This document shows positions 1 through 51,974 of a stretch of DNA of 51,974 nucleotides, piece after piece. Positions within the stretch are counted from its first letter, which is position 1; every line of letters starts with the position of its first letter. Made by a program: the position numbers and the translations under genes. The notes beneath the pieces are model-generated. The model did no database searches and had not been told where the DNA came from. It saw nothing but the letters and a program-made list of their open reading frames with translations. The stretch lies in the IMG/VR virus record IMGVR_UViG_3300046411_000715, positions 1-51,974 of that record; one strand, given 5' to 3'. This stretch comes from a virus.

Positions 1-1
1 G

Positions 2-136
2 AATAACGGTGTTTTAAAACCTCAAGAAATTGAAGAAATGGAGACAGAAATTAAAAATGCTCCCAGAAAAGTCGCTTATGAGACTTCTGTAAGAGAATTT
101 AAAAATTTCCTCTCGTTAATTAAATCTCGAAATTAA
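2..136 (+). CDS. C-terminal end of an upstream gene, possibly prohead protease gp21
   Basis: An open frame enters from the left edge and stops at a TAA (44 residues visible), 13 bases before gp22. The visible tail is charged and helical and has no diagnostic motif. In T4 and its relatives the gene directly before the scaffold gp22 is the prohead protease gp21, so position is the only reason for the suggestion. The 5' end is missing from the window. Confidence 0.45.
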   Translation, partial: NNGVLKPQEIEEMETEIKNAPRKVAYETSVREFKNFLSLIKSRN

Positions 137-149
137 TAGGGAGTCAATT

Positions 150-1244
150 ATGACAGATGAAATCAGAAATGATGAGGTCGAGACTTCTACTGATGAAGTA
201 GTTAACGAAATCGTGGAAGAAACTCTCGAAGAAGCGGAAGCAATGTCAAGTGTAAAGGCAAAAGGTAGTGCTAAGGACGCCAGTCCAGTAAGCGAACCTG
301 AGTCTATTGCATCTGTAGATAAAGCGGCCGATGCGGTAAAACCTAAGCAGGCACCTGCACCGAAAACAAAAGCAGGTATGATTAGTGCGATGACTGACAA
401 AATGTTGAAAATGTCTAAATCAGACATGGAAAGCATGTATGCTAGTTATCATAAAATGAAAAAGGAAGAAGTAGAAGAAATGGAAGGTGAAGCAATTGTT
501 GAATCACCAGAAGTTGACACTATGGGAGAACTTAATGCACTAGTCGAATCCGAAGCAACTCTAAGTGATGAGTTCAAGGAAAAAACTGCAGTAATATTTG
601 AAGCGGCAGTAAAATCTAAACTATCAGAAGAAATTGATAGATTAGAATCTCAATACAAAGAAGAGTTAGAAGAAGAATTGTCTTCAACTAAATCTGAAAT
701 GGTTGAGAAAGTCGATTCATACCTTAACTATGTAGTTGAAAATTGGATGAAGGAAAATGAACTTCAAGTCGAAAACGGTCTTAGAACTGAAATCGCCGAA
801 GGGTTTATGTCTAAGTTGAAAGATTTATTTAGTGAATCTTACATCGAAGTCCCTGAGTCTAAAGTTGACCTAGTTGACGAACTTGCTGAACAAGTAGAAG
901 AACTTGAGTCTAAACTCAATGAAACTACTCAGAAAGTTATCGACCAAAGTGGTGAGTTAGAAGAAATGAAGAAAGAGGAAATTATCAGAGAATCTTCTTC
1001 TGACCTTGCTGACACACAAGTTGAGAAGTTAAAAACTTTAGTAAACGACCTTGACTTTGAAGATGCAGAGAAATTTGCAGAAAAAGTTAAAACTGTTAAA
1101 GAAGCACACTTCTCTAACGAACAAAGTGGTAGTGACGAAATTATATCCGAAGAAACTGAAGGAGAAAGTGACGAGTTAATCGAAACTAGTTCTTCAATGG
1201 ATAGATACGTTTCTACTTTAAGAAAAACTCAATCTAAAAATTAA
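150..1244 (+). CDS. 22: Prohead core scaffolding protein gp22
   Basis: Predicted major scaffold of the prohead core, which shapes the capsid and is later degraded by the gp21 protease. The 364-residue product is very acidic, with long coiled-coil stretches in the middle and C-terminal half and almost no aromatic residues. It has a Pro/Ala/Lys linker near residues 70-85 followed by a Met/Ser/Lys helix, a pattern familiar from marine T4-like gp22. It contains several L-x-E or I-x-E tripeptides suitable for gp21 cleavage. A GGGAG ribosome site precedes the ATG. It lies directly before gp23, as in T4. The assignment is firm from context and composition, since gp22 sequences diverge quickly. Confidence 0.88.
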   Translation: MTDEIRNDEVETSTDEVVNEIVEETLEEAEAMSSVKAKGSAKDASPVSEPESIASVDKAADAVKPKQAPAPKTKAGMISAMTDKMLKMSKSDMESMYASYHKMKKEEVEEMEGEAIVESPEVDTMGELNALVESEATLSDEFKEKTAVIFEAAVKSKLSEEIDRLESQYKEELEEELSSTKSEMVEKVDSYLNYVVENWMKENELQVENGLRTEIAEGFMSKLKDLFSESYIEVPESKVDLVDELAEQVEELESKLNETTQKVIDQSGELEEMKKEEIIRESSSDLADTQVEKLKTLVNDLDFEDAEKFAEKVKTVKEAHFSNEQSGSDEIISEETEGESDELIETSSSMDRYVSTLRKTQSKN

Positions 1245-1269
1245 TTTAGATTAAACATAGGAAATAACA

Positions 1270-2574
1270 ATGGAAGTACAATCTTACGACCAATTGATTG
1301 AAAAATGGAAACCAGTATTAGACGAAGAGTCTGCTGGTGAAATTAAAGACAATCACAGACGTTCCGTAACTGCCGCACTTTTGGAAAACCAAGAGAAAGC
1401 AATTGCAGAGCAAAACGAGACTATGTTATTTGAGGCCGCACCTGCTAACAATACTTCAAGTGTGTCCAATTTTGACCCAGTCTTAATCTCATTAGTTAGA
1501 CGTGCTATGCCTAACTTAATCGCATACGATGTATGTGGTGTTCAACCAATGAATGGACCAACTGGTTTAATCTTTGCTATGAAGGCAAGATATCAAGGTG
1601 GTTCAACTTCTAACAGAGAAGCATTGTTCAACGAAGCAGAAACTAGATTCTCAGGTGATTCATCTGGAACTCATGATTCTGACAACGTTTCAGGTTACAA
1701 TGGTATTGACTCAGACAACGACAGATTAACATCTCTCGCCGCTTCTGGTATGCCTACTGTTGACGCCGAAGAACTTGGTGCATCTACTGGTAGTACCTTC
1801 AATGAAATGGGTTTCACAATTGAGAAATCAACTGTAACTGCTGTTTCAAGGGCGCTAAAAGCAGAATACACTTTAGAACTTGCTCAAGACCTTAAAGCAA
1901 TTCACGGTCTAGATGCTGAAACAGAACTTGCTAACATCTTATCTACTGAAATCTTAGCAGAAATCAATAGAGAAGTTATCAGAACTATTAACTCACAAGC
2001 AAAAGACGGTGCCCAACAAGCAAACGTTACTGTTAACGGTGTGTTTAACATGTCTTCTGATGCTGATGGACGTTGGAGTGCTGAGAAGTTCAAAGGTTTA
2101 GGTGTTCAAATAGACAGAGAATGTAATCAGATAGCGAAAGACTCAAGAAGAGGAAAAGGTAATATCCTAATCTGTTCTTCTGACGTTGCAACTGCATTAG
2201 CGGCCGCTGGAACTTTGGATTACTCTCCAGGTATATCTAACAACTTAAACGTTGACGATACTGGTAATACTTTTGCTGGTCTTCTTAACGGAAGAATCAA
2301 AGTATACATCGACCCATACGCAAACACTGACTACTGTACAGTAGGTTATAAAGGTACTAACCCTTATGATGCTGGTGTTTTCTACTGCCCATACGTACCA
2401 TTGCAAATGGTTAAAGCAGTTGGGGAAGATACTTTCCAACCTAGAATTGGTTTTAAAACAAGATACGGAATGGCGTCAAACCCATTTGTAGGTTCTACAC
2501 CTGCTAACGGTCTTGCTAGTGTTAAAACTAACTTCTACTACAGAATATTCAAGGTAACTAATATCTTAACATAA
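1270..2574 (+). CDS. 23: Major capsid protein gp23
   Basis: Hexamer-forming capsid subunit with the HK97 fold (434 aa). The N-terminus has the typical marine gp23 pattern: a KWKPVLD-like segment, an AGEIKD-like segment, then a V-T-A-x-L-L-E-N-Q helix. It contains candidate gp21 cleavage sites I-A-E (45-47) and L-F-E followed by Ala (53-55), where the T4 protein is trimmed after an I-x-E site. The Gly/Asn-rich middle and the C-terminal region with GFKTRYGMASNPF are highly characteristic of gp23. An AGGAAAT ribosome site precedes the ATG. A strong terminator follows 24 bases after the stop, as expected for an abundant late transcript. Confidence 0.97.
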   Translation: MEVQSYDQLIEKWKPVLDEESAGEIKDNHRRSVTAALLENQEKAIAEQNETMLFEAAPANNTSSVSNFDPVLISLVRRAMPNLIAYDVCGVQPMNGPTGLIFAMKARYQGGSTSNREALFNEAETRFSGDSSGTHDSDNVSGYNGIDSDNDRLTSLAASGMPTVDAEELGASTGSTFNEMGFTIEKSTVTAVSRALKAEYTLELAQDLKAIHGLDAETELANILSTEILAEINREVIRTINSQAKDGAQQANVTVNGVFNMSSDADGRWSAEKFKGLGVQIDRECNQIAKDSRRGKGNILICSSDVATALAAAGTLDYSPGISNNLNVDDTGNTFAGLLNGRIKVYIDPYANTDYCTVGYKGTNPYDAGVFYCPYVPLQMVKAVGEDTFQPRIGFKTRYGMASNPFVGSTPANGLASVKTNFYYRIFKVTNILT

Positions 2575-2597
2575 TCTGTAAAGGTTAAAGACCAAAA

Positions 2598-2623
2598 GGG
2601 GCACTCTTCGGGGTGCCCTTTTT
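2598..2623 (+). terminator. Intrinsic terminator after gp23
   Basis: An 8-bp stem (GGGCAC plus T-G and C-G pairs) is closed by a TTCG tetraloop and followed by five Ts. It lies just downstream of gp23 and would end the head-gene transcript. The reverse complement also carries a short T-rich tail, so it may act in both directions. Confidence 0.93.
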
Positions 2624-2629
2624 ATATAC

Positions 2630-2651
2630 AAAAAAGGAGTGTCACCACTCC
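2630..2651 (-). terminator. Intrinsic terminator of the minus-strand non-coding RNA
   Basis: On the minus strand GGAGTG, a GTGA loop and CACTCC form a perfect 6-bp stem followed by six Ts. It faces the gp23 terminator and marks the 3' end of the long minus-strand transcript that starts near 3135-3169. Confidence 0.88.
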
Positions 2652-3169
2652 TTCTTCGCCTCGTATTGGGTCAATTCTCATTACTACTCACTACCATCGA
2701 GATTTGGCGCCTTGCAATTCCATGCTCATCAAGGTGCAGATACTTCGTCTTTCGGGTAAATTCCCCAACCTCTTTCAAAGTTGTTCACATTCTTTTACGG
2801 CCGTCAAACTGTGATTCTACGTGATTAACTCATAGTCATTGTCTTACTTGCCTACCTTTTTGTATTCTCTAGATAATCAATCTATTGTTTCCATAGGGGT
2901 CACAAACCATGTATCTATACTCGCATCTACTTTCCCACGTTTTACCGCTTCGTCATTAATGAATTGGCCCTCGGCGCAAAACATTAACTTACATTGTTTA
3001 TTGAGTCGCAAAACTCTCACCAACTAGGTTCAGGTCACAAGTCGACCGTGTATGATAGGTCTCTTCTTCAAGAGGACTTTCACCTCAATTGACCCTGAAC
3101 TATTAACTCACACTACAAAGTTAACGTTATCGAGTGTTGTTATAATAACAAAACTAACAAGTTTTGTCA
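2630..3169 (-). ncRNA. Candidate large structured non-coding RNA (about 500-540 nt)
   Basis: A stretch of about 500 bases has a strong promoter pair at one end and a perfect intrinsic terminator at the other, with no convincing open frame on that strand. Its composition is more GC-balanced than its surroundings. A GTTCAG/GGTCA strand near 3107 can pair with TGACC/TGAAC near 3030 (one bulged G), enclosing small hairpins such as CTCTT-GAAG-AAGAG. The early start is predicted near 3135 and the late start at 3169. I do not recognise the family. Size and phage setting recall GOLLD and ROOL RNAs, but I see no diagnostic match. Function is unknown. Confidence 0.65.
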
Positions 3170-3170
3170 A
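3142..3170 (-). promoter_or_regulatory. Early sigma70-like promoter for the large non-coding RNA
   Basis: TTGACA (3170-3165), a 17-bp spacer and TATTAT (3147-3142) on the minus strand. The spacer has TTG at positions 5-7, as in most promoters of this type in the window. Confidence 0.85.
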
Positions 3171-3174
3171 CCAT

Positions 3175-3182
3175 TATTTATA
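3175..3182 (-). promoter_or_regulatory. T4-type late promoter for the large non-coding RNA
   Basis: A perfect TATAAATA on the minus strand just upstream of the early promoter, with a predicted start at 3169. The RNA would therefore be made both early and late. Confidence 0.6.
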
Positions 3183-3194
3183 AAATATTAAACT

Positions 3195-3202
3195 TATAAA
3201 TA
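3195..3202 (+). promoter_or_regulatory. T4-type late promoter upstream of the 50-aa membrane protein
   Basis: A perfect TATAAATA box with a predicted start near 3208, giving a leader of about 39 nt before the ATG at 3247. It is divergent from the late box at 3175-3182. Confidence 0.6.
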
Positions 3203-3213
3203 AATGTTACAGT

Positions 3214-3233
3214 TGTGACACACAATTGTCACA
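3214..3233 (+). repeat. Perfect inverted repeat in the leader of the 50-aa gene
   Basis: TGTGACA, six bases, TGTCACA. If transcription starts near 3208, this is a 7-bp hairpin in the mRNA leader. Otherwise it could be an operator. The half-sites resemble CRP half-sites, but the spacing is too long for the standard CRP box. Confidence 0.6.
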
Positions 3234-3246
3234 CAAATGACACAAT

Positions 3247-3399
3247 ATGAAAAAACTAGACAAATTGATGAAAAGTGGTAGATTAGATAAGATATGGTCT
3301 GGTATTGATACTGAGTTGAAACCATGGGAATGGCCCACTAGTATTTACATGATACCTTCATTATTTCTTTGTAGTATTGTACTACTGTCATTGATATAA
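3247..3399 (+). CDS. Small membrane protein, 50 aa, unknown function
   Basis: The product starts MKKLDKLMKSGRLDKIW, has a Pro/Trp-rich segment, and ends with one hydrophobic helix of about 20 residues, so it is probably a tail-anchored inner-membrane peptide. The upstream sequence has a late-type TATAAATA box and a hairpin but no clear Shine-Dalgarno site. A hairpin terminator follows immediately. I do not recognise the family. Being the only plus-strand gene in the non-coding island, it could be a late membrane effector, but no function can be assigned. Confidence 0.6.
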   Translation: MKKLDKLMKSGRLDKIWSGIDTELKPWEWPTSIYMIPSLFLCSIVLLSLI

Positions 3400-3404
3400 A
3401 GAAA

Positions 3405-3429
3405 AAGGGCAGATGTTAAGTCTGCCCTT
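3405..3429 (-). terminator. Terminator of the minus-strand bS21/DUF4278 operon
   Basis: A 9-bp perfect stem (AAGGGCAGA/TCTGCCCTT) with a 7-nt loop. On the minus strand it is followed by a T-rich tract. It could also stop plus-strand transcription of the 50-aa gene, less efficiently. Confidence 0.88.
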
Positions 3430-3447
3430 GTTCTAGATGCTTATCTC

Positions 3448-3570
3448 TTAAGCGGCAATTTTACCAGTAATCCCACGATAAGTGATTTCATCACTTTTTT
3501 TCGCTTTGGATTTCTTAGCATTGCTCTTTAGAGTTTTAGCATCATATTTGATACCTCTGTAACAATACAT
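3448..3570 (-). CDS. Tiny YRG-motif protein, DUF4278-like, 40 aa
   Basis: The 40-residue protein has two Y-R-G motifs, CYRGIKYD at the start and ITYRGITG near the end, joined by a Lys/Ser-rich linker. A paired YRG motif is what I know of DUF4278, a small domain of unknown function common in cyanobacteria and marine phages. The start is set by GGAGG eight bases before the ATG at 3570. An upstream in-frame ATG would place this ribosome site inside the gene. A terminator follows 19 bases after the stop. It has an unusually long leader (3571-3797) that can fold extensively. Confidence 0.72.
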   Translation of the reverse strand: MYCYRGIKYDAKTLKSNAKKSKAKKSDEITYRGITGKIAA

Positions 3571-3797
3571 AGTATTTCCTCCAGTTTTCATTTCGATTTC
3601 GTACATACGATATAAATCGTACACCCTTCTCCATGCGTTCCTTCGGTTAACTTTCGGTCTCGTTCAGCACTGGAATATATTGACCCAAAAGTGCTTACTT
3701 GCTTACCTTTCTTTATGAAAAAGAAAGAGGTTGTCAGGTTTTCCTACTTCCGTCTTAGTGGTCAATAACACTAAGATGAACGTGTATATTTCTATAC
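3571..3797 (-). promoter_or_regulatory. Long structured 5' leader of the DUF4278-like gene
   Basis: No gene is visible here. On the minus strand the region has several hairpins: GTATA/TATAC at the predicted late start, CTTAGTG/CACTAAG, AGCACT/AGTGCT, and TACGAT-TTAT-ATCGTA just before the ribosome site. It also carries a 17-mer (3694-3710) that recurs with one mismatch inside the large non-coding RNA (2843-2859). It may be a regulatory leader or a separate RNA. Confidence 0.5.
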
Positions 3798-3920
3798 ATT
3801 AGTATTTATATAAAATACAATCTCTACATTTAAGGGAAGATAGTCTACAATAGTTTCAATATCTTCCCTTATAGAGGTAATGTGACCTTTCTCATATTCA
3901 CACGGGTGTTCAGTAACCAA
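3792..3920 (-). CDS. Possible small ORF without ATG, about 42 aa
   Basis: A frame that reads like protein (acidic, with alternating hydrophobic residues and no repeats) runs from a TTG at 3920 to a TAG at 3792-3794. The in-frame stop further upstream leaves no ATG, so it would need TTG or another rare start, and there is no clear ribosome site. It sits between bS21 and the DUF4278-like gene. It may be a decayed or mis-started gene. The late promoter at 3803-3810 lies within its 3' end. Confidence 0.3.
   Translation of the reverse strand: MVTEHPCEYEKGHITSIREDIETIVDYLPLNVEIVFYINTNV
3803..3810 (-). promoter_or_regulatory. T4-type late promoter upstream of the DUF4278-like leader
   Basis: A perfect TATAAATA on the minus strand with a predicted start at 3797. 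It would give the small YRG gene a late transcript with a leader of about 227 nt. Confidence 0.5.
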
Positions 3921-3975
3921 CTCTATTCTGATTTCATTTTAGTCGAATAGTGACTATATGTTAGATAATTAAAGA

Positions 3976-4272
3976 CTATCTAATGCCTCTATTTCCCCTA
4001 AGGAAAGTATTCTTAAACTCTTCGTTTGCTCTTTTTTGTCTACGTATTGCTTTATCTTTTAGCAATCTACGTTTCTCTCTACGAGTGACAAAAAATTCTT
4101 TTTTCTTTAAGTCTTCAATAACACCAGCAGTTTTAACTTTCTTTTTAAATCTTCTGAGTGCTTGGTCGACATTGCCATCACGAACATATACAGTTAGACC
4201 AGTATCTTTTGGCCCATCGTATCTTCGTTTCTTCGGTCTCTGTGGACGTCTGTTATAGTTATTTTTTCTCAT
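3976..4272 (-). CDS. rpsU: Phage-encoded ribosomal protein bS21
   Basis: The core (about residues 25-85) matches bS21: L-T-V-Y-V-R-D, then QALRRFKKKVKTAGV, then KKKEFF and a run of basic helix with RREKRR. bS21 sits on the 30S platform near the anti-Shine-Dalgarno end of 16S rRNA and affects start-site choice. The product is 98 aa, longer than the usual 65-75, with a basic N-terminal extension rich in Asn/Arg/Pro. The -10 box ends only eight bases before the ATG, so the mRNA should have a leader of about 2 nt. No downstream Met could serve as a start. bS21 genes are known from marine phages, and their role is presumed to be steering host ribosomes. Confidence 0.9.
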   Translation of the reverse strand: MRKNNYNRRPQRPKKRRYDGPKDTGLTVYVRDGNVDQALRRFKKKVKTAGVIEDLKKKEFFVTRREKRRLLKDKAIRRQKRANEEFKNTFLRGNRGIR

Positions 4273-4280
4273 TGTTTAGT

Positions 4281-4309
4281 ATTATACTTAACTAAACAAA
4301 AAATGTCAA
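4281..4309 (-). promoter_or_regulatory. Early promoter of bS21
   Basis: TTGACA (4309-4304), 17 bp, TATAAT (4286-4281), minus strand. The predicted start is near 4274, two bases before the bS21 start codon. Confidence 0.88.
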
Positions 4310-4312
4310 GAA

Positions 4313-4585
4313 CTATTTTGTTGTGTATGGTCCATAAGTAGCAGATTTCTTTTTACTATATCTGATATCTGCCCAAACCCACTCTGAAGGAGTTACTTTG
4401 ACTTTTTCAAAAGTTCTGTATCTCTTATCAAACTTTTTGATAGGAGTAGCAAAACGTCTTGCTCTAGTCTCACCTTCTCTAATAAAAGCAACTAAGTAAC
4501 CTTTATCATCTACAATGTAAGTGTTATTAGGAGTTTCGTATTCACCCCAATCTGTAGTTTCTTTTAGAAATGTAAGATTATTCAT
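4313..4585 (-). CDS. Hypothetical 90-aa protein
   Basis: A soluble mixed alpha/beta product with a basic C-terminal half, many aromatic residues, and segments such as DKGYLVAFIREG and TPSEWVWADIRYSKKK. I do not recognise the family. Its promoter's -10 box ends six bases before the ATG, so the predicted transcript begins at the start codon itself (leaderless). It lies just upstream of bS21 on the same strand, and read-through would put both in one early operon. The lack of a ribosome site agrees with leaderless translation. Confidence 0.75.
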   Translation of the reverse strand: MNNLTFLKETTDWGEYETPNNTYIVDDKGYLVAFIREGETRARRFATPIKKFDKRYRTFEKVKVTPSEWVWADIRYSKKKSATYGPYTTK

Positions 4586-4591
4586 ATTGTT

Positions 4592-4620
4592 ATAATAACA
4601 AGTTCAACAAGAATTGTCAA
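4592..4620 (-). promoter_or_regulatory. Early promoter of the 90-aa gene
   Basis: TTGACA (4620-4615), a 17-bp spacer with TTG at positions 5-7, and TATTAT (4597-4592), minus strand. The +1 falls on the A of the start codon at 4585. Confidence 0.83.
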
Positions 4621-4643
4621 GTAAAATATTTTTTAAAAAATGG

Positions 4644-4672
4644 TTGACAATTGTTGCCGAACCTATTATAAT
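4644..4672 (+). promoter_or_regulatory. Early promoter of a small non-coding RNA
   Basis: TTGACA, a 17-bp spacer with TTG at positions 5-7, and TATAAT. The predicted start is near 4679. It is divergent from the 4592-4620 promoter. Confidence 0.88.
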
Positions 4673-4678
4673 ACTTGT

Positions 4679-4806
4679 ATTGAAAATAAGAAAGAGAGGT
4701 AAGATTCAGAATAAAATAACGGCGTAAAGTCAAAGGTCGACAGACGTTCACCCCCGGTGAGGTAGATTTTGAAGTGGTAGCACCCTTCCCTTGACCGGGG
4801 TTTTTT
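4679..4806 (+). ncRNA. Candidate small non-coding RNA of about 128 nt
   Basis: The stretch is bounded by a strong promoter and a strong terminator and holds no open frame with a usable start. It begins with an AGAGAGGTAAG element that looks like the ribosome-binding leader of several early genes of this phage (for example before 38098 and 38578), but no ATG follows. That leaves a leader-like RNA without a gene, or a regulatory RNA that mimics the leader. No known family recognised. Confidence 0.55.
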
Positions 4807-4807
4807 T
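4752..4807 (+). terminator. Terminator of the small RNA
   Basis: CCCCGGT (4752-4758) pairs with ACCGGGG (4794-4800), followed by seven Ts. The 35-nt loop is long for a simple terminator and may hold its own fold. The T-run overlaps the next late promoter. Confidence 0.75.
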
Positions 4808-4814
4808 ATAAATA
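4807..4814 (+). promoter_or_regulatory. T4-type late promoter placed on the tRNA start
   Basis: A perfect TATAAATA with five bases between it and the first base of tRNA-Asp. In T4 late promoters the box spans -13 to -6, so +1 coincides with tRNA nucleotide G1. Confidence 0.75.
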
Positions 4815-4819
4815 ACATT

Positions 4820-4893
4820 GGTCTCTTAGTTTAATGGTAGAACTTGTCTCTGTCTAAGACGAAGTAGGGGTTCGATTCCCCTAGAGACCGCCA
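4820..4893 (+). tRNA. tRNA-Asp (GTC)
   Basis: A full cloverleaf: acceptor GGTCTCT/AGAGACC, D stem GTTT/GAAC with loop AATGGTA, anticodon stem TGTCT/AGACG with loop CTGTCTA, a 4-nt variable region, T stem AGGGG/CCCCT with loop TTCGATT, discriminator G and an encoded CCA. Anticodon GTC with discriminator G fits aspartate. Oddities are a U at position 37, where a purine is usual, a G-T pair at the base of the D stem and a T-G pair at the top of the anticodon stem. It could read Asp codons during late translation. The late promoter upstream predicts a transcript that needs no 5' trimming. Confidence 0.9.
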
Positions 4894-5174
4894 GAAATCA
4901 CAAGTAGAGAAGAGTCGTAGTTGGTTGGTTGTTGTGAGACTCAGAAAAGATGTTCTAGTTGTTAAAGTCAATTAAGACGTGGCATATAGTAGTGAGACTA
5001 GAGTAAACATCGAACAATGATTGCAATGAAATTCTTACGTAGTTGGGTTGGGATTTGCAGTAAAACGATACTTGTTATGGTGGAAGGCCGAAACCACCTA
5101 GATAAAAAATAGAGTGTAAGAAATCGGGCAGTCCCCGAGACATTGAACTACTATACAATCAACTACACGATTCT
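4894..5174 (+). other. Non-coding, structured stretch between tRNA-Asp and iscU
   Basis: There is no gene in these 281 bases. The sequence is G/T-rich in its first half and has local hairpins: GAGTC with GACTC near 4917-4945, GGTGG/CCACC near 5080-5099 with a GGCC loop, and CGGG-CAGT-CCCG near 5128. It would be transcribed together with the tRNA from the late promoter. It could be a processed 3' tail or a further structured RNA. No known RNA family is recognised. Confidence 0.4.
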
Positions 5175-5182
5175 TATAAATA
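5175..5182 (+). promoter_or_regulatory. T4-type late promoter of iscU
   Basis: A perfect TATAAATA followed by a five-base spacer and then the iscU ATG at 5188, so the predicted +1 is the A of the start codon. Confidence 0.75.
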
Positions 5183-5187
5183 GTAGT

Positions 5188-5637
5188 ATGGCATATAGTA
5201 GTAAAGTAGTAGACAGATTTGAATCTGTATTAAAAAATCCAGAAAAACATGCGGTGGGTAGATTTGACCCAAAAGACCCGAATGTTGCAACAGGATTAGT
5301 AGGCGCACCAGCATGTGGTGATGTCATGAAATTAGATATCAAACTTAATCCTGATACAGATGTAATTGAAGACGTTAAGTTTAAAACATATGGGTGTGGT
5401 AGTGCGATAGCATCATCAACGATGTTTGTCGAAATGCTAAAAGGTAAAACTATCGAAGAAGCAAAACTCATAAAAGATAAAGACATTGCCGAAGCATTAG
5501 AACTTCCTGCGATTAAATTGCATTGTTCTGTTCTTGCAGAAGAAGGTATTAAACGTGCAGTAGAAGATTGGGAAGAAAAGACTAAGCATAGAAAACATAA
5601 TCAATCATGGGAAGACCCGAACGGTTATGGTTATTGA
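5188..5637 (+). CDS. iscU: Iron-sulfur cluster scaffold IscU
   Basis: Scaffold on which Fe-S clusters are built before transfer to carriers. The start MAYSSKV aligns with the family start MAYSEKV, so the in-frame ATG at 5143 is rejected. All ligands are present: C43 and D45 in GAPACGDVMKL, C70 in KTYGCGSAIASS, and H112/C113 in the LHCSVLAEE segment. Compared with E. coli IscU it has about five extra residues near residue 15 and a 20-residue tail. The late box ends five bases before the ATG. iscA overlaps its end by 11 bases. Late expression suggests support for iron proteins late in infection. Confidence 0.94.
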   Translation: MAYSSKVVDRFESVLKNPEKHAVGRFDPKDPNVATGLVGAPACGDVMKLDIKLNPDTDVIEDVKFKTYGCGSAIASSTMFVEMLKGKTIEEAKLIKDKDIAEALELPAIKLHCSVLAEEGIKRAVEDWEEKTKHRKHNQSWEDPNGYGY

Positions 5638-5947
5638 GTTAACAGATGGAGCGATATCTAAAGCGATTGAGAGAACGGAGACAGGCAATCGAAGTGGTAT
5701 TCGTCTTGGGGTCACTGGTGGTGGGTGTGCTGGTTTTGAGTATTATATTGAATATGTTGAGTCCATTGCTGAAAGCGATACTATTTTAGATTACGGAAAG
5801 TTCAATATAGTAGTAGATGCAGTATCATTGCCATATCTAGAAGGTTCTACTTTAGATTGGGTTGTTGACGGAATCAACGAGTATTTTAAGATAATAAACC
5901 CTAAAGAAGTATCGTCATGTGGATGTGGCGTGTCAGTTCAGTTCTGA
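5627..5947 (+). CDS. iscA: A-type Fe-S carrier, IscA/ErpA/SufA-like
   Basis: A 106-residue A-type carrier that accepts Fe-S clusters from the scaffold and hands them to apo-proteins. The three conserved cysteines are present: C34 in GGGCAGF, and C98 and C100 in the SCGCG motif near the C-terminus. It overlaps iscU by 11 bases, so the two are translationally linked and form a minimal scaffold-carrier pair without a phage desulfurase in this window. Whether it is closest to IscA, ErpA or SufA cannot be told by eye. Confidence 0.92.
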   Translation: MVIELTDGAISKAIERTETGNRSGIRLGVTGGGCAGFEYYIEYVESIAESDTILDYGKFNIVVDAVSLPYLEGSTLDWVVDGINEYFKIINPKEVSSCGCGVSVQF

Positions 5948-6004
5948 AAAACTTAGTTCGTATATATACTATAGACTAGAGACTTATCCGGGGGTTCTGT
6001 ATAC

Positions 6005-6610
6005 CTACTTTAAGAAATCTTTTAAATCTGAATCAACGTTTACTGCACGTCTCTTTCTTGTCTTCTTTTTCTCTTCTGTAACAATATCTTTCCAATATAA
6101 ATCGTTTGCTCTAACACCATCGATTCTTGAACGTAGATTGTCTATAAATGCAGTAGATTCGTCTGGATTAATATCACCATCTTGTGTGTCAACTAAATCA
6201 TCTATACCAACATTGGCGATGTATTTTAATTTAATGTCTTGTTGTTTCTTTTCTTTTTCGATTCTACGTAAGAATGCATACCAAGATATCTGAGTAAAAT
6301 ATGCAAATGCATTTGGTGTACCAGTTCTTGTTGCAGTTTTAATATCATAGTTTTTAATTGCTTTTAAACAATTTTCTACGGCGTCCATGACCATTTCTTC
6401 ACGATACGTATATCTTATAAAGTTTGATTTATGTGACAACCCTTCTGCTATTTTTAAAAAACATTCTGCAATGTAGTCAGGTACGATTGGCACTTTTTTT
6501 GATTTCTGTTTTTTTGCCTTCTCTGCTTTCTCACAATAATCTACTACTGCTAACGAAAACTCTTTGTTGTTTACGTAATGTGGTTTTTCACTCGCTTTTG
6601 TCATTTTCAT
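6005..6610 (-). CDS. 55: Late-transcription sigma factor gp55
   Basis: The sigma70-family late sigma factor that directs host RNA polymerase to TATAAATA promoters together with the gp45 clamp. Diagnostic segments are KPHYVNNKEF at the start, VPDYIAECFLKIAEGL, and the region-2 core FIRYTYREEMVMDAVENC followed by FAYFTQISWYAFLRRI (about residues 65-118). The C-terminus ends in a D-L-K-D-F-L-K sequence resembling the clamp-binding tail of T4 gp55. Its own promoter puts the start only about 2 nt before the ATG, although a GGAGAA lies just upstream. It explains the many TATAAATA boxes in this window. Confidence 0.95.
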   Translation of the reverse strand: MKMTKASEKPHYVNNKEFSLAVVDYCEKAEKAKKQKSKKVPIVPDYIAECFLKIAEGLSHKSNFIRYTYREEMVMDAVENCLKAIKNYDIKTATRTGTPNAFAYFTQISWYAFLRRIEKEKKQQDIKLKYIANVGIDDLVDTQDGDINPDESTAFIDNLRSRIDGVRANDLYWKDIVTEEKKKTRKRRAVNVDSDLKDFLK

Positions 6611-6618
6611 TTCTCCAT

Positions 6619-6647
6619 ATTATACTCTATGTTACATATTTAGTCAA
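6619..6647 (-). promoter_or_regulatory. Early/middle promoter of gp55
   Basis: TTGACT (6647-6642), 17 bp, TATAAT (6624-6619), minus strand. The predicted start near 6612 leaves about a 2-nt leader. Confidence 0.7.
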
Positions 6648-6662
6648 TCTTTAAATTAATGG

Positions 6663-6691
6663 TTGACAATTTATGTTTTGTGTGGTATAAT
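6663..6691 (+). promoter_or_regulatory. Orphan plus-strand promoter facing the uvsW operon
   Basis: TTGACA, 17 bp, TATAAT, preceded by GG as in the other strong promoters of the phage. No plus-strand gene follows: the first ATG frame closes after four codons. The transcript would be antisense to the gene at 6720-7208. Confidence 0.75.
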
Positions 6692-6719
6692 CTTTAAAGT
6701 TCGCCGGGGCGCTGAATAC

Positions 6720-7208
6720 TCAATGAATTGTATCTGAATCATCACCATCTTTTTTAGGAAATAATTCAATCACATTATCTTCATACTCTTCTTTCGGTAT
6801 ACTTTCTTTTATATTATCTAATAAATCTCCAATCAATTCTGATACAGGTTTATCTTTTGCTTTTTCATAAAAATTTTTCATTTTTGCAAATGTTTCTTTC
6901 TGTCTTTGATTATGAAGTTCTTGCATATCTAGAATAGCATCTTCCCATTGTATAATTAAATAATCTGGAGGCGTTGCCATACCGACAATATGATTTCTGT
7001 CTAACGTCATAACATCTGAAAGGTTTTCTTGATACACCATCCATGGGCGTAGTGAATAAAAAGGTATACCAGTTGTTGTTTTAGTGTAAACTAATTTGGC
7101 CGCTTTACGAATTATTATTTCGTCTTCAAACCCTTCTTCATCATGCCATTCTACCACTTCGCACAAAAGTTCTTCTCCTGTGTCTAACTTAAAATGTTTT
7201 ACTTCCAT
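6720..7208 (-). CDS. Hypothetical protein downstream of uvsW
   Basis: A 162-residue soluble protein. The N-terminal half (about 1-90) reads as short beta strands: FKLDTGEELLCEVVEW, then IIIRKAAKLVY, then LRPWMVYQ and LDRNHIVGM, a layout reminiscent of Sm-like small barrels. The C-terminal half is helical and acidic. The start MEVKH at 7208 is preferred over an ATG five codons upstream because a GATAAATA box ends exactly five bases before it, predicting a leaderless late mRNA. The promoter overlaps the end of uvsW. The Sm-like idea rests on pattern only. Confidence 0.75.
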   Translation of the reverse strand: MEVKHFKLDTGEELLCEVVEWHDEEGFEDEIIIRKAAKLVYTKTTTGIPFYSLRPWMVYQENLSDVMTLDRNHIVGMATPPDYLIIQWEDAILDMQELHNQRQKETFAKMKNFYEKAKDKPVSELIGDLLDNIKESIPKEEYEDNVIELFPKKDGDDSDTIH

Positions 7209-7212
7209 AATA

Positions 7213-8709
7213 CTATTTATCACCTTTTAAATTGATAGGAATAATTTTATATGGAAATTGTTCTTTCGCATATATCTTTATTCTTTCTCCACTATGTCTC
7301 AATGTAAAGTTTTTATGTGACTTCACATGCATATCGTCTGCTATATCATACAAAGTTGTATTACTGCCATCGTCTGATTGTCGCAAACCACGACCAATCG
7401 ACTGTAATACTTTTATCTGACTCTTGCTAGGCGATGCAAAAACAATGTTGTGGAGATTCTTTATATTAATACCTGTACTAAATGTACCTAATGATGCAAC
7501 AATAATCGCATTCTTTTGTGTTTCAACTATACCTCTTATTTGTTCTCTGTCTTTTGCATCTACTTCACCAGATACGTAAAAAACTTTTCGGTCTTTGTCT
7601 GCATCTTTCTTTATTATTTCGAAAAGTTCTTTACCATGTTTTTCGACAAACTGAAATAAAACTAAAGTATTGCCTTTTAAATCTAGTGTCATATTCTTAA
7701 TAAAGTTATTTCGTTTTTCGTGGCGTACAATATAATCTACTTCTTCTGCATATGTCTTGCCTTTCATCATGTGGCATACGTCATTATGATATCTTAACAA
7801 TAGAACGTTAATATCTAAACCAGCAAGAGTACCACGTACCTGTAAATCACGTGTTGCGATTACTTTATGAGTTAGACCAAACAATCCTTCTAATACTAAT
7901 TTATTTGTTTCTGTACCGTCCAGTGTACCCGTAGTACCAAAACGATATTCTGCATTCTTACATTTGTTCATTACACCAGTTAATGATTTTGCTTTAAATA
8001 AATGCACTTCATCACCAAAGACTGCACCAAACTGTTCGAACCAATCAAACTTAAGTCGATAGATAGATTGCCACGTAGAAATGATAATACGTTTGTCAGT
8101 CACTTTATCTTTACCAGAATAAATACGATGCACTTCATTGTCAACATCAAACCCATATTCATAGAAGTCTTTATATAATTGCTCTACTAAACTTGTTGTC
8201 GGAACAATAACTAACATTTTCTTGTCGTGATTATCATAGTACCAACGTAATAAATTGTAAATAATAAATGATTTACCACTACCAGTTGGCGATAATAATA
8301 AACATCTTTTGTTTTCTATACCATGCGATATTGCATCGTACTGATAATCTCTTATTTCAAATGGCGCATCTAAACTATCAAGATACTTTATTAAAGACTT
8401 GTGTTGTATTTTATTTTTTACTTCGGGGTGTCCATACTCGTCATTATCGACAAGTTGAATTGGGTACATTCTGTCTAGAGCAAACTTCTTTATATGTGGA
8501 TATAGACCGACATTTAACTCACGTGTCATTTGATTAAATAATCTTATTTTGCCATCCCAGACTCTACGTTTAAATGCTGGCATATATCTATGCCCAGGGA
8601 CAAAGAATGAAAAGTATTCAGATAATTCTTTGAGTTGATGCCCTTCGGCATCTATCAACATCATCGAATGGTCTTTGAGACCAATCTCTATAGTATTTGC
8701 AGGTCGCAT
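7213..8709 (-). CDS. uvsW: Recombination DNA helicase UvsW
   Basis: An SF2 helicase that unwinds branched DNA and R-loops and helps shift T4-like phages from origin-dependent to recombination-dependent replication. The N-terminal domain has YFSFFVPGHRY and WDGKIRLFN, typical of UvsW. Walker A is SPTGSGKS, motif II is the D-E-V-H box in FGDEVHLF, motif III is GTTGTLDG, and motif VI is QSIGRGLRQ. The chosen start MRPANTIEIG overlaps the uvsY stop in a TAATG. An ATG nine codons upstream inside uvsY is less likely. The length of 498 aa is normal for the family. Confidence 0.95.
   Translation of the reverse strand: MRPANTIEIGLKDHSMMLIDAEGHQLKELSEYFSFFVPGHRYMPAFKRRVWDGKIRLFNQMTRELNVGLYPHIKKFALDRMYPIQLVDNDEYGHPEVKNKIQHKSLIKYLDSLDAPFEIRDYQYDAISHGIENKRCLLLSPTGSGKSFIIYNLLRWYYDNHDKKMLVIVPTTSLVEQLYKDFYEYGFDVDNEVHRIYSGKDKVTDKRIIISTWQSIYRLKFDWFEQFGAVFGDEVHLFKAKSLTGVMNKCKNAEYRFGTTGTLDGTETNKLVLEGLFGLTHKVIATRDLQVRGTLAGLDINVLLLRYHNDVCHMMKGKTYAEEVDYIVRHEKRNNFIKNMTLDLKGNTLVLFQFVEKHGKELFEIIKKDADKDRKVFYVSGEVDAKDREQIRGIVETQKNAIIVASLGTFSTGINIKNLHNIVFASPSKSQIKVLQSIGRGLRQSDDGSNTTLYDIADDMHVKSHKNFTLRHSGERIKIYAKEQFPYKIIPINLKGDK
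7214..7221 (-). promoter_or_regulatory. Late-type promoter GATAAATA inside the uvsW end
   Basis: GATAAATA on the minus strand with a five-base spacer to the ATG at 7208. The box overlaps the last codons and stop codon of uvsW. Confidence 0.55.
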
Positions 8710-9158
8710 TATATTCCAGTTTCGAATTGTCTCCACTTAATCATGTTCGATATCGTTTGATGTCGCCATGTAAGATTGTTTACTATTTCAGTTAGTGTTT
8801 CAATAGTTGTCTGTAAATATTGCAACTTTAATTCAGAATCTTGAATCTCTTTATCAGTATCATACCAATTTTCTTTCTGACCTTTTGTTGTGATAACAAG
8901 TCCATCATATGGGTCTGCTTTCCAACCTCTTTTCTCTATATCTTCTTGTGGCATTTTACCTTCGTAATATAACCATTTTTCTTTTAACAGATTTTTCTGG
9001 TCAAACTCTGCTCTTTTTAATCTGAGTTTAGTAAGTGAAAGATACTCTAGATATTTTGAGTGCAATGCAGGTGTGATTCTAGATACTTCATCTAATTGAT
9101 TTTTTGATATCTGTGAATCTTCTTTCCACTCTGCAAGTATTGATTCTAAATTTACCAT
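8709..9158 (-). CDS. uvsY: Recombination mediator UvsY
   Basis: Loads UvsX recombinase onto single-stranded DNA coated with gp32. The 149-residue helical protein follows T4 UvsY in layout: an LESILAEWKEDS-like N-terminus, a middle with LLKEKWLYYEGKM, and a C-terminus ending in MIKWRQFETG, comparable to the T4 end with MRAFEAGK. It sits directly upstream of uvsW on the same strand, with overlapping stop and start. A promoter carrying an inverted repeat precedes it. Confidence 0.92.
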   Translation of the reverse strand: MVNLESILAEWKEDSQISKNQLDEVSRITPALHSKYLEYLSLTKLRLKRAEFDQKNLLKEKWLYYEGKMPQEDIEKRGWKADPYDGLVITTKGQKENWYDTDKEIQDSELKLQYLQTTIETLTEIVNNLTWRHQTISNMIKWRQFETGI

Positions 9159-9175
9159 AATATATTTCCTATAAA

Positions 9176-9210
9176 CTGCCTATTATACAGTATTAGGCAG
9201 ATTATGTAAA
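9176..9210 (-). promoter_or_regulatory. uvsY promoter with an embedded operator-like inverted repeat
   Basis: TTTACA (9210-9205), 17 bp, TATAAT (9187-9182), minus strand. A perfect inverted repeat CTGCCTA, 11 bases, TAGGCAG (9176-9200) encloses the -10 box and half of the spacer, where a bound protein would block RNA polymerase. Confidence 0.65.
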
Positions 9211-9402
9211 GTGTTTTTTTAGTACTTCTAGTCTATCTTCGTAGTGTGCAATCTTGTCTAGTTCTTCTTCAATAGTCACTATTAAATCACCATGTTCTGC
9301 AAGACCAACTCTTTTTTCAGTTAGCACTCTTACATTCATTTTATGTCTTTCAATGCCCGCTTCGCATTGTTTAATTAACACATCAATTATTTCACTTGTC
9401 AT
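9202..9402 (-). CDS. Small helical protein, 66 aa
   Basis: A soluble, highly charged, probably coiled-coil protein with no recognisable motif. Its ATG overlaps the stop of the di-iron gene upstream (ATGA-type overlap), so it is co-translated with it. The -35 box of the uvsY promoter lies inside its last codons. No function can be assigned. Similar small helical proteins are common between T4-like core genes. Confidence 0.7.
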   Translation of the reverse strand: MTSEIIDVLIKQCEAGIERHKMNVRVLTEKRVGLAEHGDLIVTIEEELDKIAHYEDRLEVLKKHFT

Positions 9403-10484
9403 ACTGCCTCCTTCAATGGTTTACTAAGTTCTTCCCAACTTGTTTCATAATCACTATCACCTTCTGCATAACCCATAACACCTAGTTTCTCATATTCAGG
9501 CGTAAGTTCTTCTCGTAATAGTCCTATCTTTTTAAGATTCGGCATTATTCTACTGAATAATACATCTTGAAACTGAGTTTGAAATACATGACCTTTTTCA
9601 TACTCTTCTGTCTCTTCTATATTTAGACCATATTTATTCCATACTTCATATGCTTTTAATCTGTTTCTGCTGACAGTACATGCCTCTAAGGCAAACTTTG
9701 CTCTATCCATTTGTTCTTCTTCTGAAAGTGTTTGCACAAAATCAGTCAAATAATTTATACCAAAAGTAACGTGTCTTGCTTCGTCTCTTATAATATATTC
9801 TAACATTTGTTTATAAACTGGGTCATTAGTACCTTCTTTTGCCGCTTGAAAGGCCGCTAGTGCAAGACCTTCAATAATTACTTGCATACCGATAAATTTT
9901 AAATCCCATCTAGGGTCAGTAAGTATTTTATCTAGTAAACCTTTTAATGCTCTACCAACTGGCCATCTTTTTCCTAATCTTGTTTGAATATACTTATTAA
10001 ATGCTTCAACGTGTCTTGCTTCATCAAAAGTTTGAGAGGCCGCATATAGTTTTGCATTAAATGTTGGCGCACATGATGTTAATTGACTTGCAACTAATAA
10101 TGCGCCCTGTTCGCCATGAAGAAACTGACTTGTTCCCCAACTATCTAAATCGTTAAAAAACTCTTCACGTCTCATTCTATCCCAAGTTTTATATTGTGGG
10201 TGATTTATCCACTGAGCATCTTTATGTTCGAACTCACCATCTGGCATTGTATCATTTAATTCTGGTGACCAGTCAACATCGACTTCTACATTCCAATTAA
10301 GTTCTTTACCTAATTCATATAGTTTTTTAATACGATTATCTTGAACAGTATAATCCCAGTTATAAGAACCAGTTAAAGGTGTTTGAAAAATTTCAACAAC
10401 ATCTGTTGGGTCTAAGTTTGCAGGATATTCCTCTCCGTTATATTCGACTATGTTTTTTGGAGTTTGAGTTTTTATTATTTTCAT
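9399..10484 (-). CDS. Ferritin-like di-iron carboxylate protein (oxidase/oxygenase-like)
   Basis: A 361-residue helical protein. It has two E/D-x-x-H iron-binding helices (DEARHVEAF and DEARHVTF) together with Glu residues in HGEQGALL and in a GMQVIIEGLAL helix, the four-helix pattern of di-iron enzymes such as ribonucleotide reductase R2-like proteins and acyl-ACP desaturases. It lacks the clear radical-tyrosine setting needed to call it NrdB. The substrate is unknown, and a desaturase, N-oxygenase or hydroxylase role are all possible. It is followed by two genes in overlap and preceded by a tail protein. With IscU/IscA and the 2-oxoglutarate enzymes it adds to the iron demand of this phage. 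Confidence 0.75.
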   Translation of the reverse strand: MKIIKTQTPKNIVEYNGEEYPANLDPTDVVEIFQTPLTGSYNWDYTVQDNRIKKLYELGKELNWNVEVDVDWSPELNDTMPDGEFEHKDAQWINHPQYKTWDRMRREEFFNDLDSWGTSQFLHGEQGALLVASQLTSCAPTFNAKLYAASQTFDEARHVEAFNKYIQTRLGKRWPVGRALKGLLDKILTDPRWDLKFIGMQVIIEGLALAAFQAAKEGTNDPVYKQMLEYIIRDEARHVTFGINYLTDFVQTLSEEEQMDRAKFALEACTVSRNRLKAYEVWNKYGLNIEETEEYEKGHVFQTQFQDVLFSRIMPNLKKIGLLREELTPEYEKLGVMGYAEGDSDYETSWEELSKPLKEAV

Positions 10485-10485
10485 A

Positions 10486-11022
10486 TTAGGTTTGTGCGAT
10501 TATCTCAAATTGACTAAATCTAAACGTAGCATCAAAAGTTAAGTACGTTACTGAACCAGTCGTAGTAACAAAGTTTATAGCACCTAAACCAGTAGGTAAA
10601 CAATCTTTGTATCTAATTTTTTGAGTTGTGTTATTGTGACTCGATAATATTGCAAGAGTTATATCTGCATAAGTTGGAAATTTAGTATTTCTTTGTATAG
10701 GATTTACTTGTCCATCATTTACTAGTCGTTGTAACCAATTAAACATTTCATTATAACCAGTCATGTTTTCATCAAGTATTATTGTAAATGTAATTTCACC
10801 ATGAGTTATTTTATCACCAGCAAGTGGTACAGATGTAATTCTTCTTGTAGGCAACTCGACAGGATTTAATTGAACACTCGGGTGTGCAACACCTTGACAA
10901 AAGTATTCTAAATTAGGATATTTAACTCTATCTATTAAAAGTTTAAATCCAGTTGGTTGTAGATAATTTAGATTCGTGGTTAGATTCTGGTCATCTACTT
11001 GTACTGTTGAGTTTACTGCCAT
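10486..11022 (-). CDS. Tail-tube-fold structural protein (gp19/gp54-like)
   Basis: A 178-residue, beta-rich protein. After an N-terminal Pro/Asn stretch it has an F-x-L-L-I-x-R strand, a CQGVAHPSVQ segment, a PLAGDKITHGEITFTI strand and a WLQRLV helix, and ends with FDATFRFSQFEI. This order follows the T4 gp19 tail-tube fold, which gp54 and related baseplate proteins share. Which of these it is cannot be decided by eye. The start at MAVNST is supported by a TATAAATA box ending five bases before the ATG. The longer in-frame start at 11115 would run through that promoter. Expression is late, as expected for a virion part. Confidence 0.72.
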   Translation of the reverse strand: MAVNSTVQVDDQNLTTNLNYLQPTGFKLLIDRVKYPNLEYFCQGVAHPSVQLNPVELPTRRITSVPLAGDKITHGEITFTIILDENMTGYNEMFNWLQRLVNDGQVNPIQRNTKFPTYADITLAILSSHNNTTQKIRYKDCLPTGLGAINFVTTTGSVTYLTFDATFRFSQFEIIAQT

Positions 11023-11027
11023 ACATC

Positions 11028-11035
11028 TATTTATA
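11028..11035 (-). promoter_or_regulatory. T4-type late promoter of the tail-tube-fold gene
   Basis: A perfect TATAAATA, minus strand, five bases before the ATG at 11022. The +1 falls on the start codon. Confidence 0.75.
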
Positions 11036-11060
11036 TATTTTACAACCTGCAAATTAGTGG

Positions 11061-11089
11061 TTGACAAAAGTTGCCGAGATATATATAAT
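11061..11089 (+). promoter_or_regulatory. Early promoter of the gp47-46-45 operon
   Basis: TTGACA, a 17-bp spacer with TTG at positions 5-7, TATAAT. The leader is about 18 nt with a GAGGAA ribosome site before the ATG at 11115. Confidence 0.9.
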
Positions 11090-11114
11090 ACTACACAATT
11101 GTGAGGAACATTCA

Positions 11115-12173
11115 ATGAAAATTGCTATCTTAAATGATACCCATTGCGGTATTCGTAATTCTTCTGATATATTTATGGACTATCAAGAATTATTTTATCG
11201 TGATGTATTCTTTCCCTATTTACTAGAAAACAACATTACAAGAATATTACATCTTGGTGATTACTACGATAATCGTAAAACAGTCAATTTCAAATGCTTA
11301 AATCATAATCGTAAAATATTTCTTGAGAAACTAAGAGAATATGGTATGACTATGGACATTATTCTAGGTAATCACGACACTTATTTTAAAAACACGAATG
11401 AGTTGAACTCACTAAAAGAATTACAAGGTCACTATATGAATGAAGTAAATATCATTCAAAAACCTACTGTCATGGATTATGATGGATTAAAAATAGGTCT
11501 AGTGCCATGGATTGCAGATGACAATGAAAAAGAATCACTAGAGTTTATTAACAATTGTAATGCATCTATCATTGGTGCCCACTTAGAACTAATTGGTTTT
11601 GACATGTATCGAGGTATGCCAGCACATGACGGTATGGATAGAAAATTATTTGATAGATTCGAAATGGTATTGACTGGACATTTTCATGCTAAGTCTTCTC
11701 AGGGTAACATACATTATCTAGGGGCACAAATGGAGTTCTTCTGGAATGATTGTGGCGATAAAAAATACTTTCATGTTCTTGATACTGAAACAAGAGAAAT
11801 AGAAGCAATACTAAATCCAAACACTATCTTTGAAAAAATATATTATGACCACGAAAAGATAAATGACTTTCAAGATTTAAGATATCTAGATAATAAATTT
11901 GTAAAACTAATTGTAGTCAACAAAGGTGATAGTTACAAGTTTGAAAGATTTGTTGATAGAATACAAAGTCAAAAAATACATGAACTAAAAATTGCAGAAG
12001 ACTTTTCTGAGTTTATTGGCACAAATGTAGATGACGGCGAAATAAACATTGACAATACTGAAACAGTAGTGTATAATTACATCGACTCAGTACAAACTGA
12101 TTTAGATAAAAATAGAATTAAAAGAGAAATATCATCTTTGATGACAGAGGCACAGAATCTTGAAATACAATGA
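11115..12173 (+). CDS. 47: Recombination nuclease subunit gp47 (Mre11/SbcD-like)
   Basis: The nuclease half of the gp46-gp47 complex, which resects double-strand ends for recombination-dependent replication. The calcineurin-type metallophosphatase motifs are all visible: N-D-T-H-C-G near residue 6, LHLGDYYDNR, LGNHDT, GAHLE and LTGHFHAK. The 352-aa length is typical. The ATG at 11115 is chosen because it follows a GAGGAA ribosome site and begins with the strand MKIAILNDTH. The upstream in-frame start runs through the promoter. A short gene overlaps its stop. Confidence 0.96.
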   Translation: MKIAILNDTHCGIRNSSDIFMDYQELFYRDVFFPYLLENNITRILHLGDYYDNRKTVNFKCLNHNRKIFLEKLREYGMTMDIILGNHDTYFKNTNELNSLKELQGHYMNEVNIIQKPTVMDYDGLKIGLVPWIADDNEKESLEFINNCNASIIGAHLELIGFDMYRGMPAHDGMDRKLFDRFEMVLTGHFHAKSSQGNIHYLGAQMEFFWNDCGDKKYFHVLDTETREIEAILNPNTIFEKIYYDHEKINDFQDLRYLDNKFVKLIVVNKGDSYKFERFVDRIQSQKIHELKIAEDFSEFIGTNVDDGEINIDNTETVVYNYIDSVQTDLDKNRIKREISSLMTEAQNLEIQ

Positions 12174-12319
12174 GCAAGTGGCATGGTGGTAAAGGTTCAA
12201 AACAAAGACCAACTGACAGGAAAAAATATGAAGAAAACTACGAAAGAATATTCAGGAAAAAACAGAAATCTAATTCTAGAAATGAAAGTGAGAACGATGA
12301 ACGGGATTCCATTTCATGA
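12170..12319 (+). CDS. Small basic protein between 47 and 46, 49 aa
   Basis: The product starts MSKWHGGKGSKQRPTDRKKY and continues with ENYERIFRKK. The W-H-G-G-K-G-S start followed by Y-x-x-x-Y-x-R-I-F is a pattern I recall from small conserved proteins of marine T4-like phages. The ATG overlaps the gp47 stop (ATGA), so translation is coupled. T4 carries two small genes (46.1 and 46.2) at this position, and this is probably a positional counterpart. Function unknown, perhaps nucleic-acid binding given the charge. Confidence 0.72.
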   Translation: MSKWHGGKGSKQRPTDRKKYEENYERIFRKKQKSNSRNESENDERDSIS

Positions 12320-12359
12320 ACCCATACCAGAAAAAATAAAGAAACAATATAATTTATGA
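12228..12359 (+). CDS. Small protein overlapping both neighbours, 43 aa
   Basis: A frame with AGGAAAAA six bases before its ATG, ending in NGIPFHEPIPEKIKKQYNL. Its TGA overlaps the ATG of gp46, and it overlaps the preceding 49-aa gene by 92 bases in another frame. The C-terminal Pro-rich segment reads like a conserved peptide, and a shorter start at 12282 is also possible. It is probably the second positional counterpart of the T4 46.1/46.2 genes. The long overlap lowers confidence. Confidence 0.55.
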   Translation: MKKTTKEYSGKNRNLILEMKVRTMNGIPFHEPIPEKIKKQYNL

Positions 12360-14071
12360 TACATTTTGAGAAATTGAGGTACAAGAATTTTCTTAGTACC
12401 GGTAACAACTTTACAGAAATCGATTTTGAAAAAACACCAACTACATTAGTAGTCGGACAAAATGGTGCTGGTAAATCTACAATGTTAGATGCGATATCTT
12501 TTGGGTTGTTTGGTAAACCACATCGTAAGATATCTAAAATGCAGTTAGTTAATTCTGTCAATCAGAAAGGTACTGTAGTCGAAGTAGAATTTAGAATCGG
12601 CAAAAAACAATTTAAAATAGTTAGAACAATCAAACCAAATAAGTTTGAAGTCTGGATAGATGGTAACATGGCAAATCAAAACTCTCATGTTACAGACTAT
12701 CAGGCAATGCTAGAGAAAAACATTCTCAAATTAAATCATAAATCTTTTCACCAAATTGTAGTTTTAGGGTCTTCGAGTTTTATACCTTTTATGCAGTTAT
12801 CCTCACAACAACGTAGAGGTGTAATCGAAGACCTACTCGATATTAATATGTTTTCTATAATGAATCAATTGTTAAAAGAAAAGATATCAATCTTAAGAGA
12901 AAAGATTACACAAAACGAAAATGATATTAATCTAGTTGATTCAAAAATAAATGCACAGAAAAAATATCTAAGAGATATAGCAAGTGTAAATGCACAGTTT
13001 AGAAAAGAAAAAGAAGACATGATTGTTTCTACTCAAGAAGACATTAGAGTACTGAATGATAAAAATATAGAATTAACTAAACAAGTTGATATGTCATTAC
13101 AACCTGCAATAGACATGCAAAGTTCTGTAATAAAAGTAAAAGAGAGGTTTGAAGAAACTGTCGCAAATATAAATGCACAATTTAAAGTTGTTAAGAAAGA
13201 ACATAAATTCTTTTCTGAAAACGATGAATGTCCTACATGTAGTCAAGAAATAGACTTGAAATTAAAACGAGAAAAAATAAAGACAACTAAAAAAAGACTA
13301 GACGATTTAAAAGTAGGTTTAGATAAATCAGATACAGAAAGAGAAAACTATAAAAAATCAATACAACTATTTCAAGATACGATTGATGATTGTGCAAAAT
13401 ATAATTCAGAGATATCTGGTAATAATAAAACTATTGATAAATTAAATAAAGTAATTGATTCATTAAGAAATGAAATAGATTCTAAAATAGAATCAAGTGG
13501 CGATTTATCAGATGCGAATGCAGACCTAGAAGAATATAGAAAAGAGAAAGAAAAGCATCAAGACGAAAAATATAAATTGAATGAACAGTTTTCTTATCAT
13601 CAAGTAAGTGGTGAACTGTTAAGAGATACTGGTATCAAATCAAAAATAATAAAACAATATTTACCTGTAATAAATAAATTGACTAATCAATATTTACAGA
13701 CACTAGATTTCTTTGTTCACTTTGACTTAGACGAAAGTTTCGTAGAGACTATTCGTTCTCGTCACCGTGATGCTTTTACTTATGATTCTTTTTCAGAAGG
13801 TGAAAAACAAAGAATTGACCTGTCATTATTATTTACTTGGCGACAAATCGCTAAGATGAAAAATAGTGTAGCAACCAATCTTCTGGTACTTGATGAAACA
13901 TTTGATTCATCTTTAGATATGGAAGGGGTTGACAATTTAATGAAAATACTGTATACTTTGCAGGAAGATACAAAAGTATTTGTAATATCCCATAAGGGAG
14001 AACTTGAGGATTCAATCTTTGATAGAAAGATTGAGTTTATCAAAGATAAGAACTTTAGTAAAATTAGATAG
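12356..14071 (+). CDS. 46: Recombination nuclease ATPase subunit gp46 (Rad50/SbcC-like)
   Basis: The SMC-like ATPase partner of gp47. The N-terminal head has Walker A (VVGQNGAGKST, about residues 34-44), followed by long coiled coils with a zinc hook C-P-T-C near residue 292. The C-terminal head has the signature FSEGEKQRIDLSLLF and Walker B LLVLDETFD with the catalytic Glu. At 571 aa it matches the compact T4 protein rather than bacterial SbcC. Start and stop are tightly packed with neighbours: 46.1-like overlap upstream, and nine bases to gp45 downstream. Confidence 0.96.
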   Translation: MIHFEKLRYKNFLSTGNNFTEIDFEKTPTTLVVGQNGAGKSTMLDAISFGLFGKPHRKISKMQLVNSVNQKGTVVEVEFRIGKKQFKIVRTIKPNKFEVWIDGNMANQNSHVTDYQAMLEKNILKLNHKSFHQIVVLGSSSFIPFMQLSSQQRRGVIEDLLDINMFSIMNQLLKEKISILREKITQNENDINLVDSKINAQKKYLRDIASVNAQFRKEKEDMIVSTQEDIRVLNDKNIELTKQVDMSLQPAIDMQSSVIKVKERFEETVANINAQFKVVKKEHKFFSENDECPTCSQEIDLKLKREKIKTTKKRLDDLKVGLDKSDTERENYKKSIQLFQDTIDDCAKYNSEISGNNKTIDKLNKVIDSLRNEIDSKIESSGDLSDANADLEEYRKEKEKHQDEKYKLNEQFSYHQVSGELLRDTGIKSKIIKQYLPVINKLTNQYLQTLDFFVHFDLDESFVETIRSRHRDAFTYDSFSEGEKQRIDLSLLFTWRQIAKMKNSVATNLLVLDETFDSSLDMEGVDNLMKILYTLQEDTKVFVISHKGELEDSIFDRKIEFIKDKNFSKIR

Positions 14072-14080
14072 GAGTATATC

Positions 14081-14758
14081 ATGGAACTAAGTGACCAAAC
14101 GATAGGTGTATTAAGAAATTATGCAACTATCAACCCGAACATCGTTGTCGAATCGGGTAATCAAATAAAGACTATTTCTGTAGCAAGAAATGTTCTTTCA
14201 TCGGCAACAATTCAAGAGTCATTCCCACAAGGGTTTGGCATATATGATTTAGGTGAATTTCTAAACGTCTTAGATTTAGTAGATGGTGCGAATCTTTCAT
14301 TTGAATCTGATTATGTAACTATCGGTGACAAGACTGGTCGTTCTGCAGTAAAGTATTACTATAGCGACCCAGATATGTTAACTTCATCTGGTAAAGACGT
14401 TGTTATGCCAGAAGCAGAAGTTAATTTTACACTAGATAGTGATACACTTGCAAGAGTTCGTAAGGCCGCTGGTGTTTTAGGGCATAGTGAATTGTCTATC
14501 TCTAATACTCAGGGCGCAGTAAGATTATCAATTGCTGATATATCAAATGCAACTTCGAACTTGTTTAGCATAGATGTTGAAGGTACTTACCCTGAAGGTG
14601 TAAACTTCAACTTTATAATGAATGTGAATAATTTAAAAGTTATTGATGAAGACTTTCATGTAGCAATCTCTTCAAAATTAATTTCACAATTCACAAGTAC
14701 TCAGAGTGACATAGAATATTTTATTGCACTTGAGAAATCTTCAACATACGGAGCATAA
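14081..14758 (+). CDS. 45: Sliding clamp gp45
   Basis: The trimeric DNA clamp that tethers gp43 and, with gp55, activates late transcription. The 225-residue protein has the gp45 pattern: MELSDQTIGVLRNYATINPN at the start, then FPQGFGIYDLGEFLNVL, and a repeated domain ending with SSKLISQF and YFIALEKSS. An AGGAGTAT site precedes the ATG. It lies between gp46 and the clamp-loader genes, so the replication and late-transcription cofactor is made from the early operon. Confidence 0.95.
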   Translation: MELSDQTIGVLRNYATINPNIVVESGNQIKTISVARNVLSSATIQESFPQGFGIYDLGEFLNVLDLVDGANLSFESDYVTIGDKTGRSAVKYYYSDPDMLTSSGKDVVMPEAEVNFTLDSDTLARVRKAAGVLGHSELSISNTQGAVRLSIADISNATSNLFSIDVEGTYPEGVNFNFIMNVNNLKVIDEDFHVAISSKLISQFTSTQSDIEYFIALEKSSTYGA

Positions 14759-14759
14759 A

Positions 14760-14987
14760 ATGGCAAAACCAGTACCTGAAAAGAAAGAAGAAGACCACTC
14801 GCAAATATACGAAGTATCAAATAGAGTTGCACGTTCAACAGTAGCAGTCATTGATACAGTAGTACAAAGAGGTGGTTTCAAAGGAGAAGAGTTGACAACT
14901 ATAGGTCAACTTAGAGACCAAGCAACTCAGATTATACAATTGTGCGAACAATTTCAATCTAAGCAAGGTCTTGACAAGTCTAGTTAG
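14760..14987 (+). CDS. Small hypothetical protein after the clamp, 75 aa
   Basis: A soluble helical protein: charged N-terminus (MAKPVPEKKEEDH), then amphipathic helices with RGGFKGEELTTIGQLRDQ. T4 has small genes, including rpbA, between 45 and 46-side genes, but I see no motif that would identify this one. The ribosome site GGAG overlaps the last codons of gp45. The 3' end of the gene contains the -35 box of the gp44 promoter. Confidence 0.75.
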   Translation: MAKPVPEKKEEDHSQIYEVSNRVARSTVAVIDTVVQRGGFKGEELTTIGQLRDQATQIIQLCEQFQSKQGLDKSS

Positions 14988-14999
14988 ACCTGTTATAAT
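14971..14999 (+). promoter_or_regulatory. Promoter of gp44
   Basis: TTGACA, 17 bp, TATAAT. The -35 lies in the end of the upstream gene. The predicted start near 15006 gives a leader of about 93 nt. Confidence 0.83.
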
Positions 15000-15015
15000 A
15001 CTCTTTTTTAATTTC

Positions 15016-15080
15016 GAGAGTTGTAAGCACATTGCTAGGTGTCACAGTAATATTATACACAACGCTTTCTTACAACTCTC
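15016..15080 (+). promoter_or_regulatory. Long-stem hairpin in the gp44 leader
   Basis: GAGAGTTGTAAG (15016-15027) and CTTACAACTCTC (15069-15080) form a perfect 12-bp stem around a 41-nt loop, ending 18 bases before the gp44 ATG. No Shine-Dalgarno site is evident after the hairpin. It is a candidate translational control element or a small RNA. It lacks a T-run, so it is not an ordinary terminator. Confidence 0.6.
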
Positions 15081-15098
15081 ACCTTTGAACTTTATATT

Positions 15099-16034
15099 AT
15101 GAATGATGATTTCTTATGGGTCGAGAAGTATCGACCAAAAACTGTCGAACAGACAATACTTCAAAAACAACTAAAAGATACATTTACTAAGATTGTTGAA
15201 TCTGGTGAAATACCAAATATGTTATTCACTGGTACTGCAGGTCTTGGTAAGACAACTGTAGCAAAAGCAATATGCGAACAACTTCAACTTGATTACATTG
15301 TTATCAATGGGTCAGAAGAAGGTAACATAGATACACTTCGTGGTAAGATAAAACAGTTTGCATCTTCTATCTCATTACAGGGTGGTTACAAAGTAGTCAT
15401 ACTAGATGAAGCAGACTATTTGAATCCACAATCAACTCAACCAGCACTTCGTGGTTTCATCGAAGAGTTTTCTCAGAACTGTAGATTTATTCTCACATGT
15501 AATTTTAAGAATCGTGTGATTGAACCACTACATTCAAGATGTGGTGTTTATGAGTTTAATACTGATAAGAAAACTATGGCACAATTGTGTATGCAATTTA
15601 TGAAACGTCTTGAAGATATTCTTACTCAAGAAAATATTAAATACAATAAAGATGTAATTGCAGAACTTATTAGTAAACATGCACCAGATTGGCGTAGAGT
15701 TTTAAATGAGTGTCAACGTAACTCTATTGGTGGCACAATTGATGCAGAAGTTTTAATAAGACAAGATGACAGTTTCAATGATTTATATCCTGCCTTGAAA
15801 GCAAAAGATTTCAAACGTATGCGAACATGGGTTGTAAACAATATTGATATTGACCCAGTGGCAATTATTCGTGGTGTCTATGATACTATGCACGAGAATG
15901 TCAAACCAGAAAGTATACCACAACTTGTAATTATACTTGCTGATTATCAATACAAAAATTCTTTTGTTGCTGACCATGAACTAAATATGGTAGCATGTTT
16001 GACAGAGATTATGGCAAATGTTGAGTTTAAGTAA
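15099..16034 (+). CDS. 44: Clamp-loader ATPase gp44
   Basis: The AAA+ subunit that, with gp62, loads gp45 onto primed DNA. N-terminal WVEKYRPKTVEQ is the classic clamp-loader start. Walker A is GTAGLGKTT (about residue 45), Walker B VVILDEADYL, and the arginine-finger S-R-C motif is in HSRCGVYEF. Length 311 aa, close to T4 (319). It is the first gene of the 44-(oxygenase)-62-regA cluster, transcribed from its own promoter with a hairpin leader. Confidence 0.96.
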   Translation: MNDDFLWVEKYRPKTVEQTILQKQLKDTFTKIVESGEIPNMLFTGTAGLGKTTVAKAICEQLQLDYIVINGSEEGNIDTLRGKIKQFASSISLQGGYKVVILDEADYLNPQSTQPALRGFIEEFSQNCRFILTCNFKNRVIEPLHSRCGVYEFNTDKKTMAQLCMQFMKRLEDILTQENIKYNKDVIAELISKHAPDWRRVLNECQRNSIGGTIDAEVLIRQDDSFNDLYPALKAKDFKRMRTWVVNNIDIDPVAIIRGVYDTMHENVKPESIPQLVIILADYQYKNSFVADHELNMVACLTEIMANVEFK

Positions 16035-16509
16035 ACTTGAAATAACACACAAAGACTTGATTATAAATCATATTCAAGAAAATGGCCATCGTGACCAAAC
16101 AAGAACAAACATAAATATCACTAGAATACTTGGTGGTAAAATATGGCAACCAGTATATGATTCGGAAAATTACAATAAAGAAATACCACTTTCTTGGACT
16201 ATAACGACAAATGAAATTGAAAATCATGTTAAAATGAAAGTTATAAAAATGTGGGCAACTGAGTATTCTGGTGGTCAAGGTTGTAAGTTTCATACTCATA
16301 GAAATGAACGTGCTGATATGACTGCAGTATATTATTTAAAAGTTGGCGATGAATCAGGCAGTTTAGTTTTTCCAGATGAAGGTATAACAATAGAACCTAG
16401 AGAGAATTATTTTGTATTATTTGATACTAATTTAGTTCATGGCGTTGAACCATCATTAGATGGTAGAATATGTTTATCAATGAATTTTAAAAATAATGAA
16501 TCCATTTAA
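16018..16509 (+). CDS. 2-oxoglutarate/Fe(II) oxygenase-like protein (TIGR02466-like)
   Basis: A 163-residue jelly-roll protein inserted between gp44 and gp62. The conserved strand pattern is visible: C-K-F-H-T-H-R-N-E, then TAVYYLKVGD with a following SLVFPDE, NYFVLFDTNLVHGVEP carrying the distal His, and RICLSMNF with the Arg that binds 2-oxoglutarate. This fits small phage oxygenases of the TIGR02466 type, whose substrates are unknown. It overlaps gp44 by 17 bases and gp62 by 14, so it is firmly embedded in the replication operon and likely translated with it. Confidence 0.75.
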   Translation: MLSLSKLEITHKDLIINHIQENGHRDQTRTNINITRILGGKIWQPVYDSENYNKEIPLSWTITTNEIENHVKMKVIKMWATEYSGGQGCKFHTHRNERADMTAVYYLKVGDESGSLVFPDEGITIEPRENYFVLFDTNLVHGVEPSLDGRICLSMNFKNNESI

Positions 16510-16873
16510 ATATTTAAACGAAATCAACTATGGTAAAAGAAATATCATGGTAGATGAAGAGACAGAAAAAGCATATGCACCTTTTATAATTAATAGGTCA
16601 TTGTCTTACTTTCCTGATACTGTCGCACTTGCTAACGAAATGAATAGATATGGCCACTTAGAATCACGTCTACAATTCGCATTTCTTATAAATACTATTA
16701 GAAAGAGAAAACGATTTAGTAAATGGATTAAACCAGAAATCGAAAATGATGTTGAAGTGGTGAAAGAATACTATGGATATAGCAATGAAAAAGCAAGACA
16801 AGTTATTCAACTACTTACACCTCAACAATTAGATGTATTAAGAAAGAAGGTGAGTAAAGGTGGAAGAAAATAA
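16496..16873 (+). CDS. 62: Clamp-loader small subunit gp62
   Basis: Binds four gp44 subunits to form the clamp loader. It is 125 aa, shorter than T4 gp62 (187 aa) but usual for marine relatives. The helical sequence begins MNPFKYLNEINYGK and has INRSLSYFPDTV and HLESRLQF, typical of this family. It overlaps the oxygenase upstream and RegA downstream by 14 bases each. Identity relies partly on its fixed position between 44 and regA. Confidence 0.88.
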   Translation: MNPFKYLNEINYGKRNIMVDEETEKAYAPFIINRSLSYFPDTVALANEMNRYGHLESRLQFAFLINTIRKRKRFSKWIKPEIENDVEVVKEYYGYSNEKARQVIQLLTPQQLDVLRKKVSKGGRK

Positions 16874-17273
16874 TATAGTAACGTGGTCACCTGCAGATAT
16901 GTTAGAAGTAACAATTGCAGAACCAGATGACTTTTTAAAAGTAAGAGAAACATTAACACGTATCGGTGTTGCATCAAGAAAAGAAAACAAATTATTTCAA
17001 TCGTGTCATATATTACATAAACAAGGTAGATACTTTATAGTACACTTTAAAGAGTTGTTTATGCTAGACGGAAAGAAATCTAATTTAGAGCAATCAGATT
17101 TAGAACGTAGAAATACTATAGCAACATTGCTAAGTGATTGGGGATTAATTCAAATACAAAATACAGAACAAGTAAAAGAATGTAGTTCTCTAAAACAAAT
17201 TAAAATAATACCTTTTAAAGAAAAGAATGAATGGGAACTTTGCCCAAAATATAACATCGGCAATACAAAATAA
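16860..17273 (+). CDS. regA: Translational repressor RegA
   Basis: Binds the start regions of many early mRNAs and shuts their translation. Family segments: EPDDFLKVRETLTRIGVAS, FQSCHILHKQGRYFIVHFKELF and LLSDWGLI, ending with WELCPKYNIGN, as in T4. It starts with GTG at 16860 inside the gp62 end. It is 137 aa, with about 12 residues more at the N-terminus than T4 RegA. A following cupin-like gene overlaps its 3' end by 47 bases. Confidence 0.95.
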   Translation: MEENNIVTWSPADMLEVTIAEPDDFLKVRETLTRIGVASRKENKLFQSCHILHKQGRYFIVHFKELFMLDGKKSNLEQSDLERRNTIATLLSDWGLIQIQNTEQVKECSSLKQIKIIPFKEKNEWELCPKYNIGNTK

Positions 17274-17712
17274 TCGTGTTTTCGAAACAAGTATTGACCC
17301 TAAACTAATCAATCAAAACTGGACTACAATCGTTAACATGATTGATAGTCACCCTAACGATTTAGTTAAAAGAGAACCTAATAAAAATAGAATCATGTTA
17401 AATGATTTACATCAAAGACAATCTGTTAAACCTATTGTAAAAACAATTATTTCTTTATTGCAAGACATTTGTCCAAACAAAACAATTACAAATATTGCAT
17501 TTATGGGTTTTGGTAAACATGAAAGTTATCCATTACACAGAGATAATATGGACGTTTTATTACTACAAGTAAAAGGTCGTATCAAGTTAGCAGTAGAAGA
17601 AATAGATAAAGTTATGATGCCAGGCGATATTGTTTACATACCTAGAGGTACTGACCACGAAATAACGCCATTACAATCTCGTGTAACTTATTCTTTTGGA
17701 ATTGAAGGTTAA
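17227..17712 (+). CDS. Cupin/JmjC-like Fe(II) oxygenase
   Basis: A 161-residue double-stranded beta-helix protein. A metal-binding H-R-D in YPLHRDNMD is followed by LLQVKGRIKLAVEE, then PGDIVYIPRGTDHEI with the distal His, and a closing strand. This matches the cupin_4/JmjC layout found in ribosomal oxygenases such as YcfD, though much smaller. The substrate is unknown. The ATG lies inside regA (47-base overlap), and a shorter real start cannot be excluded because the first 40 residues look unstructured. It ends convergent with the 72-aa minus-strand gene. Confidence 0.65.
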   Translation: MNGNFAQNITSAIQNNRVFETSIDPKLINQNWTTIVNMIDSHPNDLVKREPNKNRIMLNDLHQRQSVKPIVKTIISLLQDICPNKTITNIAFMGFGKHESYPLHRDNMDVLLLQVKGRIKLAVEEIDKVMMPGDIVYIPRGTDHEITPLQSRVTYSFGIEG

Positions 17713-17927
17713 CAGATGCCTGCTTGTTTTGAAGTACGAACTATCTTTACACCTCTACGAATCAATTCATTACGAATCTTTTGTTTCTTTTTATTTGGCG
17801 TAGAATCATTATTAAGTGCTGAAAACAATTCATTCTGAGGCACTTGTTTAAGATAATAATGTTTTACACTTATTTTTTTAGTTGCTCTATCAACAATTTT
17901 TTCTGTAGGTTTAAACTTTGCTGGCAT
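17709..17927 (-). CDS. Conserved small basic phage protein, 72 aa
   Basis: The product starts MPAKFKPTEKIVDRATKK and includes KHYYLKQVP, NNDSTPNKKKQKIRNELIRRGVK. The pattern with TEKI-D and a final N-E-L-x-R-R-G-V is one I recall from small uncharacterised proteins of marine T4-like phages. It is basic and helical and may bind nucleic acid. It is convergent with the cupin-like gene and overlaps its stop by four bases. No clear promoter was found on this strand. Confidence 0.72.
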   Translation of the reverse strand: MPAKFKPTEKIVDRATKKISVKHYYLKQVPQNELFSALNNDSTPNKKKQKIRNELIRRGVKIVRTSKQAGIC

Positions 17928-17943
17928 TTTTTTACTCTAGGGG

Positions 17944-17977
17944 TTGAAATTTAGAAATTCATACACATATATATAAT
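17944..17977 (+). promoter_or_regulatory. Possible promoter of hsp20
   Basis: TTGAAA followed by an AT-rich spacer and TATATA/TATAAT. Spacing is 18 or 22 bp depending on the -10 chosen, so it departs from the strict 17-bp rule of other promoters here. A GTATG/CATAC hairpin follows in the leader. Confidence 0.4.
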
Positions 17978-18035
17978 AGTAGTATGTGCGAATGGTTCGG
18001 CATACACATAAACTTGCTTAATATTAGGAGTTAAT

Positions 18036-18446
18036 ATGACACAAATAGAAGCATTTGGTCAATTCAGACCATTCTCGGTGGGATTCGATTCTATCTTTGA
18101 TACTTTACAAAGAGTATCGGTTCCTCAATCAAACTATCCTCCATATAACATCGTCAAGAAAGGCGAAAGTTATTTTGTTGAACTTGCAGTTGCAGGTTTT
18201 CAAAAGAAGGATATCAACATCGAAGTAGAAGATTCTTCACTTAAGATATCTGTTATCGCTAAGTCAGAAGACAAATTTGCTGAAATAATACACAAAGGTA
18301 TTTCAACAAAAGACTTTGTAAAAACTTTTGCACTTGCAGAGTTTGTCGAAGTAAAATCTGCTGAACTTGATGATGGTATATTATCAATTGAATTGATAAA
18401 AAATATACCTGAAGAGAAAAAACCTAAAACTATTAAAATTAAATAA
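18036..18446 (+). CDS. hsp20: Small heat-shock protein Hsp20/IbpA-like
   Basis: An ATP-independent holdase chaperone. The 136-aa protein starts with an aromatic segment (FGQFRPFSVGFDSIFDTL) and then has the alpha-crystallin domain: YNIVKKGESYFVELAVAGF, KDINIEVEDSSLKISV, and the A-x-x-x-x-G-I/L-type loop LDDGILSIEL near the end. It has a good AGGAG ribosome site. Hsp20 genes near the polymerase are common in T4-like marine phages and are thought to help virion protein folding. Confidence 0.93.
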   Translation: MTQIEAFGQFRPFSVGFDSIFDTLQRVSVPQSNYPPYNIVKKGESYFVELAVAGFQKKDINIEVEDSSLKISVIAKSEDKFAEIIHKGISTKDFVKTFALAEFVEVKSAELDDGILSIELIKNIPEEKKPKTIKIK

Positions 18447-18457
18447 TAGTATTTGTG

Positions 18458-18506
18458 TCAAGGGGTAGAAATATCCCTTGACATTTTCTGTTCAACCTAG
18501 TATAAT
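18458..18506 (+). promoter_or_regulatory. gp43 promoter with an inverted repeat over the -35 box
   Basis: TTGACA (18478-18483), 17 bp, TATAAT (18501-18506). An inverted repeat TCAAGGG, 10 bases, CCCTTGA (18458-18481) overlaps the -35 box. It may be a weak terminator for hsp20, an operator for gp43, or both. Confidence 0.75.
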
Positions 18507-18530
18507 ACACAATAACTACAGGATTATATT

Positions 18531-20999
18531 ATGAATTTTTATACTAACGTAACTCGTTATGGCAATAGTTTGCTCTATATGGGTTACAAAGGTGGACAAA
18601 GAGTCAAGCAAAGAATTCCATTCAAACCAAAATTATACATTTCAACATCTAAACCAAAAACTGGTTATCAAACTTTAGACAATATTTTAGTAGAACCAAT
18701 TGAGTTTGATTCTATGAAAGATGCAACAGAATTTGTAAAGAGATATGAACATGTAGATGACTTTACAGTTTATGGTATGAATAATTATGTTTCACAATTT
18801 ATTGCACAAAAATATCCAGAAGAAATTAAATTTAATCGTGATGATATATCTGTCACAACAATTGATATTGAATGTCAATCAGACCAAGGTTTCCCTGAAC
18901 CACATTTAGCAGAATGGCCCATTACTGCAATCACAATCAAGAACAGTAAAGAAAATGTTTATCGCACATGGGGTTTTAATGAATTTAATCCAGCAGACAA
19001 TGTAGTTTATATACAATGTAAAAACGAAGCGGCCCTGCTTCACAAATTTCTAGAGTATTGGAAAGATAACTATCCAGATATTGTCACTGGTTGGAATAGT
19101 ATTGGTTTTGATATGGTATACATCGTCAATAGAATTAGAAAAGTTTATGGTGAAGAAGAAATTAAAAAACTATCACCCTGGGGTAATGTCAAAGAAGACA
19201 ATAGAAAAGATAAGTTTACTGGTAATACTAATTATGCATATGACATTATGGGCATAACTCAACTTGACTATTTAGAATTATATAAGAAGTTTACATATGT
19301 GCAACAAGAAATGTATTCATTAAATCATATTGCACACGTAGAACTTGGTGAAGGTAAGTTATCATATGAAGACCAAGGCAGTTTGTTTTCATTATATAAA
19401 AATGATTATCAAAAGTTTATTGAATACAATATTAAAGACGTTGAATTAGTTGATAGATTCGAAGAAAAGTTAGGTCTTATTACATTAGCATTGACTATGG
19501 CATATCGTGGTGGTGTGAACTACAGAGACGTGCTAGGCACGACAATGATATGGGACACTATTATCTATCGCATACTCGAACAGAATAAAGTTGTTTGTCC
19601 ACCTAAAATAGAAAAGAGTAAATCAGATTTTGTTGGCGCATATGTCAAAGAACCTCAGATTGGTGCCCATGATTGGGTAGTATCATTTGACTTGAACTCA
19701 CTATATCCTAATATTATCGTTCAGAATAATATGTCACCCGAAACTGTAGTTGATGGATTAGTCGATACGTCTATTGAACATATGTTAAGAAAACAAACAG
19801 ACATTGATACAACATATGCAACTACACCAAATGGTGCAAGATTTAAAAAAGATAGACAAGGTGTAATCCCATTTGTTATTCAGAAATATTATGAAGAACG
19901 TGTAGAGATTAAAAAAGAAATGTTGAAGTTACAACAAGAGTATGAGACTACACCAACAAAAGCATTATCAAATAAGATATCGCATCTGTACAATGAACAA
20001 ATGGCAATTAAGATTTTAATGAACTCACTTTATGGTGCATTAGGCAATCGTTGGTTTAGATACTTTGACCAACGTGTTGCAGAATCTATCACAATGTCAG
20101 GTCAGTTAGCAATTCTTTGGGCAGAACGAACTGTCAATAAAGAAATGAATAAGTTATTAGAAACAGATGAAGAAGATTATGTCATAGCAATTGACACAGA
20201 TTCACTATACATTCGTATGGGTGAACTCGTCCAGAAATTCAATCCTAAAAATCCTGTTAAGTTTCTGGACGAGATATCTAAAACTCATTTTGAAAAAGTC
20301 TTAACAGATTCATATCAAGAGTTCGCAGATTATTCTGGTGCAATGAGTAATCGTATGGAAATGGGTAGAGAAGTTATTGCAGACAAGGGTATCTGGCAGG
20401 CAAAGAAAAGATATATTCTAAATGTACATAACTCAGAAGGTGTTCAATATGCAAAACCAAAACTAAAAATTATGGGCATTGAAGCAATTAAATCTTCTAC
20501 ACCAGAATTAGTTCGTAACAAAATGAAAGAGTTGTTTCCTATCTTAGTTGGTAAAACTCAAGATGAAGCACAAAGTTTTGTTGCAGATTTTCGTAAAGAG
20601 TTTAGTGAAATACGCCCAGAAGATATTGCATTTCCTCGTGGTGTTCGTCATGTAAAAAAATACAAAGACAACAAAAACATTTATACCAAAGGCACACCAA
20701 TACATTCTAGAGGCAGTTTGCTACATAATCATTACGTAGAAAAACACCAATTGACTAAAAGATATGAAATGATTGGTAATGGTGAAAAGATTAAATTTTG
20801 TTATCTAAAAACACCAAACCCAATTAATGAAAATGTTATTTCTTTTAAAATGAGATTACCAGAAGAGTTTAATTTGCATAAATACATTGACTATGATACA
20901 ATGTTTGAAAAAACTTTTCTTGAACCGCTTGAACCAATCTTCGATGCAATTGATTGGTCGGCAGAACCAAAAGCATCGTTGGAGAGTTTCTTTGAATAG
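18531..20999 (+). CDS. 43: Replicative DNA polymerase gp43 (family B)
   Basis: Leading and lagging strand polymerase with proofreading. Exonuclease motif I is D112-I-E114 (same numbers as T4), ExoII is in [11 protein letters not shown], and ExoIII is in [11 protein letters not shown]. Polymerase motif A is [12 protein letters not shown], motif B has [18 protein letters not shown], and motif C is the D-T-D in [10 protein letters not shown]. The C-terminus ends SLESFFE, the type of tail that binds the gp45 clamp. At 822 aa it is somewhat shorter than T4 gp43 (898). The leader is short with an AGGAT ribosome site. Confidence 0.97.
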
Positions 21000-21008
21000 G
21001 GGTTAAGG

Positions 21009-21188
21009 ATGACCGAATTTATTTTAATGACATTAGTATTTTTATGTATTATTTTAATGATAGGGGAGAATTCAAACCCTAGGGGTATGAACATTTTTTG
21101 GTATAAAGTTGGTGTAAAAACAAGAGAATATTGGAAAGCACTTAGAGAATATGATTCAGGTAATAATAAAGGTAACGGACCGAGGTAA
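21009..21188 (+). CDS. Small membrane protein, 59 aa
   Basis: One hydrophobic helix at residues 4-18 (FILMTLVFLCIILMI), then a soluble basic tail with FWYKVGVKTREYWKAL. Its ATG follows the gp43 stop by nine bases with a TAAGGAT ribosome site, so it is co-transcribed with polymerase. The next gene begins two bases after its stop. No family recognised. It may be a membrane anchor or an early host-interaction peptide. Confidence 0.65.
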   Translation: MTEFILMTLVFLCIILMIGENSNPRGMNIFWYKVGVKTREYWKALREYDSGNNKGNGPR

Positions 21189-21190
21189 TT

Positions 21191-21526
21191 ATGGCATCAG
21201 TACATGAAATGATTTATATGAAGATGACTAACGGAGAGTACATCTATGGTACTAATTTAGATATTGGTAAGTATAGTGTCAAACACAACTGCGAATGTGA
21301 ACATGAGTTTGACCACGTACCACCATGTAAGTTAGAAGGTCAAGGTGGATATTCAGAAGGTTCGAAAGCATTTAAATATGTTGGCACAGAACACGACCCT
21401 ATGTCTGCTTCTCATGGAGTTGCTGAACAAAAAGAAGGTGTCGATGCTTATGGTGAAAAATACTTGTATAAAACTAATGGTTGGGATTACAAGACTGGTG
21501 AATTAATTGACGAGGAAAAATGGTAG
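21191..21526 (+). CDS. Hypothetical 111-aa protein
   Basis: A soluble acidic protein. A Cys/His-rich segment HNCECEHEFDHVPPC (about 33-47) could bind a metal ion such as zinc. The rest has Gly/Tyr-rich turns (GGYSEGSKAFKYVG, NGWDYKTGELI). GAGGTAAT serves as ribosome site. It sits in a tight run of small genes after gp43. No family recognised. Confidence 0.72.
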   Translation: MASVHEMIYMKMTNGEYIYGTNLDIGKYSVKHNCECEHEFDHVPPCKLEGQGGYSEGSKAFKYVGTEHDPMSASHGVAEQKEGVDAYGEKYLYKTNGWDYKTGELIDEEKW

Positions 21527-21675
21527 AGTGGATTGAAGCAATATTACAAATAATAGGTATACTAACTGTAGTATATTTATTTACTATATGGGGACTCAGT
21601 GGTGGTTTCAAAAGATTTTTTACTTTCAAAAAGAAAGAAAAAGATGATGTAAATAGTGGAGCGAAGTTTGGGTAA
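21520..21675 (+). CDS. Small membrane protein, 51 aa
   Basis: The ATG overlaps the preceding stop (ATGGTAG). Residues 5-25 form one hydrophobic helix (EAILQIIGILTVVYLFTIWG), followed by a basic loop with FKRFFTFKKKEK, the charge layout of a membrane peptide with its C-terminus in the cytoplasm. AGGAAAA precedes the start. It is the second single-helix membrane protein in this small cluster. Function unknown. Confidence 0.62.
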   Translation: MVEWIEAILQIIGILTVVYLFTIWGLSGGFKRFFTFKKKEKDDVNSGAKFG

Positions 21676-21787
21676 TTTTACAAAAAAACAAAAAAAGTTA
21701 CAAGAAGAACACGAAAAACGAATGGCCAAATATCGCAAGATATGGAAAGAACAAGGTTGTATGCACTGGAGAGATTCTTCTGATTGA
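21656..21787 (+). CDS. Small basic protein, 43 aa, GTG or TTG start
   Basis: The frame starts at a GTG inside the previous gene (a TTG follows 12 bases later) and encodes a charged helix (KKQKKLQEEHEKRMAKYRKIWKEQ) ending with CMHWRDSSD. No strong ribosome site. Its stop overlaps the -35 box of the primase-like gene's promoter. The coding look is fair, the start uncertain. Confidence 0.48.
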   Translation: MERSLGNFTKKQKKLQEEHEKRMAKYRKIWKEQGCMHWRDSSD

Positions 21788-21812
21788 CAATTATTGTTAT
21801 ATTATGTATAAT
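21784..21812 (+). promoter_or_regulatory. Promoter of the primase-like gene
   Basis: TTGACA, a 17-bp spacer with TTG at positions 5-7, TATAAT. The predicted +1 at about 21819 is two bases before the ATG at 21821, so the mRNA is nearly leaderless. Confidence 0.87.
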
Positions 21813-21820
21813 AATAGGTG

Positions 21821-22774
21821 ATGTATAGTTTAACAATATTCAAAAATACTTATGATAATAAGACTCATAGAACTATGAGTTTTGATTCATGGGATAAATT
21901 TGAAGAGTTGCTATACAAATTATCTAATGAACGAGGTGCAAAAGGTGGAAATAATAGTTCTGCTCTTATTAGTCCTGCTAGGTTTGACGAAGGTCGGACA
22001 AGAAGTAATAAGAGTGTTAATAAATGGGGTGCTTGGTCTTGTCTTGATGTTGATAGTTATATACTTGCTGATACATCTGGCGATGTTCTTGTGCAATTAA
22101 AAAAAGAGTTGTATGAAAAGTTTGGTGCTTATCATTATGTATGTTATAGTACTGCATCATCTACAGAAAAACGACCAAAGTTTCGTTTAGTCTTTCCTCT
22201 TACTAAAGAAGTAGATGCGAAGGACTTATCACATTTCTGGTTTGCGATGAACAAACAATTCAAAGAAATTGGTGACGAACAAACAAAAGACCTTGCCCGT
22301 ATGTATTATGTTCCTGCACAATACCCAAATGCATTTAATTTTATCTTTACTAACGATGGTGTCAAACTTGACCCAGAAATGTTAATGGAGAAACATTCTT
22401 ATATTGAAAACAAGGGTGTAAACTTTCTAGATAGATTACCACCAGAATTACAGAAAGCAGTTGTTGAACATCGTAAAAGCAAACTAAATAATACCAACGT
22501 CAATTGGTCTAGTTATAGAGATTGTCCTTTCTGGTCAAAGAAACTTGAAACAGAATATCGAACTATAACAGAAAGTGGTTGGTATTATAAAATGTATCAG
22601 ATTATGGTCGCAACATCTGGTAATGCAGTATCGAAAGGTTACCCAATTACTGCTCAACAAGTCGCAACTCTATGCAAAGAGTTTGATGCAGAAACTGGTG
22701 GTTGGTATAAAAACAGAGATATGGTACGAGAAGCAGATAGGGCCTTAGAATATGTCTACAGAAACAGAAGTTAA
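21821..22774 (+). CDS. Primase/polymerase-like replication protein (AEP-like)
   Basis: A 317-aa protein. An acidic D-x-D in WSCLDVDSY (about residue 74) is followed by a C-Y-S-T-A-S-S segment, a KRPKFRLVFPL strand and a helix ending in TKDLARMYYVPAQY. This order (D-x-D, then S-T-x-S, then basic strand, then D) resembles archaeo-eukaryotic-type primases and plasmid replication proteins, and differs from the zinc-Toprim fold of T4 gp61. The C-terminal third is helical, like primase C-terminal domains. It lies among gp43, UvsX and gp41, where a primase would be expected. The assignment is a pattern match, not certain. A GTG three bases earlier is an alternative start. Confidence 0.55.
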   Translation: MYSLTIFKNTYDNKTHRTMSFDSWDKFEELLYKLSNERGAKGGNNSSALISPARFDEGRTRSNKSVNKWGAWSCLDVDSYILADTSGDVLVQLKKELYEKFGAYHYVCYSTASSTEKRPKFRLVFPLTKEVDAKDLSHFWFAMNKQFKEIGDEQTKDLARMYYVPAQYPNAFNFIFTNDGVKLDPEMLMEKHSYIENKGVNFLDRLPPELQKAVVEHRKSKLNNTNVNWSSYRDCPFWSKKLETEYRTITESGWYYKMYQIMVATSGNAVSKGYPITAQQVATLCKEFDAETGGWYKNRDMVREADRALEYVYRNRS

Positions 22775-23720
22775 CTACGTGAAAATTTTAGTTACAGGTG
22801 GAGCAGGATTTATCGGCAGTCATTTGATGAATTCTTTACTAACAGAAGAATATGATTTGTATTGTGTTGGTATTGATAACTTTAATAACTATTACGACCC
22901 ACAAATAAAAGAAGATAGATGTGATGCTTTTGGATTAGAAATAAGAAATTGTGATTTAAATGACTTTGAAAAACTAGATTATCTTTTTCAGGATTATGAA
23001 CCAGATATTGTCGTACATTTAGCGGCACGTGCTGGAGTTCGCCAAAGTGTCGGCAACGAACACTTGTATCACAGAGATAATATAGATGGCACACAAAATT
23101 TAATTAACGTATGTAAGTTACATAACGTCACTAAAGTAATTTATGCATCAACATCATCTGTTTATAGTGGCACAAAAACATTGCCATGGACAGAAGAGAT
23201 AGTTCAACCACATCAAAAGAATCCATATGCATATACTAAGTATGTAAATGAATGTCAATTTAAAATGTCTGGTTTACATAATATAGGTCTAAGATTTTTT
23301 ACAGTATATGGTCCATGGGGTAGACCAGATATGGCATTGTATGATATGACAAAAAATATCGTTGCTGGTAATCCTGTTAGAGCATTTAATTGGGGTCTCA
23401 TGAAAAGAGACTTTACGTATATATCTGACATAATCTCTGGTATTAAATTATGTATCTTTAATCAAGATATACCTTCAAATGAAATTTTTAATATTGGTAG
23501 AGGCAGACAAGTCGACCTAATGCATTTTATAAATAGAATAGGAATTGAATTGAATAGGAAACCAGATATTATAAAAACACCACCTCACCCTGCAGACGTA
23601 ATCGAAACTTGGAGTAATACATCTAAGATTGAAAAGATTGGATATCAACCAGTAGTTGATATCGAAGAAGGTGTTGCAGAGTTTGTAAGTTGGTACAAAG
23701 ATTATCATGAGGTTAATTAA
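22752..23720 (+). CDS. NAD-dependent sugar-nucleotide epimerase (UDP-glucuronate 4-epimerase-like)
   Basis: An extended short-chain dehydrogenase. The Rossmann motif is TGGAGFIGSH, followed by IDNFNNYYDPQIKEDR, a signature of UDP-glucuronate 4-epimerases. The catalytic S/T is in STSSVYSG, and the Y-x-x-x-K is in NPYAYTKYV. RFFTVYGPWGRPDMAL and the C-terminal region are normal. The product is full length. The family start would be the GTG at 22779 (KILVTGG), while the ATG at 22752 adds nine residues and overlaps the previous gene. With the dehydrogenase two genes on, it would convert UDP-glucose via UDP-glucuronate to UDP-galacturonate. Confidence 0.88.
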   Translation: MSTETEVNYVKILVTGGAGFIGSHLMNSLLTEEYDLYCVGIDNFNNYYDPQIKEDRCDAFGLEIRNCDLNDFEKLDYLFQDYEPDIVVHLAARAGVRQSVGNEHLYHRDNIDGTQNLINVCKLHNVTKVIYASTSSVYSGTKTLPWTEEIVQPHQKNPYAYTKYVNECQFKMSGLHNIGLRFFTVYGPWGRPDMALYDMTKNIVAGNPVRAFNWGLMKRDFTYISDIISGIKLCIFNQDIPSNEIFNIGRGRQVDLMHFINRIGIELNRKPDIIKTPPHPADVIETWSNTSKIEKIGYQPVVDIEEGVAEFVSWYKDYHEVN

Positions 23721-23851
23721 TGAAATATAATAAAGAAGAATGGGATAATCTCGCATTTTGCATTAAGACAGAACAAATTTCACCACGTGATGTATATGCA
23801 ATATTTAAAGATAATCCAGAGTTTGAAGAATGGTACAAAAAGAAAAAGTAA
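23720..23851 (+). CDS. Small hypothetical protein, 43 aa
   Basis: The ATG touches the epimerase stop, and the end overlaps the start of the dehydrogenase by 22 bases. It encodes an acidic, aromatic helical peptide with PRDVYAIFKDNPEFEEWYKKKK. No family recognised. The tight overlaps on both sides argue that it is real. Confidence 0.6.
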   Translation: MKYNKEEWDNLAFCIKTEQISPRDVYAIFKDNPEFEEWYKKKK

Positions 23852-24687
23852 AAATAGGTATTGTTGGTTATGGATTTGTAGGTCAAGCAATTGACTATGC
23901 ATTTACTCACGACTTAGTTGATAAGTTTTATGTTGACCCAAAATTAAATACCAACATTGACGAATTATGTAAATGGGACCCAGCATGTGTTTTCGTGTGT
24001 GCGCCAACACCAATGTCTGATAATGGAACAGTTGATGGTGCTATCGTAGAAGATGCAGTATTAAAAATAATTCAACACACAAATGCACTTGTTGTTATTA
24101 AATCAACAGTAACACCAGATATTCTGACTAGATTATATAATTCAGTACATGACGATGATAAACTTAGAATCACACACAATCCAGAGTTTTTAACAGAAAA
24201 TAATGCAAAAGAACAATTTGTGACTTCTAGAATGAGAATTATTGGTGGACCAACAGAAGAATCTTGCCAAAGAATTATGTCACTCTATAATACGTTTAGT
24301 CTATGTATTAATCTTTCTTGGGTTAGTATGACACCACAAGAAGCGGCCATGGTAAAATATGGTGTGAATAGTTATCTTGGCATGAAAGTTACATTCATGA
24401 ATCAAATATATGATAGTGCAAAAAAACAAAGTTTAAGTCCACAAAGAATAATCAATGGTATCTGTAACGATGATAGAATAGGTTTTGCACACTCTAGAGT
24501 TCCTGGGTATGATGGTAAACGTGGATTTGGTGGTGCATGTTTGCCAAAAGATATGAATGCAATTACTAAATTTGACGAAGACTTGACTTTGATTGCCGAG
24601 TCTGTTAAAATAAACAACAAAATGCGAGAAGAGTATGAACTCGATGAACGAGAGAAATCTAACAACATAAATTTTGAGGATAAATAA
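23830..24687 (+). CDS. Short UDP-glucose 6-dehydrogenase-like protein
   Basis: A nucleotide-sugar dehydrogenase. NAD-binding GYGFVGQA lies at residues 13-20, the catalytic NPEFLTE at 117-123, K176/N180 in the linker helix, and nucleophile C237 in FGGACLPKD. At 285 aa it ends about 30 residues after the central helix, so the C-terminal UDP-binding domain (about 100 residues) is absent, unlike cellular enzymes of 390-450 aa. Either it is a minimal active form or it pairs with another subunit. The neighbouring epimerase supports a UDP-uronate pathway, perhaps for glycosylation of host envelope or phage DNA/protein. Confidence 0.85.
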   Translation: MVQKEKVKIGIVGYGFVGQAIDYAFTHDLVDKFYVDPKLNTNIDELCKWDPACVFVCAPTPMSDNGTVDGAIVEDAVLKIIQHTNALVVIKSTVTPDILTRLYNSVHDDDKLRITHNPEFLTENNAKEQFVTSRMRIIGGPTEESCQRIMSLYNTFSLCINLSWVSMTPQEAAMVKYGVNSYLGMKVTFMNQIYDSAKKQSLSPQRIINGICNDDRIGFAHSRVPGYDGKRGFGGACLPKDMNAITKFDEDLTLIAESVKINNKMREEYELDEREKSNNINFEDK

Positions 24688-24688
24688 T

Positions 24689-25738
24689 ATGGCATCTATA
24701 ATGGATAAGTTGAAGAAAAATTCAACACTAGGAAATACTGCGATACTTTCTGATTCTAAATTCTTTACTGAATCAGATATGGTAACTACAGACGTACCCA
24801 TGATTAACGTAGCATTAAGTGGTAACTTCGATGGTGGTGTAATGCCAGGTCTTACTGTTCTTGCTGGACCAAGTAAACACTTCAAGACATCGTTTGCATT
24901 AAAAATGGCATCGTCTTATTTAAAAGAAAAGAAAGATGCAGTATTACTATTTTATGATTCAGAGTTTGGTTCACCACAATCTTACTTTGAACAATTTGAT
25001 ATTGACACAAAGAGAGTTTTACATACACCTATTACTAACGTAGAAGAATTAAAGTTTGACTTGATTAGACAACTAGAAGAATTAGATAGAGACGATGATG
25101 TAATCGTTGTGATTGATTCTATTGGTAACCTTGCAAGTAAAAAAGAACTTGAAGACACGTTCAATGAAAAGTCAGTCGCAGATATGTCTCGTGCAAAATC
25201 ATTGAAAGGTTTATTTAGAATGACAACACCTTATTTAAAAATGAAAAACATACCGCTTCTTGCAGTAAATCATACTTATAAAGAAATTGGTCTGTTCCCT
25301 AAAGACGTTGTTGGTGGTGGTACTGGTATCTATTATTCTGCAGACAACATCTGGATTATAGGTAGAAGACAACAAAAAACTGGCACAGAAGTTACTGGTT
25401 ATGAATTTGTTATCAACATTGAAAAAAGTAGATATGTTAAAGAAAAGTCTAAGATTCCTATTTCAGTATCATGGGAAGGTGGCATAGAAGAGTTTAGTGG
25501 TCTACTCGATGTTGCACTTGCTGGTGGTTATGTAGTCAAACCTAGTAATGGTTGGTACCAAGTAGTCAATAAAGAATCTGGTGAAATGATTGGCAGTAAA
25601 CTAAGAGAAAAAGATACTTTGACAGGCGAGTTCTGGAATCCTATCTTTGCAGATACAGACTTTAAAGATTTTGTTAAGAATCAATATTCTATTGGTTTGA
25701 CTTCAAAAGTAGATATGGAAGAAATCGTTAGTGAATGA
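24689..25738 (+). CDS. uvsX: Recombinase UvsX
   Basis: A RecA-like strand-exchange protein. The start MASIMDKLKKNS is typical. Walker A is AGPSKHFKTSFA, where the lysine is in K-H-F-K-T, as in T4 (S-F-K-S). The Walker B strand is VIVVIDSIGNL, and loop L2 has VVGGGTGIYYSADNIW. Length 349 aa. A GAGGATAAATA stretch precedes the ATG: the GAGG can serve as ribosome site, and the GATAAATA resembles a late box but has only two bases of spacer. The downstream gene overlaps its stop. Confidence 0.96.
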   Translation: MASIMDKLKKNSTLGNTAILSDSKFFTESDMVTTDVPMINVALSGNFDGGVMPGLTVLAGPSKHFKTSFALKMASSYLKEKKDAVLLFYDSEFGSPQSYFEQFDIDTKRVLHTPITNVEELKFDLIRQLEELDRDDDVIVVIDSIGNLASKKELEDTFNEKSVADMSRAKSLKGLFRMTTPYLKMKNIPLLAVNHTYKEIGLFPKDVVGGGTGIYYSADNIWIIGRRQQKTGTEVTGYEFVINIEKSRYVKEKSKIPISVSWEGGIEEFSGLLDVALAGGYVVKPSNGWYQVVNKESGEMIGSKLREKDTLTGEFWNPIFADTDFKDFVKNQYSIGLTSKVDMEEIVSE

Positions 25739-26114
25739 TATCGTAGATAAACTTAGTGAAGGTATTCACTATGAAATTATTCCAAGTTCGTTAGATGAAA
25801 AGGGTTGGGACGTAAGACTGCTAGAAGAGTTTCCCGAAACTGTTATACGTTATGGTAATGTTGCATTCGATGGTAAACAAGATGCACTTACTTTTAACTA
25901 TAATATAGTTAGCAGTCCTGACCCTGAGTTAGAAATAGAAGGCAACTTTGAATTCCAAGAGTACTGTGGGAGAATACTAAGTAATATTATAGAGGCATCT
26001 ATTGCCGATGGGTCAATGATGGCATGGGACAAAGAGAATGAAGAAGTTCTTGCAACAAAAGAAAATTTAGAATGGGCAGAAAATGAATATAAATCTAGAA
26101 CAGACGATACTTAG
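25731..26114 (+). CDS. Conserved hypothetical between uvsX and gp41, 127 aa
   Basis: Starts with GTG inside the uvsX end. An acidic protein with a beta-rich middle (TVIRYGNVAFDG, LTFNYNIVSS, LEIEGNFEFQEYCG) and helical C-terminus. Marine T4-like phages usually carry a protein of this size and place here. I do not know its function. It overlaps gp41 by 32 bases, so all three are translated as a unit, and a role with recombination or helicase loading is possible but unproven. Confidence 0.8.
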   Translation: MNDIVDKLSEGIHYEIIPSSLDEKGWDVRLLEEFPETVIRYGNVAFDGKQDALTFNYNIVSSPDPELEIEGNFEFQEYCGRILSNIIEASIADGSMMAWDKENEEVLATKENLEWAENEYKSRTDDT

Positions 26115-27471
26115 AAATCTTCTTACTAATGAAGAATACACACGTAGAGTATTACCATTTCTAGCACCTGATTATTTCGAAGGTGTTTACAAAGACTTAT
26201 TTAAAGAAGTCGCAAAGTTTGTATCTAAGTATAATAAGATACCAACTCTTGAATCATTTAAAATTGAAGTCGATGAAGGCAACAGATTAAGTGAAGAAAA
26301 CTATCGACAAGCAATTGAAATGTTGCCTAATATTTTTACTGCTGAATCTGAGAATCTAGACTGGTTAGTTGAAAGAACTGAAAAGTGGTGTCAAGACCGT
26401 TCTGTATATAATGCAGTTATGGAATCTATATCTATCATCGATGGTAAACATGCAACACTTCAAAAGAATGCAATACCCGATGTTCTATCGAAAGCACTTG
26501 GTGTTTCTTTTGATACTAATATTGGTCACGATTATCTTGAACAAGTAGATGAACGTTATGATTATTATCATGAACAAGAAGAACGTATTCCTTTTGACTT
26601 AGATAACTTTAATAAAATAACTAAAGGTGGTTTACCAAACAAAACTTTAAACATTGCTCTTGCAGGCACTGGTGTTGGTAAATCTTTATTCATGTGTCAC
26701 TTAGCATCTAATATATTATCACAAGGTAGAAACGTCTTATATATTACTATGGAAATGGCAGAAGAAAAAATTGCAGAAAGAATCGATGCTAACTTATTAA
26801 ATATACCAATCGACCAGATTGAGAATCTATCTAAAGATATGTTTAAAGATAAAGTATCTCAGATAACTGCAAAGACAGATGGTAAATTAATTATCAAAGA
26901 ATATCCAACTGGTCAAGCAAACACTTCACACTTTCGTGCATTACTTAATGAATTAAAACTTAAGAAAAACTTTATACCAGAAATAATCTTTGTTGACTAT
27001 CTAAACATTTGTGCATCAAGTAGAATGAAAATGATTGGTGGTAGTATCAACTCTTATTCTTATATCAAGAGTATTGCAGAAGAAATGCGAGGTCTTGCAG
27101 TAGAATTCAATGTCCCGATTATGAGTGCAACACAAACAAATAGAAGCGGGTTTACTAGTGACGACCCTGGGTTAGAAGATACTTCTGAGTCATTTGGTTT
27201 GCCAGCAACTGCTGACTTAATGTTTGCATTAATATCAAATGAAGAATTAAATACAATGGGTAAGATACTTGTCAAGCAACTAAAAAACAGGTATAACGAC
27301 CCAACTAAATACAATAGATTCACACTAAAAATTGACAGAAGTAAAATGCGATTATCAGATGATGATAATCAAAATGTTGTGACAAATGATGATGATACAC
27401 CTGTATTTGATAAGTCAACATCAGGCGAAAGAGTAAGTTCAGAAAAATTTAAAGATTTTAAATGGGAATAG
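26083..27471 (+). CDS. 41: Replicative DNA helicase gp41 (DnaB-like)
   Basis: The hexameric 5'-3' helicase at the fork. The N-terminal helical domain (1-140) has DYFEGVYKDLFKEVAKF. The RecA-like domain has Walker A GTGVGKSLFMCHLA (about residue 190), H1a Glu in ITMEMAEE, Walker B IIFVDYLNIC, and the SATQTNRSGF motif with the sensor Gln. Length 462 aa matches T4 (475). It starts inside the preceding gene. The next small membrane gene overlaps its end by ten bases. Confidence 0.96.
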   Translation: MNINLEQTILRNLLTNEEYTRRVLPFLAPDYFEGVYKDLFKEVAKFVSKYNKIPTLESFKIEVDEGNRLSEENYRQAIEMLPNIFTAESENLDWLVERTEKWCQDRSVYNAVMESISIIDGKHATLQKNAIPDVLSKALGVSFDTNIGHDYLEQVDERYDYYHEQEERIPFDLDNFNKITKGGLPNKTLNIALAGTGVGKSLFMCHLASNILSQGRNVLYITMEMAEEKIAERIDANLLNIPIDQIENLSKDMFKDKVSQITAKTDGKLIIKEYPTGQANTSHFRALLNELKLKKNFIPEIIFVDYLNICASSRMKMIGGSINSYSYIKSIAEEMRGLAVEFNVPIMSATQTNRSGFTSDDPGLEDTSESFGLPATADLMFALISNEELNTMGKILVKQLKNRYNDPTKYNRFTLKIDRSKMRLSDDDNQNVVTNDDDTPVFDKSTSGERVSSEKFKDFKWE

Positions 27472-27665
27472 TAAATAAAGTAAAAGACACATTATGGGGT
27501 GCACCAGACAAAGGTATATCTGGTGAACCAGACCCAGGAGAATTAAGTGTTGACAATGCATATAAAACTAGATGGATATGGTATCATACTATCTTGGGTA
27601 TTGAATTGTTGATAGTTATATTAATACAGTTAGCAATATTAGTTGTGTTAGCAGTAAAATTATAG
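27462..27665 (+). CDS. Small membrane protein, 67 aa
   Basis: A hydrophilic N-terminus (GAPDKGISGEPDPGELS) then one long hydrophobic helix (residues 43-66, ILGIELLIVILIQLAILVVL) with an invariant-looking WIWYHT before it. It overlaps gp41 by ten bases. Similar small proteins occur at this spot in other marine myoviruses, from memory. Function unknown, with a membrane tether for replication as one speculative option. Confidence 0.75.
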   Translation: MGIVNKVKDTLWGAPDKGISGEPDPGELSVDNAYKTRWIWYHTILGIELLIVILIQLAILVVLAVKL

Positions 27666-27673
27666 GAGAAAAT

Positions 27674-27940
27674 ATGGCAGATATAAAAACTGTTGTGACT
27701 ACTTATGGAGAATATATAGGTGCAATTGAAGAAGGTGCAGATGTAATCAGATTAAAAAACCCTAGAATGGTTATACAATCTCAAGAAGGTTTTGGTTTTG
27801 CAAAAGGAGTTTGTGTAACTTCTGTAGAATCACCAGAAGAAATTATACTTAAGAAACCACAAGTTGTTTTAGTTGTTGATACTCATGCAGATGTTAAAAA
27901 AGCATATGAAGAAGCAACATCGGTAATAGAAAGAGTATGA
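27674..27940 (+). CDS. Small beta-rich hypothetical protein, 88 aa
   Basis: A soluble protein with short strands: VVTTYGEYIGAIEEGADVIRLKNPRMVI, then the EEIILKKPQVVLVV segment and a short C-terminal helix. The T-x-x-G-E-x-I-G-x-I-E start followed by V-I-R-L-K-N-P-R resembles an Sm-like fold. A strong AGGAG precedes the ATG. It is followed by the reductase gene with a four-base overlap. The fold idea is tentative. Confidence 0.75.
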   Translation: MADIKTVVTTYGEYIGAIEEGADVIRLKNPRMVIQSQEGFGFAKGVCVTSVESPEEIILKKPQVVLVVDTHADVKKAYEEATSVIERV

Positions 27941-28614
27941 CAAAAGTATTAATTACTGGACATACTTCTGGTATTGGTAAAGCAATACTAGAAAATTGTC
28001 CTAGTGATTACGAAGTGCAAGGCATTTCCCGTGCAACTGGTCATGACATTGTACAAAATCTTTCAGACATTCTTGGTTTTATAAAAGAATATAAACCAGA
28101 TATATTATTCAATAATGTTTGGGGAGATGGCAATCAAAATCAGATTGCTACTTGGTTTGTAGATAGATTTGAAAAAGGTATTATGATTACAACTGGTTCA
28201 ATTCTTGGTTACAAATATTTAGCAGACAATATTGATAATTTTTATGACCATTTATTAAAACAACCATATATGCAGTATAACGAAAATAAAGCAAAATTAT
28301 TATTAGAAGCATTTATGTGGAAATTAAGAAACAGAAATGGAAAAGATGTATACTGGACAAACTATAGTCTTGGTCTAACTAAAACAGGATTGACAAACAG
28401 AGACATACATGGTAACTTTGACCCAACAAAACACAAAGATTACCCAATGTTAGAACCAGATGATGTTGCTAAAAGAATGTGGAAAGATATAGAGAATAAA
28501 TTATACTTAGAGCAGTTTGAAGTCGCACTTGAACAAAACAGAAACTGGGAAGACAAAGACAGAGTACAAGTTTTTATGGACTTAATTACAAATATAGAAA
28601 TGTATGGTGCATAA
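27937..28614 (+). CDS. Short-chain dehydrogenase/reductase-like protein
   Basis: A 225-aa Rossmann protein. The cofactor motif is TGHTSGIGKA (T-G-x3-G-x-G), N-N-V-W in ILFNNVWGDG stands in for the N-N-A-G motif, the Ser is in TTGSILGY, and Y-N-E-N-K supplies the Y-x-x-x-K. All catalytic groups are present, so an NAD(P)-dependent reduction is likely, but the substrate is unknown. The Trp-rich C-terminal region differs from host enzymes. It overlaps the preceding gene by four bases and is followed directly by a small gene. Confidence 0.82.
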   Translation: MTKVLITGHTSGIGKAILENCPSDYEVQGISRATGHDIVQNLSDILGFIKEYKPDILFNNVWGDGNQNQIATWFVDRFEKGIMITTGSILGYKYLADNIDNFYDHLLKQPYMQYNENKAKLLLEAFMWKLRNRNGKDVYWTNYSLGLTKTGLTNRDIHGNFDPTKHKDYPMLEPDDVAKRMWKDIENKLYLEQFEVALEQNRNWEDKDRVQVFMDLITNIEMYGA

Positions 28615-28893
28615 ATGACTGAGTATAGCGAAGCAGTAGAACGACAAAAAATATTAATTGAAGCAGAAAAGTGGGCAAAACAAATTAACCAAATACATTG
28701 TCACTCACTAACATCAATGTACTACGATACTGTAGAAACTAAAGAAGAACTAATAAAAAATGGACCTGTTACAGACACAACATATAATAGTGGTCTTATT
28801 ATCAGAACAAGAAACAATAAAGAAGTTTGTAGATTTGGTATAGAAAGAACTGGTGATGATTTAATAAATTGGTATGGCAGAAGTAGTAGTTAA
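28615..28893 (+). CDS. Hypothetical 92-aa protein
   Basis: A soluble, helical N-terminal half (SEAVERQKILIEAEKWAKQI) and a beta-rich end (SGLIIRTRNNKEVCRFGIER) with His/Cys residues at 29-31. No family recognised. It begins at the base after the reductase stop and overlaps the following oxygenase-like gene by 20 bases, so it belongs to the same early operon. Confidence 0.7.
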   Translation: MTEYSEAVERQKILIEAEKWAKQINQIHCHSLTSMYYDTVETKEELIKNGPVTDTTYNSGLIIRTRNNKEVCRFGIERTGDDLINWYGRSSS

Positions 28894-29506
28894 TAATTCT
28901 TATTATAACAACAAGTTAAATAATTTAATAGATGAATTTTATTCTTTAGATTATGACAATATGGACTATGCGACAATTAGTGGTGATTTAGATAATGGCG
29001 AATACTATTGCTCTAGAGAATACTTAAATGATGTTATGTCAAGAGAACATGCTGGGTTTCCTGATGCTTATTATAATAGTTCTATAAGTAATGCATTTGA
29101 AAAAAATCCAAATAAATGGAAATTGTTTTTTGAATATTACAAATACGAATTTCCACCAGAAATTGGTGCAAAACATAATGCTTTATTAAATTACTATCCA
29201 CCAGGTGGATTCATAGGTTGGCACACAAACTGGAATGCATCTGCCTATCAAATGTTATTTACGTATAGTCTTGATGGTAATGGGTATTTTAATTACTTAG
29301 ACAATAAAACAAATGAAATAGTTACTATACCAGACAAGAAAGGTTGGCAATGTCGTTGGTTCTATTTTGGTGAAAAGAATGACCCAGACAATCATTGTTG
29401 GCATTCTGCATATACTTCGTGTGATAGATTTACAATGGCAGTTAAGTTTGACGATTTAAATTATTTACATGATGTAATTGAAGACTTGACAAGTAATGAT
29501 GATTAA
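28874..29506 (+). CDS. 2-oxoglutarate oxygenase-like protein with an altered metal triad
   Basis: A 210-aa jelly-roll protein. LLNYYPPGGFIGWHTNWNAS contains H-T-N where most family members have H-x-D. It is followed by a YQMLFTYSLDGNGYF strand, a CWHSAY with the distal His and DRFTMAVKF with the candidate 2-oxoglutarate Arg. The Asn in place of Asp could mean altered metal binding, a nearby replacement ligand or a non-enzymatic role. It is related in layout to AlkB/prolyl-hydroxylase type folds. No substrate can be named. Confidence 0.65.
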   Translation: MAEVVVNNSYYNNKLNNLIDEFYSLDYDNMDYATISGDLDNGEYYCSREYLNDVMSREHAGFPDAYYNSSISNAFEKNPNKWKLFFEYYKYEFPPEIGAKHNALLNYYPPGGFIGWHTNWNASAYQMLFTYSLDGNGYFNYLDNKTNEIVTIPDKKGWQCRWFYFGEKNDPDNHCWHSAYTSCDRFTMAVKFDDLNYLHDVIEDLTSNDD

Positions 29507-29526
29507 TGTATAATATAGGAAAAAAA

Positions 29527-29751
29527 ATGAAATATACAATTATTGTAACAACACTTGCATTTATAATTAGTTGCTCGTCATTACCTTTGACTAGTAAATC
29601 ATGGGGAATGAAAGAGAACACTAACATATGCTTTTTTAATAACAAGGGTAATCCTATCTGTCAGAAAAAACTTAACGGAACTATCTTATGTGGTAAGACA
29701 GAAGTTGGTCAAGAGATTTGTGTAGATATGACACCCGCAACTATATACTAA
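29527..29751 (+). CDS. Small lipoprotein, 74 aa
   Basis: The start at 29527 is chosen because it follows AGGA and gives a clean lipoprotein signal: MKYTII then a hydrophobic run to IISC, with C17 as the lipid site. The mature part is small, with four more cysteines (CFF, CQK, CGK, CVD) that could form two disulfides. It would be exported and anchored in the host envelope. Small phage lipoproteins often block superinfection (like T5 Llp) or act in lysis, but neither role can be shown here. Confidence 0.75.
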   Translation: MKYTIIVTTLAFIISCSSLPLTSKSWGMKENTNICFFNNKGNPICQKKLNGTILCGKTEVGQEICVDMTPATIY

Positions 29752-30038
29752 TGATGAAGAAAAAAATAGATTACAAATATAATGAGAATGATAATATTCT
29801 TGAATTATTAAAATATGTTAACTCGACTTACGAGCAACATTATTCTAAAAACAAGTTTCAAGCAACTGAGTTTATCATTGATGGTGGTCATGGTGAAGGT
29901 TTTTGTATCGGTAATATTATGAAATATGCACAACGATATGGAAACAAGAATGGGTACAATAGACAAGACTTATTAAAAGTTATTCACTATGCCCTAATTA
30001 TGCTTCACGTTCACGACAAGACTCATTCGAAACGATAA
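29751..30038 (+). CDS. DUF3310-like protein, 95 aa
   Basis: The segment ATEFIIDGG, then GFCIGNIMKYAQRYGNKNGYNRQDLLKVIHYALIM follows the DUF3310 (SaV-like) pattern of I-x-N-x-x-K-Y-x-x-R-x-x-K and a helix starting D-L-x-K. This domain is common in phages and its role is not settled. The start is at the TAATGATG overlap with the lipoprotein. It converges with the last gene of the curli-like operon and overlaps it by 41 bases. Confidence 0.75.
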   Translation: MMKKKIDYKYNENDNILELLKYVNSTYEQHYSKNKFQATEFIIDGGHGEGFCIGNIMKYAQRYGNKNGYNRQDLLKVIHYALIMLHVHDKTHSKR

Positions 30039-30219
30039 ACTCTTTCATATCAGTTATCCAATTTCGCATTCTTTGTGCCTGCTTTTCATGAAAGTTTTTG
30101 TTTTTTAAATCTTTCATAGATTGTTCAATATGAAAATCGTATAGTCTAGTTGCAAATGCAATTGCATCTTGATATGGCATACGAACTGAATTTGAAAAAG
30201 ACCTCTCTACTTTTTTCAT
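29998..30219 (-). CDS. Last gene of the curli-like operon, 73 aa
   Basis: A soluble, basic helical protein: KVERSFSNSVRMPYQDAIAFATRLYDFHIEQ and a KNFHEKQAQRMRNWITDMKEF helix. Its ATG overlaps the cyclase stop by four bases. The 3' end overlaps the DUF3310-like gene on the other strand by 41 bases. No family recognised. Its coupling to the cyclase suggests a partner or regulator, which is inference. Confidence 0.65.
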   Translation of the reverse strand: MKKVERSFSNSVRMPYQDAIAFATRLYDFHIEQSMKDLKNKNFHEKQAQRMRNWITDMKEFIVSNESCREREA

Positions 30220-32042
30220 GGTGAATATATTTCTATTTTTTCTTCTTTACCTTTTACTTTAATTACATCTAACTTTTTAAATAAAAAGTCTTTACGACTA
30301 TATCCATATTGACGAATAGAGTTTACAGTATCTTGACTGATAAGTATTCTGTTGTTTTTATATTTGCCTCTGGCCGCTAATGCTTCCAAACGAGCGGCGA
30401 GATTAACAGAGTCTCCGATGACGGAATAATCAAATCGGGAAACAGAACCCATGTTCCCAACGATGCAGTCACCAGTATTAATACCAATGCCGACATTGAT
30501 GCTAGGAAGATTTTTTCTTTTAAATTCATCTTGTATTATCTCTAGTTCTTGTTCTATTTCTACTGCAGAAATACATGCCATTTCTGCATGATACGTATTG
30601 TCTAATGGTGCATTCCAAAATGCCATTATACAATCACCCATGTATTTATCAATTGTGCCTCCATTACTTAGTATAATATTAGACGTTCTATCTAAAAAGT
30701 TATTAACTAATTCCACTAGACCTTCAGGGTCATCATTATTTTTGTAATGTTCTGATATTGGTGTAAACCCAACTATGTCCATAAAAAAGAATGTCATGTT
30801 CTTTCTCTCACCACCAAGTTTTAGTAGACTTGGGTCTTCTGCAAGTTTATCTACCATGTCTGGTGATAGATACGTTTTGAACTGGCCTTTTATCATTTCT
30901 TTTAGTTTGTATGTCACGTAGTACTTGTTAAATGATGCATGTCCGAACACCAGAAGCGATGCCAGTGACGTATAAATTACATCGATAAGCAATAAAGCAG
31001 TAAACCAATAATATAGTCCTGTTGCGACTATACTACCAATCATAGCAAGAGATAATATGCCACTTAGATACGTAGGCAATCTATATACCATAAGTAGTAT
31101 TAATAACATACTCATTGTTAAAACAAGTATCTCTAATTGTTCAAGAAAGAAATGTCTTTGTACTTGTACACCACTTACAACAGTTTGAATTAAGTTTGCT
31201 TGAACATCATGTGGGTACATCGCACCCATTGGTGTTGGCACTGGATTTACTAATCCACCAGCAGATAAACCAATGATATACATTTGTCCATCTGGCATTG
31301 GTTCACCAAAAGAGATACGTTTAAACTTATTCCAATATGCAATTTGTATGTTAGAGTTAGGTGTGGTAGACATTTTATCTAATTTACCCATTCTTACCCA
31401 TTCAACACCTGCTTCTTTTACTTTCATCGCATAATTAGGTTGACGATTCCAAACACGTAAAGTTTCTAGTGCGAGAGAAGGATAGATATGACTATTTGCA
31501 ATTACCATTAATGGTGCTTCACGAACTATACCATCAATACTTGGTGCGGCACTTACAACACCGACACCAACAGGATTTAATTCTTTTATAGGTGTAGAAA
31601 TACCTTTATAAGTATACAACCAGTCACTAGGGTCACCTTTACCTAGTTTACCAAAACCAAGAAAAGGTTTATCGCCTTTATTTGATACGTTTGTAGGAAT
31701 AGAAGATAATATAACTTCTCTTTTTGACATCGCATATGCAAGGTCATTGTCACCATCAAATCTATCGGGTTCAGTAAATCCCATGTTCATTACATACAAA
31801 GACAATGCCCCATTTGAAGTTAAAACTTTTGCATAGACATCACGTGGAAATGGAAATTGTCCAAACTTCTCTAGAGACTTTTCATCGATATCGACTAGAA
31901 CAATCCCAGAGTCTACAGGAGTTTGTAGATATTGTAGTGAATCAAAATAGTTTAAACGAAACTGTTCTACTAATTTAGGGTCAACAACACGAACACCAAT
32001 TAATAATACTATTGTTATAAGAACAACTTTCCAATTGTACAT
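30216..32042 (-). CDS. Membrane adenylate cyclase with a CHASE2 sensor
   Basis: A 608-aa receptor cyclase. Residues 3-18 form a membrane helix. About 25-295 form a CHASE2 extracytoplasmic sensor (DSLQYLQTPVDSGIVLVDIDE, FPFPRDVYAKVL, GVVSAAPSIDGIVREAPL). Three helices span about 303-367. A class III cyclase domain follows (about 412-605). All key residues are present: metal Asp D422 and D470, adenine-selecting K466 and D538, and N547 and R551 for catalysis. It should make cAMP inside the host in response to an envelope signal. It is the second-to-last gene of the curli-like operon. CHASE2 cyclases beside FecR-domain proteins are known in bacteria. I am not aware of a characterised phage example. 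Confidence 0.93.
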   Translation of the reverse strand: MYNWKVVLITIVLLIGVRVVDPKLVEQFRLNYFDSLQYLQTPVDSGIVLVDIDEKSLEKFGQFPFPRDVYAKVLTSNGALSLYVMNMGFTEPDRFDGDNDLAYAMSKREVILSSIPTNVSNKGDKPFLGFGKLGKGDPSDWLYTYKGISTPIKELNPVGVGVVSAAPSIDGIVREAPLMVIANSHIYPSLALETLRVWNRQPNYAMKVKEAGVEWVRMGKLDKMSTTPNSNIQIAYWNKFKRISFGEPMPDGQMYIIGLSAGGLVNPVPTPMGAMYPHDVQANLIQTVVSGVQVQRHFFLEQLEILVLTMSMLLILLMVYRLPTYLSGILSLAMIGSIVATGLYYWFTALLLIDVIYTSLASLLVFGHASFNKYYVTYKLKEMIKGQFKTYLSPDMVDKLAEDPSLLKLGGERKNMTFFFMDIVGFTPISEHYKNNDDPEGLVELVNNFLDRTSNIILSNGGTIDKYMGDCIMAFWNAPLDNTYHAEMACISAVEIEQELEIIQDEFKRKNLPSINVGIGINTGDCIVGNMGSVSRFDYSVIGDSVNLAARLEALAARGKYKNNRILISQDTVNSIRQYGYSRKDFLFKKLDVIKVKGKEEKIEIYSP

Positions 32043-32045
32043 TGT

Positions 32046-32891
32046 TTATTGTTGTGTAACAGAAATGCTACAACCACCCATAGTTTGACAGTTTTGTGAT
32101 AGTGAATAAGACTGAGCAGAGTTGCCTTGCTGACTTAAATTTAATGTTGTTGGACTAGAACCAGTTAAAGATATATTTGCAGTATGTGTTGCATAACCAC
32201 TTTGATACCCTGTGACATTATTTCCATCATTGTACGTATATAGATTTACAGTTTTTACACCATCAGTATTTTGTCTCCAGAATACATTATTATTATCAGA
32301 GTAAAGATAAAATGTTGCTTGGTGTTCACTATAGATACCTGCAGATGAATTTCTTTGACTACCTGCAAGATTATTATTATCTCCGTGAATATCGATAGTT
32401 GCATCATGACCACCACCTTCACTTCCGTCCCATGCAAAAGTCGTATCGTTCAGAGAACTAAGAATATATCCTTGACCCCAACGAACATTGTTATCGTCAC
32501 CATAAATGTGAAGACCTATGTGAGATTCTTTACAGAGTGAACCACGACCACATATTTGTGCAAAGTGTAAATTATTAAATGTTCCGTCTATATCACCACT
32601 ACTTAAACTACCCCAATGCCCATAACTTACTTTGTTATTATGTCCATGCTGAATTATTTTTACTTCGTTACCTTGATGTTGCATCGAGAAGTCTACTTTA
32701 TTATCTTTACCTTCTTGTTCTATAAACAACTTTGTGCCTTCGCCACTTTGAGTGATATATATTTCGTTATCTGCAAATGCATACTCACAACCTGCAATAC
32801 CAAATGCAAATAGAATCCACATTGTCAAAATAGTTTTGAAACCCTGTGGTGATATTTCTTCTTTAATACGTTGTATGTAATATTTAATCAT
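32046..32891 (-). CDS. Curlin-repeat protein 2 (CsgA/CsgB-like)
   Basis: A 281-aa secreted protein. A long signal sequence (hydrophobic core about 19-39) ends at Y-A-F-A before DNEIYITQSGEG. Imperfect repeats with the curlin spacing follow (x-Q-x-G-x-x-N): IEQEGKDNKVDF, MQHQGNEVKIIQHGHNNKVS, DDNNVRWGQG, GDNNNLAGSQ, SDNNNVFWRQ, and a final NLSQQGNSAQSYSLSQ. The first 25 mature residues mirror curlin protein 1. Four Cys are unusual for a curlin. It lies between the cyclase and FecR genes. A role as amyloid subunit or nucleator is inferred from the repeats. Confidence 0.85.
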   Translation of the reverse strand: MIKYYIQRIKEEISPQGFKTILTMWILFAFGIAGCEYAFADNEIYITQSGEGTKLFIEQEGKDNKVDFSMQHQGNEVKIIQHGHNNKVSYGHWGSLSSGDIDGTFNNLHFAQICGRGSLCKESHIGLHIYGDDNNVRWGQGYILSSLNDTTFAWDGSEGGGHDATIDIHGDNNNLAGSQRNSSAGIYSEHQATFYLYSDNNNVFWRQNTDGVKTVNLYTYNDGNNVTGYQSGYATHTANISLTGSSPTTLNLSQQGNSAQSYSLSQNCQTMGGCSISVTQQ

Positions 32892-34039
32892 TCTTGTATT
32901 ATTATGATTCTTGCTTGTGAACCATCCCCTAGAGTTATTTCACTTGGTTTTTGATTAGTATATGTTTCAATAACGGCATTAGTATATATTGCATGTGTTA
33001 TTCTAATAATACCTTCTACCTCTCTGGTCATAACAATAGTTTCTTCTTCTTTGTTGATAAATGTATTATATTGACTATCTTCATCAAAACCGACTTGAGT
33101 GCCTTCAATATTAATATTACCTGTATCTGCGACTTCTCTATCAATTTCATTTATCTTATCAAGTTCTGCAGTAATATCTAATAAGTCTTGAAGAAACTCA
33201 ACATCTAATAAATTAATATCTAATTCAGTATACTCTAATTCTTCTTTGTCTTCTAGTGCATCATCTTCTAAGGCATCGTATGCCAAAAAGTCAACATCTA
33301 AAATCCCTTGAGTATCGTCTTCTTTACTTTCTCTTTCTCTTTCTACTTCTTTTATTTCTTTTGGTGGATTGACAATAAACATATTGTTGATTGAATCAGG
33401 TGTAATTCCTTCAAGAATAACTGTTCTTTGTGGCATGACATCATATGACTGTAACATCATAGATTGATATGCTTCATTTAATGTAATCGTGCCACCAGCA
33501 TTTGTAATAAATATTTCACCAGATGATTTACCAGTTTTATCAGGTAGTAATACTACTAGAGTTCTACCGAGTTCATCAACTGTAGTTGTAAAATCTGTAC
33601 CACGAATACCTATCTGAGCAGTGGGCGTAGAGATATCGACATTTGCCTTATCAATTCTTGCACCTGTACCAGAAGTAAATCTAGCAGTACCCAATGCCAT
33701 TCGCATCGTCATCTTCGACAACGATGGGTCTGGGTCATAATATACTTCGTCAATATAAATTCTTGTGTGTTCAGTCAATGCTAATTCTTCTTCATCTTTG
33801 AACTCAATTAACATTCTGCCATTACCAGTAATAGCAGTATCATTCATTTCTACATCAGGTAGACTTGTATCTGAAACAACAATCTCTTCACCAGATTGTC
33901 TTTCAAGTGCGGCACTACCCGTGTGTTCACGAATGTCACCAATAGAGTCTGCATAAACAGACCCTATTAGTATTAGATTACTCGCCAGTATCTTGCTGAA
34001 TAATCGTAATTTCTGAACCGTCTGTAACAAAACTTGCAT
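32888..34039 (-). CDS. Secreted FecR-domain protein
   Basis: A 383-aa exported protein. The signal segment is FSKILASNLILIGSVYA. A FecR domain spans about 45-190: ERQSGEEIVVSDTSL, GNGRMLIEF, ARFTSGTGARIDKANVDISTPTAQIGIRGTDF. The C-terminal half is very acidic, with repeated L-E-x-E/D stretches, and ends in a small beta region. FecR domains usually pass or sense envelope signals, and stand-alone secreted ones often accompany CHASE2 cyclases. It overlaps curlin 1 by 62 bases and curlin 2 by four. A signal-receptor or surface-anchoring role is inferred from the operon. Confidence 0.88.
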   Translation of the reverse strand: MQVLLQTVQKLRLFSKILASNLILIGSVYADSIGDIREHTGSAALERQSGEEIVVSDTSLPDVEMNDTAITGNGRMLIEFKDEEELALTEHTRIYIDEVYYDPDPSLSKMTMRMALGTARFTSGTGARIDKANVDISTPTAQIGIRGTDFTTTVDELGRTLVVLLPDKTGKSSGEIFITNAGGTITLNEAYQSMMLQSYDVMPQRTVILEGITPDSINNMFIVNPPKEIKEVERERESKEDDTQGILDVDFLAYDALEDDALEDKEELEYTELDINLLDVEFLQDLLDITAELDKINEIDREVADTGNINIEGTQVGFDEDSQYNTFINKEEETIVMTREVEGIIRITHAIYTNAVIETYTNQKPSEITLGDGSQARIIIIQE

Positions 34040-34895
34040 CTAATATCGCCTCTGTACTATTTAAACCTGTACCTGTTCTTTGACCAACAAATACATAGTT
34101 TTTATCACCTGTTAAATCTACAGATATTTTATTATCACTTCCATCTTCTTGAGTTGTTAATATCCAGTTGTTTGAACCAGTTATATCCCAATCCCAGATA
34201 GCATTCGAAGAGTTTATAAAAGCACCAATAGTGTTTGAAGCACCACTACCATCAACTAGTAAGTCAATGTTGGCACCATCTGCACTACCTTCTGTAATAT
34301 TCCAGGCATCCCAATATGCGGCATTTGACCCATAATTACTTGTAGCATTACCACCATAAGTTCCATAACCAGTGATATTACTACCAGTGAATGTATGAGC
34401 AGAGTAAGTTCTAAAACCTGCACTATTGTTAAAAAATGCACCATCACCTAAATTATAAGGTGTGTTATAAGTTTCAGATTTATTACCCAATCTAAATGCA
34501 GTTTGGTTGTAACTGCCTTGAATATCTACATTCATATCAATGGCATCTGCACTATAGTTACTACTAGTATTACCAGATACAGTACCAATCAATTGATTGA
34601 TTCTGTTATTTGAACCTACTAGATTGTAATCTATGTTTGACCCATCTGAATTGATATCACCAAATAACAAGTTATTACTACCATTAAATAACCAGTATGC
34701 ATTACTGTTACCTATTTGTAGTTTCATATCGGTCGCATTAGAACCAGTGTTAGTATTTTGTCCAATCAAGTTTCCATTACCTGTTTGTTCAATAATAATT
34801 TCTACACCTTCTCCAACTTGCTCGATATATATCTCATTATCTGCAAATGCAAATGCACTTACTGTTAATAATAAAGCGAGAATTAAAGTTCTCAT
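33978..34895 (-). CDS. Curlin-repeat protein 1 (CsgA/CsgB-like)
   Basis: A 305-aa secreted protein with a short clean signal peptide (LILALLLTVSAFAFA, then DNEIYIEQVGEG). Asn/Gly/Ser-rich curlin-type units follow: IIIEQTGNGNLIGQ, MKLQIGNSNAYWLFNGSNNLLFG, YNLVGSNNRINQLIG, MNVDIQGSYNQTAFRLGN, and NIDLLVDGSGASNTIGAF, ending ITIIQQDTGE. The Asn spacing fits a beta-solenoid amyloid fold like CsgA. It is the gene directly after CsgG. Its 3' end overlaps the FecR gene by 62 bases. The match is to the repeat pattern, as curlins diverge fast. Confidence 0.87.
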   Translation of the reverse strand: MRTLILALLLTVSAFAFADNEIYIEQVGEGVEIIIEQTGNGNLIGQNTNTGSNATDMKLQIGNSNAYWLFNGSNNLLFGDINSDGSNIDYNLVGSNNRINQLIGTVSGNTSSNYSADAIDMNVDIQGSYNQTAFRLGNKSETYNTPYNLGDGAFFNNSAGFRTYSAHTFTGSNITGYGTYGGNATSNYGSNAAYWDAWNITEGSADGANIDLLVDGSGASNTIGAFINSSNAIWDWDITGSNNWILTTQEDGSDNKISVDLTGDKNYVFVGQRTGTGLNSTEAILDASFVTDGSEITIIQQDTGE

Positions 34896-35770
34896 TCTTT
34901 CTCCTTAGTTAATGAGTGTTTATCGTTGACTCCATCTGATTGATGTGGGTGACGATGACCACTCTTCATTTGCCAATAACCTCTATCGTGGCCTTGGTAA
35001 ATAAGTTCTAATACTGCAACTTCAATAGCGGAGCGAACTGCAAAAGTCACACTCTCGTTAAATCCATTACCGTCTTCAAATTCCAATAACTTTGTGTCCA
35101 TATCAAAGAATCGGAATAAATCATAACCACCACCGACAGACAAAATAGTTTTTTTCGCCTGAACATTCATTAAAATTTCACCTGTTAGTGTTGAGGTTGC
35201 CCTTAGACTAACAATTACTGAATCTCTTCTATATGATGTGTTGTGTCCAATACCTAAATATCTGGCACCACGACCACCACTTTCGATGTTAGTATCATAC
35301 CCGACAACACCACCATCGATTATAATTCCTGCAAACACTAAAGAACTTAGTGCTTTGTCTTCGTTAAACTCTTCTCTAGAACTTCTTATTATTTGTCTTT
35401 CTCTTATGAGAGCATCTATGTTAGTTCTTTCAACTACTCTAAACCACTCTCCATTACCTGCAGTTTTAAGTGCATCAATAACAAGTAAATCTGCACCCTG
35501 TGTTACTGCAGTAGAGAAGTCTGAGAAGTTATCTCTACTTTTTCTTTGTCCTGTCTTATCTGCAAATCCATAAACTGCAACTACTACGGGTTTATCATTA
35601 CTTGGACCTGGTACGTTTTTTAATTCTACTGTTGATGGCAATTTTTCTACAGTTGCACTTTCTCTACATGCTAATTGGTCATCATCGCAATCTATACGAG
35701 AATAAGAAGGTATACTTGCACAACTTGATAGAACTAGGCATAAAAGTCCTATCAACAAAAATATTTTCAC
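34892..35770 (-). CDS. csgG: Curli secretion channel lipoprotein CsgG
   Basis: The outer-membrane nonameric pore that exports curlin. The lipoprotein signal ends in VLSSC (lipid Cys at about residue 17). Family segments line up with E. coli CsgG: VAVYGFADKTGQRK, a FSTAVTQGADLLVIDAL helix near the constriction loop, FRVVERTNIDALIRERQIIR, SLVFAGIIIDGGVVGYDTN, GGRGARYLGIG, TGEILMNVQAKKTI, and RSAIEVAVLELI near the end. Length 292 aa (E. coli 277). CsgG is flanked by CsgF and a curlin as in bacterial operons. No CsgE is visible. Confidence 0.95.
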   Translation of the reverse strand: MKIFLLIGLLCLVLSSCASIPSYSRIDCDDDQLACRESATVEKLPSTVELKNVPGPSNDKPVVVAVYGFADKTGQRKSRDNFSDFSTAVTQGADLLVIDALKTAGNGEWFRVVERTNIDALIRERQIIRSSREEFNEDKALSSLVFAGIIIDGGVVGYDTNIESGGRGARYLGIGHNTSYRRDSVIVSLRATSTLTGEILMNVQAKKTILSVGGGYDLFRFFDMDTKLLEFEDGNGFNESVTFAVRSAIEVAVLELIYQGHDRGYWQMKSGHRHPHQSDGVNDKHSLTKEKE

Positions 35771-36237
35771 TAGAATGCTCCACTACCTACTGGTACATCT
35801 AACGTTGTTATTGTTCCATCATCACCTGTTATAGTGATTCTAATTACATCAATACCATCTTCACCACAACCAGTGCATAAATCATATGCAACTGTATTAC
35901 CAAGCATATCAAAGAAACCTGATATTTCACCTTCATTTGTTCCATCACCAAACATTTGGTCAACTAATTGTTTTGATATTTGAGCATAAATTCTTGATTC
36001 TAAGTTTCTAAGGAATTTAGCATGGGTTGTACTTTCTGATTCACGTTCTGCTTTTGCAATTGCAGATTCAATGTCTTCTTGAATCTTATCTCTACGAGAC
36101 TTCTGTTGGTTTTCTATAGTCAAATAATGCGAACTAGTTCCGATACCACTAAATGATGGTGATTTAAATTTATGAACTATTTGGTCTGCAAATACATTAC
36201 TTACGAGTAGACTTGCGACTAGTACTAATTTTTTCAT
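35770..36237 (-). CDS. csgF: Curli assembly factor CsgF
   Basis: A surface adaptor that plugs into CsgG and hands curlin to the nucleator. It has a signal peptide (MKKLVLVASLLVSNVFA) and then the CsgF hallmark F-x-S-P-S-F-S-G near the mature N-terminus, where E. coli has F-x-N-P-N-F-G-G and where CsgF inserts in the CsgG pore. The C-terminal half (ITITGDDGTITTLDVPVG) matches the beta-rich CsgF end. A CTGCG pair of cysteines is unusual. It ends one base into csgG and overlaps the small membrane gene upstream by 41 bases. Confidence 0.9.
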   Translation of the reverse strand: MKKLVLVASLLVSNVFADQIVHKFKSPSFSGIGTSSHYLTIENQQKSRRDKIQEDIESAIAKAERESESTTHAKFLRNLESRIYAQISKQLVDQMFGDGTNEGEISGFFDMLGNTVAYDLCTGCGEDGIDVIRITITGDDGTITTLDVPVGSGAF

Positions 36238-36502
36238 CTTGTTTTCCTTCTTTTTTTAACTCTTGTTGTTTTCTGTATTCTACTACAGTATTTACTTTCT
36301 GTTGTAATCTAATTAAATCATTATCTAACATTCTTATTTGGTCGAGAAGATTGATTAGCATTTTATGTGATGCACTAATTGTTGGTTTCAACTTCTTAGT
36401 CACATACTGCCATACATACCAGATAAAATATCCCATACCAAAAGTCATTAGAACAGGATATCCTAATTCGTTGATAATTAAAACTATTTGGTCAATGTTC
36501 AC
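36197..36502 (-). CDS. Small membrane protein with coiled coil, second of a tandem pair
   Basis: A 101-aa protein: one hydrophobic helix (about 15-33, VLMTFGMGYFIWYVWQYV), then an amphipathic coiled coil (INLLDQIRMLDNDLIRLQQKV) and a basic tail. Its layout matches the 98-aa gene just upstream: N-terminus of about 12 residues, a G-M-G/V-M-G-F helix, then L-x-x-x-x-x-x-x-N-D-x-I/L. The two are probably diverged duplicates. Phage holin-like or export-energising roles are both possible. It overlaps csgF by 41 bases. Confidence 0.75.
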   Translation of the reverse strand: MNIDQIVLIINELGYPVLMTFGMGYFIWYVWQYVTKKLKPTISASHKMLINLLDQIRMLDNDLIRLQQKVNTVVEYRKQQELKKEGKQDEKISTSRKSTRK

Positions 36503-36798
36503 TAGTCTCGTCTCGCATCAATTTTACCGTCTTCCATAAAATTTTCTGCACGAGCAACCCTGTCTATATCGGGTCTTAGTTCTAATGCCTCACTAACGAT
36601 TAAATCAATTTTAATCATGTCGTTGTTCATTTGACGAACTCTAGATTCTAAACCACTCATAATGTTTGTAAGTCCTTGTACAGAACCTGCAACACCATCA
36701 AGAATGTATTTTAATGTCAAAAAGATAAAGAATCCCATAACGATAGCAGAACCTATCGGGATACCCACCTCCATTAATAATTTCACTACAGTTGTCAT
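36502..36798 (-). CDS. Small membrane protein, first gene of the curli-like operon
   Basis: A 98-aa protein with one hydrophobic helix (about 12-36, IPIGSAIVMGFFIFLTLKYIL), followed by a coiled coil with GLESRVRQMNNDMIKIDLIV and an acidic/basic tail. A late promoter box ends seven bases before its ATG, giving a leader of about 2 nt, though GGAGTG lies in that short stretch. It is paralogous to the next gene. As leader of a late operon with a CsgG pore, the pair could act in envelope permeabilisation or as inner-membrane partners of export. This is speculation. Confidence 0.77.
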   Translation of the reverse strand: MTTVVKLLMEVGIPIGSAIVMGFFIFLTLKYILDGVAGSVQGLTNIMSGLESRVRQMNNDMIKIDLIVSEALELRPDIDRVARAENFMEDGKIDARRD

Positions 36799-36805
36799 AC
36801 ACTCC

Positions 36806-36813
36806 TATTTATA
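36806..36813 (-). promoter_or_regulatory. T4-type late promoter of the curli-like operon
   Basis: A perfect TATAAATA on the minus strand, seven bases before the first ATG. It is the only promoter found upstream of the nine-gene run ending at 29998, so the module is predicted to be a late operon. Confidence 0.75.
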
Positions 36814-36854
36814 AGAAAATCGACTTATAATAAGCATATATAATGAAATAATGG

Positions 36855-36883
36855 TTGACATTCGTTGTTTTACCATGTATAAT
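36855..36883 (+). promoter_or_regulatory. Early promoter of the outer-membrane-like protein
   Basis: TTGACA, a 17-bp spacer with TTG at positions 5-7, TATAAT. Divergent from the late curli-operon promoter. A TTGGAG ribosome site follows before the ATG at 36912. Confidence 0.88.
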
Positions 36884-36911
36884 TTTGTTACTATAAATTT
36901 GGAGTAATATA

Positions 36912-37541
36912 ATGAAAAGATTATTAATCTTATTAGCATTGATATCTGCGCCAGTATTTTCTGCAGAAAACTGGGATAGAACACAACTAAACTTAAAATT
37001 GCAAAAGAATGACTGGTCTATTAAATATAGAGAGTATGTTGCAGGTTTAGATAGTGATGGTGAAGTTGATAAATTTCACTGGCAAATGTCGTACAAATAT
37101 GATAATTGGAGATTTGATTATCAATATTGGGAAAAAGATGGTAAAGTTGAACTTAGACCTAGATTTCAAGTAAAACTATTTAAACAAGAAAATGGTTTTT
37201 ACTTTAGACCTAGGGTAGAGTATCGTGACAGAAGAGGCAAAGAAGAGTACTTTAGAGTCTGGACAACATTAGGTTGGGATGGCAACTATAGTTGTAACTC
37301 TGCACTTTTGTGTGTTGCACCTGCTATTCAATTTAGTCCTAGATTTGCATTTGATAAAGACCTTAAAAAAGGTGGTACTGACAATGGAGAACTAGAAGAT
37401 ATTCAAATGAGATTTCAAGTTAAAATCAAACCTAATGGTAGTAAAAAGATTACTATAAAACCTGGTTTTTGGTATGTAATGGATAATGATTACAATACAA
37501 AAAATCTTTATGCGACATTTCAATTAGATGTCAAATTCTAA
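36912..37541 (+). CDS. Predicted outer-membrane beta-barrel protein
   Basis: A 209-aa protein with a signal peptide (LLILLALISAPVFSA, then ENWDRTQ). The mature part is made of alternating polar/hydrophobic strands with aromatic girdle residues (WSIKYREYVAGL, FHWQMSYKYDNWRFDYQYWE, FYFRPRVEYRDRR, MRFQVKIKP, NLYATFQLDVKF). It ends in Phe, the usual signal for the BAM barrel-assembly machine. Perhaps 10-12 strands. It has its own early promoter and lies divergent to the curli-like operon. It may alter the host surface (for example blocking receptors) or serve the export module. The exact family is unknown. Confidence 0.75.
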   Translation: MKRLLILLALISAPVFSAENWDRTQLNLKLQKNDWSIKYREYVAGLDSDGEVDKFHWQMSYKYDNWRFDYQYWEKDGKVELRPRFQVKLFKQENGFYFRPRVEYRDRRGKEEYFRVWTTLGWDGNYSCNSALLCVAPAIQFSPRFAFDKDLKKGGTDNGELEDIQMRFQVKIKPNGSKKITIKPGFWYVMDNDYNTKNLYATFQLDVKF

Positions 37542-37992
37542 ATATCAAATATTTGATGATTTTCTTGACGACCCAGATGAAGTCTTAGAGTTTTCTAAGA
37601 GTTCTAATTATTATACTGCAAAACAATATGCAGAATATAATAAAAGCGAATCCATTGGTAAATGGCCAGGACTTCGAACTAAGAATCTTATGTTCGAACT
37701 TCCTGAGGTCGTCAATAAAATACAAAACATGTTTGATGTAAAAGTTGGTTGGATTACTTTTTACAAACATTTACTAGAACAAAACATATCTGCACCCATG
37801 CCACATATTGATAAAGCATGGGATTTTTCGGGTGTCATTTATCTAGAAGGTAATGGTGGTACTTGGATAGATGGTGACGAAGTCCCATTCAAATACAATC
37901 GTGCAGTTTGTTTCAATGCAAACGTACCACATCACCCACTTCACGGTAATACAGATAGAACTGTAATTACATTCTTTTCTTGGTTTAAATAA
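37528..37992 (+). CDS. 2-oxoglutarate/Fe(II) oxygenase-like protein (DUF6445-like)
   Basis: A 154-aa jelly-roll protein. P-H-I-D in APMPHIDKAWDFSGVIYLEG supplies the H-x-D. GGTWIDG and YNRAVCFNANVPHHPLHG carry the distal His, and DRTVITFFSWF the Arg. The F-D-D-F-L-D-D-P-D-E-V start is common in this group of small uncharacterised oxygenases. Start overlaps the barrel gene by 14 bases. The substrate is unknown. It is the fourth protein of this superfamily in the window. Confidence 0.78.
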   Translation: MSNSKYQIFDDFLDDPDEVLEFSKSSNYYTAKQYAEYNKSESIGKWPGLRTKNLMFELPEVVNKIQNMFDVKVGWITFYKHLLEQNISAPMPHIDKAWDFSGVIYLEGNGGTWIDGDEVPFKYNRAVCFNANVPHHPLHGNTDRTVITFFSWFK

Positions 37993-38037
37993 GCGACATA
38001 TTCTGTCGTAGCATTACACTTATTTTAATTACAAGTA

Positions 38038-38066
38038 TTGACAATTCTTGTCTGACCCTGTAAAAT
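38038..38066 (+). promoter_or_regulatory. Early promoter of the 136-aa gene
   Basis: TTGACA, a 17-bp spacer with TTG at positions 5-7, TAAAAT. Leader with an AGAGG ribosome site. Confidence 0.83.
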
Positions 38067-38097
38067 ACTTGTATTAAGAATGAGAAAAGAGGTAAAA

Positions 38098-38508
38098 ATG
38101 CAAAATGATAAATTTATTGAAAAGGTAAAAGATTACCTTTATGGTTCAAATGCAATAGGTTACGAAAATAGTGAATATACTTTCCACTGGGATTACGATG
38201 AAAATGTAAAAGAAGTAGAAATCACCGATGAAAAATTAGCAGAAGAATTAGGTGAGTCTTTGCCTTGGGTCAGAGGTTATGTTGACTTTAGAAAAAATGA
38301 CTTCAAGAAAGGTATAAACATAAAATTTCAGAAAAAACAGGTATTTGTTCCTTACGAAGACTTTATTGAAAAACGAGTAAAAGTTTGGTTAGATGGTTAT
38401 CAAACAAATTACAGTCGTGATGGTTATTTTTCTGACCCATTGTGTGAGAATTTTGAATATTGGAATTTTAACTTTCAACCAGAGGTAGAAAAATTTCAAT
38501 TAATATGA
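38098..38508 (+). CDS. Hypothetical early protein, 136 aa
   Basis: A soluble, acidic and aromatic-rich protein (DYLYGSNAIGYENSEYTFHWD, WLDGYQTNYSRDGYF, FEYWNFNFQPEVE). No known motif. The start is at the ATG after the AGAGGTAAAA ribosome site. An upstream in-frame ATG at 38080 lies before that site. It has its own strong promoter and is the first of a run of separately promoted small genes, typical of early host-takeover genes. Function unknown. Confidence 0.75.
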   Translation: MQNDKFIEKVKDYLYGSNAIGYENSEYTFHWDYDENVKEVEITDEKLAEELGESLPWVRGYVDFRKNDFKKGINIKFQKKQVFVPYEDFIEKRVKVWLDGYQTNYSRDGYFSDPLCENFEYWNFNFQPEVEKFQLI

Positions 38509-38517
38509 AAAAAAGAG

Positions 38518-38546
38518 TTGACAATTATTGTTTGACTTGTTATAAT
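38518..38546 (+). promoter_or_regulatory. Early promoter of the 86-aa gene
   Basis: TTGACA, a 17-bp spacer with TTG at positions 5-7, TATAAT. A GAGAGGTAAA ribosome site lies before the ATG at 38578. Confidence 0.89.
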
Positions 38547-38577
38547 AACAACATAAATTAATAAACAGAGAGGTAAA

Positions 38578-38838
38578 ATGTTAAGTAAAACTTTAATAAA
38601 AGAACTGTCAAAGATTCAGACACCTGAACAATTGGCAGAAGTCTACAATTTCGGTAAAAATATTTTAGACACTCTTGCGAAAGCAAGTTTTCAAGAAGGT
38701 GACGGCGTGTTCGTTGTTCAAAAAACTAAAAAAACTTTTGGTACAATCATTGAGATTAAACAAAAGAAAGCAATTATTCAAATGAGAGGTTCACAATACA
38801 GAGTTCCTCTTTCAATGCTTGAAAAAGCAGATATCTAA
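38578..38838 (+). CDS. Hypothetical early protein with a KOW-like segment, 86 aa
   Basis: The N-terminal half is helical (LIKELSKIQTPEQLAEVYNF). The second half looks like a small beta barrel: EGDGVFVVQKTKKTFGTIIEIKQ, then KAIIQMRGSQYRVPLSMLE, resembling KOW/Tudor-type RNA- or ribosome-binding modules. Strong promoter and ribosome site upstream. The next gene follows closely with another GAGAGGTA site. The fold assignment is tentative and no specific function follows. Confidence 0.75.
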   Translation: MLSKTLIKELSKIQTPEQLAEVYNFGKNILDTLAKASFQEGDGVFVVQKTKKTFGTIIEIKQKKAIIQMRGSQYRVPLSMLEKADI

Positions 38839-38854
38839 TATAAGAGAGGTATAT

Positions 38855-39289
38855 ATGAAACAAAATATTAATTACGAAGTATCCGAAGATACGAGTAATA
38901 TCGGCGGTACTTGTCTTCAAGCATCATTTAGTGAAATGGGTATCAAACCAATGACATTCAAAGAATTAGTTGGTGTATTTGGTGCTCCCACTGACATTAT
39001 GTTTGGCGATGAAAAAAGTGAGTACACTTGGGCAATTGAAGGTAAAAGAGAATTCTTCAACGAAGAATTACAATGCGATGATTTTGAAACTTTTCAGTTC
39101 ACTATCTACGATTGGAAAGAAAGTCTTTATGGACCTCAGTCTTTAGAGACCATGCCTGTAGATTGGCATGTTGGCGGTTTCGACTACAACTCAAGTGTAG
39201 ATTACGCATACAGAATTTTGGTTAAAGAAATTCAACCAGAATATAATTTTAACGAACTACCCGAGACTATTTCTTGGGTGCAATCATAA
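38855..39289 (+). CDS. Hypothetical early protein, 144 aa
   Basis: A soluble acidic protein. NIGGTCLQASFSEMG, then TFKELVGVFGAPTDIMFGDEKSEYTWAI reads like a two-strand plus helix unit: the G-x-P-x-x-x-x-x-x-x-x-x-x-W pattern is also seen in small uncharacterised phage proteins. The start is placed after GAGAGGTATAT, rejecting the longer frame from 38819. A strong AAGGAGG for the next gene lies at its end, so it is co-transcribed with the DUF932 gene. Confidence 0.75.
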   Translation: MKQNINYEVSEDTSNIGGTCLQASFSEMGIKPMTFKELVGVFGAPTDIMFGDEKSEYTWAIEGKREFFNEELQCDDFETFQFTIYDWKESLYGPQSLETMPVDWHVGGFDYNSSVDYAYRILVKEIQPEYNFNELPETISWVQS

Positions 39290-39299
39290 AGGAGGTTAT

Positions 39300-40256
39300 A
39301 TGGTAGCGGCAGTTGAAAGTATGGCATATGCAGGAGAAGTTCCTTGGCATGGCCTTGGTACGAAAGTCAGTGATGATTTGAGTCCCAACCAGATAATGGT
39401 AAAAGCAGGACTTGATTGGCAAGTCAATAAGGTGCCAACTTATGCAAGAGTTGGTGAAATAGAAGTTCCTACTGGTCAAGAAGCACTAGTAAGAAGTTCT
39501 GATAACAAAGTTCTTACTCAAGTTGGTAAGAATTGGTACCCAGTACAAAACGAAGAGGCATTTGAATTCTTCTCAGAGTACTGTTTAGCAGGTGACATGA
39601 GTATGGAAACTGCTGGTTCATTACGTGATGGTAAAATGGTTTGGGGACTTGCAAAAGTCAAAGAGTCATTTGACATTGGTAAAAATGACCAGGTAGATTC
39701 GTACTTATTATTTGCAAACCCACACGAGTATGGAAAGTCTATTGATATTAGATTTACTCCAATCAGAGTTGTTTGCAATAATACTTTAAGTATGGCATTA
39801 GCATCTGTTAAAAACCAGGGTGCAAAATTGAACCACAGAAAAGTGTTTGATGCTGACCACGTGAAAGAGACTATGGGTCTTGCAAGTGAGAAGTTTTCTC
39901 AATACAAAGATGTGGCACAATTTCTTGCAAGTAAAAACTTTAGTGCGAAAGCATTAGTTCAATACTACAATGAAGTGTTCCCTAGAACTTACCAAGGTAA
40001 AAAACCTGTGACAGTTGAAAAGTTTGAAGACTTATCTACTACAGGTCAAGATGCATACTCAGTTCTTGAGACCCAACCGGGTGCTGAAATGGGTGCAGGA
40101 ACTTGGTGGCAGGCACTTAACTCAGTTACTTATCTTACAGACCACAAGATGGGTAGAGAGGCAGATTCGAGAATGGCATCTGCATGGTTTGGTAGAAACC
40201 AAACTAGAAAGATTAAAGCAGTCGAGAAGGCAGTAGAATACGCCGAAGCGGCATAA
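39300..40256 (+). CDS. DUF932 / TIGR03299-type phage protein
   Basis: A 318-aa conserved phage and plasmid protein of unknown function. Family signs: VPWHGLGTKV near the start, GQEALVRSSDNKVLTQVGKNWYPVQNEEAFEFF, ADPHEYG-like NPHEYGKSIDIRFTPIRVVCNNTLSMAL, and a C-terminal helical region ending in a DSRMASAWFG segment. It has the strongest ribosome site in the window (AAGGAGG) and a hairpin terminator just after the stop, suggesting high early expression. TIGR03299 proteins are widespread in phages. Their job is not settled. Confidence 0.92.
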   Translation: MVAAVESMAYAGEVPWHGLGTKVSDDLSPNQIMVKAGLDWQVNKVPTYARVGEIEVPTGQEALVRSSDNKVLTQVGKNWYPVQNEEAFEFFSEYCLAGDMSMETAGSLRDGKMVWGLAKVKESFDIGKNDQVDSYLLFANPHEYGKSIDIRFTPIRVVCNNTLSMALASVKNQGAKLNHRKVFDADHVKETMGLASEKFSQYKDVAQFLASKNFSAKALVQYYNEVFPRTYQGKKPVTVEKFEDLSTTGQDAYSVLETQPGAEMGAGTWWQALNSVTYLTDHKMGREADSRMASAWFGRNQTRKIKAVEKAVEYAEAA

Positions 40257-40271
40257 TCTTTTCAAACGAGG

Positions 40272-40299
40272 AAAGTCAACTTTAGGGTTGACTTTTCTT
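40272..40299 (+). terminator. Terminator after the DUF932 gene
   Basis: AAAGTCAAC and GTTGACTTT form a perfect 9-bp stem with a 6-nt loop, followed by TCTT. It ends the 38-40 kb early operon. Confidence 0.88.
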
Positions 40300-40329
40300 G
40301 TATATATAAGTATAATGTAGGCAAGATTA

Positions 40330-40485
40330 ATGATTAATTGGTTCAAAAAGTTATTCTCAAAACAAGAAGAAAAAGAAGAATGTCATTACGAACTTTGGAT
40401 TAAAGAACAAGAAGATGAACATTATTTGCAAAAACGAAAAGATTCAAAACAAAGCAGTAGACCTAGTAAAACAACTCAAGATTGA
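40330..40485 (+). CDS. Small charged protein, 51 aa
   Basis: The product starts MINWFKKLFSKQEEKEECHY and ends in a Ser/Lys-rich tail. The amphipathic, aromatic N-terminus followed by charge resembles small membrane-associated phage peptides. The last 71 bases overlap the next gene in another frame. An AT-rich TATAAT-like element lies about 15 bases upstream. Real status is likely but not certain. Confidence 0.5.
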   Translation: MINWFKKLFSKQEEKEECHYELWIKEQEDEHYLQKRKDSKQSSRPSKTTQD

Positions 40486-40714
40486 TGACAAAGACGTAAT
40501 CGTTTCGATTAGAAAATTACCAAAAAACATTTCATTACAAAATACTAAAGGGTATATTGAGTTTGATGAACAATTAGAACATTTAGATATCTACATTAGA
40601 TACGATGAAGAAAAATATATCACACTTGCACATGAGTTAATTCATGCACAACAATTGTTGACGAAAGGTGAGATAGATGAAGACGATGCTTATGAAAGAG
40701 AAACAAAATTTTAA
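40415..40714 (+). CDS. Small zincin-like protein with HEXXH motif
   Basis: A 99-aa protein. H-E-L-I-H in ITLAHELIHAQQL is the zinc-metallopeptidase motif, preceded by a beta-rich half (VIVSIRKLPKNIS, EHLDIYIRYDEEKY). The third zinc ligand could be an acidic residue in the final E-D-D-A-Y-E-R-E segment. Compact proteins like this are found in phages and toxin-antitoxin sets (ImmA-like). Activity is unproven. It overlaps the neighbours on both sides in other frames. Confidence 0.7.
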   Translation: MNIICKNEKIQNKAVDLVKQLKIDDKDVIVSIRKLPKNISLQNTKGYIEFDEQLEHLDIYIRYDEEKYITLAHELIHAQQLLTKGEIDEDDAYERETKF

Positions 40715-41378
40715 ACACGTTCCAGTAGAACTAACTGAAATGGATGCGGTTACGACAGATGAAGGTCGTAAGTATCACACACCCGAAGGCATAGACTTAC
40801 CATCGATTACTACAGTATTATCGATACTTAGCAGAGATAGTATTGCAAAGTGGCGTAAAAGAGTCGGTGAAGTAGAAGCAAATAAGATATCAACTCGTGC
40901 GGCGAATCGTGGTACTGCAGTTCATACAGTTTGCGAAAAGTATCTAGACAATGATGCTGACTATCTAGATGGCGTAATGCCAAACAATATAGAAACGTTT
41001 CAAAAGATAAGACCTATTCTAGATGAAAACATAAACAATATTCATGCTCAAGAGGCACCACTTTATTCTAATTATCTAGGTGTTGCTGGTAGAGTTGATT
41101 GTGTTGCAGAATGGCAGGGCAAACTATCTATTATTGATTTCAAAACAAGTCGTAAGTTTAAAAAGAAACAGTGGTGTCACAACTACTTTATGCAAGAATC
41201 TGCATATGCGATTATGTGGGAAGAACGAACACAAATACCTATCACTCAACTCGTAACTCTTATTGCAGTTGATGATAGAGACCCAATTGTATACATTGAG
41301 CATAGAGACAATTGGGTCACACCACTTAAATCAGTAATTACTCAATGGAACGAAGAAAATACTAGTATAAAATTTTAA
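40677..41378 (+). CDS. PD-(D/E)XK exonuclease, MGME1/RecB-like
   Basis: A 233-aa nuclease. RGTAVHTVCEKYL has the helix with the conserved His. EAPLYS followed by GVAGRVDCVAEW supplies the catalytic Asp, and LSIIDFKTSRK the D-x-K motif. MQESAYAIMWEE has the Q-x-x-x-Y motif of RecB/Cas4/MGME1 nucleases. It should degrade DNA ends, perhaps host DNA or recombination intermediates. In-frame Met codons at residues 4 and 6 are alternative starts. It overlaps the zincin-like gene by 38 bases and ends just before a late promoter. Confidence 0.88.
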   Translation: MKTMLMKEKQNFKHVPVELTEMDAVTTDEGRKYHTPEGIDLPSITTVLSILSRDSIAKWRKRVGEVEANKISTRAANRGTAVHTVCEKYLDNDADYLDGVMPNNIETFQKIRPILDENINNIHAQEAPLYSNYLGVAGRVDCVAEWQGKLSIIDFKTSRKFKKKQWCHNYFMQESAYAIMWEERTQIPITQLVTLIAVDDRDPIVYIEHRDNWVTPLKSVITQWNEENTSIKF

Positions 41379-41382
41379 CTAT

Positions 41383-41390
41383 TATAAATA
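41383..41390 (+). promoter_or_regulatory. T4-type late promoter of the 353-aa gene
   Basis: A perfect TATAAATA with six bases before the ATG at 41397. It opens the late block of internal or structural proteins. Confidence 0.75.
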
Positions 41391-41396
41391 GTAGTT

Positions 41397-42458
41397 ATGC
41401 AACCATTACTAGAAGCAAAATTAAAAGCAGAAGATTACGAAGCGGCAATAGTTATGGGTTTTTATACTGTAACTAAAAGAGTAATGGAATCTACAGAAAA
41501 CTATGGCATTAAACAAAGTCTTTATGATAAAATAGAAAATACTCCAAGTGCCAAAAAAGCAGGTGAATTAATTGCGACAAAAATACTAAAAGATTACCCA
41601 CAACTAAAGAATAAAAAAGCAGAAGTATTTGGTAGAGCAAAATCTAATTTAACAGATTTTTGGAAATCATATGGTGGTTCAGACACTACACCAAAAACAG
41701 ATATAAAAATAGGTGATAAAAACTTTTCAGTTAAAATAGGTTTAGCACAATTAATGTCTGGTGGTAAAGCAGAATCAACTGCAACGTTTCAAGCGGCAGT
41801 CAAGAATTCTAATCCAGATTTAGTAAAAAGTCCTCAGTATAAAAAAACAACTCAAGTATTAGAAGGTTTTGTAAAGAATACATTAGCACCATCACAACTT
41901 AGACCTTTGATTAAATCTGGCACAGATAAAGTTGTTAATGCCGCGGAAAAAGCACACAAAGATTGTATGTCTGAACTTGGTAAATTATTTAATGAATCAG
42001 AGTCATTCAAAGTAGAATTTGCCAAAGAAGCAATGTCTGGTTATGAAAAGTTTGGTAAAAATAGTCCAGCATCTGCAGATTTAATGCTGGTTGCTACTGC
42101 TGACGGTGGTAAAACAGTAATTCAAGATGTTAATGACGATGCTTATTGTTTAAAAATAGCAAACGCAATGAGACTTCAAGCAAGATTTAAAACATCATCA
42201 AGAAAAATAAAAGGTGTAAAAACAGGAGAATATAATTATTGGTCAGTTGTATCTTTAATAGTAAATTCTATGTCAGAAGAATTAGAATCAGGCGAAAAAG
42301 AAATGTTGATTGAAATCAATATATTAAATAAAGTTAAATCATTTGTAAGTAAAACATGGAATAAAGTTACAAACTTTTTTAAAAAAGGTTTGAGACAACT
42401 TACATCTTTTCTTGGTGCAATACCAGATATTAGAGTAAAAAGAAATGTTAAGTTTTAA
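41397..42458 (+). CDS. Late protein, 353 aa, unknown; possible packaged protein
   Basis: The start MQPLLEAKLKA has L-L-E followed by Ala, a fit to the gp21 cleavage rule (L/I-x-E). The centre has TDIKIGDKNFSVKIGLAQLMSGGKAESTATF, where D and the K in S-V-K-I-G could form a nuclease-like D-x(n)-x-K, but other catalytic residues are unclear. A helical middle follows and a basic end (KTWNKVTNFFKKGLRQ). Leaderless late promoter. The next gene overlaps its end by 14 bases. I recognise the layout from marine myoviruses but not its role. Confidence 0.75.
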   Translation: MQPLLEAKLKAEDYEAAIVMGFYTVTKRVMESTENYGIKQSLYDKIENTPSAKKAGELIATKILKDYPQLKNKKAEVFGRAKSNLTDFWKSYGGSDTTPKTDIKIGDKNFSVKIGLAQLMSGGKAESTATFQAAVKNSNPDLVKSPQYKKTTQVLEGFVKNTLAPSQLRPLIKSGTDKVVNAAEKAHKDCMSELGKLFNESESFKVEFAKEAMSGYEKFGKNSPASADLMLVATADGGKTVIQDVNDDAYCLKIANAMRLQARFKTSSRKIKGVKTGEYNYWSVVSLIVNSMSEELESGEKEMLIEINILNKVKSFVSKTWNKVTNFFKKGLRQLTSFLGAIPDIRVKRNVKF

Positions 42459-44694
42459 TGAACACATAGCAGAAGTTGAAGAAGGTGTTAATGACCCTGC
42501 AATCTTCAAAGCAATCTTTCTTGCTGGTGGACCAGGTAGTGGTAAATCATTTATTGTTGGTAAAACAGGACTTACATCTTTAGGGTTTAAAGTTGTAAAT
42601 TCTGATACTGCATTTGAACGTGCAATGAATCAAGCAGGTATGGAAATGAACCCTGATAATATTTTTTCTGTTGGTGGTCAACAAATGAGAGGTAAAGCAA
42701 AAGAGTTGACTGCAAAACAACAAATGTTATATATGAAAGGCAGACTTGGTTTAGTTATTGATGGTACTGGACGTGATGCAGATAAAATAATTAGACAGAA
42801 TGAAAAACTAAAAGAACTAGGTTATTCTACTGCAATGATATTTGTCAATACAGACAAAGAAACTGCTTTACGTAGAAATATGGAAAGAGCAAGAAGACTA
42901 GACCCGAAAGAAGTTGCAAAGATGTGGGATAACGTTCAAAGAAATGTTGGTAAGTATCAAAGAGCATTTAAAAGTAGATTAACAATAGTTGACAACTCAG
43001 ATGGAAAAGACTATAATAAAGAAACAACTAGAGCATTTAGAATAATGAAACAATTTGCAGAGAAGAAACCTATGAATCCGATTGCACAAAAGTGGATAAA
43101 GACTCAGAAAGAAGAGACGAACCCTAGAATACCTAGAAAGAAAGGTCAACCTGCTAATTCTAAGAAACATTCTGATTTATATACAGATGAAAATCCTAGA
43201 GGTACAATACACGGATTGGGTTTCAAAGATGTTGAAACTGCACGAGCAAGTATTAAAAAGATAGAAAACTCTGGTAAAAAACATGCACATAAAATACAGG
43301 CGGCAGTTGCTATGGAACAACGTGCAAGAGAAATGGGTAAAACTGCAGAAGCGGCCATCTATCGTACATATATTAATAAGATGAAAAAGAAAACAAAAGA
43401 AATGAACAAAGAAGATTACATGGAGTATCACCCAAAGAACAATAAAAAGTATCGTAAGTTGACACCATTTCAAACAGAATCTTACAAAAGTCTTTTTCTA
43501 CCAGAAGAAAAGAATACACATATGACACATATAGAAGATAAAGTTCTGTATGGTGGAGTCAAAGGTACAAGAGAGGCAATCAATGCCTTGAGAAGTATAC
43601 GTGATATGTTAGCAGGTAAATCATCAACTAAGATGTCAGTTAAGTGGGATGGTGCACCAGCAATCTTCTGTGGTGAAGACCCAAGTGATGGTAAGTTCTT
43701 TGTTGCTAAGAAAGGTATCTTTGCTAAGAATCCGAAAGTATACAAATCAAATGCTGATATTGATGCTGATACTTCAGGAGATTTAGCAGAGAAATTAAAA
43801 CTTGCATTGAAGCATTTAAAGAATCTTGGTATTAAAGATGTCATACAAGGTGACTTCTTGTACTCAAAACAAGACTTAAGTAAAACTAAAATAGATGGTA
43901 AGCAGTATATTACATTTCACCCAAACACAATTGTCTATGCAGTAGAGGCAGGCACAGAAGCGGCCAAACGTATTACTAAGTCACAGATTGGCATAGTTTG
44001 GCATACAACATATAAAGGTAAAGACTTTGCATCGATGAAAGCATCATATGGTGTGAAAAAGATACCATCTTCTCCAGCAGTTTGGTCGCAAGATGCAGAA
44101 CTAAGTGGCGCTGGTGAGGCAACAATGAATGAAAAAGAAACTAAAGAAGTTACAAGTTATTTAAGTACTGCTGGTTTTCTATTCAATAAAGTCGCTGGTG
44201 ATACACTCAGAGAACTAGAAAAGAATCCAGAACTTGCACAATTAATCGAACAATACAACAATACTTTTGTTAGAGCAGGGCAAATGTTACCAGATAGTAA
44301 GAAACATACTGCAAGATTGATACGTTGGATAGAGAATAAGTATAAAAAAGAAATGGACAAACGTAAAACTGCAAAAGGAAAACAAACACAACAAGACAAG
44401 TTAGACACAATTTTAAAGTTCTTTTCGCCACAAAATAGAGTTTCGCTTGTTAATATGTTTGATTTACAGAAGAATATAGTTCTCGCAAAACTAAAACTTA
44501 TAAATAGATTAAACAACATTAGTAATATTGATGCATTTGTGAAAACACCGAAAGGTTATAAAACTACTGGTGCAGAAGGATATGTTGCTATTGATAAATT
44601 AGGTGGTGGCGCAGTTAAGTTAGTTGATAGATTAGAATTCTCTTACAACAACTTTTCTCCAAATATATTGAAAGGATGGGATAAACCGAGGTAA
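42445..44694 (+). CDS. P-loop kinase fused to a nucleic-acid-ligase-like domain
   Basis: A 749-aa late protein. Residues 1-12 (MLSFNEHIAEVE) resemble a T4 capsid-targeting peptide with an I-A-E cleavage site. Residues 22-200 form a P-loop kinase: Walker A GGPGSGKS (28-35), and DGTGRD with the acceptor-type Asp, as in polynucleotide or zeta-toxin kinases. Residues 235-320 form a helical HGLGF module. Residues 360-600 are ligase-like: K400-W-D-G in SVKWDGAPA (motif I), FVAKKGIFAK, and VIQGDFLY. This suggests 5'-end phosphorylation plus sealing, as T4 Pnk/Rnl do in two proteins. Substrate and packaging are inferred. Confidence 0.8.
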   Translation: MLSFNEHIAEVEEGVNDPAIFKAIFLAGGPGSGKSFIVGKTGLTSLGFKVVNSDTAFERAMNQAGMEMNPDNIFSVGGQQMRGKAKELTAKQQMLYMKGRLGLVIDGTGRDADKIIRQNEKLKELGYSTAMIFVNTDKETALRRNMERARRLDPKEVAKMWDNVQRNVGKYQRAFKSRLTIVDNSDGKDYNKETTRAFRIMKQFAEKKPMNPIAQKWIKTQKEETNPRIPRKKGQPANSKKHSDLYTDENPRGTIHGLGFKDVETARASIKKIENSGKKHAHKIQAAVAMEQRAREMGKTAEAAIYRTYINKMKKKTKEMNKEDYMEYHPKNNKKYRKLTPFQTESYKSLFLPEEKNTHMTHIEDKVLYGGVKGTREAINALRSIRDMLAGKSSTKMSVKWDGAPAIFCGEDPSDGKFFVAKKGIFAKNPKVYKSNADIDADTSGDLAEKLKLALKHLKNLGIKDVIQGDFLYSKQDLSKTKIDGKQYITFHPNTIVYAVEAGTEAAKRITKSQIGIVWHTTYKGKDFASMKASYGVKKIPSSPAVWSQDAELSGAGEATMNEKETKEVTSYLSTAGFLFNKVAGDTLRELEKNPELAQLIEQYNNTFVRAGQMLPDSKKHTARLIRWIENKYKKEMDKRKTAKGKQTQQDKLDTILKFFSPQNRVSLVNMFDLQKNIVLAKLKLINRLNNISNIDAFVKTPKGYKTTGAEGYVAIDKLGGGAVKLVDRLEFSYNNFSPNILKGWDKPR

Positions 44695-44695
44695 A

Positions 44696-45058
44696 ATGAA
44701 ATCATTTAAAGAGTTCACAACTACAGACGAAGCAATGACTGTTCAACAAAGGTTGAAAAGGTCTCGTCAATTCAAAAAAATCAAGGCAAAAATCGCAATG
44801 GGTCGAAAGAAAGCGGCCCGTAAAATAGCATCACCTGAGAAACTAAAGAAACGTGCATTGAAAAAAGCACGTCTAAAGTTCTTTAAGAAAATAACTAAAG
44901 GTCAAGCACCACAAGATATATCTCTTGCTCGAAGAAATGAGATAGAGAAAAAACTTGATAAGATGAAACCTAAGATTCAAAAGTTTGCTAGGAAGATTTT
45001 ACCACAAGTAAGGAAAGATGAATTAGCAAAGAAAAAGAAATCTAAAGAAAACAAATAA
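44696..45058 (+). CDS. Very basic late protein, possible internal head protein
   Basis: A 120-aa protein, almost half Lys/Arg, with helical repeats (RLKRSRQFKKIKAKIAMGRKK). It starts MKSFKEFTTTDEA, the same pattern as the T4 internal-protein capsid-targeting start MKTYQEFI-x-EA, though it lacks an L/I-x-E site. It begins one base after the preceding stop with GAGGT as ribosome site. A DNA-binding, capsid-packed role like T4 internal proteins fits composition and expression class. Confidence 0.78.
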   Translation: MKSFKEFTTTDEAMTVQQRLKRSRQFKKIKAKIAMGRKKAARKIASPEKLKKRALKKARLKFFKKITKGQAPQDISLARRNEIEKKLDKMKPKIQKFARKILPQVRKDELAKKKKSKENK

Positions 45059-45064
45059 TATATC

Positions 45065-46309
45065 ATGGCAATCAAAAACTTTTCACAATATTTAATTGAA
45101 GCAGAAAGAGAGGTGTTCTTCACATTTGGTAGAATGAATCCACCCACTATCGGACATGGTAAAGTTCTAGAAACGTTAGCAAAGAAATCTGGTAGAAATG
45201 ACTATAAAGTTTTTACCTCACAAGTATCTAATCCAAAGAAAGACCCACTATCTTACTCAGATAAAATAAAACATATGCGAAAAATGTTTCCAAAACATGG
45301 CAGAAGTATCATTATTAATAAAAAGATAAGAACTGCCTTTGATGCGGTGACAGAACTATATGACCAAGGATATCGTAAAGTAAATATGATTGTTGGTTCT
45401 GATAGAGTTAGAGAGTTTGATACACTATTGAAAAAGTACAATGGTGTAAAAGGTAGACATGGTTTCTATAACTTTGAGTCAATCAATGTGTTATCTGCAG
45501 GTGAACGTGACCCAGATGCTGAAGGAGTTGCTGGTATGTCTGCATCAAAACAAAGAGCAAATGCTCAAGAAAATGATTATACTGCATTCTCTCAAGGTGT
45601 ACCAAAGAATATGAATGATAAAGATACTCGTAAGTTATTTAACGATGTTCGTAAAGGTATGGGACTTAAAGAAGAGAAAAAGTTCAAACGTCATGTTGAC
45701 CTTGGTAAATTAAACGAACTTCGAGAAAACTATGTCAAAGGTAGTCTTTATGAAATAGGCGATACTGTTGTTATCAAAGAATCAGAAGAAGTTGGTATTA
45801 TTACAGTATTAGGTTCTAATTATGTTATTATTGAAACAAATGATAAGAAAAAAGTACGTAAATGGTTAGATGCGATAGAACTTGTTGAAAAGAAACTAAC
45901 ACCAGCAGAACTTAAGAAAAGAGAAGAGATTGCTAAAGCAATAGAAAAAGATAACCCTAAAATGCCTATGGATAAGAAAATGGCAATTGCTACTGCTACT
46001 GCTAAACGTGTTGCAGAAAAGATTGTCGATGATGTTTCTACTATCATAGAAAAAGAAAAAGAAAAGGCAAGAGTTGCTCAAGATAAAGATGTCAAAGACA
46101 AGAAAGGTTCGCAACCATCTGTTTACTATAAAGGCGTAGCAAAGAAAACAAAAAGTTCTAGAGCATCACATTTTGCTAAACATGGTAAGATGGACGATGA
46201 TAATCCAGCGGCATACAAAGATGCACCTGGGGATAAAAAAGCAAGAAAGAAAGGAACGAAACTTAGTAAACACACAAAATCATACAGACAAATGTTTGGA
46301 GATGACTAA
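45065..46309 (+). CDS. HIGH-type nucleotidyltransferase with KOW-like domain, possibly packaged
   Basis: A 414-aa late protein. MAIKNFSQYLIEAE resembles a capsid-targeting start with L-I-E cleavage before Ala. The catalytic domain (about 15-190) has FTFGRMNPPTIGHGKVL (T-x-G-H in place of H-x-G-H), MIVGSDRVREF, and a GMSASKQR that fits the I-S-x-T-x-x-R motif of NadM/cytidylyltransferase-type enzymes. A small KOW-like barrel (GDTVVIKESEEVGIITVL) follows and the C-terminus is basic. It may act on nucleotides or NAD precursors soon after infection if packaged. Substrate unknown. Confidence 0.8.
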   Translation: MAIKNFSQYLIEAEREVFFTFGRMNPPTIGHGKVLETLAKKSGRNDYKVFTSQVSNPKKDPLSYSDKIKHMRKMFPKHGRSIIINKKIRTAFDAVTELYDQGYRKVNMIVGSDRVREFDTLLKKYNGVKGRHGFYNFESINVLSAGERDPDAEGVAGMSASKQRANAQENDYTAFSQGVPKNMNDKDTRKLFNDVRKGMGLKEEKKFKRHVDLGKLNELRENYVKGSLYEIGDTVVIKESEEVGIITVLGSNYVIIETNDKKKVRKWLDAIELVEKKLTPAELKKREEIAKAIEKDNPKMPMDKKMAIATATAKRVAEKIVDDVSTIIEKEKEKARVAQDKDVKDKKGSQPSVYYKGVAKKTKSSRASHFAKHGKMDDDNPAAYKDAPGDKKARKKGTKLSKHTKSYRQMFGDD

Positions 46310-46312
46310 TAG

Positions 46313-46320
46313 TATAAATA
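46313..46320 (+). promoter_or_regulatory. T4-type late promoter of the 81-aa gene
   Basis: A perfect TATAAATA with exactly five bases to the ATG at 46326, so +1 is the A of the start codon. Confidence 0.77.
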
Positions 46321-46325
46321 GAAAC

Positions 46326-46571
46326 ATGATATCTTTTAAAGAATATGCAGAAATAGAAGAAAGTTCGACTAAAGGTCTTCAAAACAAGGCATCAAAGTCT
46401 GGATTTGCATATAAAACTTTAAAAAAAGTATTCGATAGAGGTGTTGCCGCATGGAGAACTGGTCACAGACCAGGGACAACTCCAGCACAATGGGGTATGG
46501 CGAGAGTTAATGCCTTTATTACTAAGAAAAAGAAAGGTATTAAATTAAATCACGACCAAGATTTAGGTTAG
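46326..46571 (+). CDS. DUF5824-like small late protein, 81 aa
   Basis: The product starts MISFKEYAEIEES, again like a capsid-targeting peptide (I-E-E). The rest follows a pattern common in marine myoviruses: GLQNKASKSGFAYKTLKKVF and RGVAAWRTGHRPGTTPAQWG. I associate this with DUF5824, function unknown. The start at 46326 is fixed by the late box five bases upstream. The longer frame from 46173 would run through the end of the previous gene. It may be a packaged protein. Confidence 0.8.
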   Translation: MISFKEYAEIEESSTKGLQNKASKSGFAYKTLKKVFDRGVAAWRTGHRPGTTPAQWGMARVNAFITKKKKGIKLNHDQDLG

Positions 46572-46580
46572 GAGAAAAAC

Positions 46581-46847
46581 ATGGCAAGATATATTCAAGT
46601 ATTAGGTACAGAGGCCGCTTGTGGTACATCGACTGGAAATGGTAGTAATTTTGGTAATGCAGGATTAGTTCGCCTTCTCAATAGCACTGGTACTGCAAGA
46701 TTAGTTACAGTTGAAACTTCTGCAAACGTCACTATCGGAACTTTTACACTTGCTGGTAACCAAGAGATATACGTAAGAAAAGGTAAAACAGACGAGATAT
46801 TTGCCGCGGCAACTACAGTTCTTGGAGTTTCAGTAGCATTTAGATAG
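46581..46847 (+). CDS. Small beta-rich late protein, 88 aa
   Basis: A Gly/Thr/Ala-rich protein: MARYIQVLGTEAACGTSTG, ARLVTVETSANVTIGTFTLAGNQEIYVRKGKTDEIF, and an end with VLGVSVAFR. It reads as a small beta sandwich of the kind seen in capsid or neck decoration proteins. It has a good AGGAGAAAA ribosome site and sits in the late block. No family recognised, so a virion role is an inference. Confidence 0.75.
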   Translation: MARYIQVLGTEAACGTSTGNGSNFGNAGLVRLLNSTGTARLVTVETSANVTIGTFTLAGNQEIYVRKGKTDEIFAAATTVLGVSVAFR

Positions 46848-46855
46848 GAGTATCA

Positions 46856-49273
46856 ATGAAGTTCAGAGACATATCTGAAAGAGTTAAAGGTGGTAAGTTA
46901 GACCCATTGTCTAAAATGGGAAAACAAAAACTTACTGGGCAAGAAGTTGCAAGGTATTATAAAGATAATCCCAAAGCAAAACAGGCCGCTAGAGATAAAA
47001 CAGTTAAAAAAGCAATCGAACTTGCTCTTGATTTAGGTGGCGCTCAATCGTATGCAATAAAAGAAATAGAAAAACTTAAAAGAGGTCTTTCAAAAATGCC
47101 TGTTGTTCAACAAGCACTTAGAACTGCAAACGAAGAAATGACAAGTACATCTTCTGTTGCAATGCCTGAAATACCTTTAGGTCGTAAACACAAAGTAATG
47201 AAAAGAAAAGAACTTGACGAAGTTACAAGACAAGAAGTTGATGCGATGAAAAAAGTTTCTAAAGACATGCAAAAAGTCTTAGTATCTTATCAGAAGGTTG
47301 CAAACATAGGTGATAAAGAACTCAAGAATACAATTCATAACAAAGATTACGAAAAAGTTTTAGATGCAAGAAATACAATCCTTAAGAAGATTGGAACTCT
47401 TAATACCAAAATGTTATTGCAAAAAGAAGCAGTACTTGGACACGATTTTGGTACTAACCCATTCTCTAAAAAAGAAGCAGAACAGGCGAAAAAACTTGCT
47501 AGACAATATAGTGTAAAAGTAAAACCGCACAGAAACCCTAAGAGCAAAAATCATCTAGAGTTTCATGGTGGCACACGTAATTTACAAGCATTCTACAGAA
47601 ATTTACAAATGATAATGAACGAAAGTCTTGAAGAAAACAAAGAAAAGTTATCACCAGCAAAGGCGCAATATAAGAAATTTAATATAATAAGAACCAAACT
47701 CTATAGGTTTGTGAAGGCAAAAACTAAAGCACATAAATTTGCAATTGATGACCTAATGTTAATGACTTCTCCTAAAGTTATTGAAGGAATGTACAAACAA
47801 AATCCTCGAGGTTTTACAAGAATGATGGATAAGATGTACCCCAACGAAAGAGAAAAAATGACCAAAATGGATTTTACTGTTCTGGGTGACTTTATTGATG
47901 CTAGAGGTAAAGTGATAAAAGGACAAGGAGACAAAGTAGATGAAAGTACTTCACTTAATGAAGAGACAATACTTTACCGAGTTAAAGATATCAAAAAACC
48001 TGAACTGGACAAGTTTAAATCGTCTGCAAGGTTAATGAAGTTAAAAATAAACATTAAACAAAGTCCTAGAGGTAAAGAAACTATTATAAGACTGGAAGGT
48101 GGTAAGAAACAGATAAGAGATTTTGATGCAGTAGCAAGAGGTAAATCATCTTACGGAGACCCTTCTTTAGCAATGAAAGAAGAGTTTGACTTGAATGAAG
48201 AGTCTGCAACTATGAAGAAAGTTCGTCAAGTAGTTAAGAAGAAAGGCATGATGAACATTGATGGCATGAAACTTGACCTGACCACTGCAAGTATGATAGC
48301 ATCTGTATATGACAAAGTTAATCCACAGAACAAAAAAAGAATGGACTCACTTAAATTACCACAACTTGTTAATCTTACAATGAAAGTTGCTGGTAAAGGC
48401 AAAATGAAAAAAGAAGATGCAGTTGAAAGAGCAAAAGAACTTGCTGACTTAAAAGCAAAACATAAAAGAGAAGTAGAGCAAGAAAAAGACGAAATTGCCG
48501 CAACTAAACAAACTAACGAATCTTTGTGGAGAAACATACACAACAAGAGAAAAAGTGGTAAGAAGATGCGAAAACCTGGTGAGAAAGGCGCACCTACGGC
48601 ACAAGATTTTAAAAATGCTAGAGGTGAAGCAGTATCACCTGCACAACAGGCCGCAATCGCAATCTCTAAAAAAGAAAGAGGCGAGAAACCTAAGAATGAA
48701 TGTGCAGATGAAAAAGACTTTAAACCACATAAAATGTATAAGGGTGATAAAGAAGTCATGGCAAATACATATGCTGACCATGTGAAGTATGACAAAATGG
48801 GTTACACTCACGAGAAACCTAAGAAAGAGGCATTAGATGCCAAAGACAAACCATTTGTCAAAGACTTAGTTAAAAAGTTAAGAGGTGGTTCTAAAACTCA
48901 TGCAAAACAGGCAGATGATTTAGAAAAAGCAATGAATACAGAATCTATGTCTCGTGCAAGACGTGATGCAATGAGAGATATGGGCACACGTAAAGACAGA
49001 GACGATGATGGTAACCCTGTAGCAACTGCAGATGACAGAAAGGCCGCAGATAAAAATGTTGTTATGCAAATAAGAAGAGTTACAGATTTAAGTAAACCTG
49101 CACAAATAGAATTACGAAATGGTAAAAAAGTAATGCTGAAACCAGCAGATGCTAAAATGATGATGAAAAAGTTTGATGCAATTCGTAAACCACAAGACAG
49201 ACTTAAAGTTCAAAATGCAATGAACGATAAGAAAATGACAGTTCAAGGTTTAAAAAGATTACTCGGAAAATAA
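46856..49273 (+). CDS. Large modular late protein, possible packaged polyprotein
   Basis: An 805-aa, Lys-rich, mostly helical protein. The start MKFRDISERVKGG has I-S-E near residue 8. Apparent modules are separated by acidic linkers with L-x-E sites at about 120-122 (L-D-E), 258-260 (L-E-E), 367-369 and 446-448 (both L-N-E). One module (about 370-435) is beta-rich, with a TILYRVKDIKKPELDKF start. Another (about 450-515) has KKGMMNIDGMKLDLTTASMI. The C-terminal part (700-805) is basic and ends VQGLKRLLGK. If cut by gp21 it would yield several internal head peptides. No enzyme motif seen. Confidence 0.75.
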   Translation: MKFRDISERVKGGKLDPLSKMGKQKLTGQEVARYYKDNPKAKQAARDKTVKKAIELALDLGGAQSYAIKEIEKLKRGLSKMPVVQQALRTANEEMTSTSSVAMPEIPLGRKHKVMKRKELDEVTRQEVDAMKKVSKDMQKVLVSYQKVANIGDKELKNTIHNKDYEKVLDARNTILKKIGTLNTKMLLQKEAVLGHDFGTNPFSKKEAEQAKKLARQYSVKVKPHRNPKSKNHLEFHGGTRNLQAFYRNLQMIMNESLEENKEKLSPAKAQYKKFNIIRTKLYRFVKAKTKAHKFAIDDLMLMTSPKVIEGMYKQNPRGFTRMMDKMYPNEREKMTKMDFTVLGDFIDARGKVIKGQGDKVDESTSLNEETILYRVKDIKKPELDKFKSSARLMKLKINIKQSPRGKETIIRLEGGKKQIRDFDAVARGKSSYGDPSLAMKEEFDLNEESATMKKVRQVVKKKGMMNIDGMKLDLTTASMIASVYDKVNPQNKKRMDSLKLPQLVNLTMKVAGKGKMKKEDAVERAKELADLKAKHKREVEQEKDEIAATKQTNESLWRNIHNKRKSGKKMRKPGEKGAPTAQDFKNARGEAVSPAQQAAIAISKKERGEKPKNECADEKDFKPHKMYKGDKEVMANTYADHVKYDKMGYTHEKPKKEALDAKDKPFVKDLVKKLRGGSKTHAKQADDLEKAMNTESMSRARRDAMRDMGTRKDRDDDGNPVATADDRKAADKNVVMQIRRVTDLSKPAQIELRNGKKVMLKPADAKMMMKKFDAIRKPQDRLKVQNAMNDKKMTVQGLKRLLGK

Positions 49274-49274
49274 A

Positions 49275-49484
49275 ATGAAAACTTTTGCTCAACACAGTAA
49301 AGAACTTGAAGAAGCACCACTGATTCAAGACCAAATACCTGCAGTAAAATCTATGGCAACTAAATTAGTAAATCTATTAACAAAAGAAAACTCTAAAAGA
49401 AGAATTCAACTAATGACTCAAGTAGGAAGAGCAGTTGGTATTAAAGTAAAAGAATTACCGAATGGGAAAATAGAATTACGTTAA
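49275..49484 (+). CDS. Small late protein with capsid-targeting-like start, 69 aa
   Basis: The product starts MKTFAQHSKELEEAPL, close to the T4 internal-protein start MKTYQEFI, with an L-E-E site followed by Ala. The remainder is a helical, basic segment (KSMATKLVNLLTKENSKRRIQL) and a short beta end (VKELPNGKIELR). It begins one base after the previous stop. Likely a small internal head protein, function unknown. Confidence 0.75.
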   Translation: MKTFAQHSKELEEAPLIQDQIPAVKSMATKLVNLLTKENSKRRIQLMTQVGRAVGIKVKELPNGKIELR

Positions 49485-49485
49485 G

Positions 49486-49493
49486 AATAAATA
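49486..49493 (+). promoter_or_regulatory. Late-type promoter (AATAAATA) of the 263-aa gene
   Basis: AATAAATA, one base off the T4 consensus, six bases before the GTG start at 49500. No ribosome site is present, in line with a leaderless mRNA. Confidence 0.55.
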
Positions 49494-49499
49494 CTTTTC

Positions 49500-50291
49500 G
49501 TGAAGCGACATAAATTATTAAATATACATTATTTAGGTGGAAATGGTGGCGAGTTTTTAGCATCATATCTACAACACCACCGTGAATTCAATCAACACGA
49601 AACTGACCAAATGGATAGTATTACTAAATACGAATTCAAAAGAGACAGATTCGACCATGCATCACATATCTATTTAGGTTTAGGTACTCACAAATGTCTT
49701 GCTCATTATAGTCCTAGAAAATTTCTTCAAGAACTTTGGAAAACTTCAAACGATAAATGGACATTACGTATTGACCATGGTTATGGATATACAGTACAAG
49801 AAGAACAATGGATAAAAGGATTGTATGAAGATTGGAATGTATCTAAGACTATTATTTTAAATACAACAGAACTTGAAGGTTCAAAGTTTTGTCGAGACTT
49901 AGCACAAATAAAAGTTTTTGGTAAAGGCACTCATACTATGTCTGAAACTGCAGAATTTAATCAACCAAAAGCATATGCAGTTAATAGATTAGCACCACTA
50001 CTTCAAGAGTTTAGTGGTTTTGATTTAGGCGATATCTGGGAAACTCCATTAGAATTCAATGAATTTGCTACACAACGATATAAAGACTTGATACCAGAAC
50101 CTCATGACTGGTTGCATGTAGACCCAATGAGACTACTTCATACGAAAGATGAACAAGAAAGAGAAGAACAATTAATAAGAATTTTTGATTATTTAGGGTT
50201 TGATTATTCAATAGTTGATTTAGGTATGTTATTATGTGAAAAATACATGCAAGATAATATAAAATTACATAAAAAAAGAGGTTTTTCCTAA
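49500..50291 (+). CDS. Hypothetical late protein, possibly sulfotransferase-like
   Basis: A 263-aa protein starting with GTG. IHYLGGNGGEFLASYLQHH looks like a beta strand, a glycine-rich loop and a helix, the order found at the cofactor loop of sulfotransferase-type P-loop proteins. A W-T-L-R-I-D-H strand, TKTIILNTTELEGSKFC, and a helical C-terminus (RIFDYLGF) add to this look. No catalytic residue can be fixed, so this is a weak suggestion. It has a leaderless late promoter and lies between packaged-type proteins and a holin-like gene. Confidence 0.65.
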   Translation: MKRHKLLNIHYLGGNGGEFLASYLQHHREFNQHETDQMDSITKYEFKRDRFDHASHIYLGLGTHKCLAHYSPRKFLQELWKTSNDKWTLRIDHGYGYTVQEEQWIKGLYEDWNVSKTIILNTTELEGSKFCRDLAQIKVFGKGTHTMSETAEFNQPKAYAVNRLAPLLQEFSGFDLGDIWETPLEFNEFATQRYKDLIPEPHDWLHVDPMRLLHTKDEQEREEQLIRIFDYLGFDYSIVDLGMLLCEKYMQDNIKLHKKRGFS

Positions 50292-50319
50292 TAAGACTTA
50301 AGGTCTAGAAAGTAATTTG

Positions 50320-50327
50320 TATAAATA
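50320..50327 (+). promoter_or_regulatory. T4-type late promoter upstream of the holin-like gene
   Basis: A perfect TATAAATA with a predicted start near 50333, giving a leader of about 24 nt. Unlike the other late boxes, it is not set against the start codon. Confidence 0.6.
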
Positions 50328-50356
50328 AAAGTATAATTTTACTATAATGGGAAAAT

Positions 50357-50653
50357 ATGGCCGTAAGGGAAACACAATCTACTCGATTGGATAGAATCGA
50401 AGATAAAATCGACAAACTATCTGATGCTATAATCTCACTTGCAAGAGTAGAAGAGAAGATTGCCAGTATGGAAAAACAGTTAGAAAATGGGCATGATAGA
50501 ATGAATAATCATGGCATAAAACTTGATGCAATAGAGTCTCAAGTTACCTCAAATGCTCAAACTGTTTCAGTAATACATCGTGTTTTTTGGATAGTAATAG
50601 TTTCTTGTGCAACAGTTGTTGCTAGTGTAGTAGGCAACATGCTTTGGGGATAA
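50357..50653 (+). CDS. Coiled-coil protein with C-terminal membrane helix, holin/XhlA-like
   Basis: A 98-aa protein. Residues 8-65 form a coiled coil (STRLDRIEDKIDKLSDAI, ARVEEKIASMEKQL) and residues 73-95 one hydrophobic helix (VFWIVIVSCATVVASVVGNML). This is the layout of XhlA-type haemolysin/holin partners and similar phage lysis or spanin-like proteins. A weak GGGAA site precedes the ATG. The next gene begins three bases after its stop. A lysis role is plausible but not established. Confidence 0.72.
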   Translation: MAVRETQSTRLDRIEDKIDKLSDAIISLARVEEKIASMEKQLENGHDRMNNHGIKLDAIESQVTSNAQTVSVIHRVFWIVIVSCATVVASVVGNMLWG

Positions 50654-50656
50654 AAA

Positions 50657-51974
50657 ATGGTAGACGTAAACAAAAATATTAAAAATGCATACTTAAGTAT
50701 GTATGAACAAAAAGAAGAAGTTCTTGATGAAACAAACAAGAACGATAAGTCAGACGATGGCGATGGGTTAGATGCAGTTCAACCTAAAGCAGTTAAGAAA
50801 AAGTTTGACGATAGAAAAGACAAAGACATTGATAACGATGGCGATGTTGATTCTTCTGACAAATATCTCCACAAAAGAAGAAAAGCAGTATCTAAAGAAA
50901 TCGAAAAAGAAGGTAATGCATTTAGTAAAGCATTGATGGCCGCTAAAGAGAAAGGTGAGAAAACATTTAAAGTTGGCGACAAAGAATACAATGTTCAATC
51001 AGAACTAAACAAACTTCAAAAAGAATCATTTACTTTAGATGACATTCGTGAAATGTGTCACTCTAAAGACCACGATTGTGCAACTTACGTTGACCACCCA
51101 GAGTTTGGTCTTGGTAAACCAGTATATGAATCTCATGCGATACCAAACGATGACGGTTCTGTTGACTGGTATGACGTTGAGTTTGCTCATGGTATCGAAA
51201 GAGAAGTTCCTGCAGAAGACATGCAAATTCTTCAAACAGAAGCACACAAAGAAAAAGTCCACAAAGATGATGAAAAAATGATTAAGAGTCAAAAGAAAAA
51301 AATGAAAGAAGAGGACGAAGAAGAAGAAGAACCAAAAATGATGGACTCAGATGAAAACCCAATGAAGAAGAAAAAGAAAGTCATGGTGCCTGATGCAGAC
51401 AAACCTAGCGAAGATGATGCAGAAGAAGACAAACCAAAAGTTGGTGTAGAAAAACCTGAAGACAAAAAGAAAAAGAAAACTTCTGGTAATTCTGGTGAGA
51501 AAGAAGCAGAAATCTCTAAAATTGGCGAACAAGTATCAGAGTTCACTAATCTTTTAAATGAACTAATGGCAGTTGATGCAGTTGGTAAAAAGAAAAAAGA
51601 TAAAGATGGTTCTGAACCAGACGAAAGAGACGAGAACAACCCAGAAGGTGAAAAAGACTTTGTAGATGCACATGGTAAAAAAGATGTAGTCGTTGATGGT
51701 GAGAAAGCAATAGACGATACTTCTAAAACTGCTAAAGACACTAAACAAGGTAAACACGTCAAACAACAACAAGCAAAAGGCGACTCTAAACCTATTAAAT
51801 CTACCGAAGCACCTGTTAAAGGTGAAAAAGAACCTAAAGAAGGTGAAGGTAAGAAATCAGTTAAAACTGAAAATACTCTTATGGACTTAGCACTTAAGGC
51901 ATTATCAGGTAAAAACATTCCTGAAATGAAGAAGATAGTTGCTAGTGCTAAAGAAGAAAATAAGAACCCTTTTG
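50657..51974 (+). CDS. Large acidic late protein with EF-hand-like motif, truncated by the window
   Basis: Open from an ATG at 50657 to the right edge (439 codons, no stop). It is low-complexity: long Lys/Asp/Glu runs after residue 200. A calcium-loop-like motif D-I-D-N-D-G-D-V-D-S-S-D (about 58-69) is followed by a helix with KYLHKRRKAVSKEI. A folded segment spans about 110-190 (FTLDDIREMCHSKDHDC, YVDHPEFGLGKPVYES, WYDVEFAHGIEREV), a small barrel. The motif D-x-D-x-D-G is frequent in marine myovirus internal/structural proteins. Likely a virion or prohead-core protein. The C-terminus is unseen. Confidence 0.75.
   Translation, partial: MVDVNKNIKNAYLSMYEQKEEVLDETNKNDKSDDGDGLDAVQPKAVKKKFDDRKDKDIDNDGDVDSSDKYLHKRRKAVSKEIEKEGNAFSKALMAAKEKGEKTFKVGDKEYNVQSELNKLQKESFTLDDIREMCHSKDHDCATYVDHPEFGLGKPVYESHAIPNDDGSVDWYDVEFAHGIEREVPAEDMQILQTEAHKEKVHKDDEKMIKSQKKKMKEEDEEEEEPKMMDSDENPMKKKKKVMVPDADKPSEDDAEEDKPKVGVEKPEDKKKKKTSGNSGEKEAEISKIGEQVSEFTNLLNELMAVDAVGKKKKDKDGSEPDERDENNPEGEKDFVDAHGKKDVVVDGEKAIDDTSKTAKDTKQGKHVKQQQAKGDSKPIKSTEAPVKGEKEPKEGEGKKSVKTENTLMDLALKALSGKNIPEMKKIVASAKEENKNPF

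Follow-up and report, generated by a model that had tools for sequence, protein, structure and literature searches.

Probable internal head cargo with T4-type tags, including candidate polyproteins, in an uncultured marine T4-like phage

In the T4 internal protein IPIII, experiments have assigned targeting to residues 4 and 7 of a short tag and processing to residues 8 and 10, the protease gp21 cutting after L/I-x-E (PMC9026906). Among marine relatives, an NMNAT/cytidylyltransferase has been reported in cyanophage virions, and the available portions of these four reports note neither a T4-type tag nor a packaging signal (PMC3037559, PMC9146016, PMC10665884, PMC9602691). A search made largely among papers outside subscription found no literature that describes capsid targeting sequences for marine phages.

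Here we describe a gene block (41397-49484) in a window of 51,974 nucleotides, the whole stretch of DNA analysed, from an uncultured marine bacterial virus related to T4. The block lies in the replication region, within the gp41-gp61 interval. The initial annotation had proposed, from a set of shared starts, that this late block encodes internal head proteins including enzymes; its seven quoted starts are all present at in-frame ATG codons, and the proposal gains support from published mass spectrometry on virions of relatives. The features are listed below, with an arrow at each predicted cut.

41383..41390, + strand: T4-type late promoter core TATAAATA, followed by 6 bases and then the ATG of 41397
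41397..42458, + strand: 353-aa protein, start MQPLLE↓AK, LLE at residues 4-6 (site 41406-41414)
42445..44694, + strand: 749-aa kinase-DUF6267 fusion, tag MLSFNEHIAE↓V (42445-42474) in exact T4 register
42508..43023, + strand: P-loop kinase domain (Zeta_toxin/AAA_33), fold near bacterial polynucleotide kinase
43498..43506, + strand: internal LPE↓E, a candidate cut site, within the linker preceding DUF6267
43513..44661, + strand: DUF6267 domain with near-invariant KWDG, QGD, EG[YF]V and KLVDR
44696..45058, + strand: very basic 120-aa protein, start MKSFKEFTTTDE↓A with aromatic residues 4 and 7 but lacking a canonical L/I-x-E
45065..46309, + strand: NMNAT/cytidylyltransferase-like protein, 414 aa, tag MAIKNFSQYLIE↓A (45065-45100)
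46313..46320, + strand: late promoter core TATAAATA; the ATG of 46326 would fall at +1
46326..46571, + strand: DUF5824 protein, 81 aa, start MISFKEYAEIEE↓S, IEE at residues 10-12
46581..46847, + strand: untagged 88-aa protein, weak PHROG match to a virion structural protein
46856..49273, + strand: 805-aa multi-module protein, start MKFRDISE↓R, ISE at residues 6-8
49275..49484, + strand: 69-aa protein, start MKTFAQHSKELEE↓A, LEE at residues 11-13
50657..51974, + strand: open modular ORF running off the contig, start MVDVNKNIKNAYLSMYEQKEEVLDE↓T, modules common to related cargo proteins; beyond the reach of the initial annotation

The listed ORF 46173-46571 opens at a mechanical TTG, the quoted start MISFKEYAEIEES being the ATG at 46326. 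The untagged 46581 ORF was absent from the initial annotation. We consider it likely that the block belongs, together with the open ORF at 50657, to a marine T4-like phage of the Kyanoviridae type and specifies its internal head cargo, with T4-type tags on most of the proteins and with polyproteins as the two longest members. Since the enzymes and the strings of small protein modules made from the block share the short pack-then-cut tag of T4, loading into the particle and injection alongside the DNA are probable.

Against the T4-type pattern, an N-terminal propeptide of 10-19 residues with aromatics at positions 4 and 7, the register is exact in the 42445 tag (F4, H7, I8, E10; IAE at residues 8-10), and in the 45065 tag it is shifted by two (F6, Y9, L10, E12; LIE at residues 10-12). 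F4 and F/Y/H7 are present in 44696, 46326 and 49275, but there the site comes later or is missing, and no aromatics at positions 4 and 7 were found in 41397, 46581 and 46856. The 41397 protein has lost the aromatic part of the tag, which is kept in relatives (MHSFKNNFLTE↓AK in the related locus L031, MQGFKTFLSE↓AK in Melnitz). The module of the 49275 protein occurs internally, after LEE, in the related loci L029, L024, L035 and L030.

An L/I-x-E within the first 16 residues had been noted for nearly all of the quoted starts, and this holds for six of the seven, the exception being MKSFKEFTTTDEA (44696); among the eight block ORFs six have the motif near the start, 44696 and 46581 being without it. 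The motif alone is common, following about 14% of internal methionines, and its presence in the first 16 residues of 15 of the 80 called window genes represents no window-wide enrichment, so that only its concentration within the block is unusual. We therefore dropped L/I-x-E alone as a predictor and used instead the T4 register in its fuller form, aromatic-x-x-aromatic-[LI]-x-E. A motif search over the whole stretch, which had been suggested as a check, gave no enrichment for the tripeptide by itself and, for the strict register, two window genes versus none of 354 internal methionines. Among 3887 proteins of related loci, with the two largest tagged families left out, the fuller register was found at 144 N-termini (3.7%) versus 21 of 13986 internal methionines (0.15%; odds ratio 25.6), and it sits on many unrelated proteins. 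The tag logo of the relatives has F at -6, Y/F at -3, L/I at -2 and E at 0, which is the T4 register. The tag is retained in 88% of 58 distinct nucleotidylyltransferase N-termini and in 56% of 73 DUF6267 N-termini (92% by L/I-x-E), with adjacent residues varying, and the P-HM2 homologues are without it. The slot upstream of DUF6267 is occupied by many unrelated proteins, with a relaxed tag in 28 of 106; PD-(D/E)XK nucleases were considered for this slot and set aside, a loose signature being found in 21 of 106, and we do not claim this identity for 41397.

All nine phage records searched contain a gp21-type S77 protease (PF03420), as do two of the four long viral contigs that are related. A direct PF03420 search of the window returned no match, because the contig starts at gp22, as the following features indicate.

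150..1244, + strand: gp22-like prohead scaffold; gp21 would sit just upstream, outside the contig
1270..2574, + strand: gp23 major capsid protein, LFE↓A at residues 53-55 (1426-1434)

The LFE↓A of the window gp23 aligns with LTE↓A, the site cut in T4 gp23, and from this conserved site we infer L/I-x-E specificity for the gp21-type protease that the virus would encode.

The nucleotidylyltransferase of the block has been detected in virions of S-SM1, S-SZBM1, S-CREM2 and S-SCSM1, in four independent published proteomes of relatives, and all four proteins start with a T4-register tag (e.g. MKKFSAFLNE↓A). In S-CREM2 all three tagged proteins of the genome are in the virion and the tag is on none of the 171 undetected ORFs (p=0.012); the three, a SAM hydrolase, an APH/ChoK-like kinase and the cytidylyltransferase, are encoded far apart, and replication proteins (polymerase and helicase, for example) do not appear in the virion list. 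The S-SCSM1 annotation gives as virion proteins five adjoining genes of the syntenic block, 89-93, and also gene 97. In S-SZBM1 one strict-tag ORF (105 aa) is missing among the 30 detected proteins, and DUF6267 was undetected in the virion, the S-SZBM1 DUF6267 being also without a tag. L/I-x-E alone fails to separate detected from undetected block genes in S-SZBM1 and S-SCSM1.

Judging from sequence, the cargo may include a polynucleotide-kinase-like domain, DUF6267 with ligase-like motifs, and an NMNAT-like enzyme. In the 749-aa protein the kinase-type and DUF6267 domains are the only Pfam domains above cut-off, and its top Foldseek matches are all apparently to the kinase domain; a Pfam search of the 805-aa protein gave nothing above cut-off. 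Within DUF6267, KWDGAP, QGD, EG[YF]V and KLVDR are near-invariant and occur in this order. A profile search of the PDB with DUF6267 gave no ligase match, and the domain was therefore set aside as a proven ligase and the ligase reading kept at motif level; no literature on DUF6267 was found, again largely among papers outside subscription.

Both the 805- and the 749-residue protein resemble cargo polyproteins, and their predicted modules recur elsewhere in other orders; neither the module architecture nor the internal L/I-x-E sites had been described in the initial annotation. At 278 module N-boundaries, with those from related sequences not being independent, [LI].E occurs 125 times (45%) versus 38 expected from circular shifts (sd 5.8; 14%), and the reversed motif 70 times versus 39 expected; the enrichment of L/I at P3 reaches z 14.9 versus 5.6-5.8 for other E motifs. 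More than half of the boundaries are without [LI].E. When the boundaries were clustered, L/I-x-E reached at least 60% of members in just 4 clusters out of 14, and the reversed motif did so in 2; the junction claim hence relies mainly on the shift test. In the 805-aa protein, internal L/I-x-E at residues 120-122 (47213-47221), 258-260 (47627-47635), 367-369 (47954-47962) and 446-448 (48191-48199) lie at or near module boundaries, and one at residues 68-70 lies inside a module; by a strict count, four of six sites fall at mechanically defined boundaries (p=0.012). AlphaFold places IAE10 and LPE354 of the 749-aa protein within low-confidence stretches (1-15 and 322-361), and the 805-aa sites at 8, 122, 260, 369 and 448 within or next to stretches of this kind; the site inside a module, at 68-70, falls in one as well. 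Given the poor quality of the 805-aa model (mean pLDDT 57.5), a shallow alignment may account for part of the low confidence. The junction before DUF6267 reads FITE↓Q in relatives and LPE↓E in the window, and is N-terminal in the unfused form (ITE at the N-terminus in C48C1, internal FITE in L034, L029 and L033). The motif also precedes several unrelated modules in varying contexts.

In a mechanism built on the tag, its spread, the protease of the relatives and the module junctions, all seen in the sequences, and on the presence in virions shown by others in relatives, the aromatic tag residues would dock to the prohead core and the [LI]-x-E would then be cut by the gp21-type protease. The enzymes would be freed inside the head and would be injected together with the DNA, to act in the cell, where they could repair nucleic-acid ends and restore NAD as host defences act. 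In the two longest proteins, the extra [LI]-x-E at the junctions of shuffled modules would allow one targeting tag to bring in several products. We regard as evenly balanced the wider proposal that marine T4-like phages load polyproteins, with interchangeable small modules and enzymes under one tag, cut within the prohead at junction L/I-x-E by a gp21-type protease, as a rapidly reshuffled injected kit.

It is possible, though on balance doubtful, that the tagged single proteins are true internal head proteins and the multi-module ones stay uncut, the junction [LI]-x-E being tag remnants from once separate genes that have fused, or part of the modules' own first helix. The same module, DUF6267, occurs both stand-alone and fused, so that the junction motifs could be fossils, and boundaries show a mild general excess of E-containing motifs. 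Processing at the junctions is favoured by the excess of L/I at P3 far above other E motifs, by the window junction having changed from FITE to LPE, yet remaining L-x-E, and by retention of the motif before unrelated modules.

It seems improbable that the block encodes ordinary intracellular enzymes of the replication region, detected in virions as carry-over and sharing starts through common descent or another role, e.g. replication-complex binding. Such a reading fits the flanking replication genes, the retention of domains without the tag in some phages, e.g. P-HM2, and the caveat of the S-CREM2 and S-SCSM1 authors that such enzymes were possibly left over in CsCl preparations; the tag is, however, on many non-homologous proteins matching the T4 register residue by residue, it picks out far-apart virion proteins of S-CREM2 with polymerase and helicase not in the list, and a T4-type late promoter core lies ahead of two block genes. 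Chance is far less credible still. On that reading, glutamate- and lysine-rich phage proteins often have an early L/I-x-E and the initial annotation would have picked out the good cases, and the tripeptide is indeed not enriched window-wide; yet the full register is about 25 times commoner at N-termini than at internal methionines, the two best families excluded, and distant homologues whose flanks differ still keep it. This refutes chance for the register as a whole, and chance is possible for the loosest cases, MQPLLEAK and MKFRDISERV.

Kyanoviridae belong to the abundant phages of the ocean, and in proteomes of their virions authors have repeatedly met enzymes that they could not tell apart from contamination. 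With a short readable tag as a predictor of packaging, many 'hypothetical' genes become injected effectors that can be tested. The tag also suggests that preloaded repair and NAD-related enzymes take part in the first minutes of infection. If the junction sites are cut, this would be a new route by which many proteins are delivered with one signal.

Like the polyvalent proteins that Iyer et al. (2017) described from phages and conjugative elements, these proteins combine several small shuffled domains per chain and are proposed to enter with the DNA; in the available part of that description polyvalent proteins rely on embedded peptidase domains or are packaged uncut, and neither prohead-protease sites at each junction nor a T4-type tag is mentioned (PMC5512222). 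The block also resembles ejection and inner-body proteins of giant phages of the phiKZ/SPN3US type, in which a gp21-related prohead protease trims propeptides after glutamate and the proteins enter the cell, whereas their cargo differs and the portions available report no shuffled modules of this type. The NMNAT/cytidylyltransferase of cyanophage virions is a homologue of the 45065 protein in the same gene neighbourhood. With T4 IPI, IPII, IPIII and Alt the block shares an N-terminal tag of ten residues, in which 4 and 7 are aromatic and 8-10 form the L/I-x-E, as well as a gp21-type protease (in relatives), and the 44696 start is similar to that of IPI (MKTFKEFTSTTTPVSTITE↓A). The cargo bodies are unrelated to those of the T4 internal proteins and Alt, many are enzymes or multi-module chains, they are encoded in the gp41-gp61 interval, and their cleavage and injection are predictions. 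The type of tag is already known; in the literature searched, both its spread among marine phages and the polyprotein format appear to be new.

The block of open reading frames (ORFs) at 41397-49484 very likely encodes internal head proteins in the window's own virus, with cleavage and injection as predicted steps, and this reading, which the initial annotation had drawn from L/I-x-E starts, is well supported in relatives by virion mass spectrometry and by the spread of a tag, N-terminal aromatic-x-x-aromatic-[LI]-x-E, in the register of T4 capsid targeting. T4-like replication genes are also present in the window, an IMG/VR record whose relatives are filed under Kyanoviridae, and its layout is as follows:

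150-1244, gp22, opening the window
1270-2574, gp23
5143-5947, NifU/IscU-like next to IscA-like iron-sulphur proteins (by eye)
26083-27471, gp41-type helicase, with the block downstream; in relatives the same interval ends at gp61 primase
30216-36237, complement, CHASE2/nucleotide-cyclase-like, curlin-like repeat and CsgG-like lipoprotein genes (by eye)
41397-49484, plus strand, the block

The quoted starts are present in the sequence, and L/I-x-E lies within the first 16 residues of six of the eight block ORFs, 44696 and 46581 (named by start) lacking it. The motif alone follows 14% of internal methionines, and a search of all 80 called window genes gave no window-wide enrichment; the feature beyond what composition explains is the T4 register. 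T4 IPII and IPIII start MKTYQEFIAE, and a review of the T4 work assigns IPIII residues 4 and 7 to targeting and 8 and 10 to processing (PMC9026906). ORF 42445 starts MLSFNEHIAE, with F4, I8 and E10 as in T4 and H at residue 7, and 45065 starts MAIKNFSQYLIE, matching the register after two additional leading residues.

In related loci, with the two largest families excluded, 144/3887 N-termini carried the register vs 21/13986 internal methionines of the same proteins, a rate that is no genome-wide estimate because the loci were collected around tagged families. Carriers include kinases, a HAD-type phosphatase, a RimK-type ATP-grasp protein, DUF5824 proteins and many unknowns, besides the nucleotidylyltransferase family of 45065 (51 of 58 distinct N-termini) and DUF6267 proteins (strict register in 41/73, L/I-x-E in 67/73). 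In related loci the gene immediately upstream of DUF6267 is a hypervariable slot holding many unrelated proteins, of which 28/106 have a relaxed tag and 21/106 a P-x-D...G-[IV]-S-[LIV]-K pattern reminiscent of PD-(D/E)XK nucleases. In T4 (AF158101 18966-19130, complement; the L086 region) a 54-aa ORF, presumably 61.1, has the tag-like start MKTFKEFIKED.

According to four papers, mass spectrometry detected the nucleotidylyltransferase in virions of the cyanophages S-SM1 (PMC3037559; MKKFSAFLNE|A, the bar marking the predicted cut), S-SZBM1 (PMC9146016; MRFRQFIIE|A), S-CREM2 (PMC10665884; MKNFSSFLTE|A) and S-SCSM1 (PMC9602691; MKSFLQFLKE|A). When these are aligned the tag is conserved and the spacer to the catalytic domain is very variable in length. 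Across the S-CREM2 genome the tag expression matched three proteins (SAM hydrolase, APH/ChoK-like kinase and cytidylyltransferase), 3/3 virion-detected, and 0/171 undetected ORFs (Fisher p=0.012), and in S-SCSM1 block genes 89 to 93 and 97 carry virion-protein annotation, figures to which the contamination caveat given by the authors of both reports still applies (PMC10665884, PMC9602691). As counter-evidence, one strict-tag ORF of S-SZBM1 is absent from its detected virion proteins. Two S-CREM2 near misses, gp13 (MKDLHSFLTE) and gp12 (RFASFMAE, internal to the annotated start), are virion-detected. In gp12 (OR473000, 7704-10313), annotated as a CRISPR-Cas9 nuclease, RFASFMAEAA follows soon after the annotated start, and the true start may lie further inside.

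The 749-aa (42445) and 805-aa (46856) proteins may be polyproteins of tag-delivered modules with candidate junction cut sites. Segments of the latter reappear in other contigs in differing order. Among 98 related proteins, [LI].E occurred at 125/278 module N-boundaries vs 38 expected (sd 5.8, max 57, 300 trials) when boundaries were shifted round each protein, and the reversed motif at 70 vs 39, the boundaries being non-independent as they come from related sequences; the strong signal is limited to some module families. In the 749-aa protein the kinase-DUF6267 joint reads SLFLPE|EKNTH (FTNFITE|QKNTH in close relatives), and the relative C48C1 has a separate DUF6267 protein starting MMLDFKNFITE|QKNTH; the junction thus coincides with the place of a tag in the unfused form. 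In the AlphaFold model of the 749-aa protein both predicted cut sites fall within stretches of low confidence. Its four remaining [LI].E motifs lie where the model is ordered. Cleavage at such junctions would be predicted from these sequences.

A Pfam match to Zeta/AAA kinases covers residues 22-193 of the 749-aa protein, and among the PDB matches listed the best target-normalised TM-score (0.73) was to a bacterial polynucleotide kinase. DUF6267 has near-invariant KWDG, QGD, EG[YF]V and KLVDR, ordered as in ATP-dependent ligases; no ligase appeared among the top structural matches listed or in a profile search of PDB. The product of ORF 45065 belongs to the CTP_transf_like family and contains the motif TFGRMNPPTIGH. 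Judging by their families, a kinase with a ligase-like partner, together with an NMNAT-like enzyme, would be equipped to repair cut tRNA or DNA and to restore NAD at entry.

The T4 late promoter core TATAAATA precedes 41397 (41383-41390) and 46326 (46313-46320), and because its count in the window is only mildly above chance (13 vs 7.9) it weakly suggests that block genes may be expressed late. It is often followed by ATG exactly six bases past its last base (46313-46326, 5175-5188, 11022-11035), as also in HTVC008M, the Methylophilales phage Melnitz and C48C1. In T4 late promoters the sixth base past the core is +1, and the spacing suggests possibly leaderless late mRNAs.

The gp21-type protease (PF03420) was found in 9/9 phage records searched and 2/4 long related viral contigs, and the window starts just past its expected position. 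Since the T4 gp23 site LTE|A aligns to LFE|A in the window (gp23 residues 53-55) and to L-x-E in five other phages, the cut specificity of this protease is probably the same as that of T4.

What the first reader, a model, noticed from the sequence alone, without database searches (positions are those of the whole stretch)
45065..46309. Late nucleotidyltransferase with a capsid-targeting-like start
Seen: T-I-G-H and S-A-S-K-Q-R motifs of the NadM/cytidylyltransferase superfamily in a late gene, with L-I-E cleavage near residue 12 and a KOW-like appendage. Such enzymes are usually metabolic and early. Late expression with a packaging signal suggests action at the start of the next infection, for example on NAD, which many defence systems deplete.
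Basis: partly seen in the sequence, partly recalled or inferred. Interest (0 to 1): 0.55.

Follow-up and report, generated by a model that had tools for sequence, protein, structure and literature searches.

The report
Phage enzyme with head-packaging tag
A marine T4-like virus of bacteria makes a nucleotide-joining enzyme whose first dozen residues match the tag that loads proteins into the T4 head, so the enzyme is probably carried in the particle and released into the next cell, perhaps with neighbouring proteins that bear a similar tag.

Summary
The 414-aa ORF at 45065-46309 has TIGH, SASKQR, a KOW-like barrel and the start MAIKNFSQYLIEA. F6, Y9, L10 and E12 match, in residue type and spacing, the four positions that matter in the T4 IPIII capsid-targeting sequence. 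The leader is in 80 of 82 metagenomic homologues (a clade-biased set) and 6 of 12 named phages. Three leader-bearing homologues (S-SCSM1, S-CREM2, S-SZBM1) were found in virions by published mass spectrometry; a fourth (S-CREM1) was not reported in a thin proteome. In those three genomes the T4-derived motif hits 8 of 719 CDS, 5 of them virion proteins. In relatives the leader also starts many other genes of the same operon (kinase, RNA-ligase-like DUF6267, phosphatase-like), often headed by TATAAATA. Late expression and packaging are thus well supported by inference. Substrate is open: the fold fits NMN/NaMN and phosphopantetheine adenylyltransferases about equally, NMNAT models fail their cut-offs, and no NadV was found (0 of 15). 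Virion-carried NMNAT-like proteins and the NAD idea are already in print for cyanophages; my searches found no paper on the leader in marine phages.

The parts
45065..46309 (+). HxGH-type nucleotidyltransferase gene, 414 aa, with leader, KOW-like barrel and basic C-terminal tail
45065..45100 (+). Capsid-targeting-like leader, residues 1-12 MAIKNFSQYLIE (F6, Y9, L10, E12); predicted head-protease cut after residue 12
   Evidence: T4 rule; conservation (F6 and E12 at 90% or more in 45 sequences); cleavage itself inferred
45146..45157 (+). TIGH (HxGH-type) catalytic motif, residues 28-31
   Evidence: T28, G30, H31 invariant in 45 homologues
45539..45556 (+). SASKQR (S-x-S/T-x-x-R type) motif, residues 159-164
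   Evidence: S159, K162, R164 invariant in 45 homologues
45749..45892 (+). KOW/SH3-like barrel, residues about 229-276; a separate gene beside the enzyme in S-RSM4 and ACG-2014j
41383..41390 (+). TATAAATA, T4-type late promoter sequence, first T 14 bp before the start of the first operon gene
   Evidence: relatives
41397..42458 (+). First gene of the operon; no leader match here, leader present in a relative (L015 MQKFDNFITEA); a nuclease-like D...K pattern noted by eye only
42445..44694 (+). P-loop kinase + DUF6267 (RNA-ligase-like: KWDG, EGYV, KLVDR); leader MLSFNEHIAE matches only if His is allowed as the second aromatic
44696..45058 (+). Lysine-rich 120-aa protein with imperfect leader (MKSFKEFTTTDEA), no motif match
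46326..46571 (+). DUF5824 protein with leader-like start (MISFKEYAEIEE) that fails the strict motif
150..1244 (+). Head scaffolding protein gene (the kind of core protein with which T4 internal proteins interact)
   Evidence: phrog_237
1270..2574 (+). Major head protein gene, placing the window in a T4-like phage
   Evidence: phrog_138

Best explanation
The gene encodes a virion cargo enzyme of a T4-like marine myophage. It is transcribed late, in an operon of which several genes are similarly tagged in relatives. Its first 12 residues act as a T4-type capsid-targeting sequence that carries it into the prohead core; the gp21-type head protease then cuts after LIE, freeing the enzyme inside the head; it leaves with the DNA and acts in the next cell before phage genes are expressed. 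The enzyme is an HxGH-family nucleotidyltransferase, most likely an adenylyltransferase. Shown here: the leader, its conservation, motif conservation, the predicted fold, promoter context; published by others: virion detection of three leader-bearing homologues. Inferred: late transcription, cleavage, ejection, early action. Open: the substrate (NMN/NaMN is my first guess, about 35%, then an unknown acceptor linked to the neighbouring ligase/kinase).
For: T4 IPIII: 10 residues suffice, positions 4 and 7 target, 8 and 10 govern processing (PMC9026906, passages); same residue types and spacing here. 80 of 82 metagenomic homologues carry it; 6 of 12 named phages. Virion-detected homologues begin MKSFLQFLKEA (S-SCSM1), MKNFSSFLTEA (S-CREM2), MRFRQFIIEA (S-SZBM1) (MS). 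Genome-wide: 8 hits of 719 CDS, 5 of them among 129 virion proteins, Fisher p 0.006. In S-CREM2 all 3 hits of 219 are virion proteins: SAM hydrolase, APH-like kinase and this enzyme. Contrast: DUF6267 in these three phages has no leader and is not among the detected proteins (with 28, 32, 40). In metagenomic loci plus window, distinct ORFs with the motif: 223 of 1375 on the + strand, 3 of 1219 on the - strand. TATAAATA before 34 of 69 other leader genes against 50 of 794 leaderless ORFs (sequences are related, so the p of 2e-19 is overstated). Protease PF03420 in 10 of 15 records, including all 7 complete phages searched.
Against: No MS was seen for this phage or its nearest relatives; the S-SCSM1 and S-CREM2 authors say co-purification is possible. 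S-CREM1 has a homologue with a textbook leader (MKRYTNFLSEA), but its 14-protein virion proteome is described as 4 structural, 9 of unknown function and 1 unmatched, so the enzyme is not reported there (PMC9964418, passages). Peptide counts are low (3 in S-CREM2, 2 in S-SZBM1). 3 of 8 motif hits were not detected in virions, and among proteins of 100 aa or more p is only 0.041. Four neighbours of the enzyme in S-SCSM1 are virion proteins without the motif, so virion presence does not need it. The motif is narrow: it matches T4 ipIII but not ipI or Alt, and none of 102 other T4 CDS scanned. The enzyme lacks the leader in S-RSM4, ACG-2014j, Cassandra and GAP32, and has a degenerate or absent one in Melnitz-3 and HTVC008M. 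No TATAAATA lies directly before the enzyme gene (0 of 79). The head protease is not on this fragment.
Confidence: 0.75

Rival explanations
1. Packaged NAD enzyme: it is an NMN/NaMN adenylyltransferase that rebuilds or sustains NAD at the start of infection, when defence systems may deplete it.
For: Foldseek's best matches are NadD and archaeal NMNAT; weak TIGR00482/TIGR01526 matches in the window protein and relatives; published proposal for relatives; final Arg of the SxS/TxxR motif invariant in 45.
Against: VIA-align puts phosphopantetheine adenylyltransferase (Z 13.7) about level with NadD/NMNAT (12.8-12.7); NCBIfam scores far below cut-off (14.5 vs 112.45 bits); no NadV in 15 records, whereas a survey reports that every NadM phage has it (PMC9503650, passages); no Nudix or NadR kinase domain was matched on the enzyme.
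Confidence: 0.35
2. Packaged nucleic-acid repair or attack kit: the enzyme works with the tagged kinase, RNA-ligase-like DUF6267 and phosphatase-like protein on RNA or DNA ends in the new host.
For: PHROG_455 spans DUF6267 and this enzyme, and the kinase is fused to DUF6267 here; the top six VIA matches of the DUF6267 model are RNA ligases (Z 7.8-6.6); a leader-bearing HAD protein matches PHROG 'polynucleotide kinase'; KOW domains often bind RNA (recalled).
Against: I know of no HxGH enzyme acting on nucleic-acid ends; DUF6267 Z is under 8 and unrelated Hsp70 rows reach 6.5; DUF6267 is not in the MS lists of the three phages.
Confidence: 0.25
3. Co-purifying abundant late protein: the leader is a scaffold-binding or expression feature and the enzyme acts only in the producing cell.
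For: Caveat stated by both MS papers; not reported in S-CREM1 virions; leaderless family members exist.
Against: The leader recurs on unrelated proteins, follows the T4 targeting rule, and in S-CREM2 picks out only virion proteins.
Confidence: 0.17
4. Core-assembly role: the tagged proteins are prohead core building blocks like T4 gp67/gp68 rather than delivered enzymes.
For: T4 core proteins gp22 and gp67 are cleaved in head maturation.
Against: Catalytic-motif residues are invariant over 45 homologues, unlikely for a filler; tagged families differ between relatives.
Confidence: 0.08

Closest known systems
T4 internal proteins IPI-III and Alt (capsid-targeting sequences)
   Same: IPIII leader rule, N-terminal position and predicted head-protease cut; enzyme cargo exists (Alt)
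   Different: Cargo here is an HxGH nucleotidyltransferase, beside kinase, ligase-like and other genes; packaging not shown by experiment for this phage; the strict motif misses IPI and Alt themselves
Virion-associated NMNAT-like/cytidylyltransferase of cyanophages S-SCSM1, S-CREM2, S-SZBM1
   Same: Homologous (41% identity over residues 20-274 to S-SCSM1), same leader type, detected in virions
   Different: Host of this phage unknown; in this clade DUF6267 and other neighbours carry the leader too. S-CBWM1's 'NMNAT', cited with these, is not a detectable sequence homologue (E 4.9)
Phage NAD-salvage enzymes NadM, NadR, NadV and NARP1
   Same: HxGH fold shared with NadM and NadR
   Different: No Nudix or kinase domain found on the enzyme, no NadV found, substrate unknown

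Membership tests
T4-type capsid-targeting sequence | Aromatic residues three apart near the N-terminus (T4 IPIII positions 4 and 7) | tested here: met
   F6 and Y9; rule
T4-type capsid-targeting sequence | Aliphatic, x, Glu (T4 IPIII positions 8 and 10) as protease site | tested here: met
   L10 and E12; E12 at 90% or more
T4-type capsid-targeting sequence | gp21-type head protease in the phage | tested here: inconclusive
   Not on this 52-kb fragment; present in 10 of 15 records incl. all 7 complete relatives searched
T4-type capsid-targeting sequence | Directs cargo into the head and is cut there | not testable with these tools
   Only published MS of three homologues; a fourth not reported
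HxGH nucleotidyltransferase superfamily | (T/H)xGH and SxS/TxxR-type motifs on the superfamily fold | tested here: met
   Pfam PF01467 21.8 vs cut-off 21
NMN/NaMN adenylyltransferase (NadD, NadM, NadR) | Passes family-specific models | tested here: not met
   TIGR00482 14.5 bits vs 112.45 for the window protein, 25.3 at best in a relative
NMN/NaMN adenylyltransferase (NadD, NadM, NadR) | Fold closest to NMN/NaMN enzymes | tested here: inconclusive
   Foldseek ranks them first; VIA-align level with phosphopantetheine adenylyltransferases
NMN/NaMN adenylyltransferase (NadD, NadM, NadR) | NMN or NaMN activity | not testable with these tools
   needs an assay
Phage NAD-salvage pathway | Partner NadV present | tested here: not met
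   PF04095 0 of 15 records, 7 of them complete phages, the rest fragments
T4-type late operon | TATAAATA before the operon | tested here: met
   41383-41390 here; 37 of 53 loci have one before an ORF within 3.5 kb upstream of the enzyme, no chance level computed. The window as a whole has 13 sites against 7.9 expected (4 of 100 shuffles reach 13)

The most novel reading that the evidence does not exclude
Marine T4-like phages carry a pre-loaded enzyme kit: a late operon in which unrelated genes (a variable first gene, kinase, RNA-ligase-like DUF6267, this adenylyltransferase, DUF5824, phosphatase-like) have each acquired the same short head-targeting tag, so that a whole reaction pathway is injected with the DNA. 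The tag can be read from sequence and predicts injected proteins in hundreds of uncultured phages, and in S-CREM2 explains a virion SAM hydrolase, a kinase and perhaps a Cas9-like protein.
Probability: 0.5. Interest if true: 0.8.

Novelty: new variant of a known kind. Interest (0 to 1): 0.62.

Why it matters
Proteins injected at time zero can disarm the host before transcription, yet outside T4 and some giant phages they are hard to predict. A readable targeting tag on unrelated enzymes would let injected cargo be listed from metagenomes and tested by proteomics, and offers a mechanism for published but unexplained enzymes in cyanophage virions.

Tried and rejected
Sequence search of solved structures found no nucleotidyltransferase, so fold comparison was used. 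A DUF6267 profile search gave no ligase, and Foldseek gave it no match at E 0.001 or better. A first, looser leader regex was dropped as post hoc and replaced by the motif derived from T4 mutagenesis (against 69, 115, 120); the looser one hit 75 of 82 homologues, 193 of 980 neighbouring ORFs, 5 of 282 S-SCSM1 CDS (2 virion), 4 of 51 window genes including the major head protein, and 2 of 102 T4 CDS, neither an internal protein. S-CBWM1's virion NMNAT was checked and is not a detectable homologue. PADLOC gave one weak match only (Cas8a, E 0.0085). TATAAATA over the whole window is mildly enriched. Paper searches for DUF6267, cytitidyltransferase and capsid targeting in marine or cyanophages listed no paper describing the leader in marine phages; only open-licence PMC papers are held. 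That the variable first genes are PD-(D/E)XK nucleases rests on patterns seen by eye; no library supported it.

Counts and drops: one search kept 83 distinct enzyme ORFs (82 with an upstream stop). Its core pattern missed at least 7 divergent ones (L090, L091, L094, L095, L103, L111, L120), which have the leader and were counted as background there; divergent ones without leader would not have been listed. The 82 come from searches seeded with this clade, the second capped at 80 loci of 592 matches. Named phages, exact motif: C48C1 (with a GTG start its annotation skips), S-SSM5, S-SCSM1, S-CREM2, S-SZBM1, S-CREM1 = 6 of 12; not in Melnitz-3, HTVC008M, S-RSM4, ACG-2014j, Cassandra, GAP32 (for most, S-CREM1 by eye from its printed start). 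For XG4 no frame was recovered. Searches allowed His as the second aromatic; searches did not; one search gives both. Virion labels for S-SCSM1 are the record's own notes: 47 by my reading, 45 in the paper.

Full report
What is there. The ORF at 45065-46309 (+) is 414 aa. It has TIGH at residues 28-31, SASKQR at 159-164, a KOW/SH3-like barrel at about 229-276 and a basic tail. The window is a 51,974-base viral record with T4-like scaffold and major head protein genes at its start. The gene is common: 531 of 50,697 phage records have a match at E 0.01, 459 of them named Synechococcus, Prochlorococcus or Cyanophage, often annotated cytidyltransferase or cytitidyltransferase.

The leader. The published T4 rule is that the first 10 residues of IPIII suffice for head targeting, with residues 4 and 7 mainly responsible and 8 and 10 for processing (PMC9026906, passages read). 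The T4 record gives MKTYQEFIAE for ipIII. In the window protein F6, Y9, L10 and E12 have the same spacing. I turned the rule into a motif, [FY]xx[FY][ILVM]xE, and applied it to other data. In metagenomic homologues 80 of 82 have it just before the catalytic core; in an alignment of 45, F6 and E12 are conserved at 90% or more although identity to the window falls to 33%. Exact matches are present in 6 of 12 named phages. In the window the strict motif hits 1 of 51 genes, this one; with His allowed also the kinase-DUF6267 gene. It is a narrow motif: in T4 it matches ipIII but not ipI or Alt, and none of 102 CDS scanned.

Test against virion proteomics. In three cyanophages with published virion mass spectrometry the homologue was detected: S-SCSM1 (PMC9602691, passages; record notes), S-CREM2 (PMC10665884, passages and the section with Table 3) and S-SZBM1 (PMC9146016, passages and Table 1). 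They begin MKSFLQFLKEA, MKNFSSFLTEA and MRFRQFIIEA. In a fourth, S-CREM1, the homologue begins MKRYTNFLSEA but is not reported among 14 detected proteins (PMC9964418, passages). Genome-wide in the first three the motif hits 3 of 219 CDS in S-CREM2 (all virion proteins: SAM hydrolase, APH-like kinase, this enzyme), 2 of 282 in S-SCSM1 (one virion) and 3 of 218 in S-SZBM1 (one virion); together 8 of 719, 5 of them among 129 virion proteins, Fisher p 0.006, or 0.041 for proteins of 100 aa or more. Chance expectation is 0.69 hits in all. The three undetected hits are proteins of 106, 105 and 165 aa. S-CREM2's Cas9-like virion protein has LRFASFMAEA near residue 17 and its gp13 starts MKDLHSFLTEQ, near-matches not counted. 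DUF6267 in the same three phages has no leader and is not among the detected proteins (with 28, 32, 40), as a targeting role predicts; but four neighbours of the enzyme in S-SCSM1 are virion proteins without the motif. The S-SCSM1 and S-CREM2 papers both warn of co-purification.

The cassette. Among distinct ORFs of 60 aa or more in the metagenomic loci and window, 223 of 1375 on the coding strand and 3 of 1219 on the other have the strict motif at a possible start. Clustering (His allowed) gave one large cluster, which I read as kinase, DUF6267, this enzyme and DUF5824 joined through fusions, and 11 smaller plus-strand clusters of two or more sequences, not all necessarily unrelated; one is an HAD protein that matches PHROG 'polynucleotide kinase'. 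Of 77 distinct DUF6267 ORFs 66 have the leader. In the window the order is the 41397 gene, kinase-DUF6267, lysine-rich protein, this enzyme, DUF5824, with an overlap of 14 or gaps of at most 16 bases. TATAAATA lies at 41383-41390. Over the loci it precedes 34 of 69 leader genes outside the three main families against 50 of 794 leaderless ORFs (related sequences, so significance is overstated), and 37 of 53 loci have one before an ORF within 3.5 kb upstream of the enzyme. It was not found directly before the enzyme gene (0 of 79), so late expression is inferred through the operon.

Fold and substrate. AlphaFold2 gave pLDDT 88.5. Foldseek's best matches are NadD, with archaeal NMNAT and NadM among the top rows. 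The VIA-align second look puts phosphopantetheine adenylyltransferase at Z 13.7 (rmsd 3.0, 150 aligned) and NadD/NMNAT at 12.8-12.7 (rmsd 3.1, 154-159 aligned), about level. NMNAT family models score far below their cut-offs. NadV was not found in 15 records, 7 of them complete phages, whereas a survey reports that every NadM phage has NadV (PMC9503650, passages). The enzyme should therefore not be filed as an NMNAT; it may still work like one.

The neighbours. DUF6267 has the motif order of the ligase superfamily (KWDG, EGxV and KxVxR, key residues invariant over 35 sequences; motif order recalled). Its model (pLDDT 88.8) has RNA and DNA ligases as most of its best matches, RNA ligases first at Z 7.8 and below, with a few Hsp70 rows at 6.5, so 'RNA-ligase-like' is likely, not proven. 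PHROG_455 spans DUF6267 and the nucleotidyltransferase, PHROG_3041 the enzyme and DUF5824. A shared task is plausible.

Verdict. Packaging and delivery at time zero: well supported by inference, about 0.75. NAD as the target: open. Virion-borne NMNAT-like proteins in cyanophages are already in print; the targeting leader on them and the tagged cassette were not found in the searches made.

Noticed in passing
window 42445-44694: DUF6267, a Pfam family of unknown function, looks like an RNA-ligase-type covalent nucleotidyltransferase and is fused here to a P-loop kinase.
   Followed up: partly
window 41397-42458 and relatives (L070, L063, L084, L094, L111): The first gene of the operon is variable between relatives; several versions show D...xxK patterns that resemble PD-(D/E)XK nucleases by eye, with no library support.
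   Followed up: partly
L132 3837-13331 (S-CREM2): SAM hydrolase and APH-like kinase of one S-CREM2 stretch match the leader; a Cas9-like protein and two small virion proteins there have near-matches.
   Followed up: partly
L140 5733-5990, L139 4540-4794, PHROG_4808: The free-standing KOW-like protein beside the enzyme is annotated 'ribonucleotide reductase alpha subunit' in ACG-2014j and PHROGs, which looks like a misannotation.
   Followed up: no
L002 11998-12063: The annotated start of the C48C1 enzyme (12064) skips the leader; an in-frame GTG lies upstream at 11998.
   Followed up: yes
L031: DUF6267 is broken by stops and the enzyme frame is cut short in this contig; intact copies exist in relatives.
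   Followed up: no
L141 26693-27352 (S-CBWM1): The virion 'NMNAT' of S-CBWM1, cited beside the T4-like ones, is not a detectable sequence homologue and shows no leader.
   Followed up: yes
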